Source: Oceanicola sp. 22II-s10i (GTDB lineage Bacteria > Pseudomonadota > Alphaproteobacteria > Rhodobacterales > Rhodobacteraceae). Taken from it: 64,000 nucleotides of DNA. The DNA lies in NCBI RefSeq assembly GCF_002210105.1, contig NZ_AQQU01000004.1, forward strand, positions 186,001 through 250,000, given 5' to 3'. Shown here one piece after another: positions 1-64,000 of the stretch (position 1 is the first letter of the stretch; each line of letters opens with the position of its first letter). A program made the translations under genes and the position numbers. The notes under the pieces were generated by a model, which was not told the DNA's origin, made no database searches, and saw nothing but the letters and a program-made list of their open reading frames with translations.

Positions 1-354
1 AAAGGCGCGATGGAAATCGGCCTGCAGCTTGGCCAGCACCGAGATGCCGAACATGGTGCGCGAATGCACCCGCAGCACGCCGCGCGGGACGTCCTGCAGG
101 CTGGCGGCGTCGGCTTCGGCGGCACGGATGCTTTCGAGGATCGCCTCGGCCCGCGCGACGAAGGTCTGACCGGCCTCGGCCAGCGCGAGACTGCGGGTCG
201 ACCGGTGGATCAGCGTGACACCCAGATGCGCCTCGAGGTCCGAGATGTGCCGCGACACGCTGGCGGGCGACAGGTTGAACCGACGCCCCGCCGCCGAGAA
301 ACTGCCCGTCTCGGCCGCCGCGACCAGAAGCTCCATGGCTCTGACTTTATCCAT
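1..354 (-). CDS. LysR-family transcriptional regulator, N-terminal part
   Basis: The gene runs off the left edge of the window, so only the first 118 codons are visible. They begin MDKVRAMELLVAAAETGSFS and form a standard LysR winged helix-turn-helix (residues about 5-62, with ASVSRHISDLEAHLG as recognition helix and linker), followed by the long linker helix and the start of the effector domain. It is divergent from the flavin monooxygenase gene at 461, the usual layout for a LysR activator and its target, so control of that operon is a reasonable inference. The effector cannot be guessed because the ligand domain is missing. Confidence 0.85.
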   Translation of the reverse strand, partial: MDKVRAMELLVAAAETGSFSAAGRRFNLSPASVSRHISDLEAHLGVTLIHRSTRSLALAEAGQTFVARAEAILESIRAAEADAASLQDVPRGVLRVHSRTMFGISVLAKLQADFHRAF

Positions 355-460
355 CTATCTTTTCATTTTTCGGAAAGGTGTTCCTCGATCTTAGCTTATT
401 ATACTCTAAAAACAAATGACTTATCTTCCTCGCAAGATTAACGCCAAGGGAGGAATCGCG

Positions 461-1537
461 ATGGAATTCGGCATCTTCACGCTCGCTCAGCAGCGGGACT
501 ACAAGCAGAACTCGGCTCAGGTGATCCACGACACGATCGAGCAGACCGTGCTGGCCGAGCAGGCCGGTTTCGATGCCGCATGGAACGCGGAGCACCACTT
601 CAACAACTATTCCCTGTCACCCTCGCCGCTGATGACGGTCGCGCATCTGGCAGGCCGGACCAAGACGATCCGTCTGGGCACCGCCGTCTGCATCCTGCCG
701 CTCTATCATCCCGCGCGCATCCTGGCCGAGATCGGCTATGCCGACACCGTCTCCAACGGCCGTCTGGAGCTGGGCATCGGCTCCGGCTACCAGCAGTTCG
801 AATTCGAACGCTTCGCCACCTCGCTGGCCGACGCGGGCCCGACGTTCCAGGAATACCTCGACGTGCTGCCGATGGCGCTGCAGGAGCGGATCTTCGAATA
901 CCACGGCAAGTATCTGGATATCCCGCCGACCTCGATCTCGGTCCGTTGCGTGCAGGATCCGATGCCGCCGATCTGGGTGACGACCGGCAACCCGAAAGTG
1001 CGCGAGCGCGCGATGAAGGAAGGTCACAACCTGTTCGTCACCGTCCTGCACGGCGGTCTGGACGCGATCCAGGGCCTGCGCGACAAGCTGCAGGAAAGCG
1101 CGGATGCGGCCGGGACGAACCTCGACGACACCAAGCTTGGCTTTCTGCGCTGCGGCTTTGCCACTGAAAACAAGGCGGAAATTGAATCCTATCTCGACAA
1201 CGCCCGCTTTGCCCGCCGCCTGTCGGAAAGCCTGCGCGACCGTCGCCAGCAGACCGATGACGGCTACCTGATGAAGGAAGTCCCGCTGAAGCAGGAAATG
1301 TCCTTTGACGAGATGGCGGCGAACCTGCCGATCGGCAGCGTCAACAAGGTCATCGACCGGATGCTGGAAGAGATCGAGGTTCTCAAGCCCAAGCACATCG
1401 CGCTGCAGACCCAGCTCGGCAACTTCGACCAGAAGACGATGCTCAAGCAGATCGAGCTTTGGGGTTCGACCATCATCCCGGAAATCCGCAAGGCGCTCGG
1501 CACCTCGACCGAGACCAAGCAGGCCGTGAACGCCTGA
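461..1537 (+). CDS. LLM-class (luciferase-like) flavin-dependent monooxygenase
   Basis: This 358-residue protein has the bacterial luciferase-like TIM barrel: it opens MEFGIFTLAQQRDY, with the family pattern 'EQAGFDAAWNAEHHF' at about 35-49 and 'RLELGIGSGYQQFEFERF' near 105. Such enzymes use FMNH2 from a separate reductase plus O2 to hydroxylate or cleave substrates. The ATG at 461 is chosen because AAGGGAGGA lies just upstream; an in-frame upstream start at 416 would add 15 unlikely residues. The flavin reductase gene follows 4 nt after the stop, so the two form a two-component monooxygenase. The substrate cannot be read from sequence. Confidence 0.9.
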   Translation: MEFGIFTLAQQRDYKQNSAQVIHDTIEQTVLAEQAGFDAAWNAEHHFNNYSLSPSPLMTVAHLAGRTKTIRLGTAVCILPLYHPARILAEIGYADTVSNGRLELGIGSGYQQFEFERFATSLADAGPTFQEYLDVLPMALQERIFEYHGKYLDIPPTSISVRCVQDPMPPIWVTTGNPKVRERAMKEGHNLFVTVLHGGLDAIQGLRDKLQESADAAGTNLDDTKLGFLRCGFATENKAEIESYLDNARFARRLSESLRDRRQQTDDGYLMKEVPLKQEMSFDEMAANLPIGSVNKVIDRMLEEIEVLKPKHIALQTQLGNFDQKTMLKQIELWGSTIIPEIRKALGTSTETKQAVNA

Positions 1538-1541
1538 TCCG

Positions 1542-2360
1542 ATGCGTATCATCCTGATGAAAGACACGCCCCCGCGACTGGAGGCGCCGGACGACTTCCG
1601 CCGGTTCTCCATCGCGCTGGACGAGAGGCTGCGTTGCGACGCGGCCTCGGCCCTGGCCCCCGTGGGCCGGATGGCCGATGGCGATACGGATCACGGATGG
1701 GTGCGCCCCGACGCGGTGCGCGCCCTGTCGCACCGGTCGGGGGACGCGGACTGGGACGCGGGTTTCGCGGCTATGTGCGCCTTTGCGGGCAAGCATGGAT
1801 GGATCGCGGATGACGGCGGGATCCGGGCGCATATCGAGCTGATCCCGGCGATGCGGCCGGTCGGTGCCGATGCTTTCCGCAACGCGATGCGCAAGTTCGC
1901 CAGCGGAGTCTGCGTCGTGGCCAGCGGGCAGGGCAGCGCGCGCCGGGGCATGACGGTTTCCGCCTTCACCTCGGTTTCGGCCGATCCGCCGATGGTGCTG
2001 GTCTGCCTGAACCGCAGCGCCTCGGTCCACGATGCGATCGTGGCCGCGCCGAGCTTCAGCATCAACATCCTCAGCGGCGCGCAGGAGGATGTGGCCCGGA
2101 CCTTTGCCGGTCAGTCCGGTCTGCGCGGGGCGGACAGGTTCGCCGATCCCGTCTGGCAGGATGACGAAAACGGCGCGCCCGTGCTGTCGACCGCGCACCA
2201 GTCCCTGATCTGCACGCCGTTCTCGGCGCAGGCGGCCGGCACCCACACGGTGCTGATCGGGCAGGTGGTCGCCACCAGCGACGCCCGCGACACCTCGGCG
2301 CTGGTCAATTACGACGGCGCCATCAACGCAACCACCGCGCGCCCCGCCGTGGTCCAGTAG
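1542..2360 (+). CDS. flavin reductase domain protein, with N-terminal extension
   Basis: Residues about 108-265 are a flavin-reductase-like FMN-binding split barrel (FRNAMRKFASGVCVV, then MTVSAFTSVSADPPMVLVCL and FSINILSGAQEDVARTFAG), the domain that supplies reduced flavin to partner monooxygenases. The first ~105 residues are not part of that domain; they include an Asp/Trp-containing stretch (DTDHGWVRPDAVRAL) of unknown role. At 272 aa it is about 100 residues longer than single-domain reductases. It lies 4 nt after the luciferase-like gene, so it is very likely its dedicated partner. The start at 1542 has a weak ribosome site; Met at 1557 is an alternative. Confidence 0.85.
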   Translation: MRIILMKDTPPRLEAPDDFRRFSIALDERLRCDAASALAPVGRMADGDTDHGWVRPDAVRALSHRSGDADWDAGFAAMCAFAGKHGWIADDGGIRAHIELIPAMRPVGADAFRNAMRKFASGVCVVASGQGSARRGMTVSAFTSVSADPPMVLVCLNRSASVHDAIVAAPSFSINILSGAQEDVARTFAGQSGLRGADRFADPVWQDDENGAPVLSTAHQSLICTPFSAQAAGTHTVLIGQVVATSDARDTSALVNYDGAINATTARPAVVQ

Positions 2361-2462
2361 ACCCGGCGCGGCCGGCGGTCGCGAACTTCATATATGCGAG
2401 TTGTCCAGATGGCGTGCGATGGCTGTTGAGCATGCGCCGGATCCTTTTTACCGTGCACTTGA

Positions 2463-2478
2463 CTGACCGGTTGGTCAG
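2463..2478. promoter_or_regulatory. inverted repeat CTGACC-GGTT-GGTCAG, candidate operator
   Basis: The site has perfect 6-bp arms around a GGTT centre, about 75 bp before the enoyl-CoA hydratase start, and overlaps a possible -35 (TTGACT). A nearly identical site occurs at 4418 before the TRAP importer genes. The look resembles TetR-family operators of CoA-ester-sensing regulators, but no TetR gene is in the window, so the binding protein is unknown. Confidence 0.55.
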
Positions 2479-2553
2479 ACGCTTCATGGAGCGCTGCGGC
2501 GCCTGCTTCTGGCGGATCCCTTCGGGGTCCGCCGCAGTTCAAAAGGACCGGAC

Positions 2554-3330
2554 ATGGAAAACAACCTCATCAAGACCACCATCGAGGATCACGTCGCGCT
2601 GATCACGTTCGACGCGCCGCCGGTGAACGCCCAGTCGACGGCGTTCATGGAAGAGCTGATCGCGGTCTTCGACGAACTGAACGCGACCAAGGGTGTCCGG
2701 GCCATCGTCATGACGGGCAACGGGAAGTGTTTCTCGGCCGGTGCCGACATCAAGTCCCGCAGCAAGCAGAGTGACTGGGCGCCGGGCGAGACTTACCGCC
2801 ATCTGCGGCGCGCACGCGAGGTGGGTTTCGTCATCATGGAGATGAACATCCCCGTCATCGCTGCCGTGAATGGGCCGGCGCTTGGCGCGGGGATGGGGCT
2901 GGCGATCTGTTCCGACATCATCGTGGCCTCGAAAAATGCGGTCTTCGGCCTGCCCGAAATCGACATCGGCCTGATGGGCGGCGTCCGTCATACCATGCGT
3001 GTCTTTCCGATCGGCCTGACCCGCCGAATGGTTCTGACCGGCTACCGCGTGCCGGCCGAAGAGCTCTATCGCCGCGGCCTGATCGAAGCCTGCGTCGAAC
3101 CGGATGAGCTGATGGAGACCGCGATGGACATGGCGCGGACGATGGCCTCCAAGTCGCCGACGGCGATCCGTCTGGCCAAGCGCGCGCTGAACACGGTCGA
3201 GACGATGGGGCTGAAGGACGGCTACCGCTTCGAACAGAACCTGACGGTCGAGATGAGCGGCACGGCGGACAGCAAGGAAGCGATGGCGGCCTTCCTGGAA
3301 AAACGTCCGGCCGTGTTCAGCGACGACTGA
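2554..3330 (+). CDS. enoyl-CoA hydratase/isomerase family protein
   Basis: This 258-aa crotonase-fold protein has the oxyanion-hole pattern 'CFSAGADIKSRS' (about 67-78) and 'VNGPALGAGMGLAICSDIIV' (about 107-126) with 'FGLPEIDIGLMGG' after it, as in enoyl-CoA hydratases. The acidic residues that would mark a hydratase (E in AEFDIGL-like and LPE positions) are partly present (LPEIDIG). AAAAGGA precedes the ATG at good spacing. It stands alone on the plus strand with an upstream inverted repeat shared with the TRAP operon, so a role in breaking down the imported substrate as a CoA thioester is plausible. Exact reaction is unknown. Confidence 0.88.
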   Translation: MENNLIKTTIEDHVALITFDAPPVNAQSTAFMEELIAVFDELNATKGVRAIVMTGNGKCFSAGADIKSRSKQSDWAPGETYRHLRRAREVGFVIMEMNIPVIAAVNGPALGAGMGLAICSDIIVASKNAVFGLPEIDIGLMGGVRHTMRVFPIGLTRRMVLTGYRVPAEELYRRGLIEACVEPDELMETAMDMARTMASKSPTAIRLAKRALNTVETMGLKDGYRFEQNLTVEMSGTADSKEAMAAFLEKRPAVFSDD

Positions 3331-3354
3331 GACAGCGGCATCTGCGCGGCCGGA

Positions 3355-4104
3355 TCAGGAGACGTTCGGGAAGTCGGTCAGGACAGCGCCATTGCGTTGC
3401 GAGATAAGCCGCGAGGACTGAAGGACTTTCTCGGTGAACTGTTCGCGGCTCTTGCCGAACCGGACCTCCGGACAGGCCAGAGACAGCGCGAACCTGACCG
3501 TGCCGTCCCGTTCAAAGATCGGGGCGGCCACTGCCGCGTTGCCGAAGGTCACCTCGGAATTCGTCACGGCATAGCCGCGGGCGCGGATCTCGTCCAGTTC
3601 CGCCGCCAGCGCCCTGGGCTCGACGCCCAGCTTGCGCCGGTTGTTTTCGATGGCCTCGGCGGTGGTCTTGGTATCCTGAAAGGCGAGCAGGGCCTTGCCG
3701 CTGGCGCCTTGCCCAAGTTCGGCCCGTTCGCCTTCGCGGACCACGGCCTGCAGTCGGAGTTCCGAGTCGATGGCGTAGATGCAGACACGTTCCAGCTGGT
3801 CGACCATGTAGATCGCGACGGATTCCTTGGTCTGTTCGGCCAGGTCGTGGCTGATGTCATAGGAAATTTCGCGAATACCGAGCGTGCTCTTCAGCGCGGC
3901 GGAAAAGCGAAGGACCTTGGGCGACAGGCAATATTCGTTCTTCGACAGGCGGACGAGATAGCCGAGGTCCACCAGGGATTTCACGATCCGCAGGGTCGTC
4001 GGACTGGTCAGGCCGACGATCTTGGCGATCTCGTGCAGGGCCAGGGAACGTCGATCCGCGGTAAAGGCTTCTAGGATCGAGAAGGTGCGATTGACAGTCC
4101 TCAT
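3355..4104 (-). CDS. IclR-family transcriptional regulator
   Basis: The 249-aa protein starts MRTVNRTFSILEAF and carries an N-terminal winged helix (LHEIAKIVGLTSPTTLRIVK, about 24-43) followed by an IclR effector domain (GERAELGQGASGKALLAF near 140-157; RARGYAVTNSEVTFGNAAVA near 195). IclR proteins sense small carboxylic or aromatic acids and usually repress catabolic genes. It is convergent with the enoyl-CoA hydratase and divergent from the TAXI-TRAP operon at 4665, with palindromes at 4357 and 4418 in the shared intergenic region, which makes it a likely regulator of that operon. Confidence 0.9.
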   Translation of the reverse strand: MRTVNRTFSILEAFTADRRSLALHEIAKIVGLTSPTTLRIVKSLVDLGYLVRLSKNEYCLSPKVLRFSAALKSTLGIREISYDISHDLAEQTKESVAIYMVDQLERVCIYAIDSELRLQAVVREGERAELGQGASGKALLAFQDTKTTAEAIENNRRKLGVEPRALAAELDEIRARGYAVTNSEVTFGNAAVAAPIFERDGTVRFALSLACPEVRFGKSREQFTEKVLQSSRLISQRNGAVLTDFPNVS

Positions 4105-4356
4105 ACCACAGACCCGAAGCTTGCGCCCCGCCGATGAGCGTCAAGGGAACGGCCGGTGAGATCCAGGCGGGGTGGCAAGGTGTGTCCTCGTGATTGCGTC
4201 CGGCGTAGCTACACCTGTTGCGCGGGTCGATCAATCTACTTCACCGCGCAGGAACGCTAACCACGCACGCCTGCAGAGGGTGGAACGCGGGTTTGATTTC
4301 GGCTCAAGCCTCTGAAAAATAGTAGTTTTACTCTATGTTCGGCGCCTGGCAAATTA

Positions 4357-4371
4357 TTTCATCTAATGAAA
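4357..4371. promoter_or_regulatory. palindrome TTTCAT-CTA-ATGAAA, candidate IclR operator
   Basis: A perfect 6+3+6 inverted repeat sits in the AT-rich 560-bp region between the divergent IclR gene and the TRAP transporter genes. Size and AT-rich arms fit IclR-type operators. Assignment to this IclR protein is inference from position. Confidence 0.45.
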
Positions 4372-4417
4372 GCAATATCATTGAAAGAAATTTTAAGATA
4401 TGTCATTCAAGTGGTGC

Positions 4418-4433
4418 CTGACCGGCCGGTCAG
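4418..4433. promoter_or_regulatory. perfect palindrome CTGACCGGCCGGTCAG, candidate operator
   Basis: This 16-bp perfect palindrome lies about 230 bp before the TAXI-TRAP start. Its arms equal those of the site at 2463, pointing to one regulator acting on both the hydratase and the importer. Confidence 0.55.
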
Positions 4434-4664
4434 CGTCCCTGGGGAGGAGAATCACGGCGTGTTTCGCTCGATCAGAACGGTATCGGTTCCATGTCCGCAT
4501 TGCTGATCCCCGCGGCCGGAGAACGCCTCGGCACTCAGCCATTCCATGCCCGGCCGCAAGCGCGGCAATGCCGGCTCAGGCCGTCTGATACCGGGTCACC
4601 GCCCGTGTCCGGCCCCGCCGTTTCCGGGGGGACTTCGGCGAAAGATCAAACAAGGAGGAAAACT

Positions 4665-5822
4665 ATGTTCGGAATTTCCACGGCCCGCATCACCGCGGCG
4701 GCCATCGCCCTGGGTGGCATGATCGGCGCGGCCACGGCACAGGATCTGCCCAGGAGCATGACCTGGATGGCCTATCAGACCACGTCGTCGGGCTATGCCC
4801 ACACCGTCGCCATCGCCAACATGCTCAAGGAGCAGTACGGCACCAACGTGCGCATCCTGCCCGGCAAGAACGACGTGTCCCGGATGACGCCGCTGCGTGA
4901 CCGCCGGGCCGAGTTCTGCAACTGCGGGGCCACCGTCTGGATGGGGCAGGAGGGCGTCTATCTCTTCGGGACCAAAGGCTGGGGCCCGCAGCCGCTGCGC
5001 ATCATGATGTCCTCCTCCGCCGACAGCGCGCTGATGATGGCCGTGACCGAGGCATCCGGCATCGAGACGATGGAAGACCTGCGCGGCAAGCGGGTCGCCG
5101 TCATCAAGGGATCGGCTTCGGTCAACTGGTCGCTGTCCGCGCTGCTGGCCTTTGCCGACATCACGCTGGATGACGTCGAAGTCGTAGAAGTGTCGGGCAC
5201 CGGTGCCGACCACGAAGCGCTGGCCGAAGGCCGTGCTGATGCGACCTTCAGCAGCACCGTCTCGCCGCTGACCCAGAAGGTCGCCGCGTCGCCGCAGGGC
5301 CTGAAATGGCTGCCGATGCCGTTCGAGAACGAAGAAGGCTGGGCCCGTGTCCAGGCGCTGGCGCCCTATTTCGTCCAGACCAACGCGACCGTCGGGACCG
5401 AACTGTCCAAGGAGAACCCGATCGAGGGATCGACCTATCCTTATCCGATCCTGACGACCAATGCCGATCAGGACGCGGACGTGGTCTACGAAGTGACCAA
5501 GGCGATGGTCGAGAATTTCGACCAGTACAAGGACGGCGCCGCCGGGGCGACGGGCTGGGCGCTTGACCGGCAGAAGATGCAGTGGGCCATCCCCTATCAC
5601 GAAGGCTCGGTGCGCTACTTCAAGGAAATCGGCAAATGGACCGAAGAGGATCAGGCCCACAACGACGCCCTGATCGCGCGTCAGGCCGTTCTGATGGCGG
5701 CCTGGGACGAGTTCAACGCCGGGCCGGGCGCGGATCTGGACGGCGAGGAATTCACCGCCGCCTGGATGGACGCGCGGGCCGAGAAGCTGCGTGCCGAAGG
5801 GCAGGCGGTCAACTTCGACTAA
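4665..5822 (+). CDS. TAXI-family TRAP transporter solute-binding protein
   Basis: This 385-aa periplasmic protein captures a carboxylate-type ligand for the TRAP permease encoded next. The ATG at 4665 follows AAGGAGGAAAACT, a near-perfect ribosome site, and gives a clear signal peptide (hydrophobic core ITAAAIALGGMIGAATA, cleavage around AQD). Family marks include the TAXI start of the mature protein (MTWMAYQTTSSGYAHTVAIA), 'DLRGKRVAVIKGSASVNW' near 140 and 'RADATFSSTVSPLTQKVAAS' near 195. It ends 12 nt before the permease gene, so the two are one operon. The ligand is not known; the neighbouring catabolic genes suggest an organic acid. Confidence 0.92.
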   Translation: MFGISTARITAAAIALGGMIGAATAQDLPRSMTWMAYQTTSSGYAHTVAIANMLKEQYGTNVRILPGKNDVSRMTPLRDRRAEFCNCGATVWMGQEGVYLFGTKGWGPQPLRIMMSSSADSALMMAVTEASGIETMEDLRGKRVAVIKGSASVNWSLSALLAFADITLDDVEVVEVSGTGADHEALAEGRADATFSSTVSPLTQKVAASPQGLKWLPMPFENEEGWARVQALAPYFVQTNATVGTELSKENPIEGSTYPYPILTTNADQDADVVYEVTKAMVENFDQYKDGAAGATGWALDRQKMQWAIPYHEGSVRYFKEIGKWTEEDQAHNDALIARQAVLMAAWDEFNAGPGADLDGEEFTAAWMDARAEKLRAEGQAVNFD

Positions 5823-5834
5823 GGCACTGATGCT

Positions 5835-7817
5835 ATGACCAGCAACGACGCAGTGCCGGAGCCGTCCACCGACGACTCCGGCCGCTACCGGACCCTGCCG
5901 TCGTCGGTGAAGGGGGCCCTGATCGCGATCACGGCCCTCGCCATCGCCATGGCGATCTACCGGGTGTTCAACCTTGGTGCGCTGACGGGATACATCTTTC
6001 TCGACAGCCAGTATTACTACATCATCCTGACGTTCCTGCTGCCCGGCGCCTTCATCGTCTTTCCGCTGGCGCCCGGTGCGGCCGGAGGATGGGCCACATG
6101 GATCGACGGGGCTCTGGCCATTGCGGCCTTCGGCCTGTCCGCGGTGCTGGTCTGGTATGCGGATCCGATCCTGAACTACGGCTGGGAATTCGTCGCCCCG
6201 CCGATGATGCAATACATATCCATCGCGCTCTGGCTGATCGTGCTGGAGGCGACGCGCCGTGCCAGCGGGCTGGTGGTTCTCTGCATCGTCGGCGTGATCT
6301 CGGCCTATCCGCTGTTCGCCGGCTTCATGCCCGGCATTCTCGAAGGCACGACCGAGTCCATCCCCGACACGGCCGCCTTTCACCTGCTGTCGACCGAAAG
6401 CGTGATCGGCATCCCGTTCCGCGCCTTCGCGGATCTCGTCCTCGGCTACATGATCTTCGGCGTCGCGCTGCAGCACACGGGCGGCGGTCAGTTCTTCATC
6501 CGTCTCGCCTTTGCCCTGCTGGGCGGCGTGCGCGGCGGCCCGGCCAAGGTGTCGGTGATCTCCTCCGGGCTGCTCGGCTCGATGAGCGGCAGCGTCATCA
6601 CCAACGTGCTGACGACCGGCGCCATGACCATTCCCGCGATGAAACGCACCGGGATCCGGCCCCACACGGCCGGCGCGATCGAGGCCTGCGCCTCGACCGG
6701 CGGGGTCCTGATGCCCCCGGTCATGGGCGCGACCGCGTTCATCATCGCGATCAACCTCGGCATTCCCTACCGCGATGTCCTGATCGCCGCGATCATTCCC
6801 TCGCTGCTCTACTTCTTCTCGATCTTCATCCAGGTCGACATGTATGCCGCCCGGACCAACCTGAAGGGCATGGCGCGCGGCGATCTGGAACCCGTCACCC
6901 GCGTGCTGAAGGAAGGCTGGTATTTCCTCGTCGTCTTCGGGATCCTGATCTGGCTTCTGGTCGGCGCCAACCGCGAGACGCAGGCGCCCTACATCGCCAC
7001 GCTTCTGCTGCTGTTCATCAACCAGGTCATCCCGCGCCACCGCATGACACGGCAGAGCTTTGTCGACTTCTGGGAGGCGATCGGCCGCCTGTTCGCGGAA
7101 CTCGCGGGCCTTCTGGCAGGCGTCGGCCTGATCGTGGGCGCACTGGCCTACCAGAGCAAGATCTCGACCTTCGCCTTCGACCTACTGAGCCTTGCGGACG
7201 GGCAGGTCTTCCTGCTGCTGATCCTCGGCGCCGTGGTCAGCTTCATCATGGGGATCGGCGTGACGGTGACGGTGGCCTACCTCGTGCTGGCGCTGACGCT
7301 GGCACCGGCGCTGGCGGATTCCGGGCTGAACGTGCTGGGGGTCCATCTCTTCATGCTCTACTGGGGGATGCTGTCCTACATCACGCCGCCTGTCGCGCTC
7401 GGGGCATTCGCCGCTGCATCGCTGGCGGGATCCACCCCGATGCGCACCGGGTTCGAGGCTATGAAGTTCGCCACGATCATCTACTTCATCCCGTTCTTCT
7501 TCGTGCTCGAACCCACGCTGATCATGCAGGGCGAACCGCTCGACATCCTTGTCCATGTCTTCAACGCCGTGATCGGCGTGGCCATCCTGTCGATGGGCCT
7601 TCAGGGCTATCTTTACGGGCTGGGCAGCACGGCGCGGCTCGGGGTTCTCGGCTATCCGGCGCGTGCGCTTCTGGTGGTCGGCGGGCTGGCGATGGCGGTG
7701 CCCGGCGACATGGTGCTGGGCCTTTCGAATGTCGAACTGGCCACCATCTGCGCGATATGCACCCTCGTCGTCTATCTTGGCGCATGGGTGATGGGCCGAA
7801 CGGCGCAGGAGGCATGA
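5835..7817 (+). CDS. TRAP transporter fused permease subunit (4TM/12TM fusion)
   Basis: This 660-aa inner-membrane protein fuses the small DctQ-like and large DctM-like permease parts, as is usual for TAXI-type TRAP systems. More than a dozen hydrophobic segments are visible. Conserved DctM-like motifs include 'GSMSGSVITNVLTTGAMTIP' (about 250-269), 'ACASTGGVLMPPVMGATAFI' (about 285-304) and, in the second half, 'LLILGAVVSFIMGIGVTVT' and 'YITPPVALGAFAAASLAG'. It follows the binding-protein gene by 12 nt and precedes an SDR gene by about 90 nt. It should use the ion gradient to import the ligand of the preceding protein. Confidence 0.93.
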   Translation: MTSNDAVPEPSTDDSGRYRTLPSSVKGALIAITALAIAMAIYRVFNLGALTGYIFLDSQYYYIILTFLLPGAFIVFPLAPGAAGGWATWIDGALAIAAFGLSAVLVWYADPILNYGWEFVAPPMMQYISIALWLIVLEATRRASGLVVLCIVGVISAYPLFAGFMPGILEGTTESIPDTAAFHLLSTESVIGIPFRAFADLVLGYMIFGVALQHTGGGQFFIRLAFALLGGVRGGPAKVSVISSGLLGSMSGSVITNVLTTGAMTIPAMKRTGIRPHTAGAIEACASTGGVLMPPVMGATAFIIAINLGIPYRDVLIAAIIPSLLYFFSIFIQVDMYAARTNLKGMARGDLEPVTRVLKEGWYFLVVFGILIWLLVGANRETQAPYIATLLLLFINQVIPRHRMTRQSFVDFWEAIGRLFAELAGLLAGVGLIVGALAYQSKISTFAFDLLSLADGQVFLLLILGAVVSFIMGIGVTVTVAYLVLALTLAPALADSGLNVLGVHLFMLYWGMLSYITPPVALGAFAAASLAGSTPMRTGFEAMKFATIIYFIPFFFVLEPTLIMQGEPLDILVHVFNAVIGVAILSMGLQGYLYGLGSTARLGVLGYPARALLVVGGLAMAVPGDMVLGLSNVELATICAICTLVVYLGAWVMGRTAQEA

Positions 7818-7904
7818 CGGCATGATGCGGCAAGGCAACCGCGACAGGCAAAGGCGGCCGGGCGTTTGGCGTCCCGGCCCCGGCGGAACAATGGGATGGG
7901 ACAT

Positions 7905-9113
7905 ATGACAGGTGTCGTGATCACGGGGGCCGCATCGGGCCTTGGACGGGCGGCGGCGGCCAGCTTTGCTAGGGCGGGCGCCCGCGTCATGCTGATCGAC
8001 CGGGATGAAGCGGGTCTGGCCGAGGTGCTGGCGGCGCTGCCGGAGACCGCGGCCGGGCCGCACATGGCGATGACCGTCGACCTGGTGCAGGGCGCGGAGC
8101 GCCTGACGGTGCCGGAGGACTTCGGCGAGATCGACGCACTGATCAACAACGCCGGCATCTCGGACGACAGCGGCACGCTTCTGACCGATCAGCCGTTTTC
8201 GCAGCTGGATCGGCTGCTTTCGCTCAACCTGCGCGCACCGGCACAGGTGTTCGAGGCGCTGTCCCCGCGCTTTGCCAAGGGTGCGCGCGTGGTGAACGTC
8301 GCGTCGGGTGCCGCCTTGCGGGCCGTGCCGTTCCGCAGTGCCTACAGCCCCAGCAAGGCGGGTGTGCTGGGCATGACCCGAGCGCTTGCGGCGCAGCGGC
8401 CCGACCTCACGGTCACCGCCTTGTGCCCCGGCATGGTGCGCACGGCGCTGGTGGAAAAGCTGATCGCCAGCGGCCAGCTCGACATGGTGCGCGCGACGGC
8501 GCGGATCGCGCTCGGCCGGCTCGGCCAGCCAGAGGATCTGGCCGAGGCGATGGTCTTTCTCGCCAGCCCCGAGGCGGCGGCGATGCACGGCGGGCAGCTC
8601 TGCGTCGATGGCGGATCGTCCGTCTATGGCGGCACGTATGGATATGCGCCGGGCGGGCGCGCGGCGCTGCCGCTGGACGCAGCGGCGGCGTGGTCGCTTC
8701 GGAACGCGGGCCCCGAAGATGAACCGCTGGCGGCAACCAACGCGGCTGCGCCCTATGCTGCGGTGATCGACGCCGGCCCCCTTCATTCCCCTCCGGGCGC
8801 CCGGCTGGAGGCCGTCCACGCCGCAGCCAGCGCCTTTGCCGCCGACCATCCGCAGGACGCCAGTCTGACGTTGATCCTGCCGCCGGACGATCCGGCTGCC
8901 CCGTATGCCGCGCAGGGGGATCTTGCCGGGGCGCGTATGCTGGTCGCCACGCTGGCCTGCGAACTGGGCGCCAGCGGGCGCCGGGTGAATGCCGTTCAGC
9001 CCACGGGTCTGCGGCTGGACCGTGACGCGATGGAGGTCGCCACCTTCCTCGGCGGCACGCGGGCGCAGTTCGTAACCGGGCAGACGGTGCCGTTGAAACG
9101 CGGGGGCACGTGA
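7905..9113 (+). CDS. double-length SDR-family oxidoreductase
   Basis: Residues 1-250 form a short-chain dehydrogenase with an N-terminal NAD(P) motif (TGAASGLGRA, 7-16), NNAG, a catalytic YSPSK and the C-terminal 'CVDGGSSVYGG'. The remaining ~150 residues resemble the end of a second SDR (YAAQGDLAGARMLVATLACE, then 'GRRVNAVQPTGL' and 'TGQTVPLKRGG') but have no glycine-rich motif, and the YxxxK lysine position is a glycine. The start at 7905 is preferred to earlier Met codons because GGATGGG lies just before it. The following gene overlaps its stop (TGATG), so they are translationally coupled. Confidence 0.88.
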   Translation: MTGVVITGAASGLGRAAAASFARAGARVMLIDRDEAGLAEVLAALPETAAGPHMAMTVDLVQGAERLTVPEDFGEIDALINNAGISDDSGTLLTDQPFSQLDRLLSLNLRAPAQVFEALSPRFAKGARVVNVASGAALRAVPFRSAYSPSKAGVLGMTRALAAQRPDLTVTALCPGMVRTALVEKLIASGQLDMVRATARIALGRLGQPEDLAEAMVFLASPEAAAMHGGQLCVDGGSSVYGGTYGYAPGGRAALPLDAAAAWSLRNAGPEDEPLAATNAAAPYAAVIDAGPLHSPPGARLEAVHAAASAFAADHPQDASLTLILPPDDPAAPYAAQGDLAGARMLVATLACELGASGRRVNAVQPTGLRLDRDAMEVATFLGGTRAQFVTGQTVPLKRGGT

Positions 9114-9844
9114 TGGCCGGGCTTTCAGCCGAACAGGAAGCGGTCAAGGCCCGGTTCATCGAGGATCGCGGTTACTGGCGGCCATGGTGCGACACGCTGC
9201 TGGAAATCGACCCCGGTTTCCTTACCGCCTATTCAGGTTACGCGGCGTATCCCGCGCGCAACGGGCCGTTGTCCGGTCGCATGGTCGAGCTGATCTATGT
9301 CGCCGCCGACACCTCGGCCACGCATCTCTTTCAGCCGGGTCTACTTACCCATCTCGTCAAGGCGCGCGAGGAAGGTGCCACTGTGGCCGATGTGCTGGAT
9401 GTCTTGAGCATCGTGGCCACGCAGGGGCTGGACGCCGTTTATGCCGGCGCGGCGATCCTTGCGGAGGAAGCGGGCATTGCCCCCTCCGACGTCCTGCCTG
9501 CCCCCCTGTCAGACCGGATCGCGTCGCAGCCGGCGATCCCGCCCGCGGCGGCGCAGGTTCTGGCGCGGCTGGATCGGGGCTATCTCGACGCGGTGCTGGA
9601 CCTGCTGTCGCATCGCGGGACCGACGGGGGGCTGAGCTCGGGTGAGAAGGCGTTGATCCGCATTGCGCTGGCCGGGTGTTTCACCGGCTACGATGCGGTC
9701 GCTCTGCGCCAGGCCATCCGTTGCGCGCTTGACGCCGGTGTGTCGCCGGCGGAGGTCCTACAGGCGATCCAGCAGGGCGCGCACCTGTCCGTCCACGGGA
9801 CATCGCTGGGCATCTCCAACCTGAGGGACGCGGGATTCCTGTAG
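9113..9844 (+). CDS. carboxymuconolactone decarboxylase (AhpD-like) family protein
   Basis: The 244-aa protein seems to hold two helical repeats of the AhpD/CMD fold: residues 1-120 (with 'RMVELIYVAADTSATHLF' and 'HLVKAREEGATVADVLDVLS') and 150-240 ('LSSGEKALIRIALAGCFTGY' and 'HSVRG'-like 'IRCALDAGVSPAEVLQAIQQ'). The classic CxxC pair of AhpD is absent: the first repeat has no Cys where it is expected, so peroxidase chemistry is unlikely and a decarboxylase or binding role is more probable. The ATG overlaps the stop of the SDR gene. It appears to be the last gene of the TRAP operon. Confidence 0.8.
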   Translation: MAGLSAEQEAVKARFIEDRGYWRPWCDTLLEIDPGFLTAYSGYAAYPARNGPLSGRMVELIYVAADTSATHLFQPGLLTHLVKAREEGATVADVLDVLSIVATQGLDAVYAGAAILAEEAGIAPSDVLPAPLSDRIASQPAIPPAAAQVLARLDRGYLDAVLDLLSHRGTDGGLSSGEKALIRIALAGCFTGYDAVALRQAIRCALDAGVSPAEVLQAIQQGAHLSVHGTSLGISNLRDAGFL

Positions 9845-9901
9845 GATATCGCTGCGCGGCGGTTCGGGCGGCTGGAGTGAGACGCGCTGAAAGCGGGTGA
9901 C

Positions 9902-10160
9902 GTGGTATACGGGGGCCGACGGTTCGTGCCTGCGCTGAAACGGTTGCTGGACGGTCGGAGAGATCGACGGGTTCAGGCCGGAGACATTATGAGCGTCGCC
10001 GGACCACGCGCCATGACCGCCACGCCGATCAGTGCGTTGCTCCCGATGATGGTCGATGGTGATGTCGGTGCGGTGCCGGTCATCGAACACGACTCGGTTT
10101 CCTCACCCGAACGGACCTGATCGCGGCGCTTGCCAGAAGCGTCATGAGGCGGGTGTTAAA
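9902..10160 (+). pseudogene. remnant of a CBS-domain protein (HPP-type)
   Basis: Translating from about 9902 gives 'RVQAGDIMSVAGPRAMTATP' and 'GDVGAVPVIEHD', the first strand and the 'VPV.D' core of a CBS domain. After about 10095 the expected continuation 'LTRTDLIAALARS' is found in another frame, so a frameshift splits it. No start or full N-terminal domain is seen. CBS pairs of this sort end HPP-family membrane proteins and other regulators; the parent gene is not identifiable with certainty. The stretch 9845-9901 holds nothing else recognisable. Confidence 0.5.
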
Positions 10161-10310
10161 CAGCGCGATTATCATCACGCCAAGCCGGGTCATGTTCGGA
10201 ACGTTCTCTGTCGGCCTGCGGAAATCAGGACCACGCCATCAGCCAAGCTCTCTCCGACCTCTCGATGCGCAATCGACGGCGGTCGCACCGGAACCGCCAA
10301 TCGCCCCGGC

Positions 10311-11630
10311 CTACCTCACGCGACGTTCCTCGATCGGCGGCAGGAACCAGACGGCGAGCCCCGCGAGGGGCAGAAAGGCGCAGAGCCGGTAGACCTGCTC
10401 GACCCCGTAGCTGTCCGCAACGACCCCGAGCAGCGCCGCAGCGATCCCGCCGAGGCCGAAGTTCAGGCCGTAGAACAGGCCTCCGATCAGGCCGATGCGG
10501 TTCGGCAGCAGGTCCATCGCGTAGATCAGGATCGAGGCGAAGGCGCTGGCCATGATCAGGTTGATCGCCACCGTCAGCACGCCGGTCCAGAACAGGTCGG
10601 CATAGGGCAGGATCAGCGTCAAAGGCAGCGGCCCCAGCACCGAGATCCAGATGATCTGCCGCCGCCCGATCGCATCGCCCACGACGCCGCCGATCAGCAC
10701 GCCGACCGCCGCCGCCATCAGGAACAGGAACAGCATCATCTGCGACGCGGGGATCGACAGGCCGAACTTTTCGATCAGATAGAATGTGTAGAAGGAGCGG
10801 AAACTCTCGCCATAGGTGTTCTTGGTGAACATGAGGAAGGTGAGGACGATCAGTCCGATTGCGATCGTGGCGGCGCTGTGCTCGGGGGAGGGGGCCTCGG
10901 CCCGGCGGCGGGCCGAGCGGTCCGTGAACTCCGCCCGGATCCGCTTCTGCTGCCTGCCGATCCAGGTCAGCAGCGCCATCGCGAGCAGCGCGAGTACCGC
11001 GAACCAGGCGAGGCTCGGCTGGCCCCACGGCACGATGATCAACGCGGCGAAGACGGGCCCGAGTGCGCCGCCCGACTGTCCGCCCACCTGGAATATCCCC
11101 TGCGCCAGCCCCTGCCGGTCACCTGCCGCGTAGCGCGCCATGCGTGTCGCCTCGGGGTGGAAGATCGAGGATCCGATGCCGATCAGCGCGACCGCGACGA
11201 GGATTGCGGCGTAACTTCCGGCGAAGGCCAGGCAGACCAGCCCGGACAGGGTGAAAGCCATGCCGACGACCGGCGAATAGGGCGCCGGATAGCGGTCCGT
11301 CACCATCCCCATCACCGGTTGCAGCAGCGATCCGGCGATCTGGAAGGTCAGCGTGATCAGGCCGATCTGCACGAAGTCGAGCCCGTAGGCCTCCTTCAGG
11401 ATCGGATAGGCAGCCGGGATGAGCGACTGCATGAGATCGTTCAGAAGATGCGTCGCGCCGAGCGCGGTGAGCACAACGACGTAGGTCCGGGCAGGCGTGG
11501 CGATGGTCAAGGCAATCACTTGTAGTTGGTTGTGGCGGAGTATGCCTCCAACGGCCGACGCTACAAGTGTGATGAAGAAGAGACAGGACCGGCTCCGCGT
11601 GGCGGCATGGATGCTGTCGTCGCTTTGCAT
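10311..11630 (-). CDS. MFS transporter, fosmidomycin-resistance (Fsr)-like
   Basis: The protein has twelve hydrophobic segments, with the MFS signature 'GMVTDRYPAPYSPVVGMA' after TM2 and a repeat around 'GVVGDAIGRRQIIW' after TM8. Family resemblance to Fsr-like drug exporters begins at about residue 44 ('LGATHLLNDLMQSLIPAAYP'). The first ~40 residues (Arg/Cys-rich then hydrophobic) have no counterpart in such transporters and no clear ribosome site, so the real start may be the GTG near residue 37, about 40 codons in. Substrate is unknown; efflux of a small toxic compound is likely. Confidence 0.8.
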   Translation of the reverse strand: MQSDDSIHAATRSRSCLFFITLVASAVGGILRHNQLQVIALTIATPARTYVVVLTALGATHLLNDLMQSLIPAAYPILKEAYGLDFVQIGLITLTFQIAGSLLQPVMGMVTDRYPAPYSPVVGMAFTLSGLVCLAFAGSYAAILVAVALIGIGSSIFHPEATRMARYAAGDRQGLAQGIFQVGGQSGGALGPVFAALIIVPWGQPSLAWFAVLALLAMALLTWIGRQQKRIRAEFTDRSARRRAEAPSPEHSAATIAIGLIVLTFLMFTKNTYGESFRSFYTFYLIEKFGLSIPASQMMLFLFLMAAAVGVLIGGVVGDAIGRRQIIWISVLGPLPLTLILPYADLFWTGVLTVAINLIMASAFASILIYAMDLLPNRIGLIGGLFYGLNFGLGGIAAALLGVVADSYGVEQVYRLCAFLPLAGLAVWFLPPIEERRVR

Positions 11631-12199
11631 GCGCGGGGTGGCGCGCTGCGGTTATCCGCAACGAAGGTTTTTTCCAAATACAGTGAATGAAGGCAGTTGG
11701 CCCCGATCTCGACAGGTTCGGCAAACCCGCAGATTGTGGGAGACCTTTTGGGAGAGCCGAGTTGTCCCGGCACTGGTGGCTCATGCGTTCAAGCAGCCAG
11801 GCTGCACCTGACGCCATCCGAGACACGAGCGTGACATCCCCAAGACGCGGATTCACTGTCCGCCACGGGTCGGTGGGCAATGGACGGCACCTTGTTCGCG
11901 AAAAACACAAGTCGATGAGCGTCGCTTTCGTAACGATGGCGAAGGCCAGCTTCCGGATGCACCGGATGTGCCATGATCTCGGCGTCGGCCTGATCGCCCT
12001 GGCTCGACGGCCTTGGGAAAGGAGCTGGCCGCTTTCCACAGAATACGCGCCAGTCTAACCTTCAGTGCAAATGACCACGGTCATCGGCGCGATTGCCGCG
12101 AACCCGGATCGCGCCCGCGTTCAAATTGAGCAAAGTCCCGTCCCGTTTCAGGCAGATTGGTTACGGCCGGAAACGGTTTGATCGAGATATGTGGGCGCG
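11631..12199. other. non-coding or decayed stretch, no gene recognised
   Basis: About 570 bases without a convincing gene. Open frames on both strands here (for instance around 11687-12058 and 11789-11974) have no ribosome sites and translate to compositionally odd, unrecognisable peptides. It sits beside other decayed pieces and may be the remains of deleted accessory DNA. Confidence 0.4.
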
Positions 12200-12228
12200 A
12201 AAAAGCCGGGCGCGTGGCCCGGCTTTTT
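12200..12228 (-). terminator. intrinsic terminator, usable in both directions
   Basis: AAAAAGCCGGGC, a GCGTG loop, then GCCCGGCTTTTT: a perfect GC stem flanked by A and T runs. It lies 13 nt beyond the stop of the hydrolase gene at 12242 and so ends that minus-strand transcript. Confidence 0.9.
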
Positions 12229-12241
12229 GCGGTGCGTCAGA

Positions 12242-13327
12242 TCAGGCCAGGTGGCCTTCGAAGAAGCTTTGCAGCTTGTCGAAGGGGATGATGTCAGTTT
12301 GGTCATAGAGATCGACGTGATCGGCGCCCTCGATGATCATCAGCTCCTTCGGTTCAGCCGCCGCGGCATAGGCATCTTCGCTGAAGTAGCGCGAGTGCGC
12401 CTCGGACCCTGCGATGATCAGCGCCGGACGGGGCGAGATCTCGTCGATGTAGGTAAGCTGCGGCATGTTCATGAAGGAGATCGCCGAGGTGACGTTCCAG
12501 CCGCCGTTGGAGTTCACCGAGCGGGGGTGATAGCCGCGATCGGTCTTGTAGTAGTTGTAATACATGGTGATGACCGGGTCATCGATGCCGTCCAGCGTAT
12601 CCGGCAGACCGCCGGCCAGCGCGGGCGGGCCGTCCGAGGCCGCGTCTTCCCAGCGTTGTTCGCTGAGGCGGGTCAGCAGTTCCGTGCGCTGCTCAAGGGT
12701 CATCGCGTCGTAGTAGCCCTGTGCGTTGACGCGGGACATGTCGTACATGCTGGTCACGGCCACCGCCTTCACGCGCTTGTCGGCGGCAACGGCATTCAGT
12801 GCAAGGCCGGCCCAGCCGCAGACACCCAGCACGCCGATACGCTCGCGGTCGACCGCCTCGTGCAGGCCGAGGAAATCGACAGCCGCCATGAAGTCTTCGC
12901 TGTTGATGTCGGGCGAGGCGACATAGCGCGGCTCACCGCCGCTTTCGCCGGTGTAGGAGCCGTCGAAGGCCAGCGCGACGAAGCCGCGTTCGGCCATCGT
13001 CTGGGCGTAGAGGCCCGATGCCTGTTCCTTCACCGCGCCGAAGGGGCCCGCGACGGCCAGTGCGGGCATCGTGCCCTCGGGACGGTCGGCGGGGATGTAG
13101 AGATCGCCCACCAGTTCGATGCCGTAGCGGTTGGTGAAACTCACCTTGGAGTGCTCGACCGCGTCGCTTTTCGGGAAGGTCTTGTCCCAGTCGCCGGCGT
13201 CCTGCGCCCAAGCGGCCTTGCCGGCGAGCGCGCCAGCACCGAGGGCGGCGGCACCGACGCCAGCGGTGACAAGCAGCGAGCGGCGTGCGGGATCGGTCGG
13301 GTCACTCTTGTTGATGTCGTCAGACAT
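12242..13327 (-). CDS. Tat-exported alpha/beta hydrolase (dienelactone-hydrolase-like)
   Basis: The 361-aa product begins MSDDINKSDPTDPARRSLLV: a twin-arginine signal followed by an Ala/Gly-rich core and a cleavage region AWAQDA. The mature part is an alpha/beta hydrolase with nucleophile elbow 'GVLGVCGWAGLALN' (Cys in the nucleophile position, as in dienelactone hydrolases) and a late catalytic His ('IIEGADHVDLYD'). AAAGGA precedes the ATG at 13327; an open frame continues upstream but is not protein-like near the junction. The gene ends at a terminator. The substrate is unknown; related proteins are annotated as YcjY-like or generic hydrolases. Confidence 0.85.
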   Translation of the reverse strand: MSDDINKSDPTDPARRSLLVTAGVGAAALGAGALAGKAAWAQDAGDWDKTFPKSDAVEHSKVSFTNRYGIELVGDLYIPADRPEGTMPALAVAGPFGAVKEQASGLYAQTMAERGFVALAFDGSYTGESGGEPRYVASPDINSEDFMAAVDFLGLHEAVDRERIGVLGVCGWAGLALNAVAADKRVKAVAVTSMYDMSRVNAQGYYDAMTLEQRTELLTRLSEQRWEDAASDGPPALAGGLPDTLDGIDDPVITMYYNYYKTDRGYHPRSVNSNGGWNVTSAISFMNMPQLTYIDEISPRPALIIAGSEAHSRYFSEDAYAAAAEPKELMIIEGADHVDLYDQTDIIPFDKLQSFFEGHLA

Positions 13328-14128
13328 GTCCGTATCCTTTGTTGGTGGTTGTGAACATGATCTGGGGCGTGGGCGGAGATGCATTAGAGTGCATAATTCG
13401 ATTGCAAAAATGAGCCGGATTAATAAGTGGCGGCACCGTTCCACCGGTGCTGTTCGAGCGCCCCGCGCCCTGTCCCGACCGAGGCTCTCTGCGATCAGAG
13501 CGTCGAGCTTGGCCATGAGGGCATACCGGAACCCGGTGTCGGTGGTTTTGCCGTCCGGTTTCCGGGCCTTCATGCGGCGCCGGTATTCGCCTGACATCTG
13601 CGCCGCAGCGCAATCGCCGGTGGCCAGCCTGGCCTGCGCGTGATGCGCCAGCTCAAGCGGGGCGGGCGCAGAGGCCCTCCCATCCATGTCTGCACCCAGC
13701 CCGAATCGACCGTGTCGCACAGCACCTCCGGCCAGCGCCGTGCCAGCGCGTCATCGTGGCGGTAGGACATGCTGCTGCCGGTGAAGATCAGCCGATGCGC
13801 CGGCATGCTTTGCGACAGCAGCTAGGGCGAGCACCTGAAGCCGTTCCTCCGCCGAGGAGAACAGACTTCCATTCCCCGCCTACGATTTGAAGACTGTCGC
13901 CCGACGAACCGCATCACGCTGATTTCTATCGGGGTGCAGAGCCCCGGCTTGAGATCGATTGGCGCAGTGAGCCGTCGCGAAACCACGTGGACCAGGTCAC
14001 CCAACATCTGGATTTAAGACGTCAAGGATGGCCGACTTCCGAAAAGGGCACAGCGAGTGTCACTGCGTGACCGCTTCCGGCCCCAAGCATCCACTGGCGA
14101 ACTCGAAACGGAATGTCCGCTTTGCCAC
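13328..14128. other. decayed region between hydrolase and NreB-like gene
   Basis: About 800 bases with no intact gene. On the minus strand two overlapping frames (about 13400-13720 and 13570-13806) translate to fairly protein-like pieces such as 'MSYRHDDALARRWPEVLC' and 'RKPDGKTTDTGFRYALM', which look like one frameshifted gene remnant. I do not recognise its family. The rest (13810-14128) shows nothing. Confidence 0.35.
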
Positions 14129-15448
14129 TCAGAAATGCGTCGCCCACTTCGGGTGCCGGTCGTCGATGACGAGCACATGCGTGTGCCTGCGATGCCCTTG
14201 AAGATGCGGATGATCGGGCGGCAGGTTGTCGTGCGTATGCTCGACCTCGGGCGTGTCCCCGGCGGGCCAGAGCCGCAGTGCCGCGACGATCCCGGCACCG
14301 GCGACGGCTGCCAGCACGACCAGCGCGGCGACAGCGCCGAGCCGGGTCATCAGCCAGCCGGAGAGCGGGTAGCAGATCAGCCAGCAGGCGTGGGACAGGG
14401 CGAACTGGGCGGCGAAAACGGCCGGGCGATCCTCGGCATGGGCTGACCGGCGCAGGAGGCGGCCCGACGGAGTCAGGACCGCGGAATAGCCAAAGCCGAT
14501 GGCCAGCCAGGCAGTCAGGAGCATGAGCCAGGAGAGGCCGAGGGCGGACATTGCCACCGCGAGGGCGAGAAGGACCGCGACCATCACAACCGAACCGGCG
14601 ACCATCACCGGACGATCCGGCAGACGGTCCAGCAGGCGTGGCAGGATCAGCGCCGCAGCCATCGACCCGGCGCCGAAGGCGAACATCGTCCAGGCCAGGG
14701 CGGAGTCGGACAGGCCAAGCATTCCCCTTACCAGAACGACTGAGTTCACCAGGACCATCGCTCCCGCCGCGGCGACCGCAAGGTTCAGCGCAAGCAGTCC
14801 GCGCAGGCGCGGGGTGGCAAGGTAGATGCGGATGCCGCGGGTGGTGCGGTCGTAGATGCCGCGCGGCTCGGACGGCTTGGGGCTCGGGAGCATGACGGAC
14901 ACGACGAGCAGCGCCGAACCGACGAACCCGACGACCGTTCCGAGGAAGAGCGCGTTGTAGCTCATCACCGCCAGCAGGAGGGCGGCGAGGGTCGGGCTGA
15001 CGATATTCTCCATGTCATACGCGAGGCGCGAGAGGGACAGCGCGCGGGTGTAGCGCTCCTCCTCGGGCAGGACATCGGGGATGGTCGCCTGGAAGGTCGG
15101 CGTGAACGCGGCCGAGGCGGATTGCAGCAGGAAAATCAGGGCGTAGACCTGCCAGACTTCGGTGACGAAAGGCAGCGCCAGCGCGCATCCGGCCCGCACA
15201 AGGTCGAGCGCCACGAGCAGCGCGCGCCGGTTCACCCGGTCGGCGAAGGCTCCGGCGACCGGGGCGACGCCGACATAGGCGACCATCTTGATCGTGAAGA
15301 CGGTGCCCAGCACCATCGCCGCCCCGTCTCCGGCCAGGTCATAGGCCAGCAACCCGAGCGCCACCGTCGCCAGCCCGGTGCCGAGCAGCGCGACGATCTG
15401 CGCCAGGAACAGGTGCCGGTAGGTGCGGTCGGCGAGGATGCTGAGCAT
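14129..15448 (-). CDS. NreB-like MFS nickel/cobalt exporter with His-rich C-terminus
   Basis: This 439-aa transporter has twelve hydrophobic segments and the MFS loop 'AGAFADRVNRRALLVALD'. Its last ~40 residues are rich in histidine (HTHDNLPPDHPHLQGHRRHT), the hallmark of NreB-type nickel exporters, where the tail binds metal in the cytoplasm. The gene begins 7 nt after the stop of an RcnR-family repressor, so both form one operon controlled by the GC-palindrome at 15721. Family knowledge: NreB exports Ni2+ to give resistance. Cobalt or another divalent metal is an alternative substrate. Confidence 0.82.
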   Translation of the reverse strand: MLSILADRTYRHLFLAQIVALLGTGLATVALGLLAYDLAGDGAAMVLGTVFTIKMVAYVGVAPVAGAFADRVNRRALLVALDLVRAGCALALPFVTEVWQVYALIFLLQSASAAFTPTFQATIPDVLPEEERYTRALSLSRLAYDMENIVSPTLAALLLAVMSYNALFLGTVVGFVGSALLVVSVMLPSPKPSEPRGIYDRTTRGIRIYLATPRLRGLLALNLAVAAAGAMVLVNSVVLVRGMLGLSDSALAWTMFAFGAGSMAAALILPRLLDRLPDRPVMVAGSVVMVAVLLALAVAMSALGLSWLMLLTAWLAIGFGYSAVLTPSGRLLRRSAHAEDRPAVFAAQFALSHACWLICYPLSGWLMTRLGAVAALVVLAAVAGAGIVAALRLWPAGDTPEVEHTHDNLPPDHPHLQGHRRHTHVLVIDDRHPKWATHF

Positions 15449-15455
15449 GGAAACC

Positions 15456-15710
15456 TCAGAGGAAGCGGGAGATGGCCTTCAGCTCGTCACGGTCGGCCGC
15501 GCCATCGGTCAGACAGTGGTCCATGTGGTCATGGATCAGGGCCTGCTTGGCGTTGCGGATCGCGCTTTCGACGGCCTGCAACTGCTGGGCGATGTCGAGG
15601 CAGGGCTTGCCGTCCTCGATCATCGCGGTGACCGCGCGCAGGTGGCCCTCGGCGCGTTTCAGCCGCGTCACGATCTTGGGGTGGGTTGCATGGGTGTGGC
15701 CGGATGTCAT
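15456..15710 (-). CDS. metal-sensing repressor, NreA/DmeR (RcnR/FrmR) family
   Basis: This is an 84-aa all-helical DUF156 (RcnR/CsoR) repressor. It starts MTSGHTHATHPKIVTRLKRA, with N-terminal histidines for metal binding, the conserved Cys in 'IEDGKPCLDIAQQL' and the second-helix His residues in 'QALIHDHMDHCL'. This Cys/His set is that of Ni/Co sensors, not formaldehyde (FrmR) or copper (CsoR) sensors. The ATG at 15710 directly abuts the operator; an open frame extends 40 codons further but runs through the operator. It controls the exporter downstream and probably the divergent His-rich gene. Confidence 0.87.
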   Translation of the reverse strand: MTSGHTHATHPKIVTRLKRAEGHLRAVTAMIEDGKPCLDIAQQLQAVESAIRNAKQALIHDHMDHCLTDGAADRDELKAISRFL

Positions 15711-15720
15711 AGGGTATGGG

Positions 15721-15740
15721 TAACCCCCCGGGGGGGATAA
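15721..15740. promoter_or_regulatory. GC-tract operator for the RcnR-type repressor
   Basis: TAACCCCCCGGGGGGGATAA: back-to-back C and G tracts flanked by TTA/TAA-like ends, 10 bp before the repressor start. RcnR/DmeR-family proteins bind A/T-flanked G/C tracts, so this is the likely operator for both the nreA-nreB operon and the divergent gene at 15787. Confidence 0.75.
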
Positions 15741-15786
15741 CTCAAGATGGTGCGCAAAGCGCCCGAAAGTGGATGGCAACAGGCGG

Positions 15787-16149
15787 ATGAGGCCGGGACG
15801 CGTATTCCTGACGATCTTGCGGAACGGCATGGCAGCAATGCTGTGCCTGTCGCTGCTTGTCTGGACGATCCAGCCGGTCGCCTCTCATGTGCCTGCCGTG
15901 CTGGACGTTCTGGCCGAGCATGCGCAGATGGTCGAGGCGCATGGCCACAGCCATGGCCTCGAGGAAGACTTGGCCTGGGCCATGCACGGCCACAGCCACG
16001 ACAAGGCCGATCACGACCACAGTTCCGCGGTGCTGACGGGCGCGCCCGCCCTGCACTGGACCCCGGTCGAACGGAGCGCCGATGCCGCGCTGCCGACAGA
16101 CTGGCGATCGACCCCCACAGCCCCCCACGACCGACCTCCGCGCGCGTGA
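15787..16149 (+). CDS. small His-rich exported/membrane protein
   Basis: Starting at ATG 15787 the product is 120 aa: an N-terminal hydrophobic segment (GMAAMLCLSLLVWTIQPVAS) acting as signal or anchor, then a stretch with HGHSHGLEEDLAWAMHGHSH and further His-Asp pairs, typical of periplasmic Ni/Co binding. It is divergent from the repressor and shares its operator, and is followed by HupE/UreJ. No defined family is recognised. A GTG at 15769 is an alternative start. Function as a periplasmic metal buffer is inference. Confidence 0.65.
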   Translation: MRPGRVFLTILRNGMAAMLCLSLLVWTIQPVASHVPAVLDVLAEHAQMVEAHGHSHGLEEDLAWAMHGHSHDKADHDHSSAVLTGAPALHWTPVERSADAALPTDWRSTPTAPHDRPPRA

Positions 16150-16204
16150 CGCCGGGCCTGCGGGCCCGTTCCGTCCAATCGCAACGCATATCGGAGATCT
16201 CTCA

Positions 16205-16927
16205 ATGATCGCACCTTCGCAGGATGCGGCCCGGGCCATGAGGCGCCCGAGCATCGCACTCCTGATCTTCACCCTTCTCATGCTCTGCGCCACGCAGGCC
16301 ATGGCCCACAATGTCACCGAGGGTGACGCGGGCTATATCCAGGAAATCTGGGGGGTGAACCTCATTCCCTTCATGTATCTCGGCGCCAAGCACATGGTCA
16401 CCGGATACGACCACATCCTGTTCTTGCTGGGCGTGGTGTTCTTCCTCTACAAGATGCAGCACGTGGCGATCTACGTGTCGCTCTTCGCCCTCGGGCATTC
16501 GACGACCATGCTGCTCGGCGTCTGGTTCGGCTGGGGCGTGAACGCCTATTTCATCGACGCAATCATCGGCCTGTCGGTGGTCTACAAGGCGCTCGACAAC
16601 CTCGGCGCTTACCAGCGCTGGTTCGGATATCAACCGAACACCAAGGCCGCGACGCTGATCTTCGGCTTCTTCCACGGGCTCGGCCTGGCGACGAAGATCC
16701 TCGACTACGACATCGCCTCGGAGGGCCTCGTGCCCAACCTGCTGGCGTTCAATGTCGGTGTCGAGCTGGGCCAGATCATGGCCCTCGCGGTGATCCTGAT
16801 CGCCATGGGCTGGTGGCGCCGCCAGCCGTCCTTCTGGCGCCACGCCTACACGGCCAATGTCGTGATGATGTCCTTGGGGTTCATCCTCATGGGCTATCAG
16901 CTGACCGGCCTGTTCCTCACTTCCTGA
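16205..16927 (+). CDS. HupE/UreJ-family membrane protein
   Basis: The 240-aa protein has an N-terminal signal-like segment, the family motif 'KHMVTGYDHILFLLGVVFF' (about 60-78) and a second conserved part 'ALGHSTTMLLGVW', with six to seven hydrophobic segments. HupE/UreJ proteins are nickel or cobalt permeases accompanying urease and hydrogenase genes; here neither enzyme is nearby, and the context is metal resistance. GGAGATCTCTC precedes the ATG at 16205. It probably belongs to the operon starting at 15787. Confidence 0.85.
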   Translation: MIAPSQDAARAMRRPSIALLIFTLLMLCATQAMAHNVTEGDAGYIQEIWGVNLIPFMYLGAKHMVTGYDHILFLLGVVFFLYKMQHVAIYVSLFALGHSTTMLLGVWFGWGVNAYFIDAIIGLSVVYKALDNLGAYQRWFGYQPNTKAATLIFGFFHGLGLATKILDYDIASEGLVPNLLAFNVGVELGQIMALAVILIAMGWWRRQPSFWRHAYTANVVMMSLGFILMGYQLTGLFLTS

Positions 16928-16943
16928 CATCACGGAGATACCC

Positions 16944-17561
16944 ATGCACAACGCACAGAAACCCGCGCTCGAAGACCTGCCCACCACGCGGCAGCTGCTG
17001 AAATCCACCGCCATCGCGGCCGCCTCGGCCGTCGTGATCCTAGTCACCGTGGTGCTACCCGCCGAATACGGGATCGACCCGACCCGCGTGGGTGGTGTCC
17101 TCGGACTGACCGAGATGGGCGAGATCAAGCAGCAGCTGGCGGAAGAGAAGCGGCTGGACGAGATGAGCATGGTCGATGCGCGCCCGAGCCTCTGGGCGGA
17201 TCTGGCCGGGCTCTTCGTCGGCAGCGCCGCCGCGCAGGACGCGCCGGAATGGCGGGACGAGACGATCTTCATGCTGGCCCCCGGCGAATCCGCCGAGTGG
17301 AAGATGGAGATGACCGAAGGCCAGGTCGCGCAATACCGCATGACGGTCGAGGGCGGACGGGTGAACTTCGACCTGCACGGCCACGGCGGCGGCAAGTCCG
17401 TCACCTACGAGAAAGGCCGGGGATCGACCGGCGAGGAGGGTGAGATCACGGCCGCCTTCGACGGCGATCACGGCTGGTTCTGGCGGAACCGGGACAGCAG
17501 TGTCGTGACCGTCACGGTCCAGGTCCGCGGTGATTACCAGGTGTTCAAGGACGCCAGCTGA
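16944..17561 (+). CDS. transmembrane anchor protein of the HupE/NreB cluster
   Basis: This 205-aa protein has one N-terminal membrane segment (IAAASAVVILVTVVLPAEYG, about 28-47) and a periplasmic domain beginning with an Ala-rich stretch (GSAAAQDAPEWRDET). The C-terminal domain has 'MTVEGGRVNFDLHGHGGG' and a W/F-rich patch (GDHGWFWRNRDSS). Proteins of this kind, annotated as 'transmembrane anchor', usually sit directly behind HupE/UreJ genes, as here (17-nt gap). Biochemical role is not known. A terminator follows within 10 nt. Confidence 0.75.
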   Translation: MHNAQKPALEDLPTTRQLLKSTAIAAASAVVILVTVVLPAEYGIDPTRVGGVLGLTEMGEIKQQLAEEKRLDEMSMVDARPSLWADLAGLFVGSAAAQDAPEWRDETIFMLAPGESAEWKMEMTEGQVAQYRMTVEGGRVNFDLHGHGGGKSVTYEKGRGSTGEEGEITAAFDGDHGWFWRNRDSSVVTVTVQVRGDYQVFKDAS

Positions 17562-17568
17562 TGCATTT

Positions 17569-17600
17569 CAGCGGGGCCCGAAAGGGTCCCGCTGGCTTTT
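17569..17600 (+). terminator. intrinsic terminator of the His-rich/HupE/anchor operon
   Basis: CAGCGGGGCCC-GAAA-GGGTCCCGCTG with one mismatch, followed by GCTTTT. It starts 8 nt after the stop of the anchor gene. Confidence 0.85.
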
Positions 17601-17667
17601 GAGTTTTGTTGGCGGGTTCTCGGGGCATTCGGCGCCCACAAACGGTCTTGCGCCGCCATCGGACTAT

Positions 17668-19158
17668 ATGGCGCGGAGGACACGCGCCCGACATGAGCTT
17701 AAGGAGGCCACCATCCGTTTTCCGATCACCATCCTCCTGATCCTCGTCCTGTCCGCCGTCGGTCTGACCTACGAGATTGCGGCCGGTCGCGTCCTCGCGC
17801 CGTTCTTCGGAACCTCGCTTCTGACCTGGACCACCGTCATCGCCACGGTGCTGGGCGGCTTTTCCCTCGGCAGCGCCCTGGGCGGTTTCGTGGCCGAGCG
17901 TCCTCGGGTCATCGCCATCCGGAATGTCCGCAACGCGCTGATCGCGACGGCGGTGCTGATGGCCGTGTCGCCGACGCTTCTCGGCACATTGCATGCCTCG
18001 GGCGCGCGGGGCACCTGGGGCATGATCATCACCGTGCTGGTGGTCTTCTTCCCGGCCTCCGTCGCCGTGACCCTGCCGTCGCCCATGCTGGCCAAGCTCG
18101 CCATCGAGGCGCGGCCGGGGCGCGAGGGATCGTCGCTCGGCATCGTTATGGCCGCCGGATCGGTCGGTGCCATCTTCGGCGCCATCCTCGCGGGCTTCGT
18201 CACGCTTCCGCTGATCGGCTCGACCATGACCTTCGCCGCCTGCGGTGCGGTGGCGCTCCTCTGCCTGCCGTTCCTGCGGGGCGGCGAGAAAGGCAACAAG
18301 GGCATCACCGTTGCCGCAGCCGGTTTCGTCGCCTTCGCGGGGCTCGCAGGCGCGCCGTCCTGCCAGTTCGAATCCGGTCTCTCCTGCCTCCATGTGGATG
18401 AGCGCGGGCCGGAGGTGCGGCTGATCTCGGACGGCATCATGCAGGCCTCCGAACGGCGCGTCCTGCCCGACGCTGCCGACGACACCGTCGGCCTCGGCCT
18501 CAGCTACACCGAATGGCTCTGGTCCCGGATGCAGCGTGACCTCGGACCCGCGCCTTCGGTTCTGTTCATCGGCGGCGGGGGCTACACGCTTCCGACAAAA
18601 CTGTTGGCCACGCGCCCCGACGCGACAGCGGTGGCCGTCGAGATCGACCCCCTGGTGACAGAGGTCGTCCGGGCGCACATGCCGCGCGCTGGCGAGATGA
18701 TCGCGCGAACCGGCTACGATGAGTCCGGTTCTACGGAGGCCAACGGCCGCCTCGGCCTCGTGCATGCCGACGGCCGCGTCTATCTGAACGAGACGGACCG
18801 GCGCTTCGACGCCGTGGTGATGGACGCGTTTTCCTCCAACTCCGTCCCCGCGCATCTGGTCACCGTGGAGACCTTCGCCCGCCTGCGCGAGATCGTCGAC
18901 GGACCGGTCTATGTGAACCTGATCGACCGCGAAGACGGCCCGCTGGCGCGCGGGGTGAACGCGATCCTGAGGGAGCTCTTCCCACATGTGGAGGTCGTCG
19001 ACGGTGCATGGAACCGGCGGGATCGCGGGAACATACTGTTCGTCGCATCTCAAAAGCCGGTGCGCCCCTTGGCGGGCCTGCCGAAAGGCTACAGGCACAC
19101 GTCGATTTCGGACGCGCGGGCGTTCACCGACGACAGAGGGTGGACCGGGCATCGCTGA
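17668..19158 (+). CDS. fused membrane / spermidine-synthase-like protein
   Basis: The N-terminal ~200 residues hold 6-7 membrane segments (AVGLTYEIAAGRVLAPFFGT, 'ATVLGGFSLGSALGGFVAE'), and the C-terminal ~270 residues are a spermidine-synthase/methyltransferase-like Rossmann domain ('SVLFIGGGGYTLPTKLL', 'AVEIDPLVTEVV', 'VVMDAFSSNSVPAHLVT'). Such MFS-spermidine synthase fusions are widespread but mostly uncharacterised. The start is uncertain: ATG 17668 has only a weak ribosome site, while AAGGAGG at 17701-17707 is followed 5 nt later by an in-frame ATC (17713), exactly at the first family-like residue. Confidence 0.8.
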   Translation: MARRTRARHELKEATIRFPITILLILVLSAVGLTYEIAAGRVLAPFFGTSLLTWTTVIATVLGGFSLGSALGGFVAERPRVIAIRNVRNALIATAVLMAVSPTLLGTLHASGARGTWGMIITVLVVFFPASVAVTLPSPMLAKLAIEARPGREGSSLGIVMAAGSVGAIFGAILAGFVTLPLIGSTMTFAACGAVALLCLPFLRGGEKGNKGITVAAAGFVAFAGLAGAPSCQFESGLSCLHVDERGPEVRLISDGIMQASERRVLPDAADDTVGLGLSYTEWLWSRMQRDLGPAPSVLFIGGGGYTLPTKLLATRPDATAVAVEIDPLVTEVVRAHMPRAGEMIARTGYDESGSTEANGRLGLVHADGRVYLNETDRRFDAVVMDAFSSNSVPAHLVTVETFARLREIVDGPVYVNLIDREDGPLARGVNAILRELFPHVEVVDGAWNRRDRGNILFVASQKPVRPLAGLPKGYRHTSISDARAFTDDRGWTGHR

Positions 19159-19270
19159 GCGCGGACCTGAGCGGCGATACCAATCTCAACATCATTTCCG
19201 CGCGGTTCGTCTGAAGGAACTGGCCTTTTCAGCGTCCGAAATCTCGAAACCGAAGTGCTTTTTTCGGGAA

Positions 19271-19290
19271 CATCCAGCAACTGGAAGGTT
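19271..19290. promoter_or_regulatory. CueR/HmrR-like copper operator
   Basis: CATCCAGCAACTGGAAGGTT keeps one half (TGGAAGGT) and the centre of the copper MerR-type site with a degenerate other half (CATCCA for CCTTCCA). It lies about 30 bp before the DUF305 gene. No MerR regulator gene is in the window. Confidence 0.45.
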
Positions 19291-19322
19291 GTTGTTCTCC
19301 TGAGAACTTCAGGAGATTCCCG

Positions 19323-20147
19323 ATGGCCTACACCCGCTTTTTCCTCATGATCGCGACCTCGACCCTGTTGATGTTCGGATTGATGTACCTGAACACCTAC
19401 CTCGTCAGCCATGTTTTCTGGTCCGAAACCCGCGCCTACATGGCGCTGGTCATGGGCGCGGTCATGGCGTTCGTGATGCTGGCCTTCATGCTGGGCATGT
19501 ATACGAACCGCGCCGCCAACATCGCCATCTTCGCGGGGTCCATCGTCGTCTTTGCCGGGGCACTCTGGCTCGTGCGCAGCCAGGTGACGGTGCAGGACCG
19601 GTCCTACATGAGTGCGATGATCCCGCACCATTCGATCGCGATCATGACCTCATCGCGCGCCGATCTGACGGACCCACGGGTGCGGAACCTGGCGGACAGC
19701 ATCGTCTATGCGCAGGACAAGGAGATTGCCGAGATGCGGTATCTGCTTGCCGACATCGCGGCCAATGGCGAGGCGCACCCGGGACCTGCCGCGCCTGCGC
19801 CGGAGCTGATGGATGCTGCCCGGGCACTTTCGTCCGAGGTCGTCAGGACCGTCGACCCGGAGTTCCTGACCGAGGACGACATCGCCAAGGTCTTTCCCGA
19901 CGGCGCCGCCTGTCGCTTCACCTACACCGAGACCAGCCCGCCGGTGCTTGTCACCGGCAGTGACAGCGCGCTGATCCGGATCAGCGGCGACCTCGTCCGG
20001 CTGGAGGCCGATGGCGACGGGTTTGTCGCCGACCCGCTGAGCGCGCAGGTCAACCAGACGGACGATGCGGACCTGCACGACCTGATCGTGACCGCCGGTC
20101 CCGACTACACCGCCGGGTTCCGCGGCCAGTTCACCTGCGCGAACTGA
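19323..20147 (+). CDS. DUF305-domain membrane protein
   Basis: The 274-aa protein has three N-terminal hydrophobic segments (residues about 5-80), then a DUF305 ferritin-like helical domain with the key 'YMSAMIPHHSIAIMTSSRAD' (about 97-116) and 'AQDKEIAEMRYLLADI' motifs. The last ~100 residues are an extra periplasmic-looking domain with two Cys (CRFTYTETSP; final 'GQFTCAN'). DUF305 proteins often accompany copper-resistance genes and their HH motif is a likely metal site. AGGAG precedes the ATG, and a copper-type operator lies upstream. Confidence 0.85.
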   Translation: MAYTRFFLMIATSTLLMFGLMYLNTYLVSHVFWSETRAYMALVMGAVMAFVMLAFMLGMYTNRAANIAIFAGSIVVFAGALWLVRSQVTVQDRSYMSAMIPHHSIAIMTSSRADLTDPRVRNLADSIVYAQDKEIAEMRYLLADIAANGEAHPGPAAPAPELMDAARALSSEVVRTVDPEFLTEDDIAKVFPDGAACRFTYTETSPPVLVTGSDSALIRISGDLVRLEADGDGFVADPLSAQVNQTDDADLHDLIVTAGPDYTAGFRGQFTCAN

Positions 20148-20157
20148 AGAGAGCGAC

Positions 20158-20694
20158 ATGTCCGGGGACACCAGGCAAACCGTCGCGGGCTCCCGCGTGG
20201 TTATGCCGGAGCACGCGCTCGGCTATGGCCTGAAGTCGAAGCATCTGCTCGAAACGCATGATTGCAAGGTGGAAGACCACGACCTCTGGGCCCGCTAAGA
20301 GACCGATGACCTCAGGCGAGGGCATAATGTGCAGACGACTTCGCACACCTTCGTCGACGGAAAGCGGATCGGCGGCCACGTCGAGGTGCGCATCTTCCTC
20401 GGGATCGACCTGCTGGCGAAGAGACGAGAGCGCTATGGTCTGGCGCTGGCGGGCATTCCTATGACGGCAGGGCTCCTGCCGTGGTTCACTGCCCCGCTCG
20501 CCCTCGCCATCGGGGCAATCGGCGCGGTGCGCGTCTTCACGGCGGTCTGCATCGACAAGCGCAAGCTCGAGTGCGTCTGCGTCGGCTGGGATTGGAATGT
20601 GCCTCTTAAGACAATCTTTCTGACGGAGAACCTGATGAGGCTCATGCGGGTCCGGATCGGCATTCGGTTCCTTGCCGGGCAAACCGGAATGTGA
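20158..20694 (+). pseudogene. broken glutaredoxin-MauE fusion gene
   Basis: The first frame reads MSGDTRQTVAGSRVVMPEHA, then 'LGYGLKSKHLLETHDCKVED' and hits TAA at about 20296. The glutaredoxin active site CPYG is altered to LGYG. Past the stop, the same frame family resumes with 'QTTSHTFVDGKRIGG' (glutaredoxin end), then jumps by an internal deletion into the last membrane helices of a MauE-like domain ('LLAKRRERYGLALAG', 'LTENLMRLMRVRIGI'). Point loss of the Cys, a stop and a deletion of roughly a third of the protein make this a clear pseudogene. Intact versions sit in copper clusters of related bacteria. Confidence 0.75.
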
Positions 20695-20759
20695 CGCCCG
20701 CTCCGATTGACCTCTCCAACGGCATGGGGCCATACTCCGGCGACACGTCCGGAGGTCCT

Positions 20760-21092
20760 GTGCGGCATATCCTTGTCATCATCGCGTTGATCGTCACCGC
20801 CTGGGCGTTTCTGCCCGGCGCGGCGCAGGCGCATGGCATGCCGCATGCAGAGGCGGGCACCACGACCATGGATGGTGACTGCACCGGCTGTCCCGAAATG
20901 GGGGGTACGGGCGGTCACGCCTCGGGTATTGACTGCCACCATGGCGCGGGCTGCGGTCCGGCGGCCCATGCGATGCCAGTCTTTAATTCGTTTGCGGTGG
21001 ATCCGGTCGCGGTGCGCAGCAGCCGCCCGGACGAAGCTCTGCAACTGGCGTCCGCCTTCCTGTCCAGAGACCTGCCACCTCCACGATCCTGA
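20760..21092 (+). CDS. small exported Cys/His-rich protein
   Basis: With the GTG start at 20760 (GGAGG 4 nt upstream) the product is about 110 aa: a signal peptide (HILVIIALIVTAWAFLPGAA, cleavage near AQA-HG) and a mature part with 'DCTGCPEMGG' and 'GIDCHHGAGCGPAAHAM', which look like metal-binding loops. An in-frame ATG further up (20691) lies within the pseudogene end and is less likely. No family is recognised; it resembles small DUF2946-like copper-cluster proteins. Followed by a cytochrome gene 85 nt on. Confidence 0.6.
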   Translation: MRHILVIIALIVTAWAFLPGAAQAHGMPHAEAGTTTMDGDCTGCPEMGGTGGHASGIDCHHGAGCGPAAHAMPVFNSFAVDPVAVRSSRPDEALQLASAFLSRDLPPPRS

Positions 21093-21177
21093 GCGCGCCA
21101 AAGCCGCGACTGCGACGCCGATCGCAGATCACCGATATGCCCGGCCGCAATGGCCGAGCCCTTCAGGATCATGACCC

Positions 21178-21606
21178 ATGAGCAAGATCATTCCCGCCGC
21201 CCTGGCCGTCGTCGCCATTGCCGGCGGAGCCTTTTACCTCACCCGGCCCGGTGCGCCTGACCCCGGTGCACAGCCGGCCCAAGGCGAACCGCTCGTCTCG
21301 ATCACGGTGCCCGACACTTTGTCCGCCGACGCCATCATCGGCCAGCGGGCCTTCGACGCGACCTGCGCCGCCTGCCACGGGGCCAGCGCTACCGGAAAGA
21401 TGGGCTTTGGCCCGCCGCTGGTGCACAGGATCTACGAGCCGAACCACCATGCGGACATGGCCTTCGTATTGGCGGTCCAGAACGGCGTCCGGGCCCATCA
21501 CTGGGCCTTCGGAGACATGCCCGCACAATCCGGCCTGACGAAGGCCGATGTCGGCGCGATCATTGCCTATGTTCGCGAGTTACAACGCGCCAACGGGATC
21601 GAGTGA
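21178..21606 (+). CDS. c-type cytochrome, single heme
   Basis: This 142-aa protein has an uncleaved-looking N-terminal hydrophobic segment (IIPAALAVVAIAGGAFYL), heme motif CAACH at about 62-66, and the conserved 'GDMPAQSGLTKADVGAIIAY' ending with the distal Met ligand. It is a class I cytochrome c likely anchored facing the periplasm. It lies 1 nt before the multicopper oxidase gene, so it is probably the electron carrier for that oxidase. Confidence 0.88.
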   Translation: MSKIIPAALAVVAIAGGAFYLTRPGAPDPGAQPAQGEPLVSITVPDTLSADAIIGQRAFDATCAACHGASATGKMGFGPPLVHRIYEPNHHADMAFVLAVQNGVRAHHWAFGDMPAQSGLTKADVGAIIAYVRELQRANGIE

Positions 21607-21607
21607 C

Positions 21608-22996
21608 ATGACCCTACGCATGACACGACGTGCCTTCTGCGGTGCTATGGCCGGAACCGCTGGACTTGCCGCCCTGCCGGTGCGGGCGATGGCACCAAAG
21701 ACGCTGACAGCCCGCGTCGCCACCGCCCAGATCGCACCGCCGAAATACGCTGCCACCGAAGTATGGACCTATGACGGCGCTTTGCCTGGCCCTGTCCTGC
21801 GCGTGCCGCAGGGCGGGCGCTTGGCCCGCCGGCTGGTGAACGACCTGTCTGTGCCGACCTCGATCCACTGGCACGGCATCCGTATCGACAATGCTATGGA
21901 CGGTGTGGCCGGCCTGACGCAGGAGGCCGTGCCGCCGGGCGGAACCTTCGACTACGACTTCGCCGTGCCGGACGCCGGGACCTTTTGGTATCACGCCCAT
22001 ACCAACTCGTTTGAGCAGGTGGCCCGAGGCCTGTCCGGCGCGTTGATTGTCGAGGAACCGGATGCGCCGGAGGTCGACCGGGACGTTGTTCTGGTCCTCG
22101 ACGACTGGCTGCTGAACCCCGAGGACGCGCAGTTCATGGAACCGTTCGGTCATCCGATGAGCCTTAGCCACGGCGGACGCCTCGGCAACCTGCTGGGCAC
22201 CAACGGGACCTATGACTATGCCCGCGAGGTGAAGGCCAACGAGCGCCTCCGCCTGCGCCTGATCAACGCGAGCAATGCGCGGATCTTCGTGCTTCAACTG
22301 GCGGGCCTCGAAGGCTGGACGATCGCGCTGGACGGCATGCCTCTGCCCGCGCCGGAACCCGTGGAGGCGGAACTGATCCTCGCCCCCGCACAGCGTATCG
22401 ACCTGATCGTCGATGTGACGGCAGACGTCGGGGAAACCGCGGCGCTCGTCAGGTTCGACGACGACCAGTGGCGGCCCCAGGCGCGGTTCCCGGTCGCTGG
22501 CACGGCATCTGCCACCCGGCGCGATGGCCCCGCCGCCTTGCCGCCAAACCCGAACATTGAGGTGCCGGGCATCGACAGTGCCCGGCGGCTCGACATGGCG
22601 ATGGAGGGCGGGGCCATGGGGCGGATGTCCGGCGCCATGATGAACGGCCGCGCCATTGGCTTTCGCGAGATGGCAGGGCAGGGACAGTTCTGGGCGCTTG
22701 CAGGTCAGGTCGGCATGACCGACACGCCCTTTGCCAGCCTCGACCGGGGCGAGACCGTGCGCGTCAGGATGACCAACGAAACGGCCTTCGCCCACGCCAT
22801 GCACCTGCACGGGATGCACTTCCGGCAGGTGGCGGAGGATGGCACCCTCGGCCCGATGCGCGACACGATCCTCAGCTATCCGGATGAACCGCTGGAGATC
22901 GCCTTTGTCGCCGACAACCCCGGCAAGTGGCTGTTCCACTGCCACATGCTCGGCCATGCCGCGTCGGGCATGACCACCTGGATCAATGTAACCTGA
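21608..22996 (+). CDS. multicopper oxidase, Tat-exported
   Basis: The 462-aa enzyme starts MTLRMTRRAFCGAMAGTAGL, a Tat signal. The copper motifs are all present: 'HWHG' (about 98), 'YHAH' (about 140), 'HAMHLHGMHF' (about 400) and 'HCHMLGHAASGM' (about 440), which supply type 1 and trinuclear copper ligands. A Met-rich stretch (GGAMGRMSGAMMNGRAIG) suggests extra Cu(I) binding. It overlaps nothing but starts 1 nt after the cytochrome stop. Likely a periplasmic cuprous oxidase/laccase-like protein in copper tolerance. Confidence 0.9.
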   Translation: MTLRMTRRAFCGAMAGTAGLAALPVRAMAPKTLTARVATAQIAPPKYAATEVWTYDGALPGPVLRVPQGGRLARRLVNDLSVPTSIHWHGIRIDNAMDGVAGLTQEAVPPGGTFDYDFAVPDAGTFWYHAHTNSFEQVARGLSGALIVEEPDAPEVDRDVVLVLDDWLLNPEDAQFMEPFGHPMSLSHGGRLGNLLGTNGTYDYAREVKANERLRLRLINASNARIFVLQLAGLEGWTIALDGMPLPAPEPVEAELILAPAQRIDLIVDVTADVGETAALVRFDDDQWRPQARFPVAGTASATRRDGPAALPPNPNIEVPGIDSARRLDMAMEGGAMGRMSGAMMNGRAIGFREMAGQGQFWALAGQVGMTDTPFASLDRGETVRVRMTNETAFAHAMHLHGMHFRQVAEDGTLGPMRDTILSYPDEPLEIAFVADNPGKWLFHCHMLGHAASGMTTWINVT

Positions 22997-23020
22997 CCCC
23001 CTCAACAGGAAGGAAATACC

Positions 23021-23455
23021 ATGAAGAAATACATCGCCATCGCCCTGATCGTCTCCGGCACTGCGGCTTTCGCCCATAGCGGGGTGAAGGACCCTGATGT
23101 CATGAACCGGATGATGGGCATGTCGGAACTGGCCAAGCAGATGAAGGTCATCGGCGGCATGCACATGGGACAGGCCTCGTTCGATGCGGTGGCGGTCAAT
23201 GCCGCGCTCGAGAAGATCGCCGAGGAAGCGTCCTACATTCCCTCGCTCTTCGAGAAAAAGGCCCTCGATCCCAAATCCGAGGCGCTGCCGGTGATCTGGG
23301 ATGACTTCGCGACCTTCACGGCCCGCGCCGAGACGCTCCAGACCACGGCCGCGGGCTTTGCCGGGACGGTCGAAAGCTCCGGCGACCTGATGCAGGTCAT
23401 GCATGAGATCGGAAGGGCCTGCGGCGCGTGCCACGCGGACTTCCGCGCGAAATGA
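23021..23455 (+). CDS. cytochrome c' / c556-type cytochrome
   Basis: A signal peptide (MKKYIAIALIVSGTAAFAHS) precedes a four-helix cytochrome with the heme motif CGACH at the C-terminus, the arrangement of class II cytochromes (c', c556). Residues 'LMQVMHEIGRACGACHADF' form the last helix. GGAAGGAAATACC precedes the ATG. The next cytochrome gene overlaps by ATGA, giving a translationally coupled pair. At 144 aa it fits the family. Role is likely electron transfer or NO/metal-stress protection. Confidence 0.87.
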   Translation: MKKYIAIALIVSGTAAFAHSGVKDPDVMNRMMGMSELAKQMKVIGGMHMGQASFDAVAVNAALEKIAEEASYIPSLFEKKALDPKSEALPVIWDDFATFTARAETLQTTAAGFAGTVESSGDLMQVMHEIGRACGACHADFRAK

Positions 23456-23880
23456 GACTTGCGACGGTTCTGTTTGCCTGCGCCGCAACGGTCGCGCAGG
23501 CCGATCATCGGCTCACGGATCGTGACATCGAAGCTGGCGCCGCCCTCTATGCCGAGACCTGCGCCTCCTGCCACGGGGCCGATCTGGAGGGGCAGCCCGA
23601 CTGGCGCACCCCCGGAGAGGACGGCATCCTTCCCGCGCCTCCGCATGATGTGTCCGGCCACACCTGGCACCACGACACACCCCTCTTGCTGGAGTACACG
23701 CTGAAGGGCGGTCAGGCCACGCTGGAGTCGCGGGGCGTGACCGGCTTCAAGAGCGGGATGCCTGCCTTCGAGAAGACGCTGACCGAAGACGAGGTGCTGG
23801 ATATACTCGCCTTCATCCGGTCGACCTGGCCGGAACGCGCGCAGGAGGTTCAGAGCCAGCGGACACACGCCGCCGACTGA
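23452..23880 (+). CDS. c-type cytochrome, single heme
   Basis: This 142-aa class I cytochrome has a short signal peptide (MRLATVLFACAATVAQADH), heme motif CASCH at about 40-44 and the Met ligand region 'GFKSGMPAFEKTLTEDEVLD'. A 'WHHDTPLLLEYTLKGGQATL' segment is typical of the cytochromes that accompany multicopper oxidases. Its ATG overlaps the preceding stop (ATGA), so it is coupled to the cytochrome c' gene. Last gene of the plus-strand copper operon. Confidence 0.87.
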   Translation: MRLATVLFACAATVAQADHRLTDRDIEAGAALYAETCASCHGADLEGQPDWRTPGEDGILPAPPHDVSGHTWHHDTPLLLEYTLKGGQATLESRGVTGFKSGMPAFEKTLTEDEVLDILAFIRSTWPERAQEVQSQRTHAAD

Positions 23881-23901
23881 AAACCCGTGCGCACGTGCCG
23901 G

Positions 23902-24204
23902 TCAGCTGGCCAGCAGCTTCTTCCGGGCGGCGTAGTCCTCGGCGTCGATCTCGCCACGGGCGAACCGCATGTCGAGTTCCGCCAGCGCGCCAGGGGACTT
24001 GCCGCCCGTCGCTTGCCCGTCCATGCGTCGGACGAACCAGACGATCCCGGCCACGATCAGGCCAAGGACGATCAGCCAGAGGACCGGTCCGAACACCATG
24101 CCGGGACCGTAGCCATAGCCCCAGCCCATCATGTGATCATAGCCCTCAGGGTCCGCCATTGCCGGCTGGGCCACCAGGGCAAGGGGAAGTGCGAGACGTT
24201 TCAT
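23902..24204 (-). CDS. small SHOCT-domain membrane protein
   Basis: The 100-aa product has a signal/anchor, a Tyr/Gly/Met-rich stretch (HMMGWGYGYGPGM), one membrane segment (FGPVLWLIVLGLIVAGIVWF) and a C-terminal SHOCT domain (ELDMRFARGEIDAEDYAARK). SHOCT proteins of this size are common in copper clusters. It is transcribed alone on the minus strand. Confidence 0.8.
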   Translation of the reverse strand: MKRLALPLALVAQPAMADPEGYDHMMGWGYGYGPGMVFGPVLWLIVLGLIVAGIVWFVRRMDGQATGGKSPGALAELDMRFARGEIDAEDYAARKKLLAS

Positions 24205-24298
24205 GTTACCCTCCGGGGTTGAGACATCGCACCATCACCGTCCGACGGAATGCTGCGAATTTCCTTGATCGAGCGCAACCACACGAGGTCGTGACATG

Positions 24299-24330
24299 AA
24301 AAGGGGCGCCCCGGCTTGCCGGAACGCCCC
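24299..24330 (-). terminator. intrinsic terminator after the CusF-like gene
   Basis: Reading the minus strand: GGGGCG, TT, CCGGC, AA loop, GCCGG, GG, CGCCCC, then TTTT. A two-base internal mismatch splits the stem. It lies about 20 nt after the stop of the gene at 24353. Confidence 0.85.
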
Positions 24331-24352
24331 GCCGCATGTCTGGCCGGATGGA

Positions 24353-24658
24353 TTACTCGGCCATGATCTCGGTGACGGTCAGCTTGCCTTTCACGCGGTC
24401 GGCCGTGAAGGCGATTTCCTGACCTTCGGACAGGCCCTCCAGCATTGCCGGATCGGCGACTTCAAAGACCATCGTCATCGCCTCCATGTCGAGATTCTCG
24501 AGCGGGCCGTGATCGATTGTCAGGCGCTTCCACTGGGTGTCGACCTTGGTGATCGTGCCCATGCTCATGCCCGCACCGCCATGATCGCCGGAATGGGTGC
24601 CTTCCGCGGTGGCGGTCGAGGCGAAGAGAGCAAACGCGAGGGTCATCAGGGTTTTCAT
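24353..24658 (-). CDS. CusF-like periplasmic copper-binding protein
   Basis: The 101-aa product starts MKTLMTLAFALFASTATAEG (signal peptide) and has the CusF-type beta-barrel pattern: 'MGTITKVDTQWKRLTIDHGP' and 'DMEAMTMVFEVADPAMLEGL', including the Met pair and the region that binds Cu(I)/Ag(I). AAAGGA lies before the ATG. It is the last gene of the minus-strand copper operon, 60 nt after the multicopper oxidase. It would chaperone copper in the periplasm. Confidence 0.87.
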   Translation of the reverse strand: MKTLMTLAFALFASTATAEGTHSGDHGGAGMSMGTITKVDTQWKRLTIDHGPLENLDMEAMTMVFEVADPAMLEGLSEGQEIAFTADRVKGKLTVTEIMAE

Positions 24659-24718
24659 CGGAGGAGTCCTTTCAAGACGAGAGGGGTCGCGCCCGGACAA
24701 GCCGGACGCAGGGGGAAA

Positions 24719-26071
24719 TCAGCCGCGACGCACATGGTCGCGGGGCGGGATGATGGTTTCGGGACTGGTGTTGCGGGCCTCCTCGGGAAGCTCGCCGGTC
24801 CATTCCCAGGCTTCGGTTCCGGGCGGGTTTTCATACCAGCCGGGGTCGGCGTAGTCGCCGGGCGCGATGCCATCGCGGACCTTCACGACAGAGAACATAC
24901 CGCCCATTTCCAGCGGGCCGTATGGGCCCCAGCCGGTCATCATCGGCACGGTGTTCTCGGGCAGCTCCATCGACATTTCGCCCATGTCGGCCATGCCGGC
25001 GGTCCCCATGGGCATGTAGCCGCGCGTCTCCTTCCGGATCATGCCGGTCAGCTTGCGCTTGTCGGCGCCGATGAAGGTGGGCAGGTCGTGCCCCATGGCG
25101 TTCATCGTGTGGTGCGACTTGTGGCAGTGGATGGCCCAGTCACCCTCGTGCACCGCGTCGAACTCGTAGGCGCGCATGGCGCCTACGGGGATGTCTATGC
25201 TGACCTCGGGCCATCGGGCGCTCTCTGGCACCCATCCGCCGTCGGTGCAGGTGACCTCGAAGTCGTAGCCGTGCATGTGGATCGGATGGTTCGTCATTGT
25301 CAGGTTGCCGACCCGCACGCGCACGCGATCCCCCTTGTTCACGACCAGCGGGTCGATGTCGGGAAAGATCCGGCTGTTCCAGGTCCACATGTTGAAGTTG
25401 GTCATCTCGGCCACCTTCGGGATGTAGGTGCCCGGGTCGATGTCGTAGGCCGCCAGCAGGAAGGCGAAGTCCCGATCCACCGGCATGAAGGCGGGATCGC
25501 GCGGATGCACGATGAACAGGCCCATCATGCCCATGGCCATCTGCACCATCTCGTCAGCATGCGGGTGATACATGAAGGTGCCCGACTTGGTCAGGTCGAA
25601 CTCGTAGACATAGGTCTTGCCGGGCGGGATCGCGGGATGGCTGAGGCCGCCGACACCGTCCATGCCCGAGGGCAGGATCAGCCCGTGCCAGTGGACCGAG
25701 GTATGTTCGGGCAGGCGGTTGGTGACATAGATGCGCACCCGTTCGCCCTCCACCGCCTCGATGGTCGGGCCGGTGGACTGGCCGTTGTAGCCCCAGAGCC
25801 GCGCCATCATGCCGTTGGCCATGATCCGTTCGACCGGCTCGGCGACGAGGTGGAATTCCTTCACGTTGCCGTTCATGCGCCAGGGCAGCGACCAGCCGTT
25901 CAGCGTGACGACCGGGTTGTAGTCCGGGCCGTTGCCGGGGCGCGGCGGCACCTGCGTGTTCGGGCTGTCGTAACTCGCGGCTTCGGGCAGGTCCCGGAAC
26001 CGGGTCTGGGCCTGTGCGGCAGACGCCATGGCAAGACCGGCCCCCGCGGTCAGAAGTTGTCTGCGGTTCAT
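24719..26071 (-). CDS. multicopper oxidase, Tat-exported
   Basis: The 450-aa protein begins MNRRQLLTAGAGLAMASAAQ, a Tat signal. Copper-ligand motifs are 'HWHGLILPSGMDG' (about 127), 'MYHPHADEMVQM' (about 166), 'HPIHMHGYDF' (about 262) and 'HCHKSHHTMNAMGH' (about 317), so all four binding blocks exist, though the last is not the usual HCH...M form. Met-rich surface stretches (GMADMGEMSMEL, AMGMMG) suit copper binding. It overlaps the stop of the TolC-type gene (ATGA), so it belongs to the same operon, with CusF-like next. It differs clearly from the oxidase at 21608. Confidence 0.88.
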   Translation of the reverse strand: MNRRQLLTAGAGLAMASAAQAQTRFRDLPEAASYDSPNTQVPPRPGNGPDYNPVVTLNGWSLPWRMNGNVKEFHLVAEPVERIMANGMMARLWGYNGQSTGPTIEAVEGERVRIYVTNRLPEHTSVHWHGLILPSGMDGVGGLSHPAIPPGKTYVYEFDLTKSGTFMYHPHADEMVQMAMGMMGLFIVHPRDPAFMPVDRDFAFLLAAYDIDPGTYIPKVAEMTNFNMWTWNSRIFPDIDPLVVNKGDRVRVRVGNLTMTNHPIHMHGYDFEVTCTDGGWVPESARWPEVSIDIPVGAMRAYEFDAVHEGDWAIHCHKSHHTMNAMGHDLPTFIGADKRKLTGMIRKETRGYMPMGTAGMADMGEMSMELPENTVPMMTGWGPYGPLEMGGMFSVVKVRDGIAPGDYADPGWYENPPGTEAWEWTGELPEEARNTSPETIIPPRDHVRRG

Positions 26072-27483
26072 TCTGCACCTCCTGTGCTTGAGCCACCCCA
26101 GATGGCGGCGGTCATGGCTGCCTCGGCGTGCCAGTAGTCGGCCTTGGCCTCGGCGTAGCTGAGTTCGGCCTCAAGCCCCTCGCGGGCGTCGGTGATCAGT
26201 TCGAAGGTCGAGGTGAGCATGCCGTTGTAGGACTTCAGCGCCTCTGCATCGATGATGCGGCGCAGCGGGAGGACCTCGTCACGCCAGTGCCGGGCGATGT
26301 TGTATTTGCCGGTGACGGCGGCATGGGCCGACCGCGCCTCGGACCGGGCGTTCACGGCCGCCTGCGCCAGTTCGTTCGCCGCGCGCATGTAGACCAGTTC
26401 CCCCCGGCGGCTGGTCAGTTTGCCTGTGTCATAAAGCGGGATCTCGAAACTGGCCTCGAGAACGCGCGAGGTCTCCGTCTCCCGTCCCGTGGGCGTGTCG
26501 GATCGCTCGACTTCGGCGCCTGCGGTGATCTCGATAGCCGAGAGCATCCGCGTCTGACCCGCCAGCCGGTATTCCTGCGCGATGGCCTCCAGCTCCAGCC
26601 GCCCGATGGCGAGGTCGGTGCGGTGCTCCAGCGCCAGCCTTTCAACATCCGACCGGCCCGGTCGACGACCGGGCAGCCCTGGCAGGCGATCCGGCACATA
26701 GAAGTCGATATCCGAGCCCCAGAGGCCCATGAGGCGGGTCAGTTTCTCCTTCGCCAGCTGCGCTTCCAGCCGGGCATCGGCCCGTTCGGCGGCAAGCTCC
26801 GCGGTGAACACATGCTCCCGCGCCTGATCGCCGCGGTTCATCGCGCCGGTGCGTCCCAGTTCGGCGGCCAGTTCCGACGCCGCATCGGCCGTGCCCTGCG
26901 CCCGTCCGATCAGCGAAGCCGCCTCGAAGGCCGCAACCGCGTCGATCCAGGCCTGCCGCGTCTCGGTCGCCAGCGCGATGGTCGCGCCCAGGGCGGCGAA
27001 CTGCGCCTGCTGGAACTTCGTCTGAGCGATGGCGCGGCGGGGCTTCACCGTCGCCGCGTCGAGGATCGCGCCCGTCACGACCGCCTCAAGCGAGCGGGCC
27101 AGCCCGACCTCTCCGATCCCGGAGATCGTCACGCCGAAGGACGGCACGGGGCCCATGGCCACCTCCCAGAGGTCCGCCGCCGAGAGGCCCAGATCGGCAT
27201 AGGCGGCCTGAAGGCCGCGGTTGTTCATCAGCGCCACCTGGACGGCCGTGTCGGGCCCGATGGTCTTGCGATGCACCAGAGCGCGGGCACGCGCTTCGTT
27301 CGCGGCCACTTCGGCGGCCGACTGCGCCCAGACGCCCGTCGCGCCGGTGGCCCGTTTCGTCCCGCTGGAAACCAGCGAGAACCCCGCGCCGGGGGCCGAA
27401 GCCTGGCCGACCAGCCCGGCATCCGCACAGGCCGCAAGGGCCAGCGGCAAAAGCGCGACGCTCATCCTGACAGCCCGCCTCAT
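26068..27483 (-). CDS. TolC-family outer-membrane efflux protein
   Basis: This 471-aa protein has a lipoprotein-like start (LLPLALAACADAGLVG) and long helical hairpins, including repeats around 'ALMNNRGLQAAYADLGLSAA' and 'EHRTDLAIGRLELEAIAQEY', the OEP pattern of outer-membrane channels. It lacks an adjacent inner-membrane RND pump or adaptor in this window; the genes before and after it are copper-binding. Starts with ATG overlapping the stop of a small lipoprotein gene. Likely part of a copper efflux path. Confidence 0.87.
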   Translation of the reverse strand: MRRAVRMSVALLPLALAACADAGLVGQASAPGAGFSLVSSGTKRATGATGVWAQSAAEVAANEARARALVHRKTIGPDTAVQVALMNNRGLQAAYADLGLSAADLWEVAMGPVPSFGVTISGIGEVGLARSLEAVVTGAILDAATVKPRRAIAQTKFQQAQFAALGATIALATETRQAWIDAVAAFEAASLIGRAQGTADAASELAAELGRTGAMNRGDQAREHVFTAELAAERADARLEAQLAKEKLTRLMGLWGSDIDFYVPDRLPGLPGRRPGRSDVERLALEHRTDLAIGRLELEAIAQEYRLAGQTRMLSAIEITAGAEVERSDTPTGRETETSRVLEASFEIPLYDTGKLTSRRGELVYMRAANELAQAAVNARSEARSAHAAVTGKYNIARHWRDEVLPLRRIIDAEALKSYNGMLTSTFELITDAREGLEAELSYAEAKADYWHAEAAMTAAIWGGSSTGGAE

Positions 27484-27698
27484 GATGACCCTCCCGGCGC
27501 CTGCGCGTCGTTCAGCTTGCGCCAGTCGCCCGGCGCCTCGATAGAGCGCGAGGTGTGCGTGACGGCGGGTCCGGGCGGGGCCATGTGCGCTGTTGACGGA
27601 TCGGCGGCCCGCGTAAGCGGGGTGGCCAATGGGGGCTCGAAAGGCTGCGAACAGCCTGCGAGCGCCAGCGGCACGGCGGCCGCCAAGAGGATCTTCAT
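27480..27698 (-). CDS. small lipoprotein of the copper operon
   Basis: The 72-aa product has a lipobox (MKILLAAAVPLALAGCSQ) with Cys at position 16 and a Pro/Ala-rich mature part without known domain. Its stop overlaps the TolC-type start (ATGA), so it is coupled to it. Function unknown. Confidence 0.72.
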   Translation of the reverse strand: MKILLAAAVPLALAGCSQPFEPPLATPLTRAADPSTAHMAPPGPAVTHTSRSIEAPGDWRKLNDAQAPGGSS

Positions 27699-27758
27699 GA
27701 TTGGTCTCCGGAAGGGATCGGCAGGACAGGCGCCGGAAAGCGCCCTACGACGGCTCGA

Positions 27759-28154
27759 TCACGCCTTCGGAGGTCGTCGCAGCCCGTTCGGGTGCGTCAG
27801 TTCGGTCAGGTCGGACGACGACAGATCATGCGGCGCGCCTGAGGCAACCTGGCCGTCGCCGAGCATCACGGGCATCACCGTCAACTCGGCCACGCAGGCA
27901 TGGTCGCAACACATTGGCGCCGAGTCCGTCGGCGCCTCATCCGAAGCTTCGACCACCTGATGCATGCCGTGGTCCGCTCCATGGTGGCCATGGTCCATCA
28001 CGGCAGTCGCGGACCGGTGCGCGGCATGCTGCATGGTGCCGCCCGCCTGCTGTTCGCACAGCATGGCACCGGACATGGCCATGACGGCGACCGGGGCGGC
28101 CACCACCATCAGCCCGGTCAGCGCCAGGAAGAGTGCGAGCAGGTATTTCGTCAT
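27759..28154 (-). CDS. small exported Cys/His-rich protein
   Basis: The 131-aa product starts MTKYLLALFLALTGLMVVAA (signal or anchor), followed by 'AMLCEQQAGGTMQHAAHRSA', 'MDHGHHGADHGMHQ' and 'DSAPMCCDHACVAEL', all consistent with metal binding. No family is recognised. It is first in the minus-strand copper operon, about 60 nt before the lipoprotein. Confidence 0.6.
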   Translation of the reverse strand: MTKYLLALFLALTGLMVVAAPVAVMAMSGAMLCEQQAGGTMQHAAHRSATAVMDHGHHGADHGMHQVVEASDEAPTDSAPMCCDHACVAELTVMPVMLGDGQVASGAPHDLSSSDLTELTHPNGLRRPPKA

Positions 28155-28254
28155 TGTGATCGGATCATCATGCAGCGCGGGCGTCGTGGCAAGTCACAAG
28201 ACATTCAGCTTCGCACGTTTCGAGCCCTTGGCCTGCTCCCCTTGGAGTTCGCTA

Positions 28255-28525
28255 TTATGGGGTCGCCCGGTTCAGGGTTTGGTCCTCTGCCGACCATTGG
28301 TGATCTTCCCATGGCGTGAGCCCTGAGGTGCCGCCGGTTTCCGAGGCCACTGCCCTGTTCAGGCTCTGCAGCCTCAATTCGAAGCCAACGGGCGACGGCA
28401 TGCCGTTGTTCGTGTGCTCCCGTTTCGGGGTGTCCAACATCTCGATGTATTCGGACACATCCCGTCTTGGATCGCCCCTTGTCCTTCCTCTTCTTGATCA
28501 GATCGCATGTTTGCGGTCCTGTTTC
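28255..28525 (-). pseudogene. remnant of an IS3-family transposase (OrfB C-terminus)
   Basis: Translating the minus strand gives 'CDLIKKRKDKGRSKTG' in one frame and, after a frameshift near 28455, 'VSEYIEMLDTPKREHTNNGM' then 'PSPVGFE' in another. This is the end of the DDE domain of IS3-type OrfB (pattern 'YIE.....KR.H..NG..SP..FE'). No orfA, start or ends remain; the element is a decayed fragment just left of the island. Confidence 0.72.
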
Positions 28526-28885
28526 CGACCCCTCGGCTTGCCCTGAAGCGATCAGACCCGGTTGTATCCGGACCAACGTGTCATCACTCCACTTCTTGGC
28601 GTCCTCGATGACCTGAGACCCGACTGTCCCTATCTTGATAATCGTGGAAAGCTTGGCGTCACTTCGATCTGGGCGGAAGTCGTGCGAGTGAGGTAAGTCG
28701 AGGCGCAGCCGGATTCGGGTGGTCAGGCGGACCGTGGTGCCGATCTGGCTCGGACAAGACGGATGGATCGGATGCTGCTACCCAGTAGCGGGTGATCTTC
28801 GAAAACCCCCGGAGACAGAAGGAAACATCCGGGAAAAGCAAGGAATCCTGATTGGCGGACACAAAACGGAATGTTGTCTAGGTAG
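28526..28885. other. non-coding stretch left of the dusA remnant
   Basis: No gene was recognised in these 360 bases; short open frames have no ribosome sites. The right end presumably holds the old dusA promoter, as the piece immediately before the start at 28886 is AT-rich with GGTAG as a weak ribosome site. Confidence 0.4.
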
Positions 28886-28951
28886 ATGAAAATAAAAGTA
28901 AATAATGCTGCGCGCCTGTCCGTAGCCCCCATGATGGATTGGACGGATTGA
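28886..28951 (+). pseudogene. severed 5' end of dusA
   Basis: ATG at 28886 opens a frame MKIKVNNAARLSVAPMMDWT-D and then hits TGA at 28949. 'LSVAPMMDWTD' is the N-terminus of DusA, identical to that of the intact dusA at 53395. It is best read as the original start of dusA, cut off from the rest by insertion of the island. Confidence 0.85.
28914..28947 (+). repeat. attL: left attachment repeat of the dusA island
   Basis: 34-bp sequence beginning GCCTGTCCGT and ending TGGACGGA; it matches 53438-53471 at 31 of 34 positions. The mismatches are at its positions 11, 17 and 26, all at third codon positions, so both copies encode the same DusA residues. Beyond both ends the two copies diverge. Confidence 0.85.
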
Positions 28952-29153
28952 TCCAGAATACATTCATATAATCAATACAGTAAGCGGTGATCTTGTGTAC
29001 CAAGTACCAAATTTTTCGCGGATGCCTTTTGTGAAGATCGCGGCGACGACATGTTAGGGCTAGTCCAAGTTTGGCCTGCTGCACCTTCAAGGCCGCCGCG
29101 GCATTGTTGCGGAACGATGGCTTGAGGCGTGATGGCCCCTTTATCGGTCTTTG

Positions 29154-29420
29154 TCAGGCGGTGCAGACGATCACGGCGGTGCCGAGGGCCGAGAAACGGT
29201 TCATCAGTGCAGCACGCATCTTGATCTCGGCGGATTGGCAGCCGGGGTTTCTAGCGGCAAAGCGTTTTCGAAGGATTTCAGGCAACGCATCTTTGGCTCG
29301 ATACGCCTCCGTCCAGTCTAAGTCCGCCATCTTCAACGGGCTGGCCACTATCTCAGTCGCTTGCCGGGGCGGCAGCTTGAGCAGGACCTTGGTGGTCAAA
29401 CGAACTGGATCGCCGCATCC
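29154..29420 (-). pseudogene. remnant of an IS5-type transposase
   Basis: The minus-strand translation includes 'RLTTKVLLKLPPRQATEIVA', 'SPLKMADLDWT' (N-terminal part of IS5-type transposases) directly joined to 'EILRKRFAARNPGCQSAEIK' and 'MNRFSALGTAVI' (C-terminal end), with the whole catalytic centre deleted. No start or inverted repeats were identified. Confidence 0.5.
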
Positions 29421-29735
29421 GAGGGCAATGCAGGGCGATCGGGCTCCCATCTGCGGCGGGAGGGCAGTCTGAGGTTGATGTGCAGCTTCAGTGGCGCTGG
29501 TGCCAGTCAACGCGCGAGATGAATGCGTTATCCCCAATGCCACCCACTCCCTCAGTGATCATCTCCGTGGTGGCGAGTTCAGATCAGGGGGGCGCTGAAG
29601 GCCCCAAGTGCTTGGGGCATGACCGCTGTCACCTCATTGGGCAGTGGACGCTGGCCGGAAAACTGTTCAGGCTCCGCTTTAATGATTGAAATGATGTTCG
29701 TGTAAAATAGTGTGACTGAAGGGGGAGGGGCGATA

Positions 29736-32396
29736 GTGTCTTCATTACTCAAGTTTTTCCGAATTACATTCTTTCTTTTTGTCTACTTCATCTTTTGCAT
29801 GATCGTGGTGGTCACAGTCCTCCAGGGGTGGCCGGTGGGTGGCCAAATGTTGTTTGCATTTGGTGCTCCTATCATTTTGGTCTGGTGGCAAGAAAAGCGG
29901 AGATCGCGGAAAGTCGCTGCAAAAGCGCAAGCCGTGGGAAGTTCCGAAACCCGACCACTCGGACCTGAGCTGGCAGCCCAACCAAGTGCCTACGACAAAC
30001 GTATCGAGCGTGAGCGCGAACGAACTCGCGAAGCCATTGCGTCCCAAGCACCGGCTGCCATTCGAGCCTACTCCCCACCTACGCAGGACAACGCCGCAAT
30101 CGCCCGTGCGGGACGGTCTTCCATGCCAGACTCATTGACCGCGGCCGAACGAGCGCAGCCTTCGCAAGCGACAGAGGCGGCCACCAAGGCCTACGTTCAT
30201 CCGAAGCAGGACTACGCCGCGATCGTCCGTGCCGGAAAGTCCGCGGCGCCAGCTCTAGCTGCAGCGGCTGAAAGAAAGCAACCAGCGCCAGCTACCCTGT
30301 CTTGGAGATCACCAAAAATCGGGTGGATCCGATCTGACGAAACGACGAGCGTCGCGGGCCGCAACATCGGCGGGATGGTTTACGTCGGAACCCCTCCTTC
30401 GCTGAACACCAACGGCTATCGTTCAAAGTGCCGAGGCTATATCGATCCCGCTTTGCCAGTGGCAAAGCGGGGCACGGACGTTGCTGGAAGCGGGCTGCCG
30501 TATTGGCCGAACTACTCGGAAATCTCGCCGGACTGCAGGGCGACCTATCTCGATTGGCTTGCCGGCGGTCGAAAAGATGCATGGTTTGATGCAGGATACA
30601 TGTTCCTGTATTTTTACGGGTTGGAGCGTCGTTTCTTCGTCGATCAGTCCCAGGATGACGCTAAGGATATCGTCCAGGAAGTTCGAAGGTTGCAGTCGCT
30701 GTACCCCGATAGTCACTCCGTCCGGCGCTACCTGGGGGAGTTCCTCGACATCGCGACTCTTGTCGAAATCGACTTCGATGCGATCGAGCCCATTTTTGAG
30801 AAGCAGGGCTGGGAACTCCCGTTTTCACTGAAGTACGCAATCGGGGCTCGGATTTACAAGGGCGAAAACTTGACTGCCGAATGGTTGTTGAGTTGGTTCA
30901 TTTGTCACCCTGAAACATATCTGAGAACTCCGGCGACGCGATGCCGGGATGAGTTCATCGCTCTTTTCCGTATCCGGTTTGACCAGCGGTTTCCTGACGG
31001 GCTCAAGGTTGCCAAACCCCGGAAAACGCTCAAGGTATCCTATAGGGCTGCTTCCAGCGAGTTTGAGGGCTCAGCAAACCCAACTGTTGAAGGAAAGCCG
31101 GTGCCGGATATTTCTGGCCTGCGTAAGCCGGTCGAGATCGCACAAGAATTGGCCGATGAGGCTATGAACGATCTCGACAAGCTCAGTCGCTTCCTGGGCC
31201 GAAACCCTGACGGTCGCGGAAGCGTGGAAGCGCATGCATTGCTGCCTTCTGAACTGTGGGATGCCTTCCCATCCGAGGAAATGGACCGCTTGAAATCTTG
31301 GGCAAGCACTATCGTCGATCGGGGGGGATTGGTGCCGCTTGAGGAGGTGATCGGACGTCTGGAGGGAGAAACGAGCGAGAAGATCGGGAAACGGCAGATG
31401 ACAGGAGCGGCCGACGCGCTCGCCCGTCTCGGTTTCGGTCTGGCGCCCGACCCTCGGTTTGCGCTCCGGTCGCCCAAGGCGGAGGAGCCTGTGGTACTGT
31501 TCAGCCTGGGCGAACCGATCGAAAGACTGGAGGAAGTTTCCGACAGCTATCGAAGCGCCCTGATTGAATTGGCACTTGGGTCGTTCGTTGCTCATGCGGA
31601 TGGTCGCATCGCGGAGCCTGAGCGCAAGGCGCTGGAGGATCAGGTCTCCGCCGCGGACCTAAGCGATCAGGAAGGCCGCAGGCTGCGCGCAAACCTTGAA
31701 TGGTTCCTGGCCGTGCCACCGGACATGACGCTCTTGCGCCGCAAACTGAAGGAAGTGGGCCAAGACAGCCAGGCCGCTATGCGGGCAGCGTTGGTTGGTG
31801 CAGCACATGCCGATGGCATTATTCACTCCGACGAAGTTGCAAGCATCGAGAAAATCTACAAGGCTTTGGGTCTAGATCCTGCGCTTGCCTACTCAGACCT
31901 GCATGCTGGCGAAGTTGCGGATGGTCCTCGCACTGTTCGTGCCTCGAAACCGGGTCGTCCGGGCGAAGCGATACCCGATCTTGTGAAAGCCAGCGGACCC
32001 AAGCTCGACGCTTCGCGGATCGCAGCAATCCGTTCGGACACCGAGCGCGTGTCGTCCGTCCTCGGTCAGATTTTCGATGTCGAAGAGGAAGAAAGCGGTG
32101 CCTCCACGCCTGACTACGAATGCCTGGTGGCAGGGCTTGACCCGAAACACGGCGCCCTTGTCCTCGAAGTACTTACTCGCGAGCATTGGTCTGAGACCGA
32201 GTTCGAGAAGATCTGCGCCTCGCATGGTTTGATGGTATCCGGGGCTTTGGAAGTCGTGAATGAATGGGCTTTTGAGACCTACGATGAAGCGCTTCTCGAC
32301 GAGTATGATGGATATGACGTGTCTCCTGAGATTGCGGAGGCGGTAAAAGAAAAGATGAGTGCGGAGGGCAGGGATGTCGAAGTTGAAACCACGTGA
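29736..32396 (+). CDS. TerB_N / TerB / TerB_C domain membrane-linked protein
   Basis: GTG at 29736 follows GGGGGAGGGG at ideal spacing and gives about 886 aa. Residues 5-50 hold two hydrophobic segments (FFLFVYFIFCMIVVVTVLQG; MLFAFGAPIILVWW). Two copies of an Ala/Arg-rich repeat follow ('Y.PPTQDNAAIARAGRSS', 'Y.HPKQDYAAIVRAGKSA'). A TerB_N domain spans roughly 180-390 (WFDAGYMFLYFYGLERRFFV), a TerB-type helical domain about 600-700 (ALGSFVAHADGRIAEPERKA; ALVGAAHADGIIHSDEVASI) and TerB_C about 760-880. It overlaps the ATPase gene by 23 nt. Known family: TerB_N/TerB_C proteins coupled to ATPases and helicases; tellurite resistance is not implied. Confidence 0.85.
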   Translation: MSSLLKFFRITFFLFVYFIFCMIVVVTVLQGWPVGGQMLFAFGAPIILVWWQEKRRSRKVAAKAQAVGSSETRPLGPELAAQPSAYDKRIERERERTREAIASQAPAAIRAYSPPTQDNAAIARAGRSSMPDSLTAAERAQPSQATEAATKAYVHPKQDYAAIVRAGKSAAPALAAAAERKQPAPATLSWRSPKIGWIRSDETTSVAGRNIGGMVYVGTPPSLNTNGYRSKCRGYIDPALPVAKRGTDVAGSGLPYWPNYSEISPDCRATYLDWLAGGRKDAWFDAGYMFLYFYGLERRFFVDQSQDDAKDIVQEVRRLQSLYPDSHSVRRYLGEFLDIATLVEIDFDAIEPIFEKQGWELPFSLKYAIGARIYKGENLTAEWLLSWFICHPETYLRTPATRCRDEFIALFRIRFDQRFPDGLKVAKPRKTLKVSYRAASSEFEGSANPTVEGKPVPDISGLRKPVEIAQELADEAMNDLDKLSRFLGRNPDGRGSVEAHALLPSELWDAFPSEEMDRLKSWASTIVDRGGLVPLEEVIGRLEGETSEKIGKRQMTGAADALARLGFGLAPDPRFALRSPKAEEPVVLFSLGEPIERLEEVSDSYRSALIELALGSFVAHADGRIAEPERKALEDQVSAADLSDQEGRRLRANLEWFLAVPPDMTLLRRKLKEVGQDSQAAMRAALVGAAHADGIIHSDEVASIEKIYKALGLDPALAYSDLHAGEVADGPRTVRASKPGRPGEAIPDLVKASGPKLDASRIAAIRSDTERVSSVLGQIFDVEEEESGASTPDYECLVAGLDPKHGALVLEVLTREHWSETEFEKICASHGLMVSGALEVVNEWAFETYDEALLDEYDGYDVSPEIAEAVKEKMSAEGRDVEVETT

Positions 32397-33681
32397 ACGC
32401 GATGCAATCGTGCAGGCGCTTCGGGCAGGGGTCGTGCCCAAGCTCGGCCTGCGTCACATCCAAGTCGGCCGCGTCCGCGAGATTGAAGAGCTCGTCAAGG
32501 ACATGGACCGGATATCCGATGGCGGATCGGCGATCCGGTTCATCATCGGAGAATACGGATCGGGAAAGACGTTCTTCATGAATCTGATCCGTCTTGTCGC
32601 GCTTGAAAAGGGTCTGGTGGTGATGTTCGCGGACCTGGCGCCCGACCGGCGCATTCACGCGACCGGTGGTCAAGCTCGAGGCCTCTATGCAGAGATGGCC
32701 CGAAACCTGTCGACACGGACAAAGCCAGATGGCGGGGCCTTGGCCAGCGTGGTGGAGCGTTTCGTCAGCCAAGCACACCGCGATGCTGAGGAACGCGATG
32801 CGCCCACGGGGTCTGTCATTCGTGAACGCCTTGGTCACTTCGAAGAGCTCACCGGGGGGTTTGAATTCGCAGAGGTGATCCGGCGATATTGGGAAGGCCA
32901 TGAGACCGGCGACGACGAGTTGAAATCCGCTGCCTTGAGATGGCTGCGTGGTGAATTCGCCACACGCACCGACGCGCGCAAGGCGCTTGGAGTGCGAACG
33001 ATCATCGACGATGCCAGTGTCTATGACCATCTGAAGCTGATGTCGGCATTCGTGTGTGAAGCCGGTTACAAAGGCTTGCTCGTCGGCCTCGACGAGATGG
33101 TGAACCTCTACAAGCTGACCTCGTCGCAGGCTCGCAATGCAAACTACGAACAGATCCTCCGGATCCTGAATGATGTGCTGCAGGGCAGTGCCGAGAACCT
33201 CGGATTTCTCATGGGCGGCACACCGGAATTCCTGATGAACACCCGTCGAGGGCTTTACAGCTACGAGGCCCTCCAGTCGCGTTTGGCCGAGAACACCTTC
33301 GCGCGAGACGGGTTGGTTGACCTTTCAGGACCTGTTGTCCGGCTGGCCAGCCTGACCCCTGAGGACCTCTTCGTTCTTCTGGCCAATGTCCGGCGGATCA
33401 TGCAGGACGACGCCGGTGCTCTGCCAGACGATGCGCTCGAGGCCTTCATGGCGCATTGCTCGGACCGGATCGGTGAAGCTTACTTCCGCACCCCGCGCAA
33501 TACGGTGACGGCCTTCGTGAACCTGCTTTCCGTGCTCGAGCAAAACCCCGGTGTCGAGTGGAGCGACCTAATCGAAAAGATCGAGGTATACGAAGACCGC
33601 GGCGAAGACATGACCGAGGTCGACGAGTCGACTGGTGCCCAAGACCCCGGTGATGATGACCTGATCAGCTTCAAGCTCTGA
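32374..33681 (+). CDS. BrxD-like ATP-binding protein (DUF2791)
   Basis: This 435-aa P-loop ATPase has Walker A 'GEYGSGKT' at 59-66 and Walker B 'LLVGLDEM' at about 235-242, an ORC/Cdc6-like layout of the DUF2791 family, which includes the BREX protein BrxD. The ATG at 32374 has GGAGGGCAGGG ahead of it and lies inside the end of the TerB-like gene, so it is translationally coupled. An acidic tail ends it (GAQDPGDDDLISFKL). The helicase gene starts 5 nt later. It likely acts with both neighbours on foreign DNA, but the precise function is unknown. Confidence 0.87.
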   Translation: MSKLKPRERDAIVQALRAGVVPKLGLRHIQVGRVREIEELVKDMDRISDGGSAIRFIIGEYGSGKTFFMNLIRLVALEKGLVVMFADLAPDRRIHATGGQARGLYAEMARNLSTRTKPDGGALASVVERFVSQAHRDAEERDAPTGSVIRERLGHFEELTGGFEFAEVIRRYWEGHETGDDELKSAALRWLRGEFATRTDARKALGVRTIIDDASVYDHLKLMSAFVCEAGYKGLLVGLDEMVNLYKLTSSQARNANYEQILRILNDVLQGSAENLGFLMGGTPEFLMNTRRGLYSYEALQSRLAENTFARDGLVDLSGPVVRLASLTPEDLFVLLANVRRIMQDDAGALPDDALEAFMAHCSDRIGEAYFRTPRNTVTAFVNLLSVLEQNPGVEWSDLIEKIEVYEDRGEDMTEVDESTGAQDPGDDDLISFKL

Positions 33682-33686
33682 CGCCG

Positions 33687-35870
33687 ATGAGCAGTGCGTT
33701 CGACAAGCTGGCGAGGCCTGTGCAGAAATGGATACGCCAGCAAGGATGGCGCGAGCTTCGCGACATCCAGGCGCGATCCATCCGGACGATCTGCGAGACC
33801 GATGCCGATTTGATCGTTGCGGCTTCCACGGCGGGCGGAAAGACCGAGGCGGCGTTCCTGCCGTTGATTTCACAGGTGCTTGACGAGCCGTTCGGCGGCA
33901 TCGGCTTCGACCTGCTTTATATCGGTCCGCTGAAAGCCTTGATCACGGACCAGGCCATGCGGCTGGAGGGCATCTGCCAGGAAGCAGAGCTGCCGGTTGT
34001 TCCATGGCACGGGGATGTTTCTCAATCGATCAAGACGCGCGCGCTGAAATCTCCAAAAGGGATCCTGCTGATAACTCCAGAGTCCCTTGAGGCACTGTTC
34101 ATTCGTCGCGGTTTGGAAATTAGCCGCCTGTTTGGGGCCACGCGCGCGGTCGTTATCGATGAGTTGCACACGGTTCTAGATAGCGAACGCGGTGTCCAGC
34201 TCCGTTCGTTGCTCACAAGGCTCGAGCTCACGATAAAGCGCCCACTCCGTCGGATAGGTCTGTCAGCTACGCTGGGCGACATGGACCTCGCCAAGGCCTA
34301 TCTTCGCCCTGACGCTGCAAACGCTGTCCAGCTCATAGAAGCAGATGGCGGCGAGGCTGAATTGAGGCTCCAGCTTCGCGGCTACGTATCAGGCGATGAG
34401 GATGAAAACAGCCCATCCGCAACGGATGCCATCGCAGCCCATCTGTTCAAGCACCTTCGAGGCAGCGACAACCTCGTCTTCGCTGGGGCGAGGCAACGAG
34501 TCGAGATCTATGCAGATCGGCTGCGGGAACTCTGCGAGAGGGAACATCTGCCGCAGGAATTCTATCCTCACCACGCTAGCCTCTCCCGCGAACACCGAGA
34601 CTTCGTGGAACGCCGCTTAAAGGACGCCGCAAAGCCGACAACTGCCGTCTGCACGTCGACGCTCGAGCTTGGAATCGACATCGGTGATGTGACCTGCGTG
34701 GCCCAAATCGGCGCGCCATTCAGCGTCGCCGCGTTGCGACAACGTCTCGGCCGGTCCGGCCGACGCGAGGGACAACCAGCCGTCTTGCGGCAGTATGCCG
34801 TCGAGACTCAGTTGACGCCAGAAAGCAGCTTCGTTGATCGTCTTCGCCTTGGTTTGATCCGGTCTATCGCGATGATAGACCTGTTACTTGAGGGGTGGTG
34901 CGAACCGCCAAGACCGCAGGCGCTTCATCTTTCGACGCTCGTCCATCAGATACTGTCTGTCATTGCACAACGCGGAGGTGCTTCTGCCAGTGTGGTCTAC
35001 AGAATCCTGTGTCGCGAGGGCCCCTTCCGCAAGGTCACAACCGAAGTTTTCGCGGATGTGTTGCGTTCGATCGGTCATACCGAAACCGGTTTGATCGAAC
35101 AGTCCGGAAGCGGACTGCTACTCTTGGGACCTGCAGGCGAAAAGCTGGTCGAACATTACAGCTTCTACGCAGTGTTTCAGACGCCTGAGGAATTCCGCTT
35201 GGTCGCAGACGGGAGGGATCTTGGCACCCTGCCGATTGACAATGTTCTTGCCCCAGGGATGCTTCTGATTTTCTCTGGGCGGCGGTGGGTGGTTCAGGAA
35301 ATCCATGACCGCGAGAAGGTGATCGTGGTCAAACCCGCGAAGGCGGGCGTGCCTCCTGTCTTTGGCGGTGATCCTGGTGACATTCATGACAAGGTGATTG
35401 ATCGAATGTTCGCAGTGCTCGAAGGAGGCACCCAACCGGCATACATGGACGCGGTTTCTCTAGAGATGCTAGACGAAGCGCGTGCACATTATGACCAACT
35501 TGGGTTTCGAGCCACAAATATCCAGGCTCTCAGCGAGCGTACATCGATCATCGCAACGCGAGTGGGGACGGTTAAGACGTCAACCCTGGCGCTCGCACTT
35601 AGAAGTGAGGGATTTTCAGTCGAGCAGCATGACGGGTTTCTGCTGGTGGAGGTCGGCGATGAAACACCTGATCTTCGAGCACTCCTGGCCGATATTCGAT
35701 CCGGCGAACCTGTCGATTTGTTCGCGGGAGCAGGAAACCTGATGTCGGAGAAGTTTCATCCATATCTGTCTAGCGCGCTTCTAGTTCTGGACGCGGAATC
35801 CTCAAGGTTGTCGGTGCAGGCGCTTCCGGATGTGGTCGCAGCTATTGTTCGAAAAGGATCCTTAAATTGA
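33687..35870 (+). CDS. Lhr/BrxHI-like DEAD/DEAH-box helicase
   Basis: This 727-aa superfamily 2 helicase has Walker A 'ASTAGGKT' (46-53), the Lhr-like 'YIGPLKALITDQ', motif II 'DELH' (158-161), motif III 'LSATLGD' and motif VI 'QRLGRSGRREGQ' near 350, with an extended C-terminal part as in Lhr-type helicases. It starts 5 nt after the ATPase stop. Together with the TerB-type and BrxD-like proteins it forms a three-gene operon. BrxHI of BREX type 2 is the closest named relative; no other BREX genes (pglX, pglZ, brxC) are nearby. Confidence 0.87.
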   Translation: MSSAFDKLARPVQKWIRQQGWRELRDIQARSIRTICETDADLIVAASTAGGKTEAAFLPLISQVLDEPFGGIGFDLLYIGPLKALITDQAMRLEGICQEAELPVVPWHGDVSQSIKTRALKSPKGILLITPESLEALFIRRGLEISRLFGATRAVVIDELHTVLDSERGVQLRSLLTRLELTIKRPLRRIGLSATLGDMDLAKAYLRPDAANAVQLIEADGGEAELRLQLRGYVSGDEDENSPSATDAIAAHLFKHLRGSDNLVFAGARQRVEIYADRLRELCEREHLPQEFYPHHASLSREHRDFVERRLKDAAKPTTAVCTSTLELGIDIGDVTCVAQIGAPFSVAALRQRLGRSGRREGQPAVLRQYAVETQLTPESSFVDRLRLGLIRSIAMIDLLLEGWCEPPRPQALHLSTLVHQILSVIAQRGGASASVVYRILCREGPFRKVTTEVFADVLRSIGHTETGLIEQSGSGLLLLGPAGEKLVEHYSFYAVFQTPEEFRLVADGRDLGTLPIDNVLAPGMLLIFSGRRWVVQEIHDREKVIVVKPAKAGVPPVFGGDPGDIHDKVIDRMFAVLEGGTQPAYMDAVSLEMLDEARAHYDQLGFRATNIQALSERTSIIATRVGTVKTSTLALALRSEGFSVEQHDGFLLVEVGDETPDLRALLADIRSGEPVDLFAGAGNLMSEKFHPYLSSALLVLDAESSRLSVQALPDVVAAIVRKGSLN

Positions 35871-36242
35871 ACGCTACGTCCGCCCCACATCTGCTGTCTT
35901 CACTAGTAAGGCCCTATCTGCCCCAAGGATTTGACGCAAAGGGCGGACAGCTGCCGTTCGCTGCGACCTGAACGAACGGCGGCTCTGGTGCTGAAGCGGA
36001 TATGCAGTTCGGGCGGCTCCGCTGCCACAGCGACCGACAGTCCCGGACCTAACCGCCGATTGATCTCCTCATGAGCAACGTCCGCTTTGCGCCCAATCTC
36101 AGTCCTTCTAGCGTCCGGTGCTCTTCTCCTAAGACCTGTCGCCTAAGGCCGATGTCAGGCGCGTTCCAACATCACTGGCCAAGCTGCAAAATAGTTCGCA
36201 GAACGGTCGACAATGACTTTCCGGCTGCTCCCCATCGCCTGA
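35871..36242. other. non-coding stretch between convergent helicase and HerA genes
   Basis: About 370 bases without a recognised gene. The text 'GCTGCCGTTCGCTGC' and similar phrases are typical of low-information Rhodobacteraceae intergenic DNA. No terminator with a clean U-run was seen. Confidence 0.4.
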
Positions 36243-37910
36243 CTAGCGGCGCAACCACTCGTCGCGGATCTTGTCGATCGCAAGATCCTTCCACTCTTGC
36301 TGCCAGAGGTCCCAGTAAGGAATATCAGTCGATGCTGGAGCCACCGTGCATTTCTCGATTTGGACTACAGACGGTAGGGCGACAGCCTCTCCGACGAGCA
36401 GCGCTTCGCCCTGCTTAAACCCGGGCATCTTGTCGATAAGCGTTCCCAGCGAGTCTGGCAGCAACTTGCGAACGTAGCCTTGGTCGACCGGATTGGTCAG
36501 GCGCATTGCGATGAAATTGTTGCATTGTGAAAAGATCGTCTCCGAAATCTCTGAGGGCCTCTGACTCGCTAGGAGCAGGGTGACACCATATTTACGACCC
36601 TCCTTGGCAATGCGCTCGATCGACATTTTCGACGCTCGGAACTTTGAAAGTTCGCTAGTCGGCACGTATTTGTGCGCTTCCTCGTAAACAAGGAGGATCG
36701 GTGCATCGTTGTTGATCTCTTCCTTCGGATTGGCGGCACAACGCAGCCGCTTATAGAAATAGCCATGCTCGAAAATCAGCCGCGAAATCAGGGAGACCGT
36801 GATGCTCAGGACCTCGAACGGGACGCCGCTCAGATCGATGACCGTAACGTTGTTATGCTTGTCAGCGCTATAGCCGAGAATGGATCGGAGCGTTTCCTCA
36901 AAAGAGATCGATTTAGAATTCTCGCCAAGGAAGAAGTCGAGGCGCCGATCATTAATCTTGTTCTCGAGACGATTCACAAAGTTGGTCAGCCGCCCATGAA
37001 GGCTACCCTGCGTGAGTTTCGGTTGTCCGGCCTTCGCCTTGTTACTAGCAGCATACACCTCGCCGGTGTCGACCATCTCGGTGTTGAGATGGTTGGCATG
37101 ATCCAAAACGTAGCGAATGTCGAACGGGAGCGGGGTGTCCAGATGGATCCGGTTCCTTTCGTCGTCATTTCCCGTAAACTCAGCCTTACGGCTTTGGATC
37201 ACGGCATCCTTGAACACGTTGCGCTGATTGTGGTCATTCGCCTCGGTGTCGAGAAAGAACTCTTCCAACTCCTCGCCGCTCAGCATCCAGTAGGGGAGAA
37301 CCAAGCTGGTGCTGTCGATGAAGTTCGCCTCCGGAAAAGCCGCACGATATTCCGAATGGATATCGAATATGATCACGTGAGAGTTGTTGAGCGTATAGTC
37401 GCCCTTGGCGCCAACCGCCTTCTGAATGATCTTCGCGACGGTGTGCGACTTGCCAGAGCCCGTAGAACCGACCACTGCGATATGCTTGTTGAAGAATTTA
37501 TTCCCGTCGACAGGAACCTCGACCTCATTGTTCGTCGCGAGGTTCGAAAAGCAGAAGCGATCCTTCACGGCTAGCGAACTTCCATAAATCAGTCGGATAT
37601 CGTCGATTGTCGCCGGTTGGACTGTCTTTGGTGGGATGGCGAGGGCGTCGCCCCCGCGCTCAAACTTCTGATCGCGCAGAACGCCGAGCGGGAAGGCCTC
37701 GATCACGTAGTCTTGGCTGCCGTCATCGCGCGCCTGAATCTGGAAATTCTCAATGATAGCGACCAGAACCGCGTTCTCATTGTCGGCGATCTTCAAGTAA
37801 GATCCGACGCGGAGAGACTCTTCAGCGATTCTGAAATTCTCGAGGTCATCGACAACAATCTTGACCTTGTTTGGAAAGACCGCGACTACTTCCGCTTTTA
37901 CATCACTCAT
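36243..37910 (-). CDS. HerA-like hexameric ATPase/translocase
   Basis: The 555-aa protein has a HAS-barrel N-terminal domain (residues 1-100), Walker A 'GSTGSGKS' at 148-155 and Walker B 'PILLVYEEAHKYV' near 400, with the arginine-finger region 'QCNNFIAMRLTNPVDQGYV'. HerA proteins pump or process DNA ends and partner with nucleases. The ATG at 37910 follows AGGAG and starts 8 nt after the stop of the DUF4297 gene, an operon. HerA plus DUF4297 pairs are established anti-phage systems. Confidence 0.9.
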   Translation of the reverse strand: MSDVKAEVVAVFPNKVKIVVDDLENFRIAEESLRVGSYLKIADNENAVLVAIIENFQIQARDDGSQDYVIEAFPLGVLRDQKFERGGDALAIPPKTVQPATIDDIRLIYGSSLAVKDRFCFSNLATNNEVEVPVDGNKFFNKHIAVVGSTGSGKSHTVAKIIQKAVGAKGDYTLNNSHVIIFDIHSEYRAAFPEANFIDSTSLVLPYWMLSGEELEEFFLDTEANDHNQRNVFKDAVIQSRKAEFTGNDDERNRIHLDTPLPFDIRYVLDHANHLNTEMVDTGEVYAASNKAKAGQPKLTQGSLHGRLTNFVNRLENKINDRRLDFFLGENSKSISFEETLRSILGYSADKHNNVTVIDLSGVPFEVLSITVSLISRLIFEHGYFYKRLRCAANPKEEINNDAPILLVYEEAHKYVPTSELSKFRASKMSIERIAKEGRKYGVTLLLASQRPSEISETIFSQCNNFIAMRLTNPVDQGYVRKLLPDSLGTLIDKMPGFKQGEALLVGEAVALPSVVQIEKCTVAPASTDIPYWDLWQQEWKDLAIDKIRDEWLRR

Positions 37911-37918
37911 GTCATCTC

Positions 37919-39133
37919 CTAAATTATCTTATTGATATCTTCGTATTTTGGAACCTGGAACCGGGTATGGTTGATGGCGACATCACCAAAGTCTTCAACC
38001 GGCTCACTGCTATAGAATTCGTATATCTCGCGTGAGCGACGGAATGACAGAAAGGTCTGCCGCGCCTCTGTTAGATTGCAGAATAGCCTCAGTGCCGGGC
38101 CGGCAACGGACGCGCGGCGGGAGATAGACCCGGCGTCGAACTGGGCCCCCTTGAAATCGTAGCCATCGACGAAGCGAACGTCTTCGTTGTGTAGCTCCTG
38201 TTTTAGACCGACAAGTTCGCTTTCGCCGATACCGACGAGCAGAACGTAAGGCGAGAAGGGCTTCGCGTCGCGCTTGGACAGCTTGGAATATTTCCGGGAT
38301 ATGGTCTTCAGAAGCATTTTAACCGTGCTTCGGCTATAGCTTCTACCAGCCAGATGGATGATGAAAAGCCGTTCCACAGGGGAGACGTTGACGCCACTTG
38401 CGAAGAACTCTTTGCGCAACTCAAGATAGTATTTATCCATACCGAGCTTAGCGATAAACCACTCATCAAAGAGATACGATGATGTGTCTATTCGCTTTAC
38501 AAAGGCTTTTCTTGTTATGACCCGCCGAGCCTCCTCCGATTCGGTGGCCAGTTCTTTGATAACTCGCAGGGCGCTGTTATAATAAAAGAACTCAGCCACG
38601 AACGGCGAGCACTCAAATTCTTCTGCCAGACTCTCGATGATACTCCGAAACTGATCGTCGAATTTCGCCGCGTTCACGTCGATGGATAGAAGTTTCAAGA
38701 AGCCTTCAAGCTCGGCGTCACTGAGACCCAGCTCTTCATGCTTTCTGATCGTTTTCCCCTTCGATGTAGTGGTGAGAAAATTCGACTTGAGGAATCCGAT
38801 ATCGAAAGGGAGCGCGAGCTTGTTCTGCCCAGACGCAAAATGCCCGCTAAGCTGATACTGGATCTCTGGCCGACCGGCGGTGAGGCCCGATTTGTAGTGT
38901 TCGAGCATGAAAAGGATCGCGGGCTTGATAACAGAATGGTTGTACTCGGATTTCTCATAATATTTACACTGGACGGCGGTTGTTTCCGTGGCCGTTTGGA
39001 CGTCAATGTCCTCGATGCATTCGATCGCCACAGAGTCATTATCTCCGGTTAGCGCGAGGATGCTGAGTATAGAGCGGTCGAACTGATAGAAATAGCCAGT
39101 AATCGTGGAAACCGCGCTCCGATCGGTCATCAT
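37919..39133 (-). CDS. DUF4297-like (Cap4-type) predicted dsDNA nuclease
   Basis: This 404-aa protein starts with the typical 'GYFYQFDRSILSILAL', then a PD-(D/E)xK-like block: E39, D42 in 'IECIEDIDV' and 'AVQCKYYE' supplying Q and K. This matches the DUF4297/Cap4 endonuclease family; the remaining 300 residues are helical and unassigned, as in other HerA partners. Translation can start at either of two adjacent ATG codons (39133 or 39130) after GGGGG. Its composition is visibly more AT-rich than the flanking chromosome, a sign of horizontal origin. Confidence 0.75.
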   Translation of the reverse strand: MMTDRSAVSTITGYFYQFDRSILSILALTGDNDSVAIECIEDIDVQTATETTAVQCKYYEKSEYNHSVIKPAILFMLEHYKSGLTAGRPEIQYQLSGHFASGQNKLALPFDIGFLKSNFLTTTSKGKTIRKHEELGLSDAELEGFLKLLSIDVNAAKFDDQFRSIIESLAEEFECSPFVAEFFYYNSALRVIKELATESEEARRVITRKAFVKRIDTSSYLFDEWFIAKLGMDKYYLELRKEFFASGVNVSPVERLFIIHLAGRSYSRSTVKMLLKTISRKYSKLSKRDAKPFSPYVLLVGIGESELVGLKQELHNEDVRFVDGYDFKGAQFDAGSISRRASVAGPALRLFCNLTEARQTFLSFRRSREIYEFYSSEPVEDFGDVAINHTRFQVPKYEDINKII

Positions 39134-39895
39134 TACCCCCTGTGGAGATCCGCGGCGCGGACGTCACGTCTGCCCTTGTTCGCCATAGAAATACTCATTT
39201 TCGATCATTCCTTCTTTTCTACGCTCGCATATCGGAGATTCATGACATCATGGTCGCAACACGATCCGATTTCCAGCGGCATGTCTGAAAGTGCGCCTCG
39301 GCAGGTTGGCCAGGGAGCGGAAATCCATGGTCACTGATGTAAGCGACTGGCTCTGGTGATCAGATGTCGGGAATGACGGCCATCTCAATCGGGGGACCGC
39401 CAAGCGAACAGACAGAAGACGACCCCAAAACGGTCGTTGGTCGGTGCTACCGCGAAAGGCAATTCCCCGCCCTCGGTGTCAGCGCTCGGTCGCATGCAGC
39501 GCTTAACACGAATGTCTTGAGCGGGGCTGAGACCGGTCATCCGTTGCTCCTGGCTCGAATGTCTCTTGAGGGCCGAGGCTGCATGGAAGCTCTTATTTCC
39601 CGAATTCGTGAAGAATGGTTTCCTTGCTGGCCTGCCTGTGGCGGCCCGCATTGGAACAAACTTACACAGGTGCGCCTGTCCAAGAATATCGTTCCGGGGC
39701 AGGCAATGTTCGATCGAGTTTCCACACAGCCTCGGCCGAGAGCGAACATCCCGAGTTGGTCGACCGCGATGATGAGATCCAGTTCTGAGGAACGGGTCTC
39801 CCCTCAGACCCAGCGGAGAAACCCGCCAGACTGAAGGCGTTTCGCGCCTGCCGGTGCCCGGCGAGTTGGTTGTCGAAGCCGCGCAGGCTAAGGAG
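39134..39895. other. non-coding or decayed stretch, no gene recognised
   Basis: About 760 bases. Open frames on both strands (39364-39834 plus; 39385-39948 minus) lack ribosome sites and match nothing I know. The region separates the HerA/DUF4297 promoter side from the zinc-ribbon gene and may include debris of an earlier insertion. Confidence 0.4.
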
Positions 39896-41038
39896 CTATC
39901 GGTTTCCACCCCTTTCTTCCACGATGCCTTTACTGCGGTAGGCATCAAGCATCATGCGCGTATATTCGGCCGTGCTCCGGGTCATAGTGCCCAAACCTGG
40001 CCATGCGAACAACGGATCCGACCAAGTAACTTCCAACTCAATTTCGATCCCAAGCAGTGCGGCCACTTTGATCGCAGCGGTCGGCTCTTTGTCCTCGGGC
40101 CAGTAGTGATCCTCGAGGGAAACAATCACCTCGAGATCGTCATCAACCCAGATCTCGGCCAGACTCGCTCCCATTCGCTCGCTGGCACTCGCGGCATCCT
40201 CGAACAGGGCTGATCGGATCAGATGGGTCACCTGGTTCTTGTTGAGATCAAGCCTAGGCCGCGGATCAACAACTGACACGATGGGTTCAATCTCTTGCTC
40301 TTCGGCGCGGGATTGGACTGGCGCTGGCTTTTCATCGTTCCGTCCCAGCCAGAAGGCTTCTGGAAAGATGTTGATCGGTGAAGCGCCGCAGCCGGGGCAG
40401 TGCCATTGGTTTCCAGCGATCTGTGGACCGGTGATCTCTGCGTCGCAGTGAAGGCAGTACCAGAGGTTTGATTTCTCCATCTCCAAGAACGGATGGCGGA
40501 CCGTTCCCTCTGCATCCGGTTTTGTGGCGCGCCGTGGCCAATCAGAAAATCGTCGTGCCTTGACGCTCTTCATCAACTCCTTGGCAATTCCGATCGCCTC
40601 TGCAAGCAGCACTCGATCATTTATCGGGCTGTTCTGGGCGTGGCTGATGTCGATCTCGACATTCGGGGCCGCCGAGGGGTTTTCTGGCAGCACTATTCGC
40701 CAGCCCTCACCTTCCATATAAACGTCGCCGAGCATTGTCTTCAACTCGTATGGATGCCCCCTTACATCTCCCCGAGTAATTGCATTGGGCCCTCCGAATA
40801 CATGGTCAAAGGCCGCGCCTTCGTAGGAAGTAATGCGTTCCACAAACGCCTTGATTGAGGCGACTTGTGCTTCGGATGGGGTCCACTCTCTATTGGCGCT
40901 TCCTGTCAATGCGTTCCAATGAGGAAAGCCCAAACGATTGGCAACAAAGTCGAGTGCCACATGTTGCGGTTGCCCCATCGCTCTGGCGCAACGCTTTGCC
41001 AAGAGCTTCAATGTTTTAAGCTTGTCGTTCTCTGTCAT
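39896..41038 (-). CDS. zinc-ribbon protein of unknown function
   Basis: The 380-aa product has an N-terminal helical motif 'LKTLKLLAKRCARAMGQPQH' then 'VANRLGFPHWNALTG', resembling the N-terminal segment of certain plasmid/island-borne glyoxalase-like proteins. A zinc ribbon follows at about 203-228 ('WYCLHCDAEITG' ... 'WHCPGCGA'). The middle part has acidic stretches. I do not recognise a full-length family. It starts on ATG and stands alone in the island beside the dGTPase operon. A nucleic-acid or protein-binding role is inference from the ribbon. Confidence 0.75.
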   Translation of the reverse strand: MTENDKLKTLKLLAKRCARAMGQPQHVALDFVANRLGFPHWNALTGSANREWTPSEAQVASIKAFVERITSYEGAAFDHVFGGPNAITRGDVRGHPYELKTMLGDVYMEGEGWRIVLPENPSAAPNVEIDISHAQNSPINDRVLLAEAIGIAKELMKSVKARRFSDWPRRATKPDAEGTVRHPFLEMEKSNLWYCLHCDAEITGPQIAGNQWHCPGCGASPINIFPEAFWLGRNDEKPAPVQSRAEEQEIEPIVSVVDPRPRLDLNKNQVTHLIRSALFEDAASASERMGASLAEIWVDDDLEVIVSLEDHYWPEDKEPTAAIKVAALLGIEIELEVTWSDPLFAWPGLGTMTRSTAEYTRMMLDAYRSKGIVEERGGNR

Positions 41039-41461
41039 GATCCATGTCCAAGCTGGATCCGACTAGGTGCCCGCTGCTAATCAGACCCGCCGATGGCATG
41101 AAGTCTGCTGTTCGAAGTCAAGGTCGCTGCAAAGCTTCGCATGGCGGGCACACCGGCCTGCGAGAAAGGCCGAGATCAACATCTGCCATTTTCGAGCGCA
41201 GGTCAACACCGATGAATTACAGGCGTGGGAGTCCAACAACTAAGCATCGTTTGCCAGAAAGGGTACCAGTTTGACCGGTTTCACGGCGACGGGTTGAGGC
41301 CTGGGAGAGTGGTTCCCGGCGCCTGTCTCGGGAGATACCCAGATGATGTCCCGGCAACTTGTGTAGCTCCCCGCGGGCCTCGCGCTTTTAAGCAGGCCAT
41401 CGCGCTTGAACTTCGACGCGGCCGCTAGAGCGGTTGAGCATCGCCCTAGGGACAGTGCTCA
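41039..41461. other. non-coding stretch, no gene recognised
   Basis: About 420 bases between the zinc-ribbon gene and the end of the dGTPase gene. No protein-like frame or terminator is convincing; short open frames on the plus strand (for example 41044-41274) have no ribosome site. Confidence 0.4.
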
Positions 41462-42802
41462 CTAAAGCTTGTCGAACACTGAGCCCATCCTCGGCTCGAA
41501 CAGCCTTTCATAGGTCTTGAGCAGATAGGTGTCGGTCATACCAGCCACGAAATCGCTGATGTGCCGGAGGTCGCCATCTGCTGCTTCGAATTTCGCTTGC
41601 GCATCGCGCGGGAGCAAACGTTCTGGATCTGATTGCATTGCCTCAAAGACCGAGACAACCATGGATTGCCCCTTGAATTCGAGATGTTGCACGCCCGGAC
41701 TGCGAATAACCACCTGCATTACGAGCTCTTTTAGGGCCTTGAGGAAGCGGGCCTGACCTTCTGGAATCTCGACGCGCCAGCGGAGCAAGGGGTCTTGGAA
41801 TTCGGGACATTCGATGAAACGGACGGGTGTAATCAGATGATTGACCCACCGGCTGATCCAGCGCTTGCGCGTGTTGCTGTCGCCAAACAGCCCGTCGACC
41901 ATGGCCTCGTATGGGGCGTTGCTCTCGGTGGGGCCCTTCAGCCGCCTTTCTTCGACAAAGATTTTGCAGGATTCCTCGGGAACGAGGTCGCGGAACTGGC
42001 GCTCTGTGACGAGCCGAAGTGCAATGGCATCCTCCAAATCATGGACCCCGTAGGCGATATCGTCCGCGAGATCCATGATGCTGCAATCGAGAGACTTGTG
42101 GAGAGTGCGGGCATGCTTGCCTTCGCGCTTTTCGATCGACGTGAAGGCATCCCGATCGGCATTGCCGAGCGGCTCGAGAATCCAGTCGACGACGTCGGTT
42201 TCGCTGTCGAGATATCCCTTTGGCGGAGTCGAGGCTTTCAAGTCGATGGTTTGCAGAACCGAAGGGCCCTCCTGCAACCGCGGGCGCAATTCGGGGTTGC
42301 GCAACCTTGAGAGTGCAACAGGGTATTTCAAGACGCCAAGCATGGAACGACGTGACAGGTTGGCCCCCGCAGCGGCTGAGAAGTTTTCGAGCCGTGCCAG
42401 GAGACGCAGGGTCTGGCCGTTGCCCTCGAACCCTTCCGCATCGCGCATGCAGTAGTTCAGTGCGACTTCACCGCCATGGCCGAATGGTGGGTGGCCCAGG
42501 TCGTGGGAGCAGGCGATCGCATGGATTTGGCTGCGGTCCGGGAGACTTGCCGTTGCCGAGTGATCGGGGAAACTGCGCGCGAGCTGGACTGCGAGCCCTC
42601 CCGCGATCTGAGCAACTTCCAAGGAATGCGTCAGGCGCGTGCGATAGAAATCACTGTCGCCGAGATTCAGGATCTGGGTCTTGCCCTGCAATCTTCTGAA
42701 TGATGCCGAATGGATCACCCGGCCATAGTCGACATCCCCGATATTCCGGGCGTCTTCCTTCTGCGGGTTCCAGGCCTCTCGGCGAGCATTCCAAGTACTC
42801 AA
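41462..42802 (-). CDS. dGTP triphosphohydrolase family HD protein
   Basis: The 446-aa protein has the dGTPase-type core: 'RVIHSASFRRLQGKTQ' (29-43), H59 in 'RLTHSLEVAQIAGG', H100-D101 in 'ACSHDLGHPPFGHGGE', 'GFEGNGQTLRLL' and the last metal Asp in 'DLADDIAYGVHD' (about 247). All metal ligands are present, so it should split dNTPs into nucleosides and triphosphate. The start is TTG at 42802, 7 nt after AGGAG, with no ATG before the core. It follows the SMC-like ATPase by 24 nt. dGTPases of this family are known to block phage by depleting dNTPs, so a defence role fits. Confidence 0.87.
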   Translation of the reverse strand: MSTWNARREAWNPQKEDARNIGDVDYGRVIHSASFRRLQGKTQILNLGDSDFYRTRLTHSLEVAQIAGGLAVQLARSFPDHSATASLPDRSQIHAIACSHDLGHPPFGHGGEVALNYCMRDAEGFEGNGQTLRLLARLENFSAAAGANLSRRSMLGVLKYPVALSRLRNPELRPRLQEGPSVLQTIDLKASTPPKGYLDSETDVVDWILEPLGNADRDAFTSIEKREGKHARTLHKSLDCSIMDLADDIAYGVHDLEDAIALRLVTERQFRDLVPEESCKIFVEERRLKGPTESNAPYEAMVDGLFGDSNTRKRWISRWVNHLITPVRFIECPEFQDPLLRWRVEIPEGQARFLKALKELVMQVVIRSPGVQHLEFKGQSMVVSVFEAMQSDPERLLPRDAQAKFEAADGDLRHISDFVAGMTDTYLLKTYERLFEPRMGSVFDKL

Positions 42803-42826
42803 ATCAACTCTCCTCGGCGCGATGTC

Positions 42827-45800
42827 TTAAAGTTCATGAATGACCGGAGGCGTTACGCAAACGCTCTTTGCGATCTCGACCACGTGGCGGTGGTGGGTCA
42901 GGTAGATCGCTTGGCCGCGTCCGCCGATGGCTTCCATGACGCGGCAGGCGGCGCTGGTGCGTGCCTCGTCGAAGGTTTCGAAGATGTCATCGCAAAAGAA
43001 CGGGAGCCTCGTGCCCTGCGCGACAAGTTGTTCGTGGGCCGCTGCCCGCAGCGCTAAGTATAGCTGGAAGCGCGTGCCCTTGGACATTTCGACCGCACGC
43101 TTGCTGACCCCATTGCCATCGACGGCGAGCAAAATCTCGGACTCCTTGTCGATCTGGGTACTCAGGGTCGGATAGGCGCCTTGCGTGAGACTGGCGAAGC
43201 AGTCTTCCGTGGCTGTCAACATGCCGCTGCGATGGCTGTCGCGATAGCGCCGGATGGCGTCGGAGGCGAGGTGATGGCCCAGGGAAAGTTCGAGATGCTC
43301 CAAGGCAGCCTCTTCGAGCTGCAGTTCCAGCGTGGCTTTCTGCTCGACCAATTCCGCAACCGTGTCGTCTCCCTTCACCTCGGCTAGGGCATATTCGGCG
43401 GCTGTGCGGTTTTGAATGGCGAGGGTCAGCTCGTCCTCGGCATGGGCAAGATCGGATCGGTTGCTGTCGAGTTCGCCCTCCAATGCGGCAACTGAGGACT
43501 CTGCAAGCTGGGCGCGGGCTGTCTCGATGTCGGTCGTGCCCAGTTCGGCCAGGACCTGGCGGGTGATTTTCGCCAGCGCGGCGCGGTTGTCGATTGCTTT
43601 CTGCGTGCGAATTGCGGCCTCGCGCAGGGCGCCGATATCGCCCGGGGTGGTCGTATCGGGGAAAAGCATGGCGATGGTCGCGACCTCTTGGTCGATGGCG
43701 TTTTGTCGATCCTTGTGTTCGACAAGATCGGCCTCGGCCGTCTCGATCGCGGTGTCGAGTTTTCGGCCCGTCTCAGTGGCCGAACGCGCTTTTTCCGCCA
43801 GGGTTTTGAGGGCGGCGAATGTCTTTGCCGCCGTTGCGTGAGGCTCCTGCCCATGGGCGCGTGCCAGGCTGTCGATCTCCTGGGTGAACTGCTTTTGGTC
43901 CGCCTGCATGGTTGTGATCCGTCGCCCGGCTGCGGCCCGTGTGTTTTCGTGTTCGCGCAAAGCGCGCAGGGGCTCCAGCGATGCCTCCAGCCGTTCGGGG
44001 GGCAATGCCTCTCCGAGGAGGTCGTGGACCAGTGCGCGCCAGGTCTTCTTCGTATCCTCCTTTGCCTTAAACGCTTTTGCGTAACGCTCTTCGCGCCGGG
44101 CAAGATCCCGCTGCGCCTGTCGCAGGGTTGCCTCGGCCGTTGTATGGGCGTCGGTTTGCTTGCGGTCGTCCTCGGCCTGACGCCGGGCCGCCGCCAGGGC
44201 GCCGGTCAGGTCTGTCGGGGGAAAGGGCAGGGTCCGGGCCAGCTCGGCCAGTAGGGCGTCGGCGCGTTGGAGGGTGGATTGATTGGTCTCTTCGGTATCG
44301 CGCAGGGCCTGGGCATCTTCGCTGGCCGCCTCGTGACTTCGCCGCCAGTCCAACCATTCCGCAGGCGTGATGCTGTCTGGAAGGCCAACCTGAGCCGCCG
44401 CCGCGCTGACCGAGGCCTCGATATTGGTGCGTTCTTCACGAAGGGTTTCCAGGCGTTTGTCGGTCTGAGCCGCACGGGCGCGGGCCTGGGCTTCGGCCTG
44501 GCCGATTTCGCGGAGCTGTGCCAGTTCGCGGGACTGCGCCAATCGCGCTTCGGCAGCGATATCATGCCCTTGCATTGCCTCGTGGAAGTCGGCGGCGGTC
44601 TGTCTGTCCAAGGCGGCAAGATGCTCCGCCCAGCGTGCATCGCGCCGCGCGCGCAGATCCTCGGCATCGGCATCCGAGATGAGCTTCGCGTCCCGGGCCA
44701 GTGATTTGGCCTGAGCCCCGCGGGCCTCCGCATCCTCCAGATGCTCGTCGCGCTTTGCCGTTGTCGTGCGCAGGTCGTGAAGCAAGTCCTGATGGCGCTC
44801 GGCCCAGTTGGTTGCCTGGTGACGTGAGGTCGGGCAGGCGGGTAGGTGATCGAAAGTGACGCCTGCGAATGAGAGCGCAGCCAGGGAGCGCCGCGCCTTG
44901 ATCTTCATATCCGCGATCGCCTGTTGCGCTGCGGCGTAGGCAGGGGCGAGGGTCTCCGCATCGAAGCGCAGCAGAATATCTGCTACCTGTGGGCGTTCCT
45001 CATCCGCGGGCGCGCCATCCTGCATGGCTTCGGTCGCGGCGATCACCCGCTCTTTCAATTCGGCGGTTTCGCGCGCCTCGATCTTTTCTTGGGAAATCGC
45101 CTCGCGCAGAGCTTCCCTGGCGCTCTCCAGAGACGCAATATCGGCGCCCGACAGGACCAGCCCTTGCAGATCGACGTCTGGCGAGGTGACCCCAAGATCC
45201 CATGCAGCCTGCTTCATCGATGCCTCCGCGGCCCGCCGTTCGTCCTCGCGCCTGTCAAGGTCGAGCTGTGCGGTTCGATCCCGCGCGGCGAGATCCTCCA
45301 GCGCTGCCAGCGCGGTCGAAAGCTCAAGACGCTTCGGATCCAAGGCGACGGCGTCGCGATTTTCCCTGAGGTTCGCGATCTCCTCGGTCAGGCGTGCGAT
45401 ATTCTGTGTGGCCAGCCCACGGTCTCTGTTTAGCTCGATCAGCCGTTCCGGATCGAAATCCAGTTGATCGGGATAACTCGCGAAAGAGGCAATCGCCTGT
45501 TCCAGGTCCCGGATCTCGCCCATCAGGGGCAGGGCACGCCGCTGCGCCTCCATGCGCGCCTTCGTCAGATTCAGCGCATCCCGCGTCTTGCGCGCCTCCC
45601 GCTCGGCCTCTTGTGCCTTGCGCAAATCTTTCTTGAGGGCCTTCCAGGCGCTGGCGGTCACGTCGCGGTCTTTGATCTCTTTTTCAACGTCGGCCAAGGC
45701 GCGTTTCAATTCGGCCATGTGGGTGGTGCGTCCGCGTTTCTTCCATAGCGCGTCGGCCCGCTCGCGGACGTGATCCAGAACGGTGCTCAGGTCGGCCACG

Positions 45801-46264
45801 CCCGCTGCAGCGGAAAAGAGCAGGCGCCCGATATCCCCTTCGGCATTTGCGATCTCTTCGCCGCCGCGTTCGATTGTCTCGTCGTCAAGGCAGAGCAGGC
45901 GGCGGTAATCCTCTTCGGACAATCCCGCGAGATGGGCGGAGAGGGCAGCCTCGGGCAGCGGGGTGCCGGTCGCGTCGACCAGCGATCCGCTGCGCGTCGG
46001 TAGTCGCGTGAAATCACGCAAGACACCGTCGATGTCCAGCCTGGCCGAGACTTGGAGGTTATTGCGCGGATGCTTGAACGCATAGCCCTCGCGCAGCGGG
46101 AAGCCGTAGAATAGCCGTAGGACGGCTTCCATCGTGGTGGTTTTTCCGGCTTCGTTCGGGCCATAGATGATGTGGAAATCATGGCCATCGGAGGCCGAGC
46201 CAAAGTCGAAGTGCCGGTCGGTGAAATGGCCGAAACGATCAAGGGAGAGGCGCTGGAGCCGCAT
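42827..46264 (-). CDS. SMC/YhaN-like AAA ATPase with long coiled coil
   Basis: This 1145-aa protein has Walker A 'GPNEAGKT' (35-42) directly after the N-terminal strand, 'LVDATGTPLP...' and a signature-type 'GDIGRLLFSAAAGVADLS', a ~700-residue coiled coil rich in Glu, Arg and Ala, and a C-terminal Walker B 'LPFFCDDIFETFDEART' near 1100. This is the layout of YhaN, the SbcC/Rad50-like partner of a YhaO nuclease. Its ATG overlaps the stop of the phosphoesterase gene by one base (TGATG). It should form an ATP-dependent DNA-end nuclease with that protein. Confidence 0.87.
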   Translation of the reverse strand: MRLQRLSLDRFGHFTDRHFDFGSASDGHDFHIIYGPNEAGKTTTMEAVLRLFYGFPLREGYAFKHPRNNLQVSARLDIDGVLRDFTRLPTRSGSLVDATGTPLPEAALSAHLAGLSEEDYRRLLCLDDETIERGGEEIANAEGDIGRLLFSAAAGVADLSTVLDHVRERADALWKKRGRTTHMAELKRALADVEKEIKDRDVTASAWKALKKDLRKAQEAEREARKTRDALNLTKARMEAQRRALPLMGEIRDLEQAIASFASYPDQLDFDPERLIELNRDRGLATQNIARLTEEIANLRENRDAVALDPKRLELSTALAALEDLAARDRTAQLDLDRREDERRAAEASMKQAAWDLGVTSPDVDLQGLVLSGADIASLESAREALREAISQEKIEARETAELKERVIAATEAMQDGAPADEERPQVADILLRFDAETLAPAYAAAQQAIADMKIKARRSLAALSFAGVTFDHLPACPTSRHQATNWAERHQDLLHDLRTTTAKRDEHLEDAEARGAQAKSLARDAKLISDADAEDLRARRDARWAEHLAALDRQTAADFHEAMQGHDIAAEARLAQSRELAQLREIGQAEAQARARAAQTDKRLETLREERTNIEASVSAAAAQVGLPDSITPAEWLDWRRSHEAASEDAQALRDTEETNQSTLQRADALLAELARTLPFPPTDLTGALAAARRQAEDDRKQTDAHTTAEATLRQAQRDLARREERYAKAFKAKEDTKKTWRALVHDLLGEALPPERLEASLEPLRALREHENTRAAAGRRITTMQADQKQFTQEIDSLARAHGQEPHATAAKTFAALKTLAEKARSATETGRKLDTAIETAEADLVEHKDRQNAIDQEVATIAMLFPDTTTPGDIGALREAAIRTQKAIDNRAALAKITRQVLAELGTTDIETARAQLAESSVAALEGELDSNRSDLAHAEDELTLAIQNRTAAEYALAEVKGDDTVAELVEQKATLELQLEEAALEHLELSLGHHLASDAIRRYRDSHRSGMLTATEDCFASLTQGAYPTLSTQIDKESEILLAVDGNGVSKRAVEMSKGTRFQLYLALRAAAHEQLVAQGTRLPFFCDDIFETFDEARTSAACRVMEAIGGRGQAIYLTHHRHVVEIAKSVCVTPPVIHEL

Positions 46265-47499
46265 CAGTGTCCGGCCCCCTTCATCTGGGCCAGGACGACG
46301 TCGGCGCCGGCCTTGGTCAATTTATCCACCATCGCATCGCGCGCGGCCTCATCCGGCAGCAAGCGGTCGCGCAGGGTAACGGGCAGTTCCTGCAGGACGG
46401 TCTCGACCTCGTCGCGGGCGAGGGCGGCAAAGCCGGGCTCGCCGCGGATCGTTGCCATGATCGTCGCCAGTTCGTCGGCGGCGCCGCTTGCGCCTTCGGT
46501 TGCGTCCGGCGGCGGCAGGTCGAACAGGAGTTTGTCGATCCAGAGATCCCCGGTGGCCTGGGCAAGCTCGTTCACCTGTTCGATCCAGACATCGCGATCC
46601 CGTAGGATTTGCCAATGGCGCTTCGGCGTTCCGGTCAAGATCAGTCGGATAACGCCGATCGGCGCCGCGATCTGGTTGCGCATCGCACTCAGGTGGGACT
46701 TCAGCAGCCCGCGCAGAGCCTCGTCGCTCTCCGTCTCTGTCACATCCAGTTCGCTTTGGGCGAATTCCACGACCGAACTGGGTACTTCGCTAATATCGAT
46801 CTGGCCCTGATCGATGGTCAGCAGCGTCGCGGATTTTGGGCCGGACTCGCCTATATCTCGCCCCTGCGGGGTGCCGGGCATGACAATCCAGGGTGCGGCC
46901 GAATGGACCTGCCGTTTGTGGATATGGCCGAGCGCCCAATAATCGAACCCCATGCCGGCCAGATCGGCGAGGCTGCAGGGGGCATAGATATCATGACCCG
47001 CCGCACCGCCAAGCGAGCTGTGCAGCATGGCAATATTCACCACGCCCGGAACCGGCGGTTTGAACCGCGGCAGAAGGCTGTCGGGCGCGTGACGGTCCGC
47101 GAAGCTGACACCGTGGATCACGATGTCGTCTGTCAGCGGCACCATGCCGCCGCGTGCATCGAAAGCGTGAACTTGGGCAGGCAGATCAAGCGCTCCGGTG
47201 ATCGGGTTCTCGGCATCATGATTGCCTTTGATGTAGAAAACTTTGATCCCCGCATCGCCAAGGCGATCAAGCTCGGCCATCAGGAAGGCGCCCGTTCTTG
47301 CGCTGCGCTCTTTTCCATCGAACAGATCGCCGGAAATCAGGACTGCGGAGAGCTGTTCGGAGATGGCGAAATCGACCAGTCCGCGGAAAGCGGACCGGGA
47401 GGCTGCTGCAACCGCGTCGCGAAGGTCCGAGTTGCGCAAGGCCAGTGACCTGAGGGGAGAGTCCAAATGGACGTCAGCAGTGTGAAGAATTTTAATCAA
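46264..47499 (-). CDS. YhaO/SbcD-like metallophosphoesterase (Mre11 family)
   Basis: The protein has calcineurin-type phosphoesterase motifs in order: 'HTADVHLDSP', 'SGDLFDG', 'GNHDAE' and 'GHIHKR', so all metal sites are intact. The TTG at 47499 is chosen: AGGGG lies 7 nt before it and the product begins M-IKILHTADVHLD as in the family; a GTG 24 nt further up gives an odd extra N-terminus. The last 150 residues are helical and probably bind the ATPase. It is first in an operon with the SMC-like ATPase and the dGTPase. Confidence 0.87.
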   Translation of the reverse strand: MIKILHTADVHLDSPLRSLALRNSDLRDAVAAASRSAFRGLVDFAISEQLSAVLISGDLFDGKERSARTGAFLMAELDRLGDAGIKVFYIKGNHDAENPITGALDLPAQVHAFDARGGMVPLTDDIVIHGVSFADRHAPDSLLPRFKPPVPGVVNIAMLHSSLGGAAGHDIYAPCSLADLAGMGFDYWALGHIHKRQVHSAAPWIVMPGTPQGRDIGESGPKSATLLTIDQGQIDISEVPSSVVEFAQSELDVTETESDEALRGLLKSHLSAMRNQIAAPIGVIRLILTGTPKRHWQILRDRDVWIEQVNELAQATGDLWIDKLLFDLPPPDATEGASGAADELATIMATIRGEPGFAALARDEVETVLQELPVTLRDRLLPDEAARDAMVDKLTKAGADVVLAQMKGAGH

Positions 47500-47783
47500 G
47501 ATCGAACCCCTGACATAGATCACGTGAGCCTGGCGCTTGCGTATTGAACAGTAAGGGAAATTTCATTGGACTCTGGGCGCGAGAGGTTGCTCGATAGTGA
47601 AGTTTCTGTGGCACGTTTCTTCCTGCGGGCCACCATGCCATCCTCCATCCAAATTATGCGATAGTGGCCTGTTGCTTCATGAAGTGACTGGGGTGCGTCA
47701 ACAACTTTTCAGCTAAAGTTCTGAGGCGGCGGGTCATGCGGTGGGGGATCGCAAGTGCGGCAGACACGATCGTCGCCCATGCA

Positions 47784-48449
47784 CTATCCTCCGAATAAAT
47801 CTCCTGTTTTGGATCGTTCGTCGAGGAGATCATAGAAGGTTTCCATGTGTTTTATGAAGCCCTCTTCAGTAACTCTGTAACGAAAATCAAAGGTTTCTGC
47901 TTTGAATTTTCGTATCCCGGACAGTTCTGGGTACTCTGCCAAAATTAAGAAATGCGGGACTTTCCTCTCGGTCGCGGCAATGGCGTTAACGATCGCATGC
48001 CTCTGTTGCTGCTTGAGTGGAGGTGACTTATAGGGATAAATGAAGACTTCGAAAATTTCCTGATTTGCCTTGAAGCTAAAGTCAGGTGAAATGTCGACTT
48101 CATGTTTTCCGAAGGCGATAGCCCGTCGCTCACGTTCGATGAAATTTGCTTTACCAATTGGAATATATCCGCAGATTCCGTCAAATATTCCTAATTTTGC
48201 AGCGGCTTCCCCAGGCCCATCCAAGGCCGCAATCGTGTCGCGCGCTTTATCTACGGGGTATCCTTTCAGGATCATAGTCAGGATATGATAGAGATCTTCG
48301 TAGTTCCAAACGCCGCCGCGTTGAGCATCATATGCGGCGATTTTTTCTTTTAGTCTTTGCCGCTCTGAGGATGTTCCCGAAGGCCCATGTGCGCCGGGAT
48401 TATATTCGCCTAACCCTCTGAGAAATTCGGTCTTTGACGTTCGTCGCAC
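47784..48449 (-). CDS. hypothetical protein
   Basis: The 221-aa product starts MRRTSKTEFLRGLGEYNPGA. Mid-protein features are 'ILTMILKGYPVDKARDTIAA' and 'YEDLYH', and the C-terminal half is rich in aromatics (FDFRYRVTEEGFIKHMETFY). I recognise no family. It is more AT-rich than its neighbours and lies between the phosphoesterase promoter region and the AbiE pair; the direction matches both. Real gene probability is good because of length and composition; function unknown. Confidence 0.65.
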   Translation of the reverse strand: MRRTSKTEFLRGLGEYNPGAHGPSGTSSERQRLKEKIAAYDAQRGGVWNYEDLYHILTMILKGYPVDKARDTIAALDGPGEAAAKLGIFDGICGYIPIGKANFIERERRAIAFGKHEVDISPDFSFKANQEIFEVFIYPYKSPPLKQQQRHAIVNAIAATERKVPHFLILAEYPELSGIRKFKAETFDFRYRVTEEGFIKHMETFYDLLDERSKTGDLFGG

Positions 48450-48577
48450 GCGCGCCTCGGATGCAGGATGAAATACAGATTTGAAGTCAAAACGACCCTT
48501 GGCATTGCGTCAAGACGTGACATTGCCAAGATCATCGGATTTCCGCTATCTGGCGTGAAGTCTGTATGCCCACCTGC

Positions 48578-49612
48578 TCAGGTGCGGATGTGCTGATTGT
48601 TTTCTGCGAGCTTTGCGCGCTCGGCAATGGATGCGCAACGTTCGATGAGGTCGTCGAAACGCTCAGCGTCTTCAAGCAATAGGCCGTCGTCGACCATGTG
48701 CGCGTAGTCGGCCGCGAGCGCGGTGCGAGCCTCTCCGTTTGGGACCAGTTGCAGATTGCCATGAACCGCGGCTTCATAGTCCACGGGTGTTCCGCCGGCC
48801 GTCTTCTCCGGGAAGAACATACGCTTGTGCCGCGCGACTGCTGAGGCGAGGTCTCGGTCGGAAATAGCCACATCCGCGATGCCTGCATCGTCGAGGCGTA
48901 CCAGGTCATGCCAATGGCGCGCGAAGCGCTCCCCGCGGAGCCGACCCTGTACGCAAAAGACATGGATCGCCGTGGCCTTCTCCCAAAAGGTTCGTTCGGC
49001 ATGCATCACGCGCGGTGTCGCGGTCGGAAAGGTCACGCCCTCGATCAGCCCGTTCGCATCGCAGGTGACGTCACGCAGGCTCGCCGGTTCGCCGGTCGAT
49101 CTCGCGCCGAATTCCAGCATGACGCTGGGGGCGACATAGCCGGAGCCAGAAGAGGCGGCTTTGTAATCGATGAAAAGCTTGTCGCCATCTGCCCGTGTCG
49201 AGGCCGATAGCCCTTGCGCTGCAATGGCGTCCTGGATCAAGGGCTGCGTCGTTTCGACGACCCATTTTGGCAATCTATCCCGAACAGCTTTCGACCAGCG
49301 CTTTTCCTCACTGCGTGTGGTTGGCAGGGCTTCGGCGCGTTCTCCCACCAGATCAGGTGCGATTGCCCGTATGTCATAGGTCAGATCGACATCTTCAGAG
49401 AAGCGCTGGATCACCCCATAGGCTTTGGAAAGGGATGTTCCGCCCTTGAAAACGAGGTGCTCACCAAGCTCGGAACTGAAGAGGGTCTGAAGGGCCCAGA
49501 CAACCCAGACGTCCTTTTCGAGCAGGTGCGCGGGCCGCCCGGAGCGATCTGCAGCTACGGCCAGGGCTTCCTTGCGGTCTGCAGGCGGCAAAGACAGGAA
49601 GAGTTCAGACAT
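48578..49612 (-). CDS. AbiEii toxin (nucleotidyltransferase)
   Basis: The 344-aa product starts MSELFLSLPPADRKEALAVA; the motif 'VFKGGTSLSKAYGVIQRFSE' then 'DVDLTY' is the AbiEii/MenA nucleotidyltransferase pattern (G-[GS]-x-S...D-[LIV]-D). The start at 49612 is chosen because it overlaps the antitoxin stop by 8 nt; an in-frame GTG/ATG further up adds nothing family-like. It is the toxin of a type IV TA pair that modifies tRNA or other substrates and causes abortive infection. Confidence 0.88.
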   Translation of the reverse strand: MSELFLSLPPADRKEALAVAADRSGRPAHLLEKDVWVVWALQTLFSSELGEHLVFKGGTSLSKAYGVIQRFSEDVDLTYDIRAIAPDLVGERAEALPTTRSEEKRWSKAVRDRLPKWVVETTQPLIQDAIAAQGLSASTRADGDKLFIDYKAASSGSGYVAPSVMLEFGARSTGEPASLRDVTCDANGLIEGVTFPTATPRVMHAERTFWEKATAIHVFCVQGRLRGERFARHWHDLVRLDDAGIADVAISDRDLASAVARHKRMFFPEKTAGGTPVDYEAAVHGNLQLVPNGEARTALAADYAHMVDDGLLLEDAERFDDLIERCASIAERAKLAENNQHIRT

Positions 49613-50198
49613 GCGCCGCCTTTCCGACACTGCGTGCAAGCCAGGTCGGGAACTGCGGTGCTGCGGTTACCAATTCGTCAAACGCCGCTGCGGGCAGTTT
49701 CTGCTTCAGCGATCTAAGAGCTGTCTCTGCCTGTTCCGGCCCGAGCCAGGCCAGGGCGCGAACAGCACTGCCAGCCGGCCTCTTCCCGAGGGCGAGTTGC
49801 CATCGGGGGGCGTGGCGCAGTTCCACGAGTTGTTTGCCCAATGAGAGCGTGCGGCTGCGACCCGAGGTCAGGTACACGGAGCGAACAGGCACTTGCGTGG
49901 TCAGGCCGAGTGCATTCGCTTCGGCGGCGCCGGTTGGAACGATGATTTCGCCACGTTGCGCCGCGAGGGCCTCGACGGCCTGTTCCACGGACGGAGCGCG
50001 CGTTCCAAACCGGCTTTTGATCGGTCGCAGGTAAACGCCGCGCCCGGCACGGATCAACTGGCCGCGCTCGGCAAGGCGCGACAAGGCCTGATCCACACCG
50101 GCACGGCTGCCGAGGTGCAGCAGGCCCTTTGCGGCAAGTGGCGCTCCTTCCGGAAGTCCCTCTGCATGGGTCAATATCTGTTCTGCAAGGTGCTGCAT
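49605..50198 (-). CDS. AbiEi-type antitoxin/repressor
   Basis: The 197-aa product starts MQHLAEQILTHAEGLPEGAP; an N-terminal winged helix-turn-helix (AGVDQALSRLAERGQLIRAG, then GRGVYLRPI) precedes a C-terminal domain as in AbiEi/DUF6088 proteins. It stops within the AbiEii gene (8-nt overlap) and is preceded by a perfect 10-bp inverted repeat at 50209. It should repress its own operon and neutralise the toxin. Confidence 0.87.
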   Translation of the reverse strand: MQHLAEQILTHAEGLPEGAPLAAKGLLHLGSRAGVDQALSRLAERGQLIRAGRGVYLRPIKSRFGTRAPSVEQAVEALAAQRGEIIVPTGAAEANALGLTTQVPVRSVYLTSGRSRTLSLGKQLVELRHAPRWQLALGKRPAGSAVRALAWLGPEQAETALRSLKQKLPAAAFDELVTAAPQFPTWLARSVGKAAHV

Positions 50199-50208
50199 GA
50201 TCGTTTTC

Positions 50209-50238
50209 CTGTCAGAAATATATGCAGTTTTCTGACAG
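50209..50238. promoter_or_regulatory. operator of the AbiE operon
   Basis: CTGTCAGAAA, a 10-bp spacer (TATATGCAGT) and TTTCTGACAG: a perfect inverted repeat 11 nt before the antitoxin start, overlapping the likely promoter. AbiEi proteins bind such inverted repeats for autoregulation. Confidence 0.8.
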
Positions 50239-50333
50239 AATTCAATCCGTGCTGTTGAGCGAGATGAAGAGGGTGGTGGCTTCGTGCCGTGGGTAGCAGG
50301 CTGGCCGTCGGCGATTTTCAGAGGGGAACACGC

Positions 50334-50597
50334 TTACCGAAGACCCTGCAGTTGAAGGCATTCCTTGACGGCTGCAGCCCGCCTCTTGTCCAGGTACTCG
50401 GCCAGATCGTCGATATGGACGCCTTTGGCGCATTTCTGCGATGCTTCCATTCGGACGAGGGGGAGGGCGATCGAACCGGCCGAGACTTTGCGGATGAACT
50501 TGTCGGTACTCAGACCGAAAAAATCCCTGGCGACATCCTCAGCGGGAATGATCGGTCGCCCGGAATACATCGCTATCAAGAGAAACGCCGTGTTCAT
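50334..50597 (-). CDS. PrtN-like (pyocin-activator family) regulator
   Basis: The 87-aa product starts MNTAFLLIAMYSGRPIIPAE, with 'RKVSAGSIALPLVRMEASQK' and 'GVHIDDLAEYLDKRR'; this is the PrtN family pattern. PrtN proteins activate pyocin or prophage genes, so this is probably a control gene inherited from a phage-like ancestor of the island. An open frame extends upstream but is unrelated. No genes under its control are evident. Confidence 0.82.
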   Translation of the reverse strand: MNTAFLLIAMYSGRPIIPAEDVARDFFGLSTDKFIRKVSAGSIALPLVRMEASQKCAKGVHIDDLAEYLDKRRAAAVKECLQLQGLR

Positions 50598-50928
50598 GAT
50601 CCCGGAGTGAAACACGATGGCATAGCTGGGAGAAGGGCGCGCAGCGGGTTGGCGGGGAGACGGATAGCATAGAGCGCAAATCGGACGGGAGCGTTGGATC
50701 GGGGAGACTCTCCGAAGCGTGTGAAAGGGGGTAGGGAGCCCATGCTTGGGTAAGTCGGGCGGGAGCCTCGACGCCAAGCAACGCTTCTGGAGAGGCCGCA
50801 AGACCAGTGCACCTTTTGCGGTGCAGACATCCCCGGATCCCGCTGGGGGCGCTGCCACACTGGTGCTGCCGGCAGGAGGAGGGTCATCCAGGCCCGCGGC
50901 AGCGCCTTGAGGGCCGAGCCCTCTGCGC
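50598..50928. other. non-coding stretch, no gene recognised
   Basis: About 330 bases between the PrtN-like gene and the pRiA4b-type fragment. Nothing is recognised. Confidence 0.35.
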
Positions 50929-51490
50929 TCACCGACCAGAAGGCTTTGGCTTGGGCTGATGCAGGCGCCGGCTGGTGTTCTTGCGGAAGGTGTTGCGCAG
51001 ATCCTTGTTGATCAGGTCGATGTCGAACCAGTCCGGATCGAAATGCCCGCCGGCCCAGCGAAGGTTGGAGTTGTGGTCCTCGTGGTTCGGATCGCGGATG
51101 GTCTCGAGGAAATCGGCATAGGACCAGGGGCCGCCGACGTCCTCGGGCGGCCGGGCACGGGCACCTTCGGTGCATTCCGCGTGGCGGGGCAGGGGATCGA
51201 GGGATAGCCACTCCTCGATCCGGATCACATGGGTCCAGTCATCGCCAAAGTCGTAGAGGTAATTGAAGGTCAGATCCTGGCCGGTGAAATCCGCAAGCCT
51301 GACCCCGGTGTAGTCGAAAATCTGCGGTCCGCCGAAACCATCCTCAAGCTGATCGGGGTCGCCATAGCGCAGCCCGCCGATCCGGAACTCATGCAGATGG
51401 CTGTCGGTCCAGCTGAACGCGGCCTGCAGCACCAGATGCAGCCTGTCGAGCGTCCAGTCGGATGCACGGCGACCGAAGAACCGCCTTTTC
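50929..51490 (-). pseudogene. 5'-truncated plasmid pRiA4b ORF-3 family gene
   Basis: The frame has the family core 'TLDRLHLVLQAAFSWTDSHL', 'LYDFGDDWTHVIRIEEW' and 'GPWSYADFLETIRDP', plus the C-terminal 'GGHFDPDWFDIDLINKDLR'. The first ~20 family residues and the start codon are missing; upstream, the sequence turns into a lysE fragment at about 51487. So the gene was cut by a recombination or deletion. A GTG inside the frame (51432) might still initiate a shorter product. Confidence 0.72.
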
Positions 51491-51830
51491 GGGCTGCAGA
51501 AATGCCGACACGGCGGTGAGCGCGATCAGCCAAGATTTCGGATTGATGAACTGGAACAGCAGCGCCTGAGAAAACGAGATCGGGGTGGCATTAGGTGATT
51601 GCGCCAGCGCATCGGCTTTCCAAAGCTTCAGGGCGAGCCAGAGCAGATAGAACGTCCCAGCCACCTTGAGTGCCAACTGGATACTGGGAAACTGTGCGAA
51701 AAGGCTGCTGAGACCGGCGGCCACGAGCAGGATCTGGGAGATCACACCGGTCGGAATGCCAACGATCTGCGGTATGGTGCTCCGAAAGCCAAACACCAGC
51801 CCCGCGTTGGCGAGAGGCGAAGGCCCGCTC
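51490..51830 (-). pseudogene. fragment of a LysE-family exporter gene
   Basis: The frame reads 'ANAGLVFGFRSTIPQIVGIP', then 'AGTFYLLWLALKLWKADALA', 'FSQALLFQFINPKSWL' and 'TAVSAFLQPEK': the middle part of a LysE/RhtB amino-acid exporter. Both the N-terminus and the last membrane segments are lost; at about 51487 it runs into the pRiA4b-type fragment. Confidence 0.72.
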
Positions 51831-51858
51831 CGAAAGCCTTCAACAGCTTTCGGATATC

Positions 51859-52068
51859 ATGGCGGACTGGACCAAGGCGCTCTCCGTCGAGATGTTTTTC
51901 GTCGAGGCTGAGAAGCGTATGCAGATGGTGGACGGAGAGCGGCGCGCGCATCTGGAATCCCGGCTGCGTTTGGCGCGTTCGATGCTGGGCGAACTCGATC
52001 CGCTGTCATTTATCGAGCAGTGGGTTTCGCCGGAGGAGCGCTACCAGAGAAAGTTCATGGATGAATAG
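51859..52068 (+). CDS. small hypothetical protein, possibly a C-terminal fragment
   Basis: From ATG 51859 the product is 69 aa, predicted all-helical (WTKALSVEMFFVEAEKRMQM; LESRLRLARSMLGELDPL). The same frame is open and equally protein-like for about 15 codons upstream (SESLQQLSDI), which suggests it is the end of a larger, truncated gene. Family not recognised. Confidence 0.45.
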   Translation: MADWTKALSVEMFFVEAEKRMQMVDGERRAHLESRLRLARSMLGELDPLSFIEQWVSPEERYQRKFMDE

Positions 52069-52204
52069 GGCGCCAATAGGATGGACGGCATATCGCTAAC
52101 TTGCCTCTATCTCAGCATTCAGCGGCCATGAAAGTTGATGCCTGTACCTGGCAAAACCTTGAGTGATGCGCGGATCCTTTCGATGAGATTGACGTACTGG
52201 CGCA

Positions 52205-53275
52205 TCACGTGTTGCCGATTGCGAGCTGCATTCCAGGCCAGTTTACATATTTATCGCCTGTTTCCCGGATATGCGTATAGCGTTTCAGGCTAACCCATGA
52301 CCTGTGTCCGCTGACCGCCGCGACATGGGGAATGTTCCAGCCCATCTCGAATAGCCGAGAAATGCCTTCATGGCGCAGATCGTGGAAGTGCAGATCCTCG
52401 ATCCCGAGCAGCTTGCAAGCGCGGGTGAAGTTGGCCGTGATTGCGTCCGGTGAGTAGGGGAAAATCTCACCTTTATGCCCGGGCATGCTGTCGATGATCC
52501 GAATGGCTTCCTCAGGCAGATCGACCCAGGTATCGTTTCCGAGCTTCTCGCCGGGATGCTTCATGTCACGAACAAGGATGCGTTTATGCTCCTTCTGGAA
52601 ATCGTCCCAGGTGAGTCGGGTGATCTCTGCCTGTCGGCGCGTCGAGAAGAGAGCGAACACGATCACCTTGTGCATGGGCATGGCCTGAGGTGTTCTCTGG
52701 CGCCGATCAATGAAATGAGCCAGCAGCCGGTCGAGTTCATCGAGGGTGGGTCTGCGGTTCCGCTGCGCGGAACGCGAGATGATCCCCATGCGGCGTGCGA
52801 CGGTGATCGCGTCTCTCATCTCTCGGTCATCCAGTCGGAAGTCCCACATCGGTCGAGCTATGGCGAATATGGAGGCGAGGTGGCTCGCGTAGTTCCCGAC
52901 GGTTTGCGGTTGTCCGGGCAGAGACTGAAGGAACTCGATGATATCCTTCGACTTGATGGTGGAGCAGGGCAGATCGGCGATTGGGTAGGTCGCGATGGTC
53001 CTGAGGACCTGCGCTTTCGTGCGACCGATTTCCTTTACGGCCTCTTCAGTGTAGCGCTCGATCGCTTTGGATAGCGGAGGGTCAGATACGTTCAGCTCCT
53101 CCAAGGCACCAGGCTTTGCTAGTTCTTTCTCGCGCTTCTTTATCCAGGTCGTCGCAGCTGGGCGTCTGTCAAAAGTCTTCGTCTCGTGATAGACGGTTCC
53201 CTCGCGCATCACTCGTACACGTGCCCTGTAGCTGTGACTTCCATCCTTGCGTTTGCGTGTGGTGATCGAGCCCAT
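52205..53275 (-). CDS. tyrosine recombinase (dusA-specific integrase)
   Basis: The 356-aa integrase starts MGSITTRKRKDGSHSYRARV, an N-terminal arm-binding domain typical for these integrases. The catalytic set is complete: Arg in 'FSTRRQAEITRLTWDD', 'HDLRHEGIS', 'SGHRSW' and Tyr in 'LKRYTHI'. ATG 53275 is preferred over longer in-frame options that overlap the dusA start. It lies beside dusA and reads away from it, exactly as known dusA-type integrases do; it should catalyse insertion and excision at the att repeats. Confidence 0.92.
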   Translation of the reverse strand: MGSITTRKRKDGSHSYRARVRVMREGTVYHETKTFDRRPAATTWIKKREKELAKPGALEELNVSDPPLSKAIERYTEEAVKEIGRTKAQVLRTIATYPIADLPCSTIKSKDIIEFLQSLPGQPQTVGNYASHLASIFAIARPMWDFRLDDREMRDAITVARRMGIISRSAQRNRRPTLDELDRLLAHFIDRRQRTPQAMPMHKVIVFALFSTRRQAEITRLTWDDFQKEHKRILVRDMKHPGEKLGNDTWVDLPEEAIRIIDSMPGHKGEIFPYSPDAITANFTRACKLLGIEDLHFHDLRHEGISRLFEMGWNIPHVAAVSGHRSWVSLKRYTHIRETGDKYVNWPGMQLAIGNT

Positions 53276-53394
53276 GATGGCCTCCCCATTTGGTCCACGA
53301 AATTGTATTTGGTCCACGGGACCAAATCCAGTGTCGAAATCGACGGGTTTGGCCCATGATGAGCGGAAACGAGACGAAATGTAGGTGCCTGTAA

Positions 53395-54402
53395 GTGACT
53401 GAAAAATATAAAAAACAAGACTTATCAAGAGTTTCCTGCCTGTCCGTGGCCCCGATGATGGACTGGACGGACCGCCATTGCCGATTCCTGCACCGCATGC
53501 TGTCGCGGGAGACGCTGCTCTATACCGAGATGGTGACCGCGCCGGCGTTGGTGCGGGGCGGCGCGGTGCATCTGCTGGACTTTTCGCCCGAGGAGCATCC
53601 GGTCGCCCTGCAGCTTGGCGGCTCGGATCCGGAGGAACTGGCCGAGGCCGCCCGGCTCGGGCAGGCGGCGGGGTATGACGAGATCAACCTCAACGTGGGA
53701 TGCCCGTCGGACCGGGTGCAGTCCGGCACCTTCGGGGCGGTGCTGATGAAGCAGCCGGGCCTCGTGGCCGATTGCGTCGCCGCGATGCGCGAGGCGGTGT
53801 CGGTCGAGGTCACCGTGAAATGCCGCATCGGCGTGGACGATCAGGACCCCGAAACGGTGCTGCCGGACTTTCTGGACCGCATCCGGGGCGCCGGTGTCGG
53901 CCGGGTGACGATCCACGCGCGCAAGGCGTGGCTGCAGGGGCTGAGCCCGAAGGAGAACCGGGATATTCCGCCGCTCGACTACGGGCTGGTGCTGCGGATG
54001 AAGCAGGCGTTTCCGGATCTCCACCTGTCGATCAACGGCGGTATCGCCTCTCTGCCGCAGGCGGTGGAGCTGCTGGAGGCGGGGATGGACGGGGTGATGG
54101 TGGGCCGGGCCGCATATCACGCGCCGACAGACATTCTGGCCGCGGCGGACCGGGTGATCTATGGCCACGACGCGCCCGTTACCGACCCGGTCGCGGTGGC
54201 GCGCGGGATGTTGCCCTATATCGAACGGCATCTGGCGCAGGGTGGAAAACTGGCGCAGGTGTCACGGCACATGCTGGGCCTGTTCGCCGGACGCCCCGGC
54301 GCGCGGCACTGGCGCCGGGTGCTGTCCGAAGGCGCGCACCGCCCCGGTGCTGGGCCCGAACTGGTCGAGGCGGCGCTGTCCGACCTCGCGCAGGCGGCCT
54401 AG
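53395..54402 (+). CDS. dusA: tRNA-dihydrouridine synthase A
   Basis: The 335-aa FMN enzyme reduces uridines in the tRNA D-loop. Seen: 'LSVAPMMDWTD' at about 16-26, 'NVGCPSDRVQSG' with the catalytic Cys near 105, 'KCRIGVDD', 'HARKAWLQGLSP' and 'NGGI'. The start is a GTG at 53395 within island DNA, giving a leader MTEKYKKQDLSRVSC unlike the old leader at 28886; so the island provides a new start and probably a new promoter. Its stop and that of the convergent MFS gene share CTAG. Confidence 0.92.
   Translation: MTEKYKKQDLSRVSCLSVAPMMDWTDRHCRFLHRMLSRETLLYTEMVTAPALVRGGAVHLLDFSPEEHPVALQLGGSDPEELAEAARLGQAAGYDEINLNVGCPSDRVQSGTFGAVLMKQPGLVADCVAAMREAVSVEVTVKCRIGVDDQDPETVLPDFLDRIRGAGVGRVTIHARKAWLQGLSPKENRDIPPLDYGLVLRMKQAFPDLHLSINGGIASLPQAVELLEAGMDGVMVGRAAYHAPTDILAAADRVIYGHDAPVTDPVAVARGMLPYIERHLAQGGKLAQVSRHMLGLFAGRPGARHWRRVLSEGAHRPGAGPELVEAALSDLAQAA
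53438..53471 (+). repeat. attR: right attachment repeat, inside dusA
   Basis: 34-bp copy of the repeat at 28914-28947, with three third-codon-position mismatches. It lies at codons 15-26 of the present dusA. Confidence 0.85.
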
Positions 54403-55580
54403 GCGGTCGCCCGGCTGCGGCGCGAGAAGACGACCAGCATCAGCGTCAGGGCCACCGTCGAACAGACGGCGATCGCCAGCAGCATCGGCAGGGCGGTGCC
54501 GTCGAAGAACAGACCCGACAACGTGATCATCAGCCCGCCGACGAGCATCTGCAGGGTGCCGCCCAGCGACGACGCCAGACCGGCGATGTCGCCGTGTTCG
54601 TCGAGAGACAGAACCATCGCGGTCGGGATCACAAGGCCGAGGCACGCGTTGCCGAGGAACAGACCGGCCATGATGACGGGCAGCGTGGCACCCCCGGCGA
54701 GCGCGATCAGGGCGAGCGTGGCGGTGAAGCCGAAGAACCCCCAGACCCCCGCCCGGACCACGCGCGTGATCCCGTAGCGCGCGCCGAGCGCGCCTGCCAC
54801 CTGCGAGGCGCCGAAGAAACCGACCGCGTTCACCGCGAAAGCCAGCGAGAAACCGGTCGCCGACAGGCCGAACTGGCCGGTGTAGACGAAACTGGCCGAG
54901 GCGATGAAGACAAAGAAGCTGGCCATGCCGAACCCGCCGATCAGGGTCAGCGAGACGAAGACGGGATCGCTCAGCAGCACCTTGGCCCCGCGCAGAAGGG
55001 CGCCGAAGTTCAGTGCGCGGCGCCGCTCGGCGGGTAGCGTTTCGGGCAGCGCCAAGAGCGCGACCGCGAGGTTCACCAGCGCCAGCACCGCCAGCACGCC
55101 GAAGATCGCGCGCCAGTCGGCAAAGGCGATCACGACGGTGCCCGCCAGCGGCGCCAGCATCGGCGAGACCGAGATCACCAGCATCAGCATCGCCATCAGG
55201 CGCGTCGCCTCGACACCGGTATAGCGGTCGCGGATCACCGCGCGGGTGACGACCATCAGCGAGGCTCCGCCAAGACCCTGCACCGCGCGCCAGAACGCCA
55301 GCGACCCGGCGCTGTCGGCCAGCGTCGCGCCGACGGAACCCAGCCCGAAGATCGCGAGCCCCAGCAGGATCGGCAGCTTGCGCCCGGTCCGGTCGGCCAG
55401 CGGGCCGTAGAACAGCTGGGCCATGCCGAAGGTCAGGAAATACGCGGTCAGCGTCTGCTGGATCTGCGCCTCGGTCGCGCCGAGGTCGGTCGCGATCATC
55501 GGCATCGCGGGCAGGTACATGTCGATGGCCAGGGGCCCGATCAGGCCCAGAAGGCCGAGGATGATGGCAAGACGCAGCAT
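54399..55580 (-). CDS. Bcr/CflA-family MFS drug efflux transporter
   Basis: The 393-aa protein begins MLRLAIILGLLGLIGPLAID and has twelve hydrophobic segments with the family marks 'IDMYLPAMPMIATDLG' (19-34), 'YGPLADRTGRKLPILLG' after TM2 and 'RAVQGLGGASLMVVTRAVIR' near TM4. Such proteins export bicyclomycin, chloramphenicol or other small molecules. It is convergent with dusA and shares its stop region. Single-gene unit. Confidence 0.9.
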   Translation of the reverse strand: MLRLAIILGLLGLIGPLAIDMYLPAMPMIATDLGATEAQIQQTLTAYFLTFGMAQLFYGPLADRTGRKLPILLGLAIFGLGSVGATLADSAGSLAFWRAVQGLGGASLMVVTRAVIRDRYTGVEATRLMAMLMLVISVSPMLAPLAGTVVIAFADWRAIFGVLAVLALVNLAVALLALPETLPAERRRALNFGALLRGAKVLLSDPVFVSLTLIGGFGMASFFVFIASASFVYTGQFGLSATGFSLAFAVNAVGFFGASQVAGALGARYGITRVVRAGVWGFFGFTATLALIALAGGATLPVIMAGLFLGNACLGLVIPTAMVLSLDEHGDIAGLASSLGGTLQMLVGGLMITLSGLFFDGTALPMLLAIAVCSTVALTLMLVVFSRRSRATA

Positions 55581-55766
55581 GGGGAGCGCTCCGGTTGTGC
55601 GGTCCGGTGACCGTCGATCCGCCGGGGTCTACGCCCCTTGGCCCGTCAGGGGAATGCTGCATTGCCGCACGGACGCGGGTGCAGCTGTGCACGGTCGGGC
55701 GCCGCACTTGCGGCGCGCGGGGAAACGTGCTTGTGACGGACATCCGCATGACGGACGGGGGACAAG

Positions 55767-56588
55767 ATGGAAGACACCGGCCTTATCCTGACGATGCTGG
55801 CCCTGCTGGCGGTGATCGGCGCCTTCGCGGGCGTGCTGGCCGGGCTGCTGGGTGTCGGCGGCGGCATCGTGCTGGTGCCCGCGTTCTTCTATGCCTTCCA
55901 GACGCTTGGCTTTGACGGGCCGAACCTGATGCAGATCTGCCTGGCCACCTCGCTGGCCACGATCGTCATAACCTCGCTCAGATCGCTGCATTCGCACAAC
56001 CGCAAGGGCGCGGTGGACTGGGACATCCTGAAGGCATGGGCGCCGGGGATCGTGGTCGGGGCCCTGCTGGGGATGCTGGTCGCTGCGTCTGTCCGGTCGG
56101 TGGCGCTGCAGGTCCTGTTCGGGGTGCTGGGGATCGTCGTGGGGCTCTATCTCGGGTTCGGGCGGGCGGAATGGCGGCTGGCCGACGCGATGCCCAAGGG
56201 GCTGAAACGCGCGATCCTGTCGCCCCTGCTTGGGTTCCTGTCGGTGCTGATGGGGATCGGCGGCGGCAGTTTCGGGGTGCCGCTTATGACGCTCTACAAC
56301 CGGCCGATCCACCGGGCCGTGGCCACCGCGTCGGGCTTTGGCGTGGTGATCGCCGTGCCCTCGGTCATCGGCTTCCTGCTCTACACGCCGCAGGGCCAGA
56401 TCCCGCCCTATTCGGTCGGCGCGGTGAACCTACCGGCCTTTTTCGTGGTCATCGCGATGACCCTCATCACCACGCCTTGGGGTGTGAAACTGGCCCACGC
56501 GACGGATCCCAAGCCGCTGCGCCGGACCTTTGCGGTCTTCCTGTTGCTGGTCGCCCTGAACATGCTGCGCAAGGCCATATTCGGCTGA
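55767..56588 (+). CDS. sulfite exporter TauE/SafE-family permease
   Basis: The 273-aa membrane protein shows the internal repeat of the family: 'VLAGLLGVGGGIVLVPAF' (about 23-40) and 'LSVLMGIGGGSFGVPLMTL' (about 155-173), each starting a bundle of four membrane segments. TauE/SafE proteins move sulfite, sulfoacetate or related anions across the inner membrane. It stands alone on the plus strand; the substrate cannot be read from context. Confidence 0.9.
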   Translation: MEDTGLILTMLALLAVIGAFAGVLAGLLGVGGGIVLVPAFFYAFQTLGFDGPNLMQICLATSLATIVITSLRSLHSHNRKGAVDWDILKAWAPGIVVGALLGMLVAASVRSVALQVLFGVLGIVVGLYLGFGRAEWRLADAMPKGLKRAILSPLLGFLSVLMGIGGGSFGVPLMTLYNRPIHRAVATASGFGVVIAVPSVIGFLLYTPQGQIPPYSVGAVNLPAFFVVIAMTLITTPWGVKLAHATDPKPLRRTFAVFLLLVALNMLRKAIFG

Positions 56589-56685
56589 CACCCGCCGCGC
56601 GGATTCCCACGGATTACCCCGTCAGGGACACGTTGGGGCCGCATTCGATTGCCATCTTCTGCTCAACACCAGCAGGAGTCCGGCC

Positions 56686-57744
56686 ATGCTTGAGCTACTT
56701 GTCGTCTTTACGCTCGCATCTATCGGTATCTATTTCACGACGACCGGCAACGATCCGCAGCCGGAGAATTCCGGCCGGGACGACGGCTATGATCGCGGCG
56801 AAAGCGGCGAGGAAGAGGGTGGCATCGGCATTCTCGGCGTCGACATCGGTCGCCGCGCCCGACAGAAGCGCAAGCGCAAGGCCAAGGAGGCCGCGCGCAT
56901 GGCCGAGGAGGCCGCGGTCGACACCGGGATGGACGAGGCCGGTATGGACGAGGCAGAGAGCGCCGCGCGTCCGGCGCGGGCCAAGCCGGCCTTTCTGCTG
57001 AATGCCGAGGCGCATGAGGACGACCTGCTGGACGACGACGGCAACGACGTTCTGGGCGCCGAGGACCGGCTGAGCCTTGGCGGCGCACCGGCGCAGGTCG
57101 AGAACGAGGATCCCGCATTCGACGACGCCATTCTGGGCGCCACGATCCGTTCGGTCATGGCCGAAGCGGGAGACTCCGGCCAGTCCAGCCGCCCGAAAAA
57201 GCCCGCGCGGCGTTCGACGCCCGAACTGGACCGGATGCGCGAACTGATGCGGCGCGAGGACATGTTCGTGCCCGCAGCGGAGTCCCTTTCGACCGCGGAG
57301 TTCCGGGACGAATACGAGTCCGAAGCTGAGCCCGAGTTTGAAATGTCCGGACATGACCCCGATCTCGACGAGGCCGATCTCGACAATGATTTCGAAGACG
57401 CGCTGTCGCCCGCGCCGGCGCAGAGCCTCGAAGGCTGGTCCGATGACGACGACGAGGATGACGACGACGATCTGCGGGCCATGCAAGCCCTGCGGGAAGC
57501 GGCCGAGGCAGACTATGACGGCCCGCCGGTGATCGAGGATTTCGACCCGCGCGAGGATCAGATCGTCATCGGCTATCAGCAGGGCGAAGCGGGTGACGGC
57601 CGGATCGGCATCGTCGAGGACCCCGAGAATCCGGGCGATGCGCTGGTCAAGCTGGGCGGTCGCGTGGTCGCCATCGTGCCGGGCGGCTTCGGCAAGGTCC
57701 GCGCGCATCACATCGACCTCTTCGTGATGGAAGAGGCCGCCTGA
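56686..57744 (+). CDS. acidic membrane-anchored protein with RTX-like C-terminus
   Basis: The 352-aa product has one N-terminal membrane segment (MLELLVVFTLASIGIYFTTT), a basic patch (RRARQKRKRKAKEAARMAEE), then long Asp/Glu-rich stretches (DDDDEDDDDDLRAMQALREA). The last ~70 residues contain 'VIEDFDPREDQIVIGY' and 'GGRVVAIVPG', which resemble the final strands of RTX/hemolysin-type calcium proteins. Related proteins in Rhodobacteraceae are uncharacterised. It runs convergent with the DUF1289 gene (3-nt gap). Confidence 0.7.
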   Translation: MLELLVVFTLASIGIYFTTTGNDPQPENSGRDDGYDRGESGEEEGGIGILGVDIGRRARQKRKRKAKEAARMAEEAAVDTGMDEAGMDEAESAARPARAKPAFLLNAEAHEDDLLDDDGNDVLGAEDRLSLGGAPAQVENEDPAFDDAILGATIRSVMAEAGDSGQSSRPKKPARRSTPELDRMRELMRREDMFVPAAESLSTAEFRDEYESEAEPEFEMSGHDPDLDEADLDNDFEDALSPAPAQSLEGWSDDDDEDDDDDLRAMQALREAAEADYDGPPVIEDFDPREDQIVIGYQQGEAGDGRIGIVEDPENPGDALVKLGGRVVAIVPGGFGKVRAHHIDLFVMEEAA

Positions 57745-57747
57745 GCT

Positions 57748-57990
57748 TTACTGATCGCCGCCGCGCGCCAGCCGCGCGGCCCGGCCGCCCCGCCGCCGCA
57801 CCAGTTGCGGGCGGCGGTCCGGCAATTCGGCCATGATCCGCGCCCGTTCCTCGGAGGAATAGGTCATCCACAGCGCGATCTCGTCCCGCGTCCGCAGGCA
57901 GCCGGTGCACAGGCCCGCATCCGGATGGATCATGCAGATCTTGACGCAGGGCGAGGAGATCTCGCGCCGCTTCCAGACTTCATCGCTCAT
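57748..57990 (-). CDS. DUF1289-domain protein
   Basis: The 80-aa product has the DUF1289 pattern 'SPCVKICMIHPDAGLCTGCL', a four-Cys cluster, followed by 'RTRDEIALWMTYSSEERARI' and a basic C-terminal tail. Its start overlaps the stop of ruvX (ATGA), so it is coupled to it. Function unknown; a small zinc or Fe-S binding protein is likely. Confidence 0.85.
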   Translation of the reverse strand: MSDEVWKRREISSPCVKICMIHPDAGLCTGCLRTRDEIALWMTYSSEERARIMAELPDRRPQLVRRRGGRAARLARGGDQ

Positions 57991-58463
57991 GCGGCCCCTC
58001 CGAGATGGCGCAGCCGGTCCAGCACGCCCTGCAGGATGTAGCCCGCGGCGACATGGTCGATGACCTCGGCCCGGCGGCGGCGCGAGGTATCGGCCTCCAG
58101 CAGCGCGCGTTCGGCGGCGACGGTGGACAGGCGTTCGTCCCAGAAGGTGACCGGCAGGTCGATGACCTTCTGCAGGTTGCGGGCGAAGGCGCGGGTGGAC
58201 TGGCAGCGCGGCCCCTCCGTCCCGTCCATGTTGCGGGGCAGGCCGAGCACCAGACCGGCAATGTCGCGTTTGGCGACGATCTCGGCCAGCGCCTCGGCGT
58301 CGGTGGTGAACTTCTTGCGGCGGATGGTGGACAGCGGCGTCGCGACGCTGCGCATCGCGTCGGACACGGCGACGCCGATGGTCTTGTCGCCCAGATCCAG
58401 CCCCGCGATGGCGCGGTAGGCGGGCAGCGCGGCCGCGAAATCCTCGACGGTATCGTAGATCAT
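57987..58463 (-). CDS. ruvX: Holliday junction resolvase-like / pre-16S rRNA nuclease RuvX
   Basis: The 158-aa YqgF-family protein has the RNase H-like core: 'IAGLDLGDKTIGVAVSD' (about 18-34), 'GLVLGLPRNMDGTEGP' and 'FWDERLSTVAAERALLE', with catalytic Asp and Glu, and a final 'IDHVAAGYILQGVLDRL'. It is involved in 16S rRNA 5' maturation. The gene overlaps ccmI upstream and DUF1289 downstream by 4 nt each, forming a tight operon. Confidence 0.9.
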   Translation of the reverse strand: MIYDTVEDFAAALPAYRAIAGLDLGDKTIGVAVSDAMRSVATPLSTIRRKKFTTDAEALAEIVAKRDIAGLVLGLPRNMDGTEGPRCQSTRAFARNLQKVIDLPVTFWDERLSTVAAERALLEADTSRRRRAEVIDHVAAGYILQGVLDRLRHLGGAA

Positions 58464-59674
58464 TCCGACAGGCCCGCCCGGACCGCCGCTTCGCGGATCA
58501 TCGCCAGATCGTCCTCGCGCCCGGCAAAGACCTGCAGCGCCTCGTCATAGATCGCGCGGGCCTGCCCGGTGTTGCCGAGCACGCCGTAAGCCCCGATCAG
58601 CCGGGCCCACTCCTCGGCCGTCCCGCCCTGCGCGGCCAGCCGTTCGGACAAACGCGAGACCATGCCCCGGATCATCTCCTGCCGGTCCTCGGCGCTCATG
58701 TCGCGGGCAGCGGCGACGTCGTCGGCACTCGGCCCCGCCAGTTGCTCGACCGGCGCAGGCTGTTCGTAGTCGACACCCGCCAGCATCGCGGCCTCGTCGA
58801 TCTGCGCGCGGATCGGGGCGATCCACGGCTCGTCTTCGGGGCCCTTGCGCAGCAGCCGGTCCCAGATGCGGAAGGCCACATCGGGCCGCCCGGTCTGCCG
58901 CCACATGACGCCGAGGTAATACTGCGCCCCACCCAGCGTCTCGTCCCGCGCGACCGCCGCGCGGAGCGCCTGTTCCGCCTGCGGCGAGACATAGCCGCCC
59001 GCCGCGAGGATCAGGTATTCGCCGTAATCCAGATAGTCCTGCGCCCCGGCGCCGTTCCCGAGGATCGACAGCACGCGCTCCTGTGCGGCATAGGCGGCGG
59101 TGAACCGGCCAAGCGCCGCCTCGTTACGTGCCAGCAGCCGGTGCCCCTGCAGGTCGTCGGGCCGGCCCGCCACGGCGGCGCGCAGCTTTTCCATCAGGTC
59201 GAGGAAATCCTGCGACACCTCGGGGGCCGGCATCGGCGGGACATCGGCCTCGGCAGCGGCCTGCGAGGGGCGGTTCTCCTTGAATTCCTTGGCCCGTTCC
59301 AGCCGGTCCGCCAGCGGCAGATCGCCATAGCCCGGCACGCCCATTTGCAGGTAGACGCCGAACGTCACGGCGGCCAGCACGACGCCGACCCCGGCCAGAG
59401 CCAGGGGCCCCGCGCGGCGCGACGCCTGCACGGCGCCCTTCGCGGCGGCATCGGCGGCCAGCAGACGGCGGGCGATCTCGTTCTTCAACCGCGCGCCTTC
59501 CTCGGCCCCGATGGTGCCGCGTGCCATGTCGCGGTCGACCTCGGCCAGCTGCGCGCGATAGACGGGCACATCCGCACCGCCCGCGGCAGGCAGGCCATGC
59601 GCGCGCAGGGCGGTCAGGCCCATCACGGCGGCAACCCCGAGCGTCAGTGCGGCAGCGATGATCCAGAACAGCAT
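58460..59674 (-). CDS. ccmI: c-type cytochrome biogenesis protein CcmI
   Basis: The 404-aa membrane protein starts MLFWIIAAALTLGVAAVMGL. It has two membrane segments (the second 'LALAGVGVVLAAVTFGVYLQ', ~100) around a leucine-zipper-like cytoplasmic loop 'QLAEVDRDMARGTIGAEEGA', then a periplasmic TPR-rich domain (LLARNEAALGRFTAAYAAQE; EQALRAAVARDETLGGAQYY). CcmI presents apocytochrome to the heme lyase. The ATG at 59674 has GGAGAGG upstream. It overlaps ruvX by ATGA. Confidence 0.88.
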   Translation of the reverse strand: MLFWIIAAALTLGVAAVMGLTALRAHGLPAAGGADVPVYRAQLAEVDRDMARGTIGAEEGARLKNEIARRLLAADAAAKGAVQASRRAGPLALAGVGVVLAAVTFGVYLQMGVPGYGDLPLADRLERAKEFKENRPSQAAAEADVPPMPAPEVSQDFLDLMEKLRAAVAGRPDDLQGHRLLARNEAALGRFTAAYAAQERVLSILGNGAGAQDYLDYGEYLILAAGGYVSPQAEQALRAAVARDETLGGAQYYLGVMWRQTGRPDVAFRIWDRLLRKGPEDEPWIAPIRAQIDEAAMLAGVDYEQPAPVEQLAGPSADDVAAARDMSAEDRQEMIRGMVSRLSERLAAQGGTAEEWARLIGAYGVLGNTGQARAIYDEALQVFAGREDDLAMIREAAVRAGLSE

Positions 59675-59847
59675 GGGCGACCCTCTCCTGCGCCCCTTTA
59701 CCCTGTCTGCGGGAACGGAAAAAGCACCAATACCTGCGCGATCCGTCGCATGTCGCAACTGTGATGCGACATGACGTTCCCGGTCGGCGGCGCTTTGCGA
59801 TAAGGGTCCAGAAGGACATCTGTCACAGCCCCGGAGTCGCCCGCGCC

Positions 59848-61095
59848 ATGAAACGCTATTCCGCCTTCGCCATCGCCCGAGAGGCCCTGCGGCATCACAC
59901 CGGATGGGAACGCGCCTGGGCCTCGCCCGAGCCGCGCGCCGCGTATGATGTCATCATCATCGGCGCCGGGGGGCACGGCCTTGCGACGGCTTATTACCTT
60001 GGCAAGAACCACGGCATCACCAACGTCGCGGTGCTGGAAAAGGGCTGGCTGGGTGGCGGGAACACCGGGCGGAACACGACGATCATTCGCTCGAACTACC
60101 TTCAGGATCCGTCCGCCGCGATCTACGAAAAGGCGCGGGACCTGTATGAAACGCTCAGCCAGGACCTGAACTACAACATCATGTTCAGCCCGCGCGGCGT
60201 CATCATGCTGGCCCAGACCGAACACGAGGTGCGCGGCTACCGGCGGACGGCCCATGCCAACGCGCTGCAGGGCGTGACGACCGAATTCATCAGCCCCGAG
60301 CGGGTCAAGGAAATCGTGCCGATCATCAACATCGACGGGCCGCGCTATCCTGTGCTGGGCGGGCTGTTGCAGGCGCGCGGCGGCACCGCCCGGCACGACG
60401 CCGTGGCCTGGGGCTATGCCCGTGCCTGTTCGGCCATGGGGATGCACATCATCCAGCAGTGCGAAGTGACCGGCATCCGGTCCGAGGGCGGCAAGGTCAC
60501 CGGCGTCAGCACCTCCAAGGGCGACATCGGCTGCAACCGTCTGGGCATCGTCGTCGCGGGGCATTCCGGCGTGGTGGCCGAGATGGCGGGCTTCCGTCTG
60601 CCGATCGAATCCGTCGCGCTGCAGGCGCTGGTCAGCGAGCCGATCAAACCCTGCATGGACGTCGTCGTGATGGCGAACACGGTCCACGGCTACATGAGCC
60701 AGTCCGACAAGGGCGAGATGGTGATCGGCGGCGGCGCGGACGGCTACAACAACTACACGCAGCGCGGCAGCTTCCACCACATCGAGGAAACGGTCCGCGC
60801 GCTGGTCGAGACCTTCCCCATGATCTCGCGCCTCAAGATGCTGCGGCAGTGGGGCGGGATCGTGGACATGACCGGCGACCGCTCGCCCATCATCTCCAGG
60901 ACGCCGCTCGGCGGATGCTACATCAACTGCGGCTGGGGCACCGGCGGGTTCAAGGCGATCCCCGGTTCGGGCTGGGCGATGGCCGACATGATGGCCAAGG
61001 GCGAACCGGGGCCGCTCTGCGCCGAGTTCGGGCTGGACCGGTTCCGCGAGGGCCGCTTCATCGACGAAAGCGTCGCCGCGGGGGTGGCGCACTGA
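59848..61095 (+). CDS. soxB: sarcosine oxidase subunit beta
   Basis: The 415-aa flavoprotein begins MKRYSAFAIAREALRHHTGW, has the FAD-binding 'VIIIGAGGHGLATAYYLGKN' (about 35-54) and 'HDAVAWGYARACSAMGMH' (about 176), the region that holds the covalent FMN His, and 'GCYINCGWGTGGFKAIPGSG' near the end. Together with SoxA, SoxD and SoxG it oxidises sarcosine to glycine with transfer of the methyl to THF. In most genomes soxD follows directly; here it is 1.4 kb away. soxG is not in view. Confidence 0.93.
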   Translation: MKRYSAFAIAREALRHHTGWERAWASPEPRAAYDVIIIGAGGHGLATAYYLGKNHGITNVAVLEKGWLGGGNTGRNTTIIRSNYLQDPSAAIYEKARDLYETLSQDLNYNIMFSPRGVIMLAQTEHEVRGYRRTAHANALQGVTTEFISPERVKEIVPIINIDGPRYPVLGGLLQARGGTARHDAVAWGYARACSAMGMHIIQQCEVTGIRSEGGKVTGVSTSKGDIGCNRLGIVVAGHSGVVAEMAGFRLPIESVALQALVSEPIKPCMDVVVMANTVHGYMSQSDKGEMVIGGGADGYNNYTQRGSFHHIEETVRALVETFPMISRLKMLRQWGGIVDMTGDRSPIISRTPLGGCYINCGWGTGGFKAIPGSGWAMADMMAKGEPGPLCAEFGLDRFREGRFIDESVAAGVAH

Positions 61096-61142
61096 TGCAT
61101 CCGACCGCCGGCCATCCTGTCAGCCGTCCGGGCCGCTCCGGC

Positions 61143-61553
61143 TCACTCGGCCGCGATACCGCGGGCCGCACGGCGATGCCGGTCGGTCAGCGCCGCGATC
61201 TCGCGCAGGGCGTCGCGTTGGTCGTTCAGCGGGGTGGATTGCGCCGCGAGTATGTCGGACTGGATCGCGTCCAGATCCTGCGCGCGGGGCAGGACCGCGA
61301 AGGCGCGCATGCCAAGGCGGATGGCGGGCTCGAACTTCGGGTGGCGGGGAATGTCCTGCGCCAGGGACCCCGCAGCCCTGCCCAGGAACAGGATGCGCGG
61401 GACACCGGTTGCGCCGGGGCCCGAAAGCAGGGCGAAGACGCCTGGCGTCCCTGGCAGGTCGTGCAGGGACCGGACGATGCTGAACGCATAATCCGCGCCC
61501 GACGCGCCGGTCAGGGTCAGCGTATCCGGATTCTTGCCCGCAGGGATGCGCAT
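61143..61553 (-). CDS. hypothetical protein, possible GIY-YIG-like fold
   Basis: The 136-aa product has 'TPGVFALLSGP', 'RILFLGRAAGSLAQDIPRHP' and 'AIRLGMRAFAVLP', a spacing that faintly recalls GIY-YIG nuclease-like proteins (GV(Y/F)-LL then (Y/L)GxA). Catalytic residues (Tyr, Arg, Glu, Asn) of true nucleases are not apparent. It lies opposite to and between soxB and soxD. Function unknown. Confidence 0.6.
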   Translation of the reverse strand: MRIPAGKNPDTLTLTGASGADYAFSIVRSLHDLPGTPGVFALLSGPGATGVPRILFLGRAAGSLAQDIPRHPKFEPAIRLGMRAFAVLPRAQDLDAIQSDILAAQSTPLNDQRDALREIAALTDRHRRAARGIAAE

Positions 61554-61762
61554 CTGCCGTGCTCCTTGGCTGCCTCTGCAACCGACGCTAACACAGCATG
61601 TCCCCGTCCGATCAACGAATTGCGTGTCCGACCGCGGTCTGAACTACATATAGACCGCATCGGCAAGGTTCTGCCTGCGAATGCGGCAATTCCAACCGTT
61701 GGGAACCGACTCGCCCCCGTCGAGGTTCTTCCGTCAAAGGAAACTCAGACGGAGGTCGGATC

Positions 61763-62095
61763 ATGGCCGAACATCATTACCACGAAACCTACAAGGAAAC
61801 CCGCCCGGCTGGTTCGACCAGCACTGGCACGATCGCTTTCATCGTCGGCGGTCTCGTCGTCGCTGTCGGCCTCATCTTCTTCTGGCTGTTCGGCGGCGCA
61901 GACATGGCTGACGGTGGCGCATCCACCGCGCCGAATGTCGAGATCAACGCCACGTCCGGCAGCGAAGCGGGCGCTGACACCAGCGCCGGTGCAGGCACCG
62001 CGCCTGTCGCCGAAGACAGCGCAACGCCGCCCGCAGCCGACGCGTCCGGCGCCGATGCCGAAGCTGGCGCATCTGCAACGGCCGGCACCGACTGA
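61763..62095 (+). CDS. small single-span membrane protein with Ala/Thr-rich tail
   Basis: The 110-aa product has one membrane segment (TIAFIVGGLVVAVGLIFFWL, about 22-41) and a low-complexity C-terminus of Ala, Thr, Ser, Gly, Asp and Glu (VAEDSATPPAADASGADAEA). CGGAGGTCGGATC precedes the ATG. Similar small proteins are common in Rhodobacteraceae; role unknown. Confidence 0.7.
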   Translation: MAEHHYHETYKETRPAGSTSTGTIAFIVGGLVVAVGLIFFWLFGGADMADGGASTAPNVEINATSGSEAGADTSAGAGTAPVAEDSATPPAADASGADAEAGASATAGTD

Positions 62096-62363
62096 CACAG
62101 TCCAATTGATCGCGGCGGCTGATGCCGCAGGGCGGGTCCTGTCCGGGGCCCGCCTTTCTCGTGCGTATGTGGCGGGCAATACGATCCACGCAAACACGGG
62201 TTTTTCGGGTGGATTGACCGTTCTTAAGGAAAAATCCGCTTCTGCCGGGAACCTTTCCGTCCCCTGCGGCGTTTCGTCCATACTGCCTGGGAAGACACTG
62301 GCCTCAGGTGCCGCCCGCACCGCACGGCCTGTCCATTTTCCCTTGTCCCTTACCTGTCCCTCA
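62096..62363. other. leader region with possible small RNA
   Basis: About 270 bases between the small membrane protein and the terminator at 62364, with no gene. A TTGACC (62214) could be a -35, but no good -10 follows. A pyrimidine-rich run (CTTGTCCCTTACCTGTCCC) lies just before the terminator. A transcript ending there could be a short RNA, or the 3' UTR of the upstream gene. Confidence 0.35.
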
Positions 62364-62396
62364 GGGCGGAGGTCTTTGCACCTCCGCCCCTTTTTT
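62364..62396 (+). terminator. strong intrinsic terminator before soxD
   Basis: GGGCGGAGGT-CTTTGC-ACCTCCGCCC followed by C and six T: a perfect 10-bp stem. It ends transcription from the left and so separates soxB from soxD, which starts 64 nt later. Confidence 0.92.
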
Positions 62397-62460
62397 CGTG
62401 CCCGCGCCAGTGACCTCGACCGTCCGGCGCGGCTCTCTCTCATCGTGCGGAGGTCGTGAC

Positions 62461-62790
62461 ATGCTCTTGCTGGAGTGTCCCTGCTGCGGCGTGACTGCCG
62501 AGGAAACCGAGTTCCACGGCGGCGGCGAGGCGCATCTGAAGCGTTTCGGTCCCGGCAGTGCGGACGAGGAGTTCGAATCCTACCTGTTCCACCGCGAGAA
62601 CCCGCGCGGGGTGCATTTCGAACGCTGGCGCCACGTGAACGGCTGCGGCAAGTGGTTCCACGCCGCCCGCTGCACCCAGACGCTCGAGGTGTTCGGCACC
62701 TATCCCGCCCAGACCACGCGCCCGCCCGAGGACCTGCTGGCGAAGATCCGCGACAAACGGCCCGGCTGGTCGTGGAGGGACTTCGCATGA
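62461..62790 (+). CDS. soxD: sarcosine oxidase subunit delta
   Basis: The 109-aa protein carries the zinc-binding pattern 'MLLLECPCCGVTAEETEF' (Cys pair at 6/9) and 'GCGKWFHAARCTQTLEVFGT' with the later Cys/His ligands, matching the delta subunit of heterotetrameric sarcosine oxidase. Start ATG at 62461. The alpha-subunit gene follows 82 nt on, after a GC hairpin. Confidence 0.92.
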   Translation: MLLLECPCCGVTAEETEFHGGGEAHLKRFGPGSADEEFESYLFHRENPRGVHFERWRHVNGCGKWFHAARCTQTLEVFGTYPAQTTRPPEDLLAKIRDKRPGWSWRDFA

Positions 62791-62823
62791 TCCTTCATCT
62801 TGCCCGAAATATGCTCGGGGGGT

Positions 62824-62846
62824 CCGGGGGGCAGACAGCCCCCCGG
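62824..62846. repeat. GC-rich hairpin between soxD and soxA
   Basis: CCGGGGGGC-AGACA-GCCCCCCGG, a perfect 9-bp stem with a 5-base loop, in the 82-nt gap between soxD and soxA. G-rich flanks (TCGGGGGGT) match a family of palindromic intergenic units often seen in Rhodobacteraceae genomes. Confidence 0.75.
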
Positions 62847-62872
62847 CTCTCCACCATCCGAGGAGCACGGAC

Positions 62873-64000
62873 ATGAGCACCCGCCTCGCAACCGGCGGTC
62901 GCCTGATCGACCGCACACGCAGCATCGAGTTCCGTTTCAACGGCCAGCGCCTGAGCGGCCATCCGGGCGACACGCTCGCCTCGGCGCTTCTCGCGGGCGA
63001 TCGGCTGCTGTCGGGCCGCAGCTTCAAGTATCACCGCCCCCGAGGCCTCGTCGCCAGCGGGGCCGAGGAGCCGAACGCGCTCTTCGGGATCGGCGAGGGC
63101 GCCCGGTTCGAACCGAACCAGCGTGCCACCACGCAGGAGCTGTTCGACGGGCTGACGGCGAAAAGCCAGAACCACTGGCCCTCGCTCGAATTCGACATCG
63201 GCGCGGTCAACACCAAGCTGTCGCGCTTCTTCCCGGCGGGTTTCTACTACAAGACCTTCATGGGTCCGCGCGCCTTCTGGAAGCACGTCTACGAACCGAT
63301 CATCCGCCAGTCCGCAGGCCTCGGCCAGCCGCCGAAAGAGGGCGATGCCGACCGCTACGAACACTTCTACGCCTACACCGACGTGCTGGTCGTCGGCGGC
63401 GGGATCGCGGGCCTGACGGCGGCCAAGGCAGCGGCGGACAGCGGGGCCGAGGTCCTGCTGGTCGAACAGACGGCGCACTGGGGCGGCCGCGCGCCGGTGG
63501 ACGAAGACGGCGGCGAGGCCGATGTCGCGGCCCTTGTCGACGCACTGGAGGCGATGCCGAACGTCCGGATGCGTGCCCGCACCATGGGCGCGGGTGTCTA
63601 CGACCACGGCTACGTGCTGGCCTACGAACGGCTGACGGACCACACGGATGCCAAGGAAGGCCCGCGCCACCGCCTGTGGCGCATCCGTGCGGGGCAGGTG
63701 ATCACGGCGACCGGCGCGATCGAACGCCCGCTCAGCTTTGCGGGCAACGACGTGCCGGGCGTGATGCTGGCCTCCGCCGTGCGCGACTACGTAGTCAACT
63801 GGGCCGTCTCGCCCGGCGACCGGACCGTGGTCGTCACCAACAACGACGATGCCTACCGGACCGCCCTGGCGCTGCACAAGGCGGGCCTGTCGGTCCCGAT
63901 GATCCTCGACGCCCGCGCGGGCGGCGGGGGCGCACTGGCGCAGGCCGCGCGCGAGGCAGGCATCCGGGTCGAGAACGGCAAGGGCATCGCCAAGGTGCAG
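62873..64000 (+). CDS. soxA: sarcosine oxidase subunit alpha, N-terminal part
   Basis: The window ends within the gene; 376 codons are visible. Seen: an N-terminal 2Fe-2S-like/FAD-linked domain 'EFRFNGQRLSGHPGDTLASA' (about 19-38), 'LLSGRSFKYHRPRGLVASGA', then an NAD-binding Rossmann 'VLVVGGGIAGLTAAKAAADS' (about 170-189). These are the first two domains of the ~1000-aa alpha subunit, which also has a C-terminal aminomethyltransferase-like domain beyond the window. The ATG at 62873 follows AGGAG. Confidence 0.93.
   Translation, partial: MSTRLATGGRLIDRTRSIEFRFNGQRLSGHPGDTLASALLAGDRLLSGRSFKYHRPRGLVASGAEEPNALFGIGEGARFEPNQRATTQELFDGLTAKSQNHWPSLEFDIGAVNTKLSRFFPAGFYYKTFMGPRAFWKHVYEPIIRQSAGLGQPPKEGDADRYEHFYAYTDVLVVGGGIAGLTAAKAAADSGAEVLLVEQTAHWGGRAPVDEDGGEADVAALVDALEAMPNVRMRARTMGAGVYDHGYVLAYERLTDHTDAKEGPRHRLWRIRAGQVITATGAIERPLSFAGNDVPGVMLASAVRDYVVNWAVSPGDRTVVVTNNDDAYRTALALHKAGLSVPMILDARAGGGGALAQAAREAGIRVENGKGIAKVQ

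Follow-up and report, generated by a model that had tools for sequence, protein, structure and literature searches.

The dGTPase gene that lies directly downstream of a YhaO-YhaN gene pair in Oceanicola sp. 22II-s10i is probably one of two modules that work independently and share a putative transcription unit within a defence island. The arrangement appears to be recent and does not look like a widespread new defence system. Here, the locus was analyzed within a window of 64,000 nucleotides, the whole stretch of DNA studied.

All three genes are located on the minus strand. The first, at 46264..47499(-), encodes a YhaO-like Mre11/SbcD-type phosphoesterase that matches PF00149 with 50 bits. 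Its longest open reading frame, 46264-47523(-), begins with a GTG at 47523; the TTG at 47499, the start given in the initial annotation, matches the N-terminus of relatives, for example at loci L157 and L165. The metal motifs of this protein were all located, namely D17xH19, G65D66xxD, G100N101H102D, H168, and G199HxH202, with residues counted from the GTG start. One base is common to the stop codon TGA of YhaO and the ATG of YhaN, a YhaN-like SMC/Rad50-type ATPase of 1145 aa (42827..46264(-)) that matches PF13514 with 220 bits. It carries the Walker A motif GPNEAGKT at residues 35-42, the signature MSKG at 1059 and, as read from the open reading frame, the Walker B motif FFCDDIFE, while the motif check of the YhaN sequence found no CxxC. 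A gap of 24 nt (42803..42826(-)), which contains GGAGAG, separates the YhaN stop from the TTG start of the third gene, a dGTPase of 446 aa at 41462..42802(-) with HD and HD_assoc domains. Residues H59, H100, D101, H109, E112, D247, and D248 are present in the dGTPase, and all seven are invariant in an alignment of 19 sequences, the window's included. The assignment of ligand residues follows the protein families. Promoter-like and terminator-like sites were near shuffle level (3 vs 1.7 and 11 vs 7.9, respectively). The operon-like arrangement on one strand with overlap and short gap, the intact phosphoesterase motifs, the length and type of the ATPase, and the complete set of dGTPase ligands had all been proposed in the initial annotation and are borne out here.

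By its sequence, the third gene is a member of the known anti-phage dGTPase type. It scores 530.4 bits with the curated anti-phage dGTPase model NF041026 (cut-off 400) and matches the PADLOC dGTPase model with E 7.4e-143; its best PDB sequence match is 9p8w (E 1.7e-101), titled dGTPase-like protein. A separate housekeeping dGTPase encoded elsewhere in the genome is recognised by two PRK01286 models and scores 261 bits with NF041026, short of the 400 required. The third gene is thus ruled out as the housekeeping enzyme. For a single dGTPase protein of Shewanella putrefaciens, phage inhibition has been reported (PMC12265719, citing Tal et al. 2022). The window gene resembles this type in passing the family model, in its HD ligands and in its defence-island setting, and differs in lying 24 nt behind YhaO-YhaN, whereas the known one stands alone or behind another gene. 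Clover, composed of the dGTPase CloA and the nucleotidyltransferase CloB, likewise places a dGTPase effector in a defence locus of several genes; the partners in the window, however, are a nuclease and an ATPase. Among the family models searched, none marked a neighbour as CloB-like: the dGTPase is flanked by YhaN and by a 380-aa protein that gave no nucleotidyltransferase match, and the AbiEii nucleotidyltransferase nearby has its own antitoxin. In the same source, the mechanisms regulating anti-phage dNTPases are described as unknown, with the Clover case then solved (PMC12265719).

In the window, the YhaO-YhaN pair is recognised by a PF13514 ATPase gene that is immediately preceded by a phosphoesterase gene, and YhaO was found directly upstream in all 14 YhaN loci at 42-75% identity. 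In combining a phosphoesterase with an SMC-like ATPase the pair resembles SbcCD (Mre11-Rad50). It differs from SbcCD in that YhaO scores 58.3 bits with the SbcD model TIGR00619, below the cut-off of 77.65, and in that YhaN is without the CxxC hook motif. A further difference is the downstream dGTPase: one of the 14 loci ends inside YhaN, and none of the 13 with downstream DNA in view has this dGTPase there. Among the literature matches listed, no title or abstract start connected YhaO or YhaN with anti-phage defence or a dGTPase. A phage origin was considered and rejected: a search of 50,697 phage records with YhaN gave no match at E 1e-5, and a scan of viral contigs with YhaN gave 26 pattern matches, none confirmed. 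The same scan with the dGTPase gave four contigs at no more than 59% identity, two at 59% that are within the 99 loci counted below and two at 33-35% outside that count.

The surroundings of the trio form a defence island, in line with the defence role proposed in the initial annotation. Shango (SngA-SngB-SngC, 29712..35870(+)) and the known defence pair HerA-DUF4297 (36243..39133(-); NF042944, NF042945) lie on one side. The 380-aa protein at 39896..41038(-), with no family over cut-off, marks the edge of a block shared with other genomes and is matched only in part in genome G239 and, owing to a contig end, in G138. Upstream of YhaO, the block includes a 221-aa protein, also with no family over cut-off (47784..48449(-)), and an AbiEii/AbiEi type IV toxin-antitoxin pair (48578..50198(-)). 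A tyrosine integrase (52205..53428(-)) follows beside a dihydrouridine synthase gene (53395-54402(+)). A search for att repeats, as exact matches of at least 13 bases between 53001-54000 and 15001-52000, returned only four, of 13-14 bases.

Co-occurrence was counted in 394 genomes of the family. YhaN was present in 57, this dGTPase in 7, and both in 5, with the dGTPase absent from 52/57 YhaN genomes and YhaN absent from 2/7 dGTPase genomes; G192, the only further member of the window's genus among the 394, has neither. The association gave p = 0.0009 uncollapsed. It was not significant with the five block copies counted as one event (p = 0.36). Furthermore, 99 dGTPase loci besides the window were scanned (4 at ≥95.9% identity, 20 at 57-82%, and 75 below), and YhaN and YhaO were found beside the dGTPase only in the first four; neither was present at any of the 20 or the 75. 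For dGTPases at 74-83% identity, which include those of Paracoccus yeei, Cereibacter azotoformans, Sinirhodobacter populi and metagenome contigs, genomic context was covered in G409, the one useful case from a survey of three further genera (18, 3, and 5 genomes). Outside the block, its dGTPase (81-82%) is the nearest relative with known context, and the 556 nt upstream of it contain no YhaN. The initial annotation had offered the trio as a candidate system and named rarity of co-occurrence elsewhere as a reason to abandon it. That rarity is largely what was seen, with the dGTPase in just 5 of the 57 genomes that have YhaN and in copies so similar that they could be a single block, and recurrence in independent lineages was not found among the 394 genomes and 99 dGTPase loci.

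The trio is not a chance arrangement: its genes are undamaged in five genera and under purifying selection, with dN/dS of 0.13-0.24 in the most diverged pair. The gap is of identical length in 5/5 genomes (the window and four others), and stays the same where the neighbouring HerA-DUF4297, Gabija, and integrase genes vary between genomes. Relative to the window, YhaN of the five genomes shows 92.6-99.2% nucleotide and 91-99% amino acid identity and the dGTPase 96-99% amino acid identity, and synonymous distance among the block copies reaches 0.15-0.19. The block is patchy (5/394 genomes) and its surroundings differ across genera. From these sequence comparisons, the five loci seem to be copies of a single block that was transferred, or spread, recently. 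The trio stays together better than its AbiEii neighbour, as a functional unit would show, because AbiEii diverged separately in G138 (dS = 0.17) and G229 (0.075), where the trio stands at 0.003-0.026. Nevertheless, the trio is not singled out, because the 221-aa gene accompanies it just as constantly. Shango genes are present in 4/5 blocks, with SngA mostly absent in G229.

Several of these observations would also suit a true three-gene defence system, in which YhaO-YhaN would sense or process phage DNA ends and activate the dGTPase, depleting dGTP. The overlap and conserved gap, the selection on all three genes, a more even divergence than AbiEii shows in G138 and G229, the proximity of Shango and the uncollapsed association all point this way. 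We consider it unlikely, given the many genomes with YhaN or this dGTPase but not both, the apparent single recent block and the equally constant 221-aa gene; moreover, the related effector CloA is under the control of nucleotides rather than of DNA ends (PMC12265719). Unlikely too is the reading of an SbcCD-like infection sensor whose recognition of DNA ends activates the dGTPase, in a young system that arose once in the family and is spreading among genera, often beside Shango. Two observations speak against a link between the sensing of DNA ends and the breakdown of dGTP: each half has relatives that stand without the other half, and the Shewanella putrefaciens dGTPase is reported to act against phage as a single protein (PMC12265719).

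YhaO-YhaN might itself be the defence unit, an SbcCD-like nuclease against phage or plasmid DNA, with the dGTPase as a second, unrelated system. The island location, a weak similarity of YhaN to LmuB of Lamassu (E 1.4e-9), and a toxin-type gene (VapC; AbiEii) just upstream in 2/5 annotated plasmid relatives are consistent with this. The LmuB match, however, is confined to the ATPase N-terminus (best stretch residues 4-48) with no stretch passing alone, YhaO is matched by none of the PADLOC models searched, and the other 3/5 relatives are surrounded by metabolic genes, leaving this reading a slim chance. Very improbable indeed is a housekeeping operon for DNA repair and nucleotide balance placed in the island by accident. 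It would accord with the pair being an accessory of 57/394 family genomes and with the window YhaN as the sole strong PF13514 match of its genome, but the separate housekeeping dGTPase and the block's patchiness and varied surroundings argue against it.

In the favoured reading of two joined modules, a mobile anti-phage dGTPase gene would have become joined directly downstream of YhaO-YhaN in a defence-island block, and the three genes are probably transcribed as one message. The dGTPase would act as an independent effector, hydrolysing dGTP upon infection and thereby starving phage DNA synthesis. YhaO-YhaN would be a separate SbcCD/Mre11-Rad50-like nuclease-ATPase, presumably processing DNA ends, and its contribution would be additive at most; we infer that the two halves are independent. 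A comparable arrangement is present on two rhizobial plasmids, where a dGTPase gene also comes immediately after a defence module of the nuclease-ATPase type. There, Gabija replaces YhaO-YhaN, with GajA-GajB 155-156 nt upstream instead of 24 nt in the window.

To our knowledge, there is no earlier case of a DNA-end-processing complex driving a dNTP-depleting effector, and the trio, if functional as such, would be the first. The findings mainly suggest that genes for anti-phage dGTPases move about as add-ons and come to lie behind varied partners, YhaO-YhaN here and Gabija on the rhizobial plasmids. Therefore, caution is advisable before every short gap between defence-island genes is taken for a system.

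The coordinates, shared base, gap and motifs described for three adjoining ORFs in the initial annotation were all found on the minus strand of the window. According to the ORF reading, the YhaO-like gene occupies 46264-47499 (longest start at 47523), the YhaN-like gene 42827-46264 (1145 aa) and the dGTPase gene 41462-42802 (446 aa). One base is common to the YhaO stop and the YhaN start, and the TTG start codon of the dGTPase lies 24 nt behind the YhaN stop, the gap containing GGAGAG. Each gene carries its expected motifs in the motif check, the Walker B of YhaN being read from the ORF, and the dGTPase ligands show no variation across an alignment of 19 sequences, including that of the window. 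YhaN matches PF13514 (AAA_27) at 225.6 bits and is the only strong match in the genome, the next three proteins of a genome-wide search scoring at most 22 bits; at E 0.001, it has no match among sequences of solved structures. YhaO is a calcineurin-like phosphoesterase that scores under the SbcD cut-off. The dGTPase passed the NCBIfam anti-phage dGTPase model NF041026 (530.4 bits, cut-off 400) and matched the PADLOC dGTPase model (E 7.4e-143). That it might instead be a housekeeping paralogue is answered by a separate second dGTPase on another contig, which scores above the cut-offs of two PRK01286 models and stays at 261 bits against NF041026.

Co-occurrence was surveyed in 394 family genomes, approximately one per genus, with E up to 1e-100 for dGTPase and up to 1e-60 for YhaN. 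The dGTPase was present in 7 and YhaN in 57, and both together in 5, namely the window genome, G138, G229, G272 and G239, which carry five different genus labels; the 24-nt gap recurs in all four other genomes. Neither gene is present in G192, the second genome surveyed from the genus of the window. G051 has a more distant anti-phage dGTPase (403 bits on NF041026) that missed the 1e-100 limit and lies ~480 kb from its YhaN on the same contig. Fisher's test of the association gave p = 0.0009 with the five genomes counted singly, and p = 0.36 with the five counted once as one block. The five co-occurrences look like one transferred block, and a recurrent new three-gene system is largely not upheld, with this dGTPase in 5 of the 57 YhaN genomes, alike enough to be one block.

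Each half was also found apart from the other. Excluding the window, 99 dGTPase loci were scanned for YhaN and YhaO (79 of 80 genome-contig loci among the matches listed, 10 of 75 plasmid records, 2 of 4 viral contigs and 8 genome stretches; locus L010 was omitted as the same contig as G272), with at least 500 nt of upstream sequence in 98 and 14 nt in one. Both genes stood beside the dGTPase in 4 loci, all at dGTPase identity of at least 95.9%, and neither in the 20 scanned loci at 57-82% or the 75 below 57%. No YhaN lies in the 556 nt upstream of the G409 dGTPase (81-82% identity), which has a Dsr1-like SIR2 gene in its vicinity. Conversely, YhaN loci (identity 42-75%) were fetched from 14 of the 52 YhaN genomes without dGTPase: YhaO is directly upstream of YhaN in all 14 and no dGTPase was seen, one locus ending inside YhaN. 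Nor was one found at five annotated plasmid YhaN loci, from 231 plasmid records with a YhaN match. The genera of the closest named relatives outside the block differ, being Roseicitreum, Celeribacter, Tritonibacter, Phaeobacter and Pseudooceanicola for YhaN (69-75%) and Sinirhodobacter, Rhodobacter, Paracoccus and Cereibacter for the dGTPase (77-83%), with Paracoccus and Celeribacter in both lists at lower identity. On a Phyllobacterium plasmid (L095, 5985-11489), a distant YhaO-YhaN pair is closely preceded by an AbiEii-family gene, in an order resembling that of the window.

Elsewhere, the dGTPase follows other modules. On Agrobacterium and Rhizobium plasmids (L106 1938-7356, L107 110-5514) it lies 155-156 nt behind GajA-GajB (Gabija), compared with 24 nt behind YhaN in the window, and on three Sphingobium plasmids it is preceded by toxin-antitoxin or unrelated genes. 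Because its upstream partners vary in this manner, the dGTPase fits a mobile single-gene effector inserting behind differing modules.

The shared block aligns with the window at 32312-50335 in G229 (99.1%, continuing to 50729, with 45444-50729 at 97.5%), 40587-50745 in G138 (98.3%, the contig ending 121 nt beyond the 40587 side), 39569-50745 in G272 (96.8%) and 40527-51462 in G239 (~94%). Homology to three of these genomes stops at 50729-50745, inside a gene for a PrtN-like pyocin activator protein (PF11112, 50334-50858, minus strand) at the block edge. In the parts of the four genomes that were read, neither the tyrosine integrase of the window (52205-53428, minus strand) nor the adjoining dihydrouridine synthase gene was found. 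A 221-aa orphan protein (47784-48449, minus strand; low GC of 0.467) is encoded upstream of YhaO in all five block copies and could be a further component; a 380-aa gene is partially matched in G239 (171 residues) and truncated by the contig end in G138.

Since Shango SngABC (29712-35870, plus strand), HerA-DUF4297 (36243-39133, minus strand) and AbiEii/AbiEi family matches (48578-50198, minus strand) occupy the same island, the trio is placed among known defence systems. Shango genes are also present in G229 (SngB and SngC, with SngA matched over its last 27 residues only), G272 and G239. HerA-DUF4297, convergent with the adjacent Shango, is common to the window and G229 only; in G272, Gabija occupies that place, between SngC and the block (corresponding stretch L010 13235-21338, taken as the same contig from its length and identity). 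This replacement beside SngC suggests an exchangeable cargo slot. Two further ORFs (24296-27960, plus strand; 613 and 610 aa), which share 10 nt, precede Shango by about 1.7 kb, and searches of Pfam, PADLOC, NCBIfam and PHROGs gave no match for them.

Relative to G239, the dGTPase has a dN/dS of 0.13, YhaN one of 0.24 and YhaO one of 0.23, and therefore selection maintains all three. The corresponding dS values are 0.15, 0.19 and 0.17, and are less even relative to G272 (0.065, 0.115 and 0.076). AbiEii dS is 0.17 in G138 and 0.075 in G229, where the trio shows 0.006-0.026 and 0.003-0.026, respectively, and SngC has its own divergence (0.21 in G272, 0.11 in G239). As these neighbours diverge separately, the comparison favours a unit consisting of the trio, with or without the 221-aa gene, that is more coherent than the genes around it.

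The initial annotation had envisaged sensing of phage DNA ends coupled to nucleotide depletion. With lower probability, YhaO-YhaN could be linked to the dGTPase by sensing, since the unit is kept in five genera and diverges more evenly than the adjoining AbiE. Most likely, however, the dGTPase would hydrolyse dGTP alone during infection and YhaO-YhaN would work on DNA ends, the genes probably being co-transcribed with the two activities independent of each other. Phage inhibition by a single dGTPase of Shewanella is reported in a passage of PMC12265719 citing Tal et al. 2022, and the same solo action is proposed for the window enzyme by analogy. Of the candidate new defence system, a real locus with an anti-phage dGTPase among defence systems thus stands, while its recurrence does not, and the trio most likely represents a known anti-phage dGTPase within a mosaic defence island, rather than a recurrent new system.
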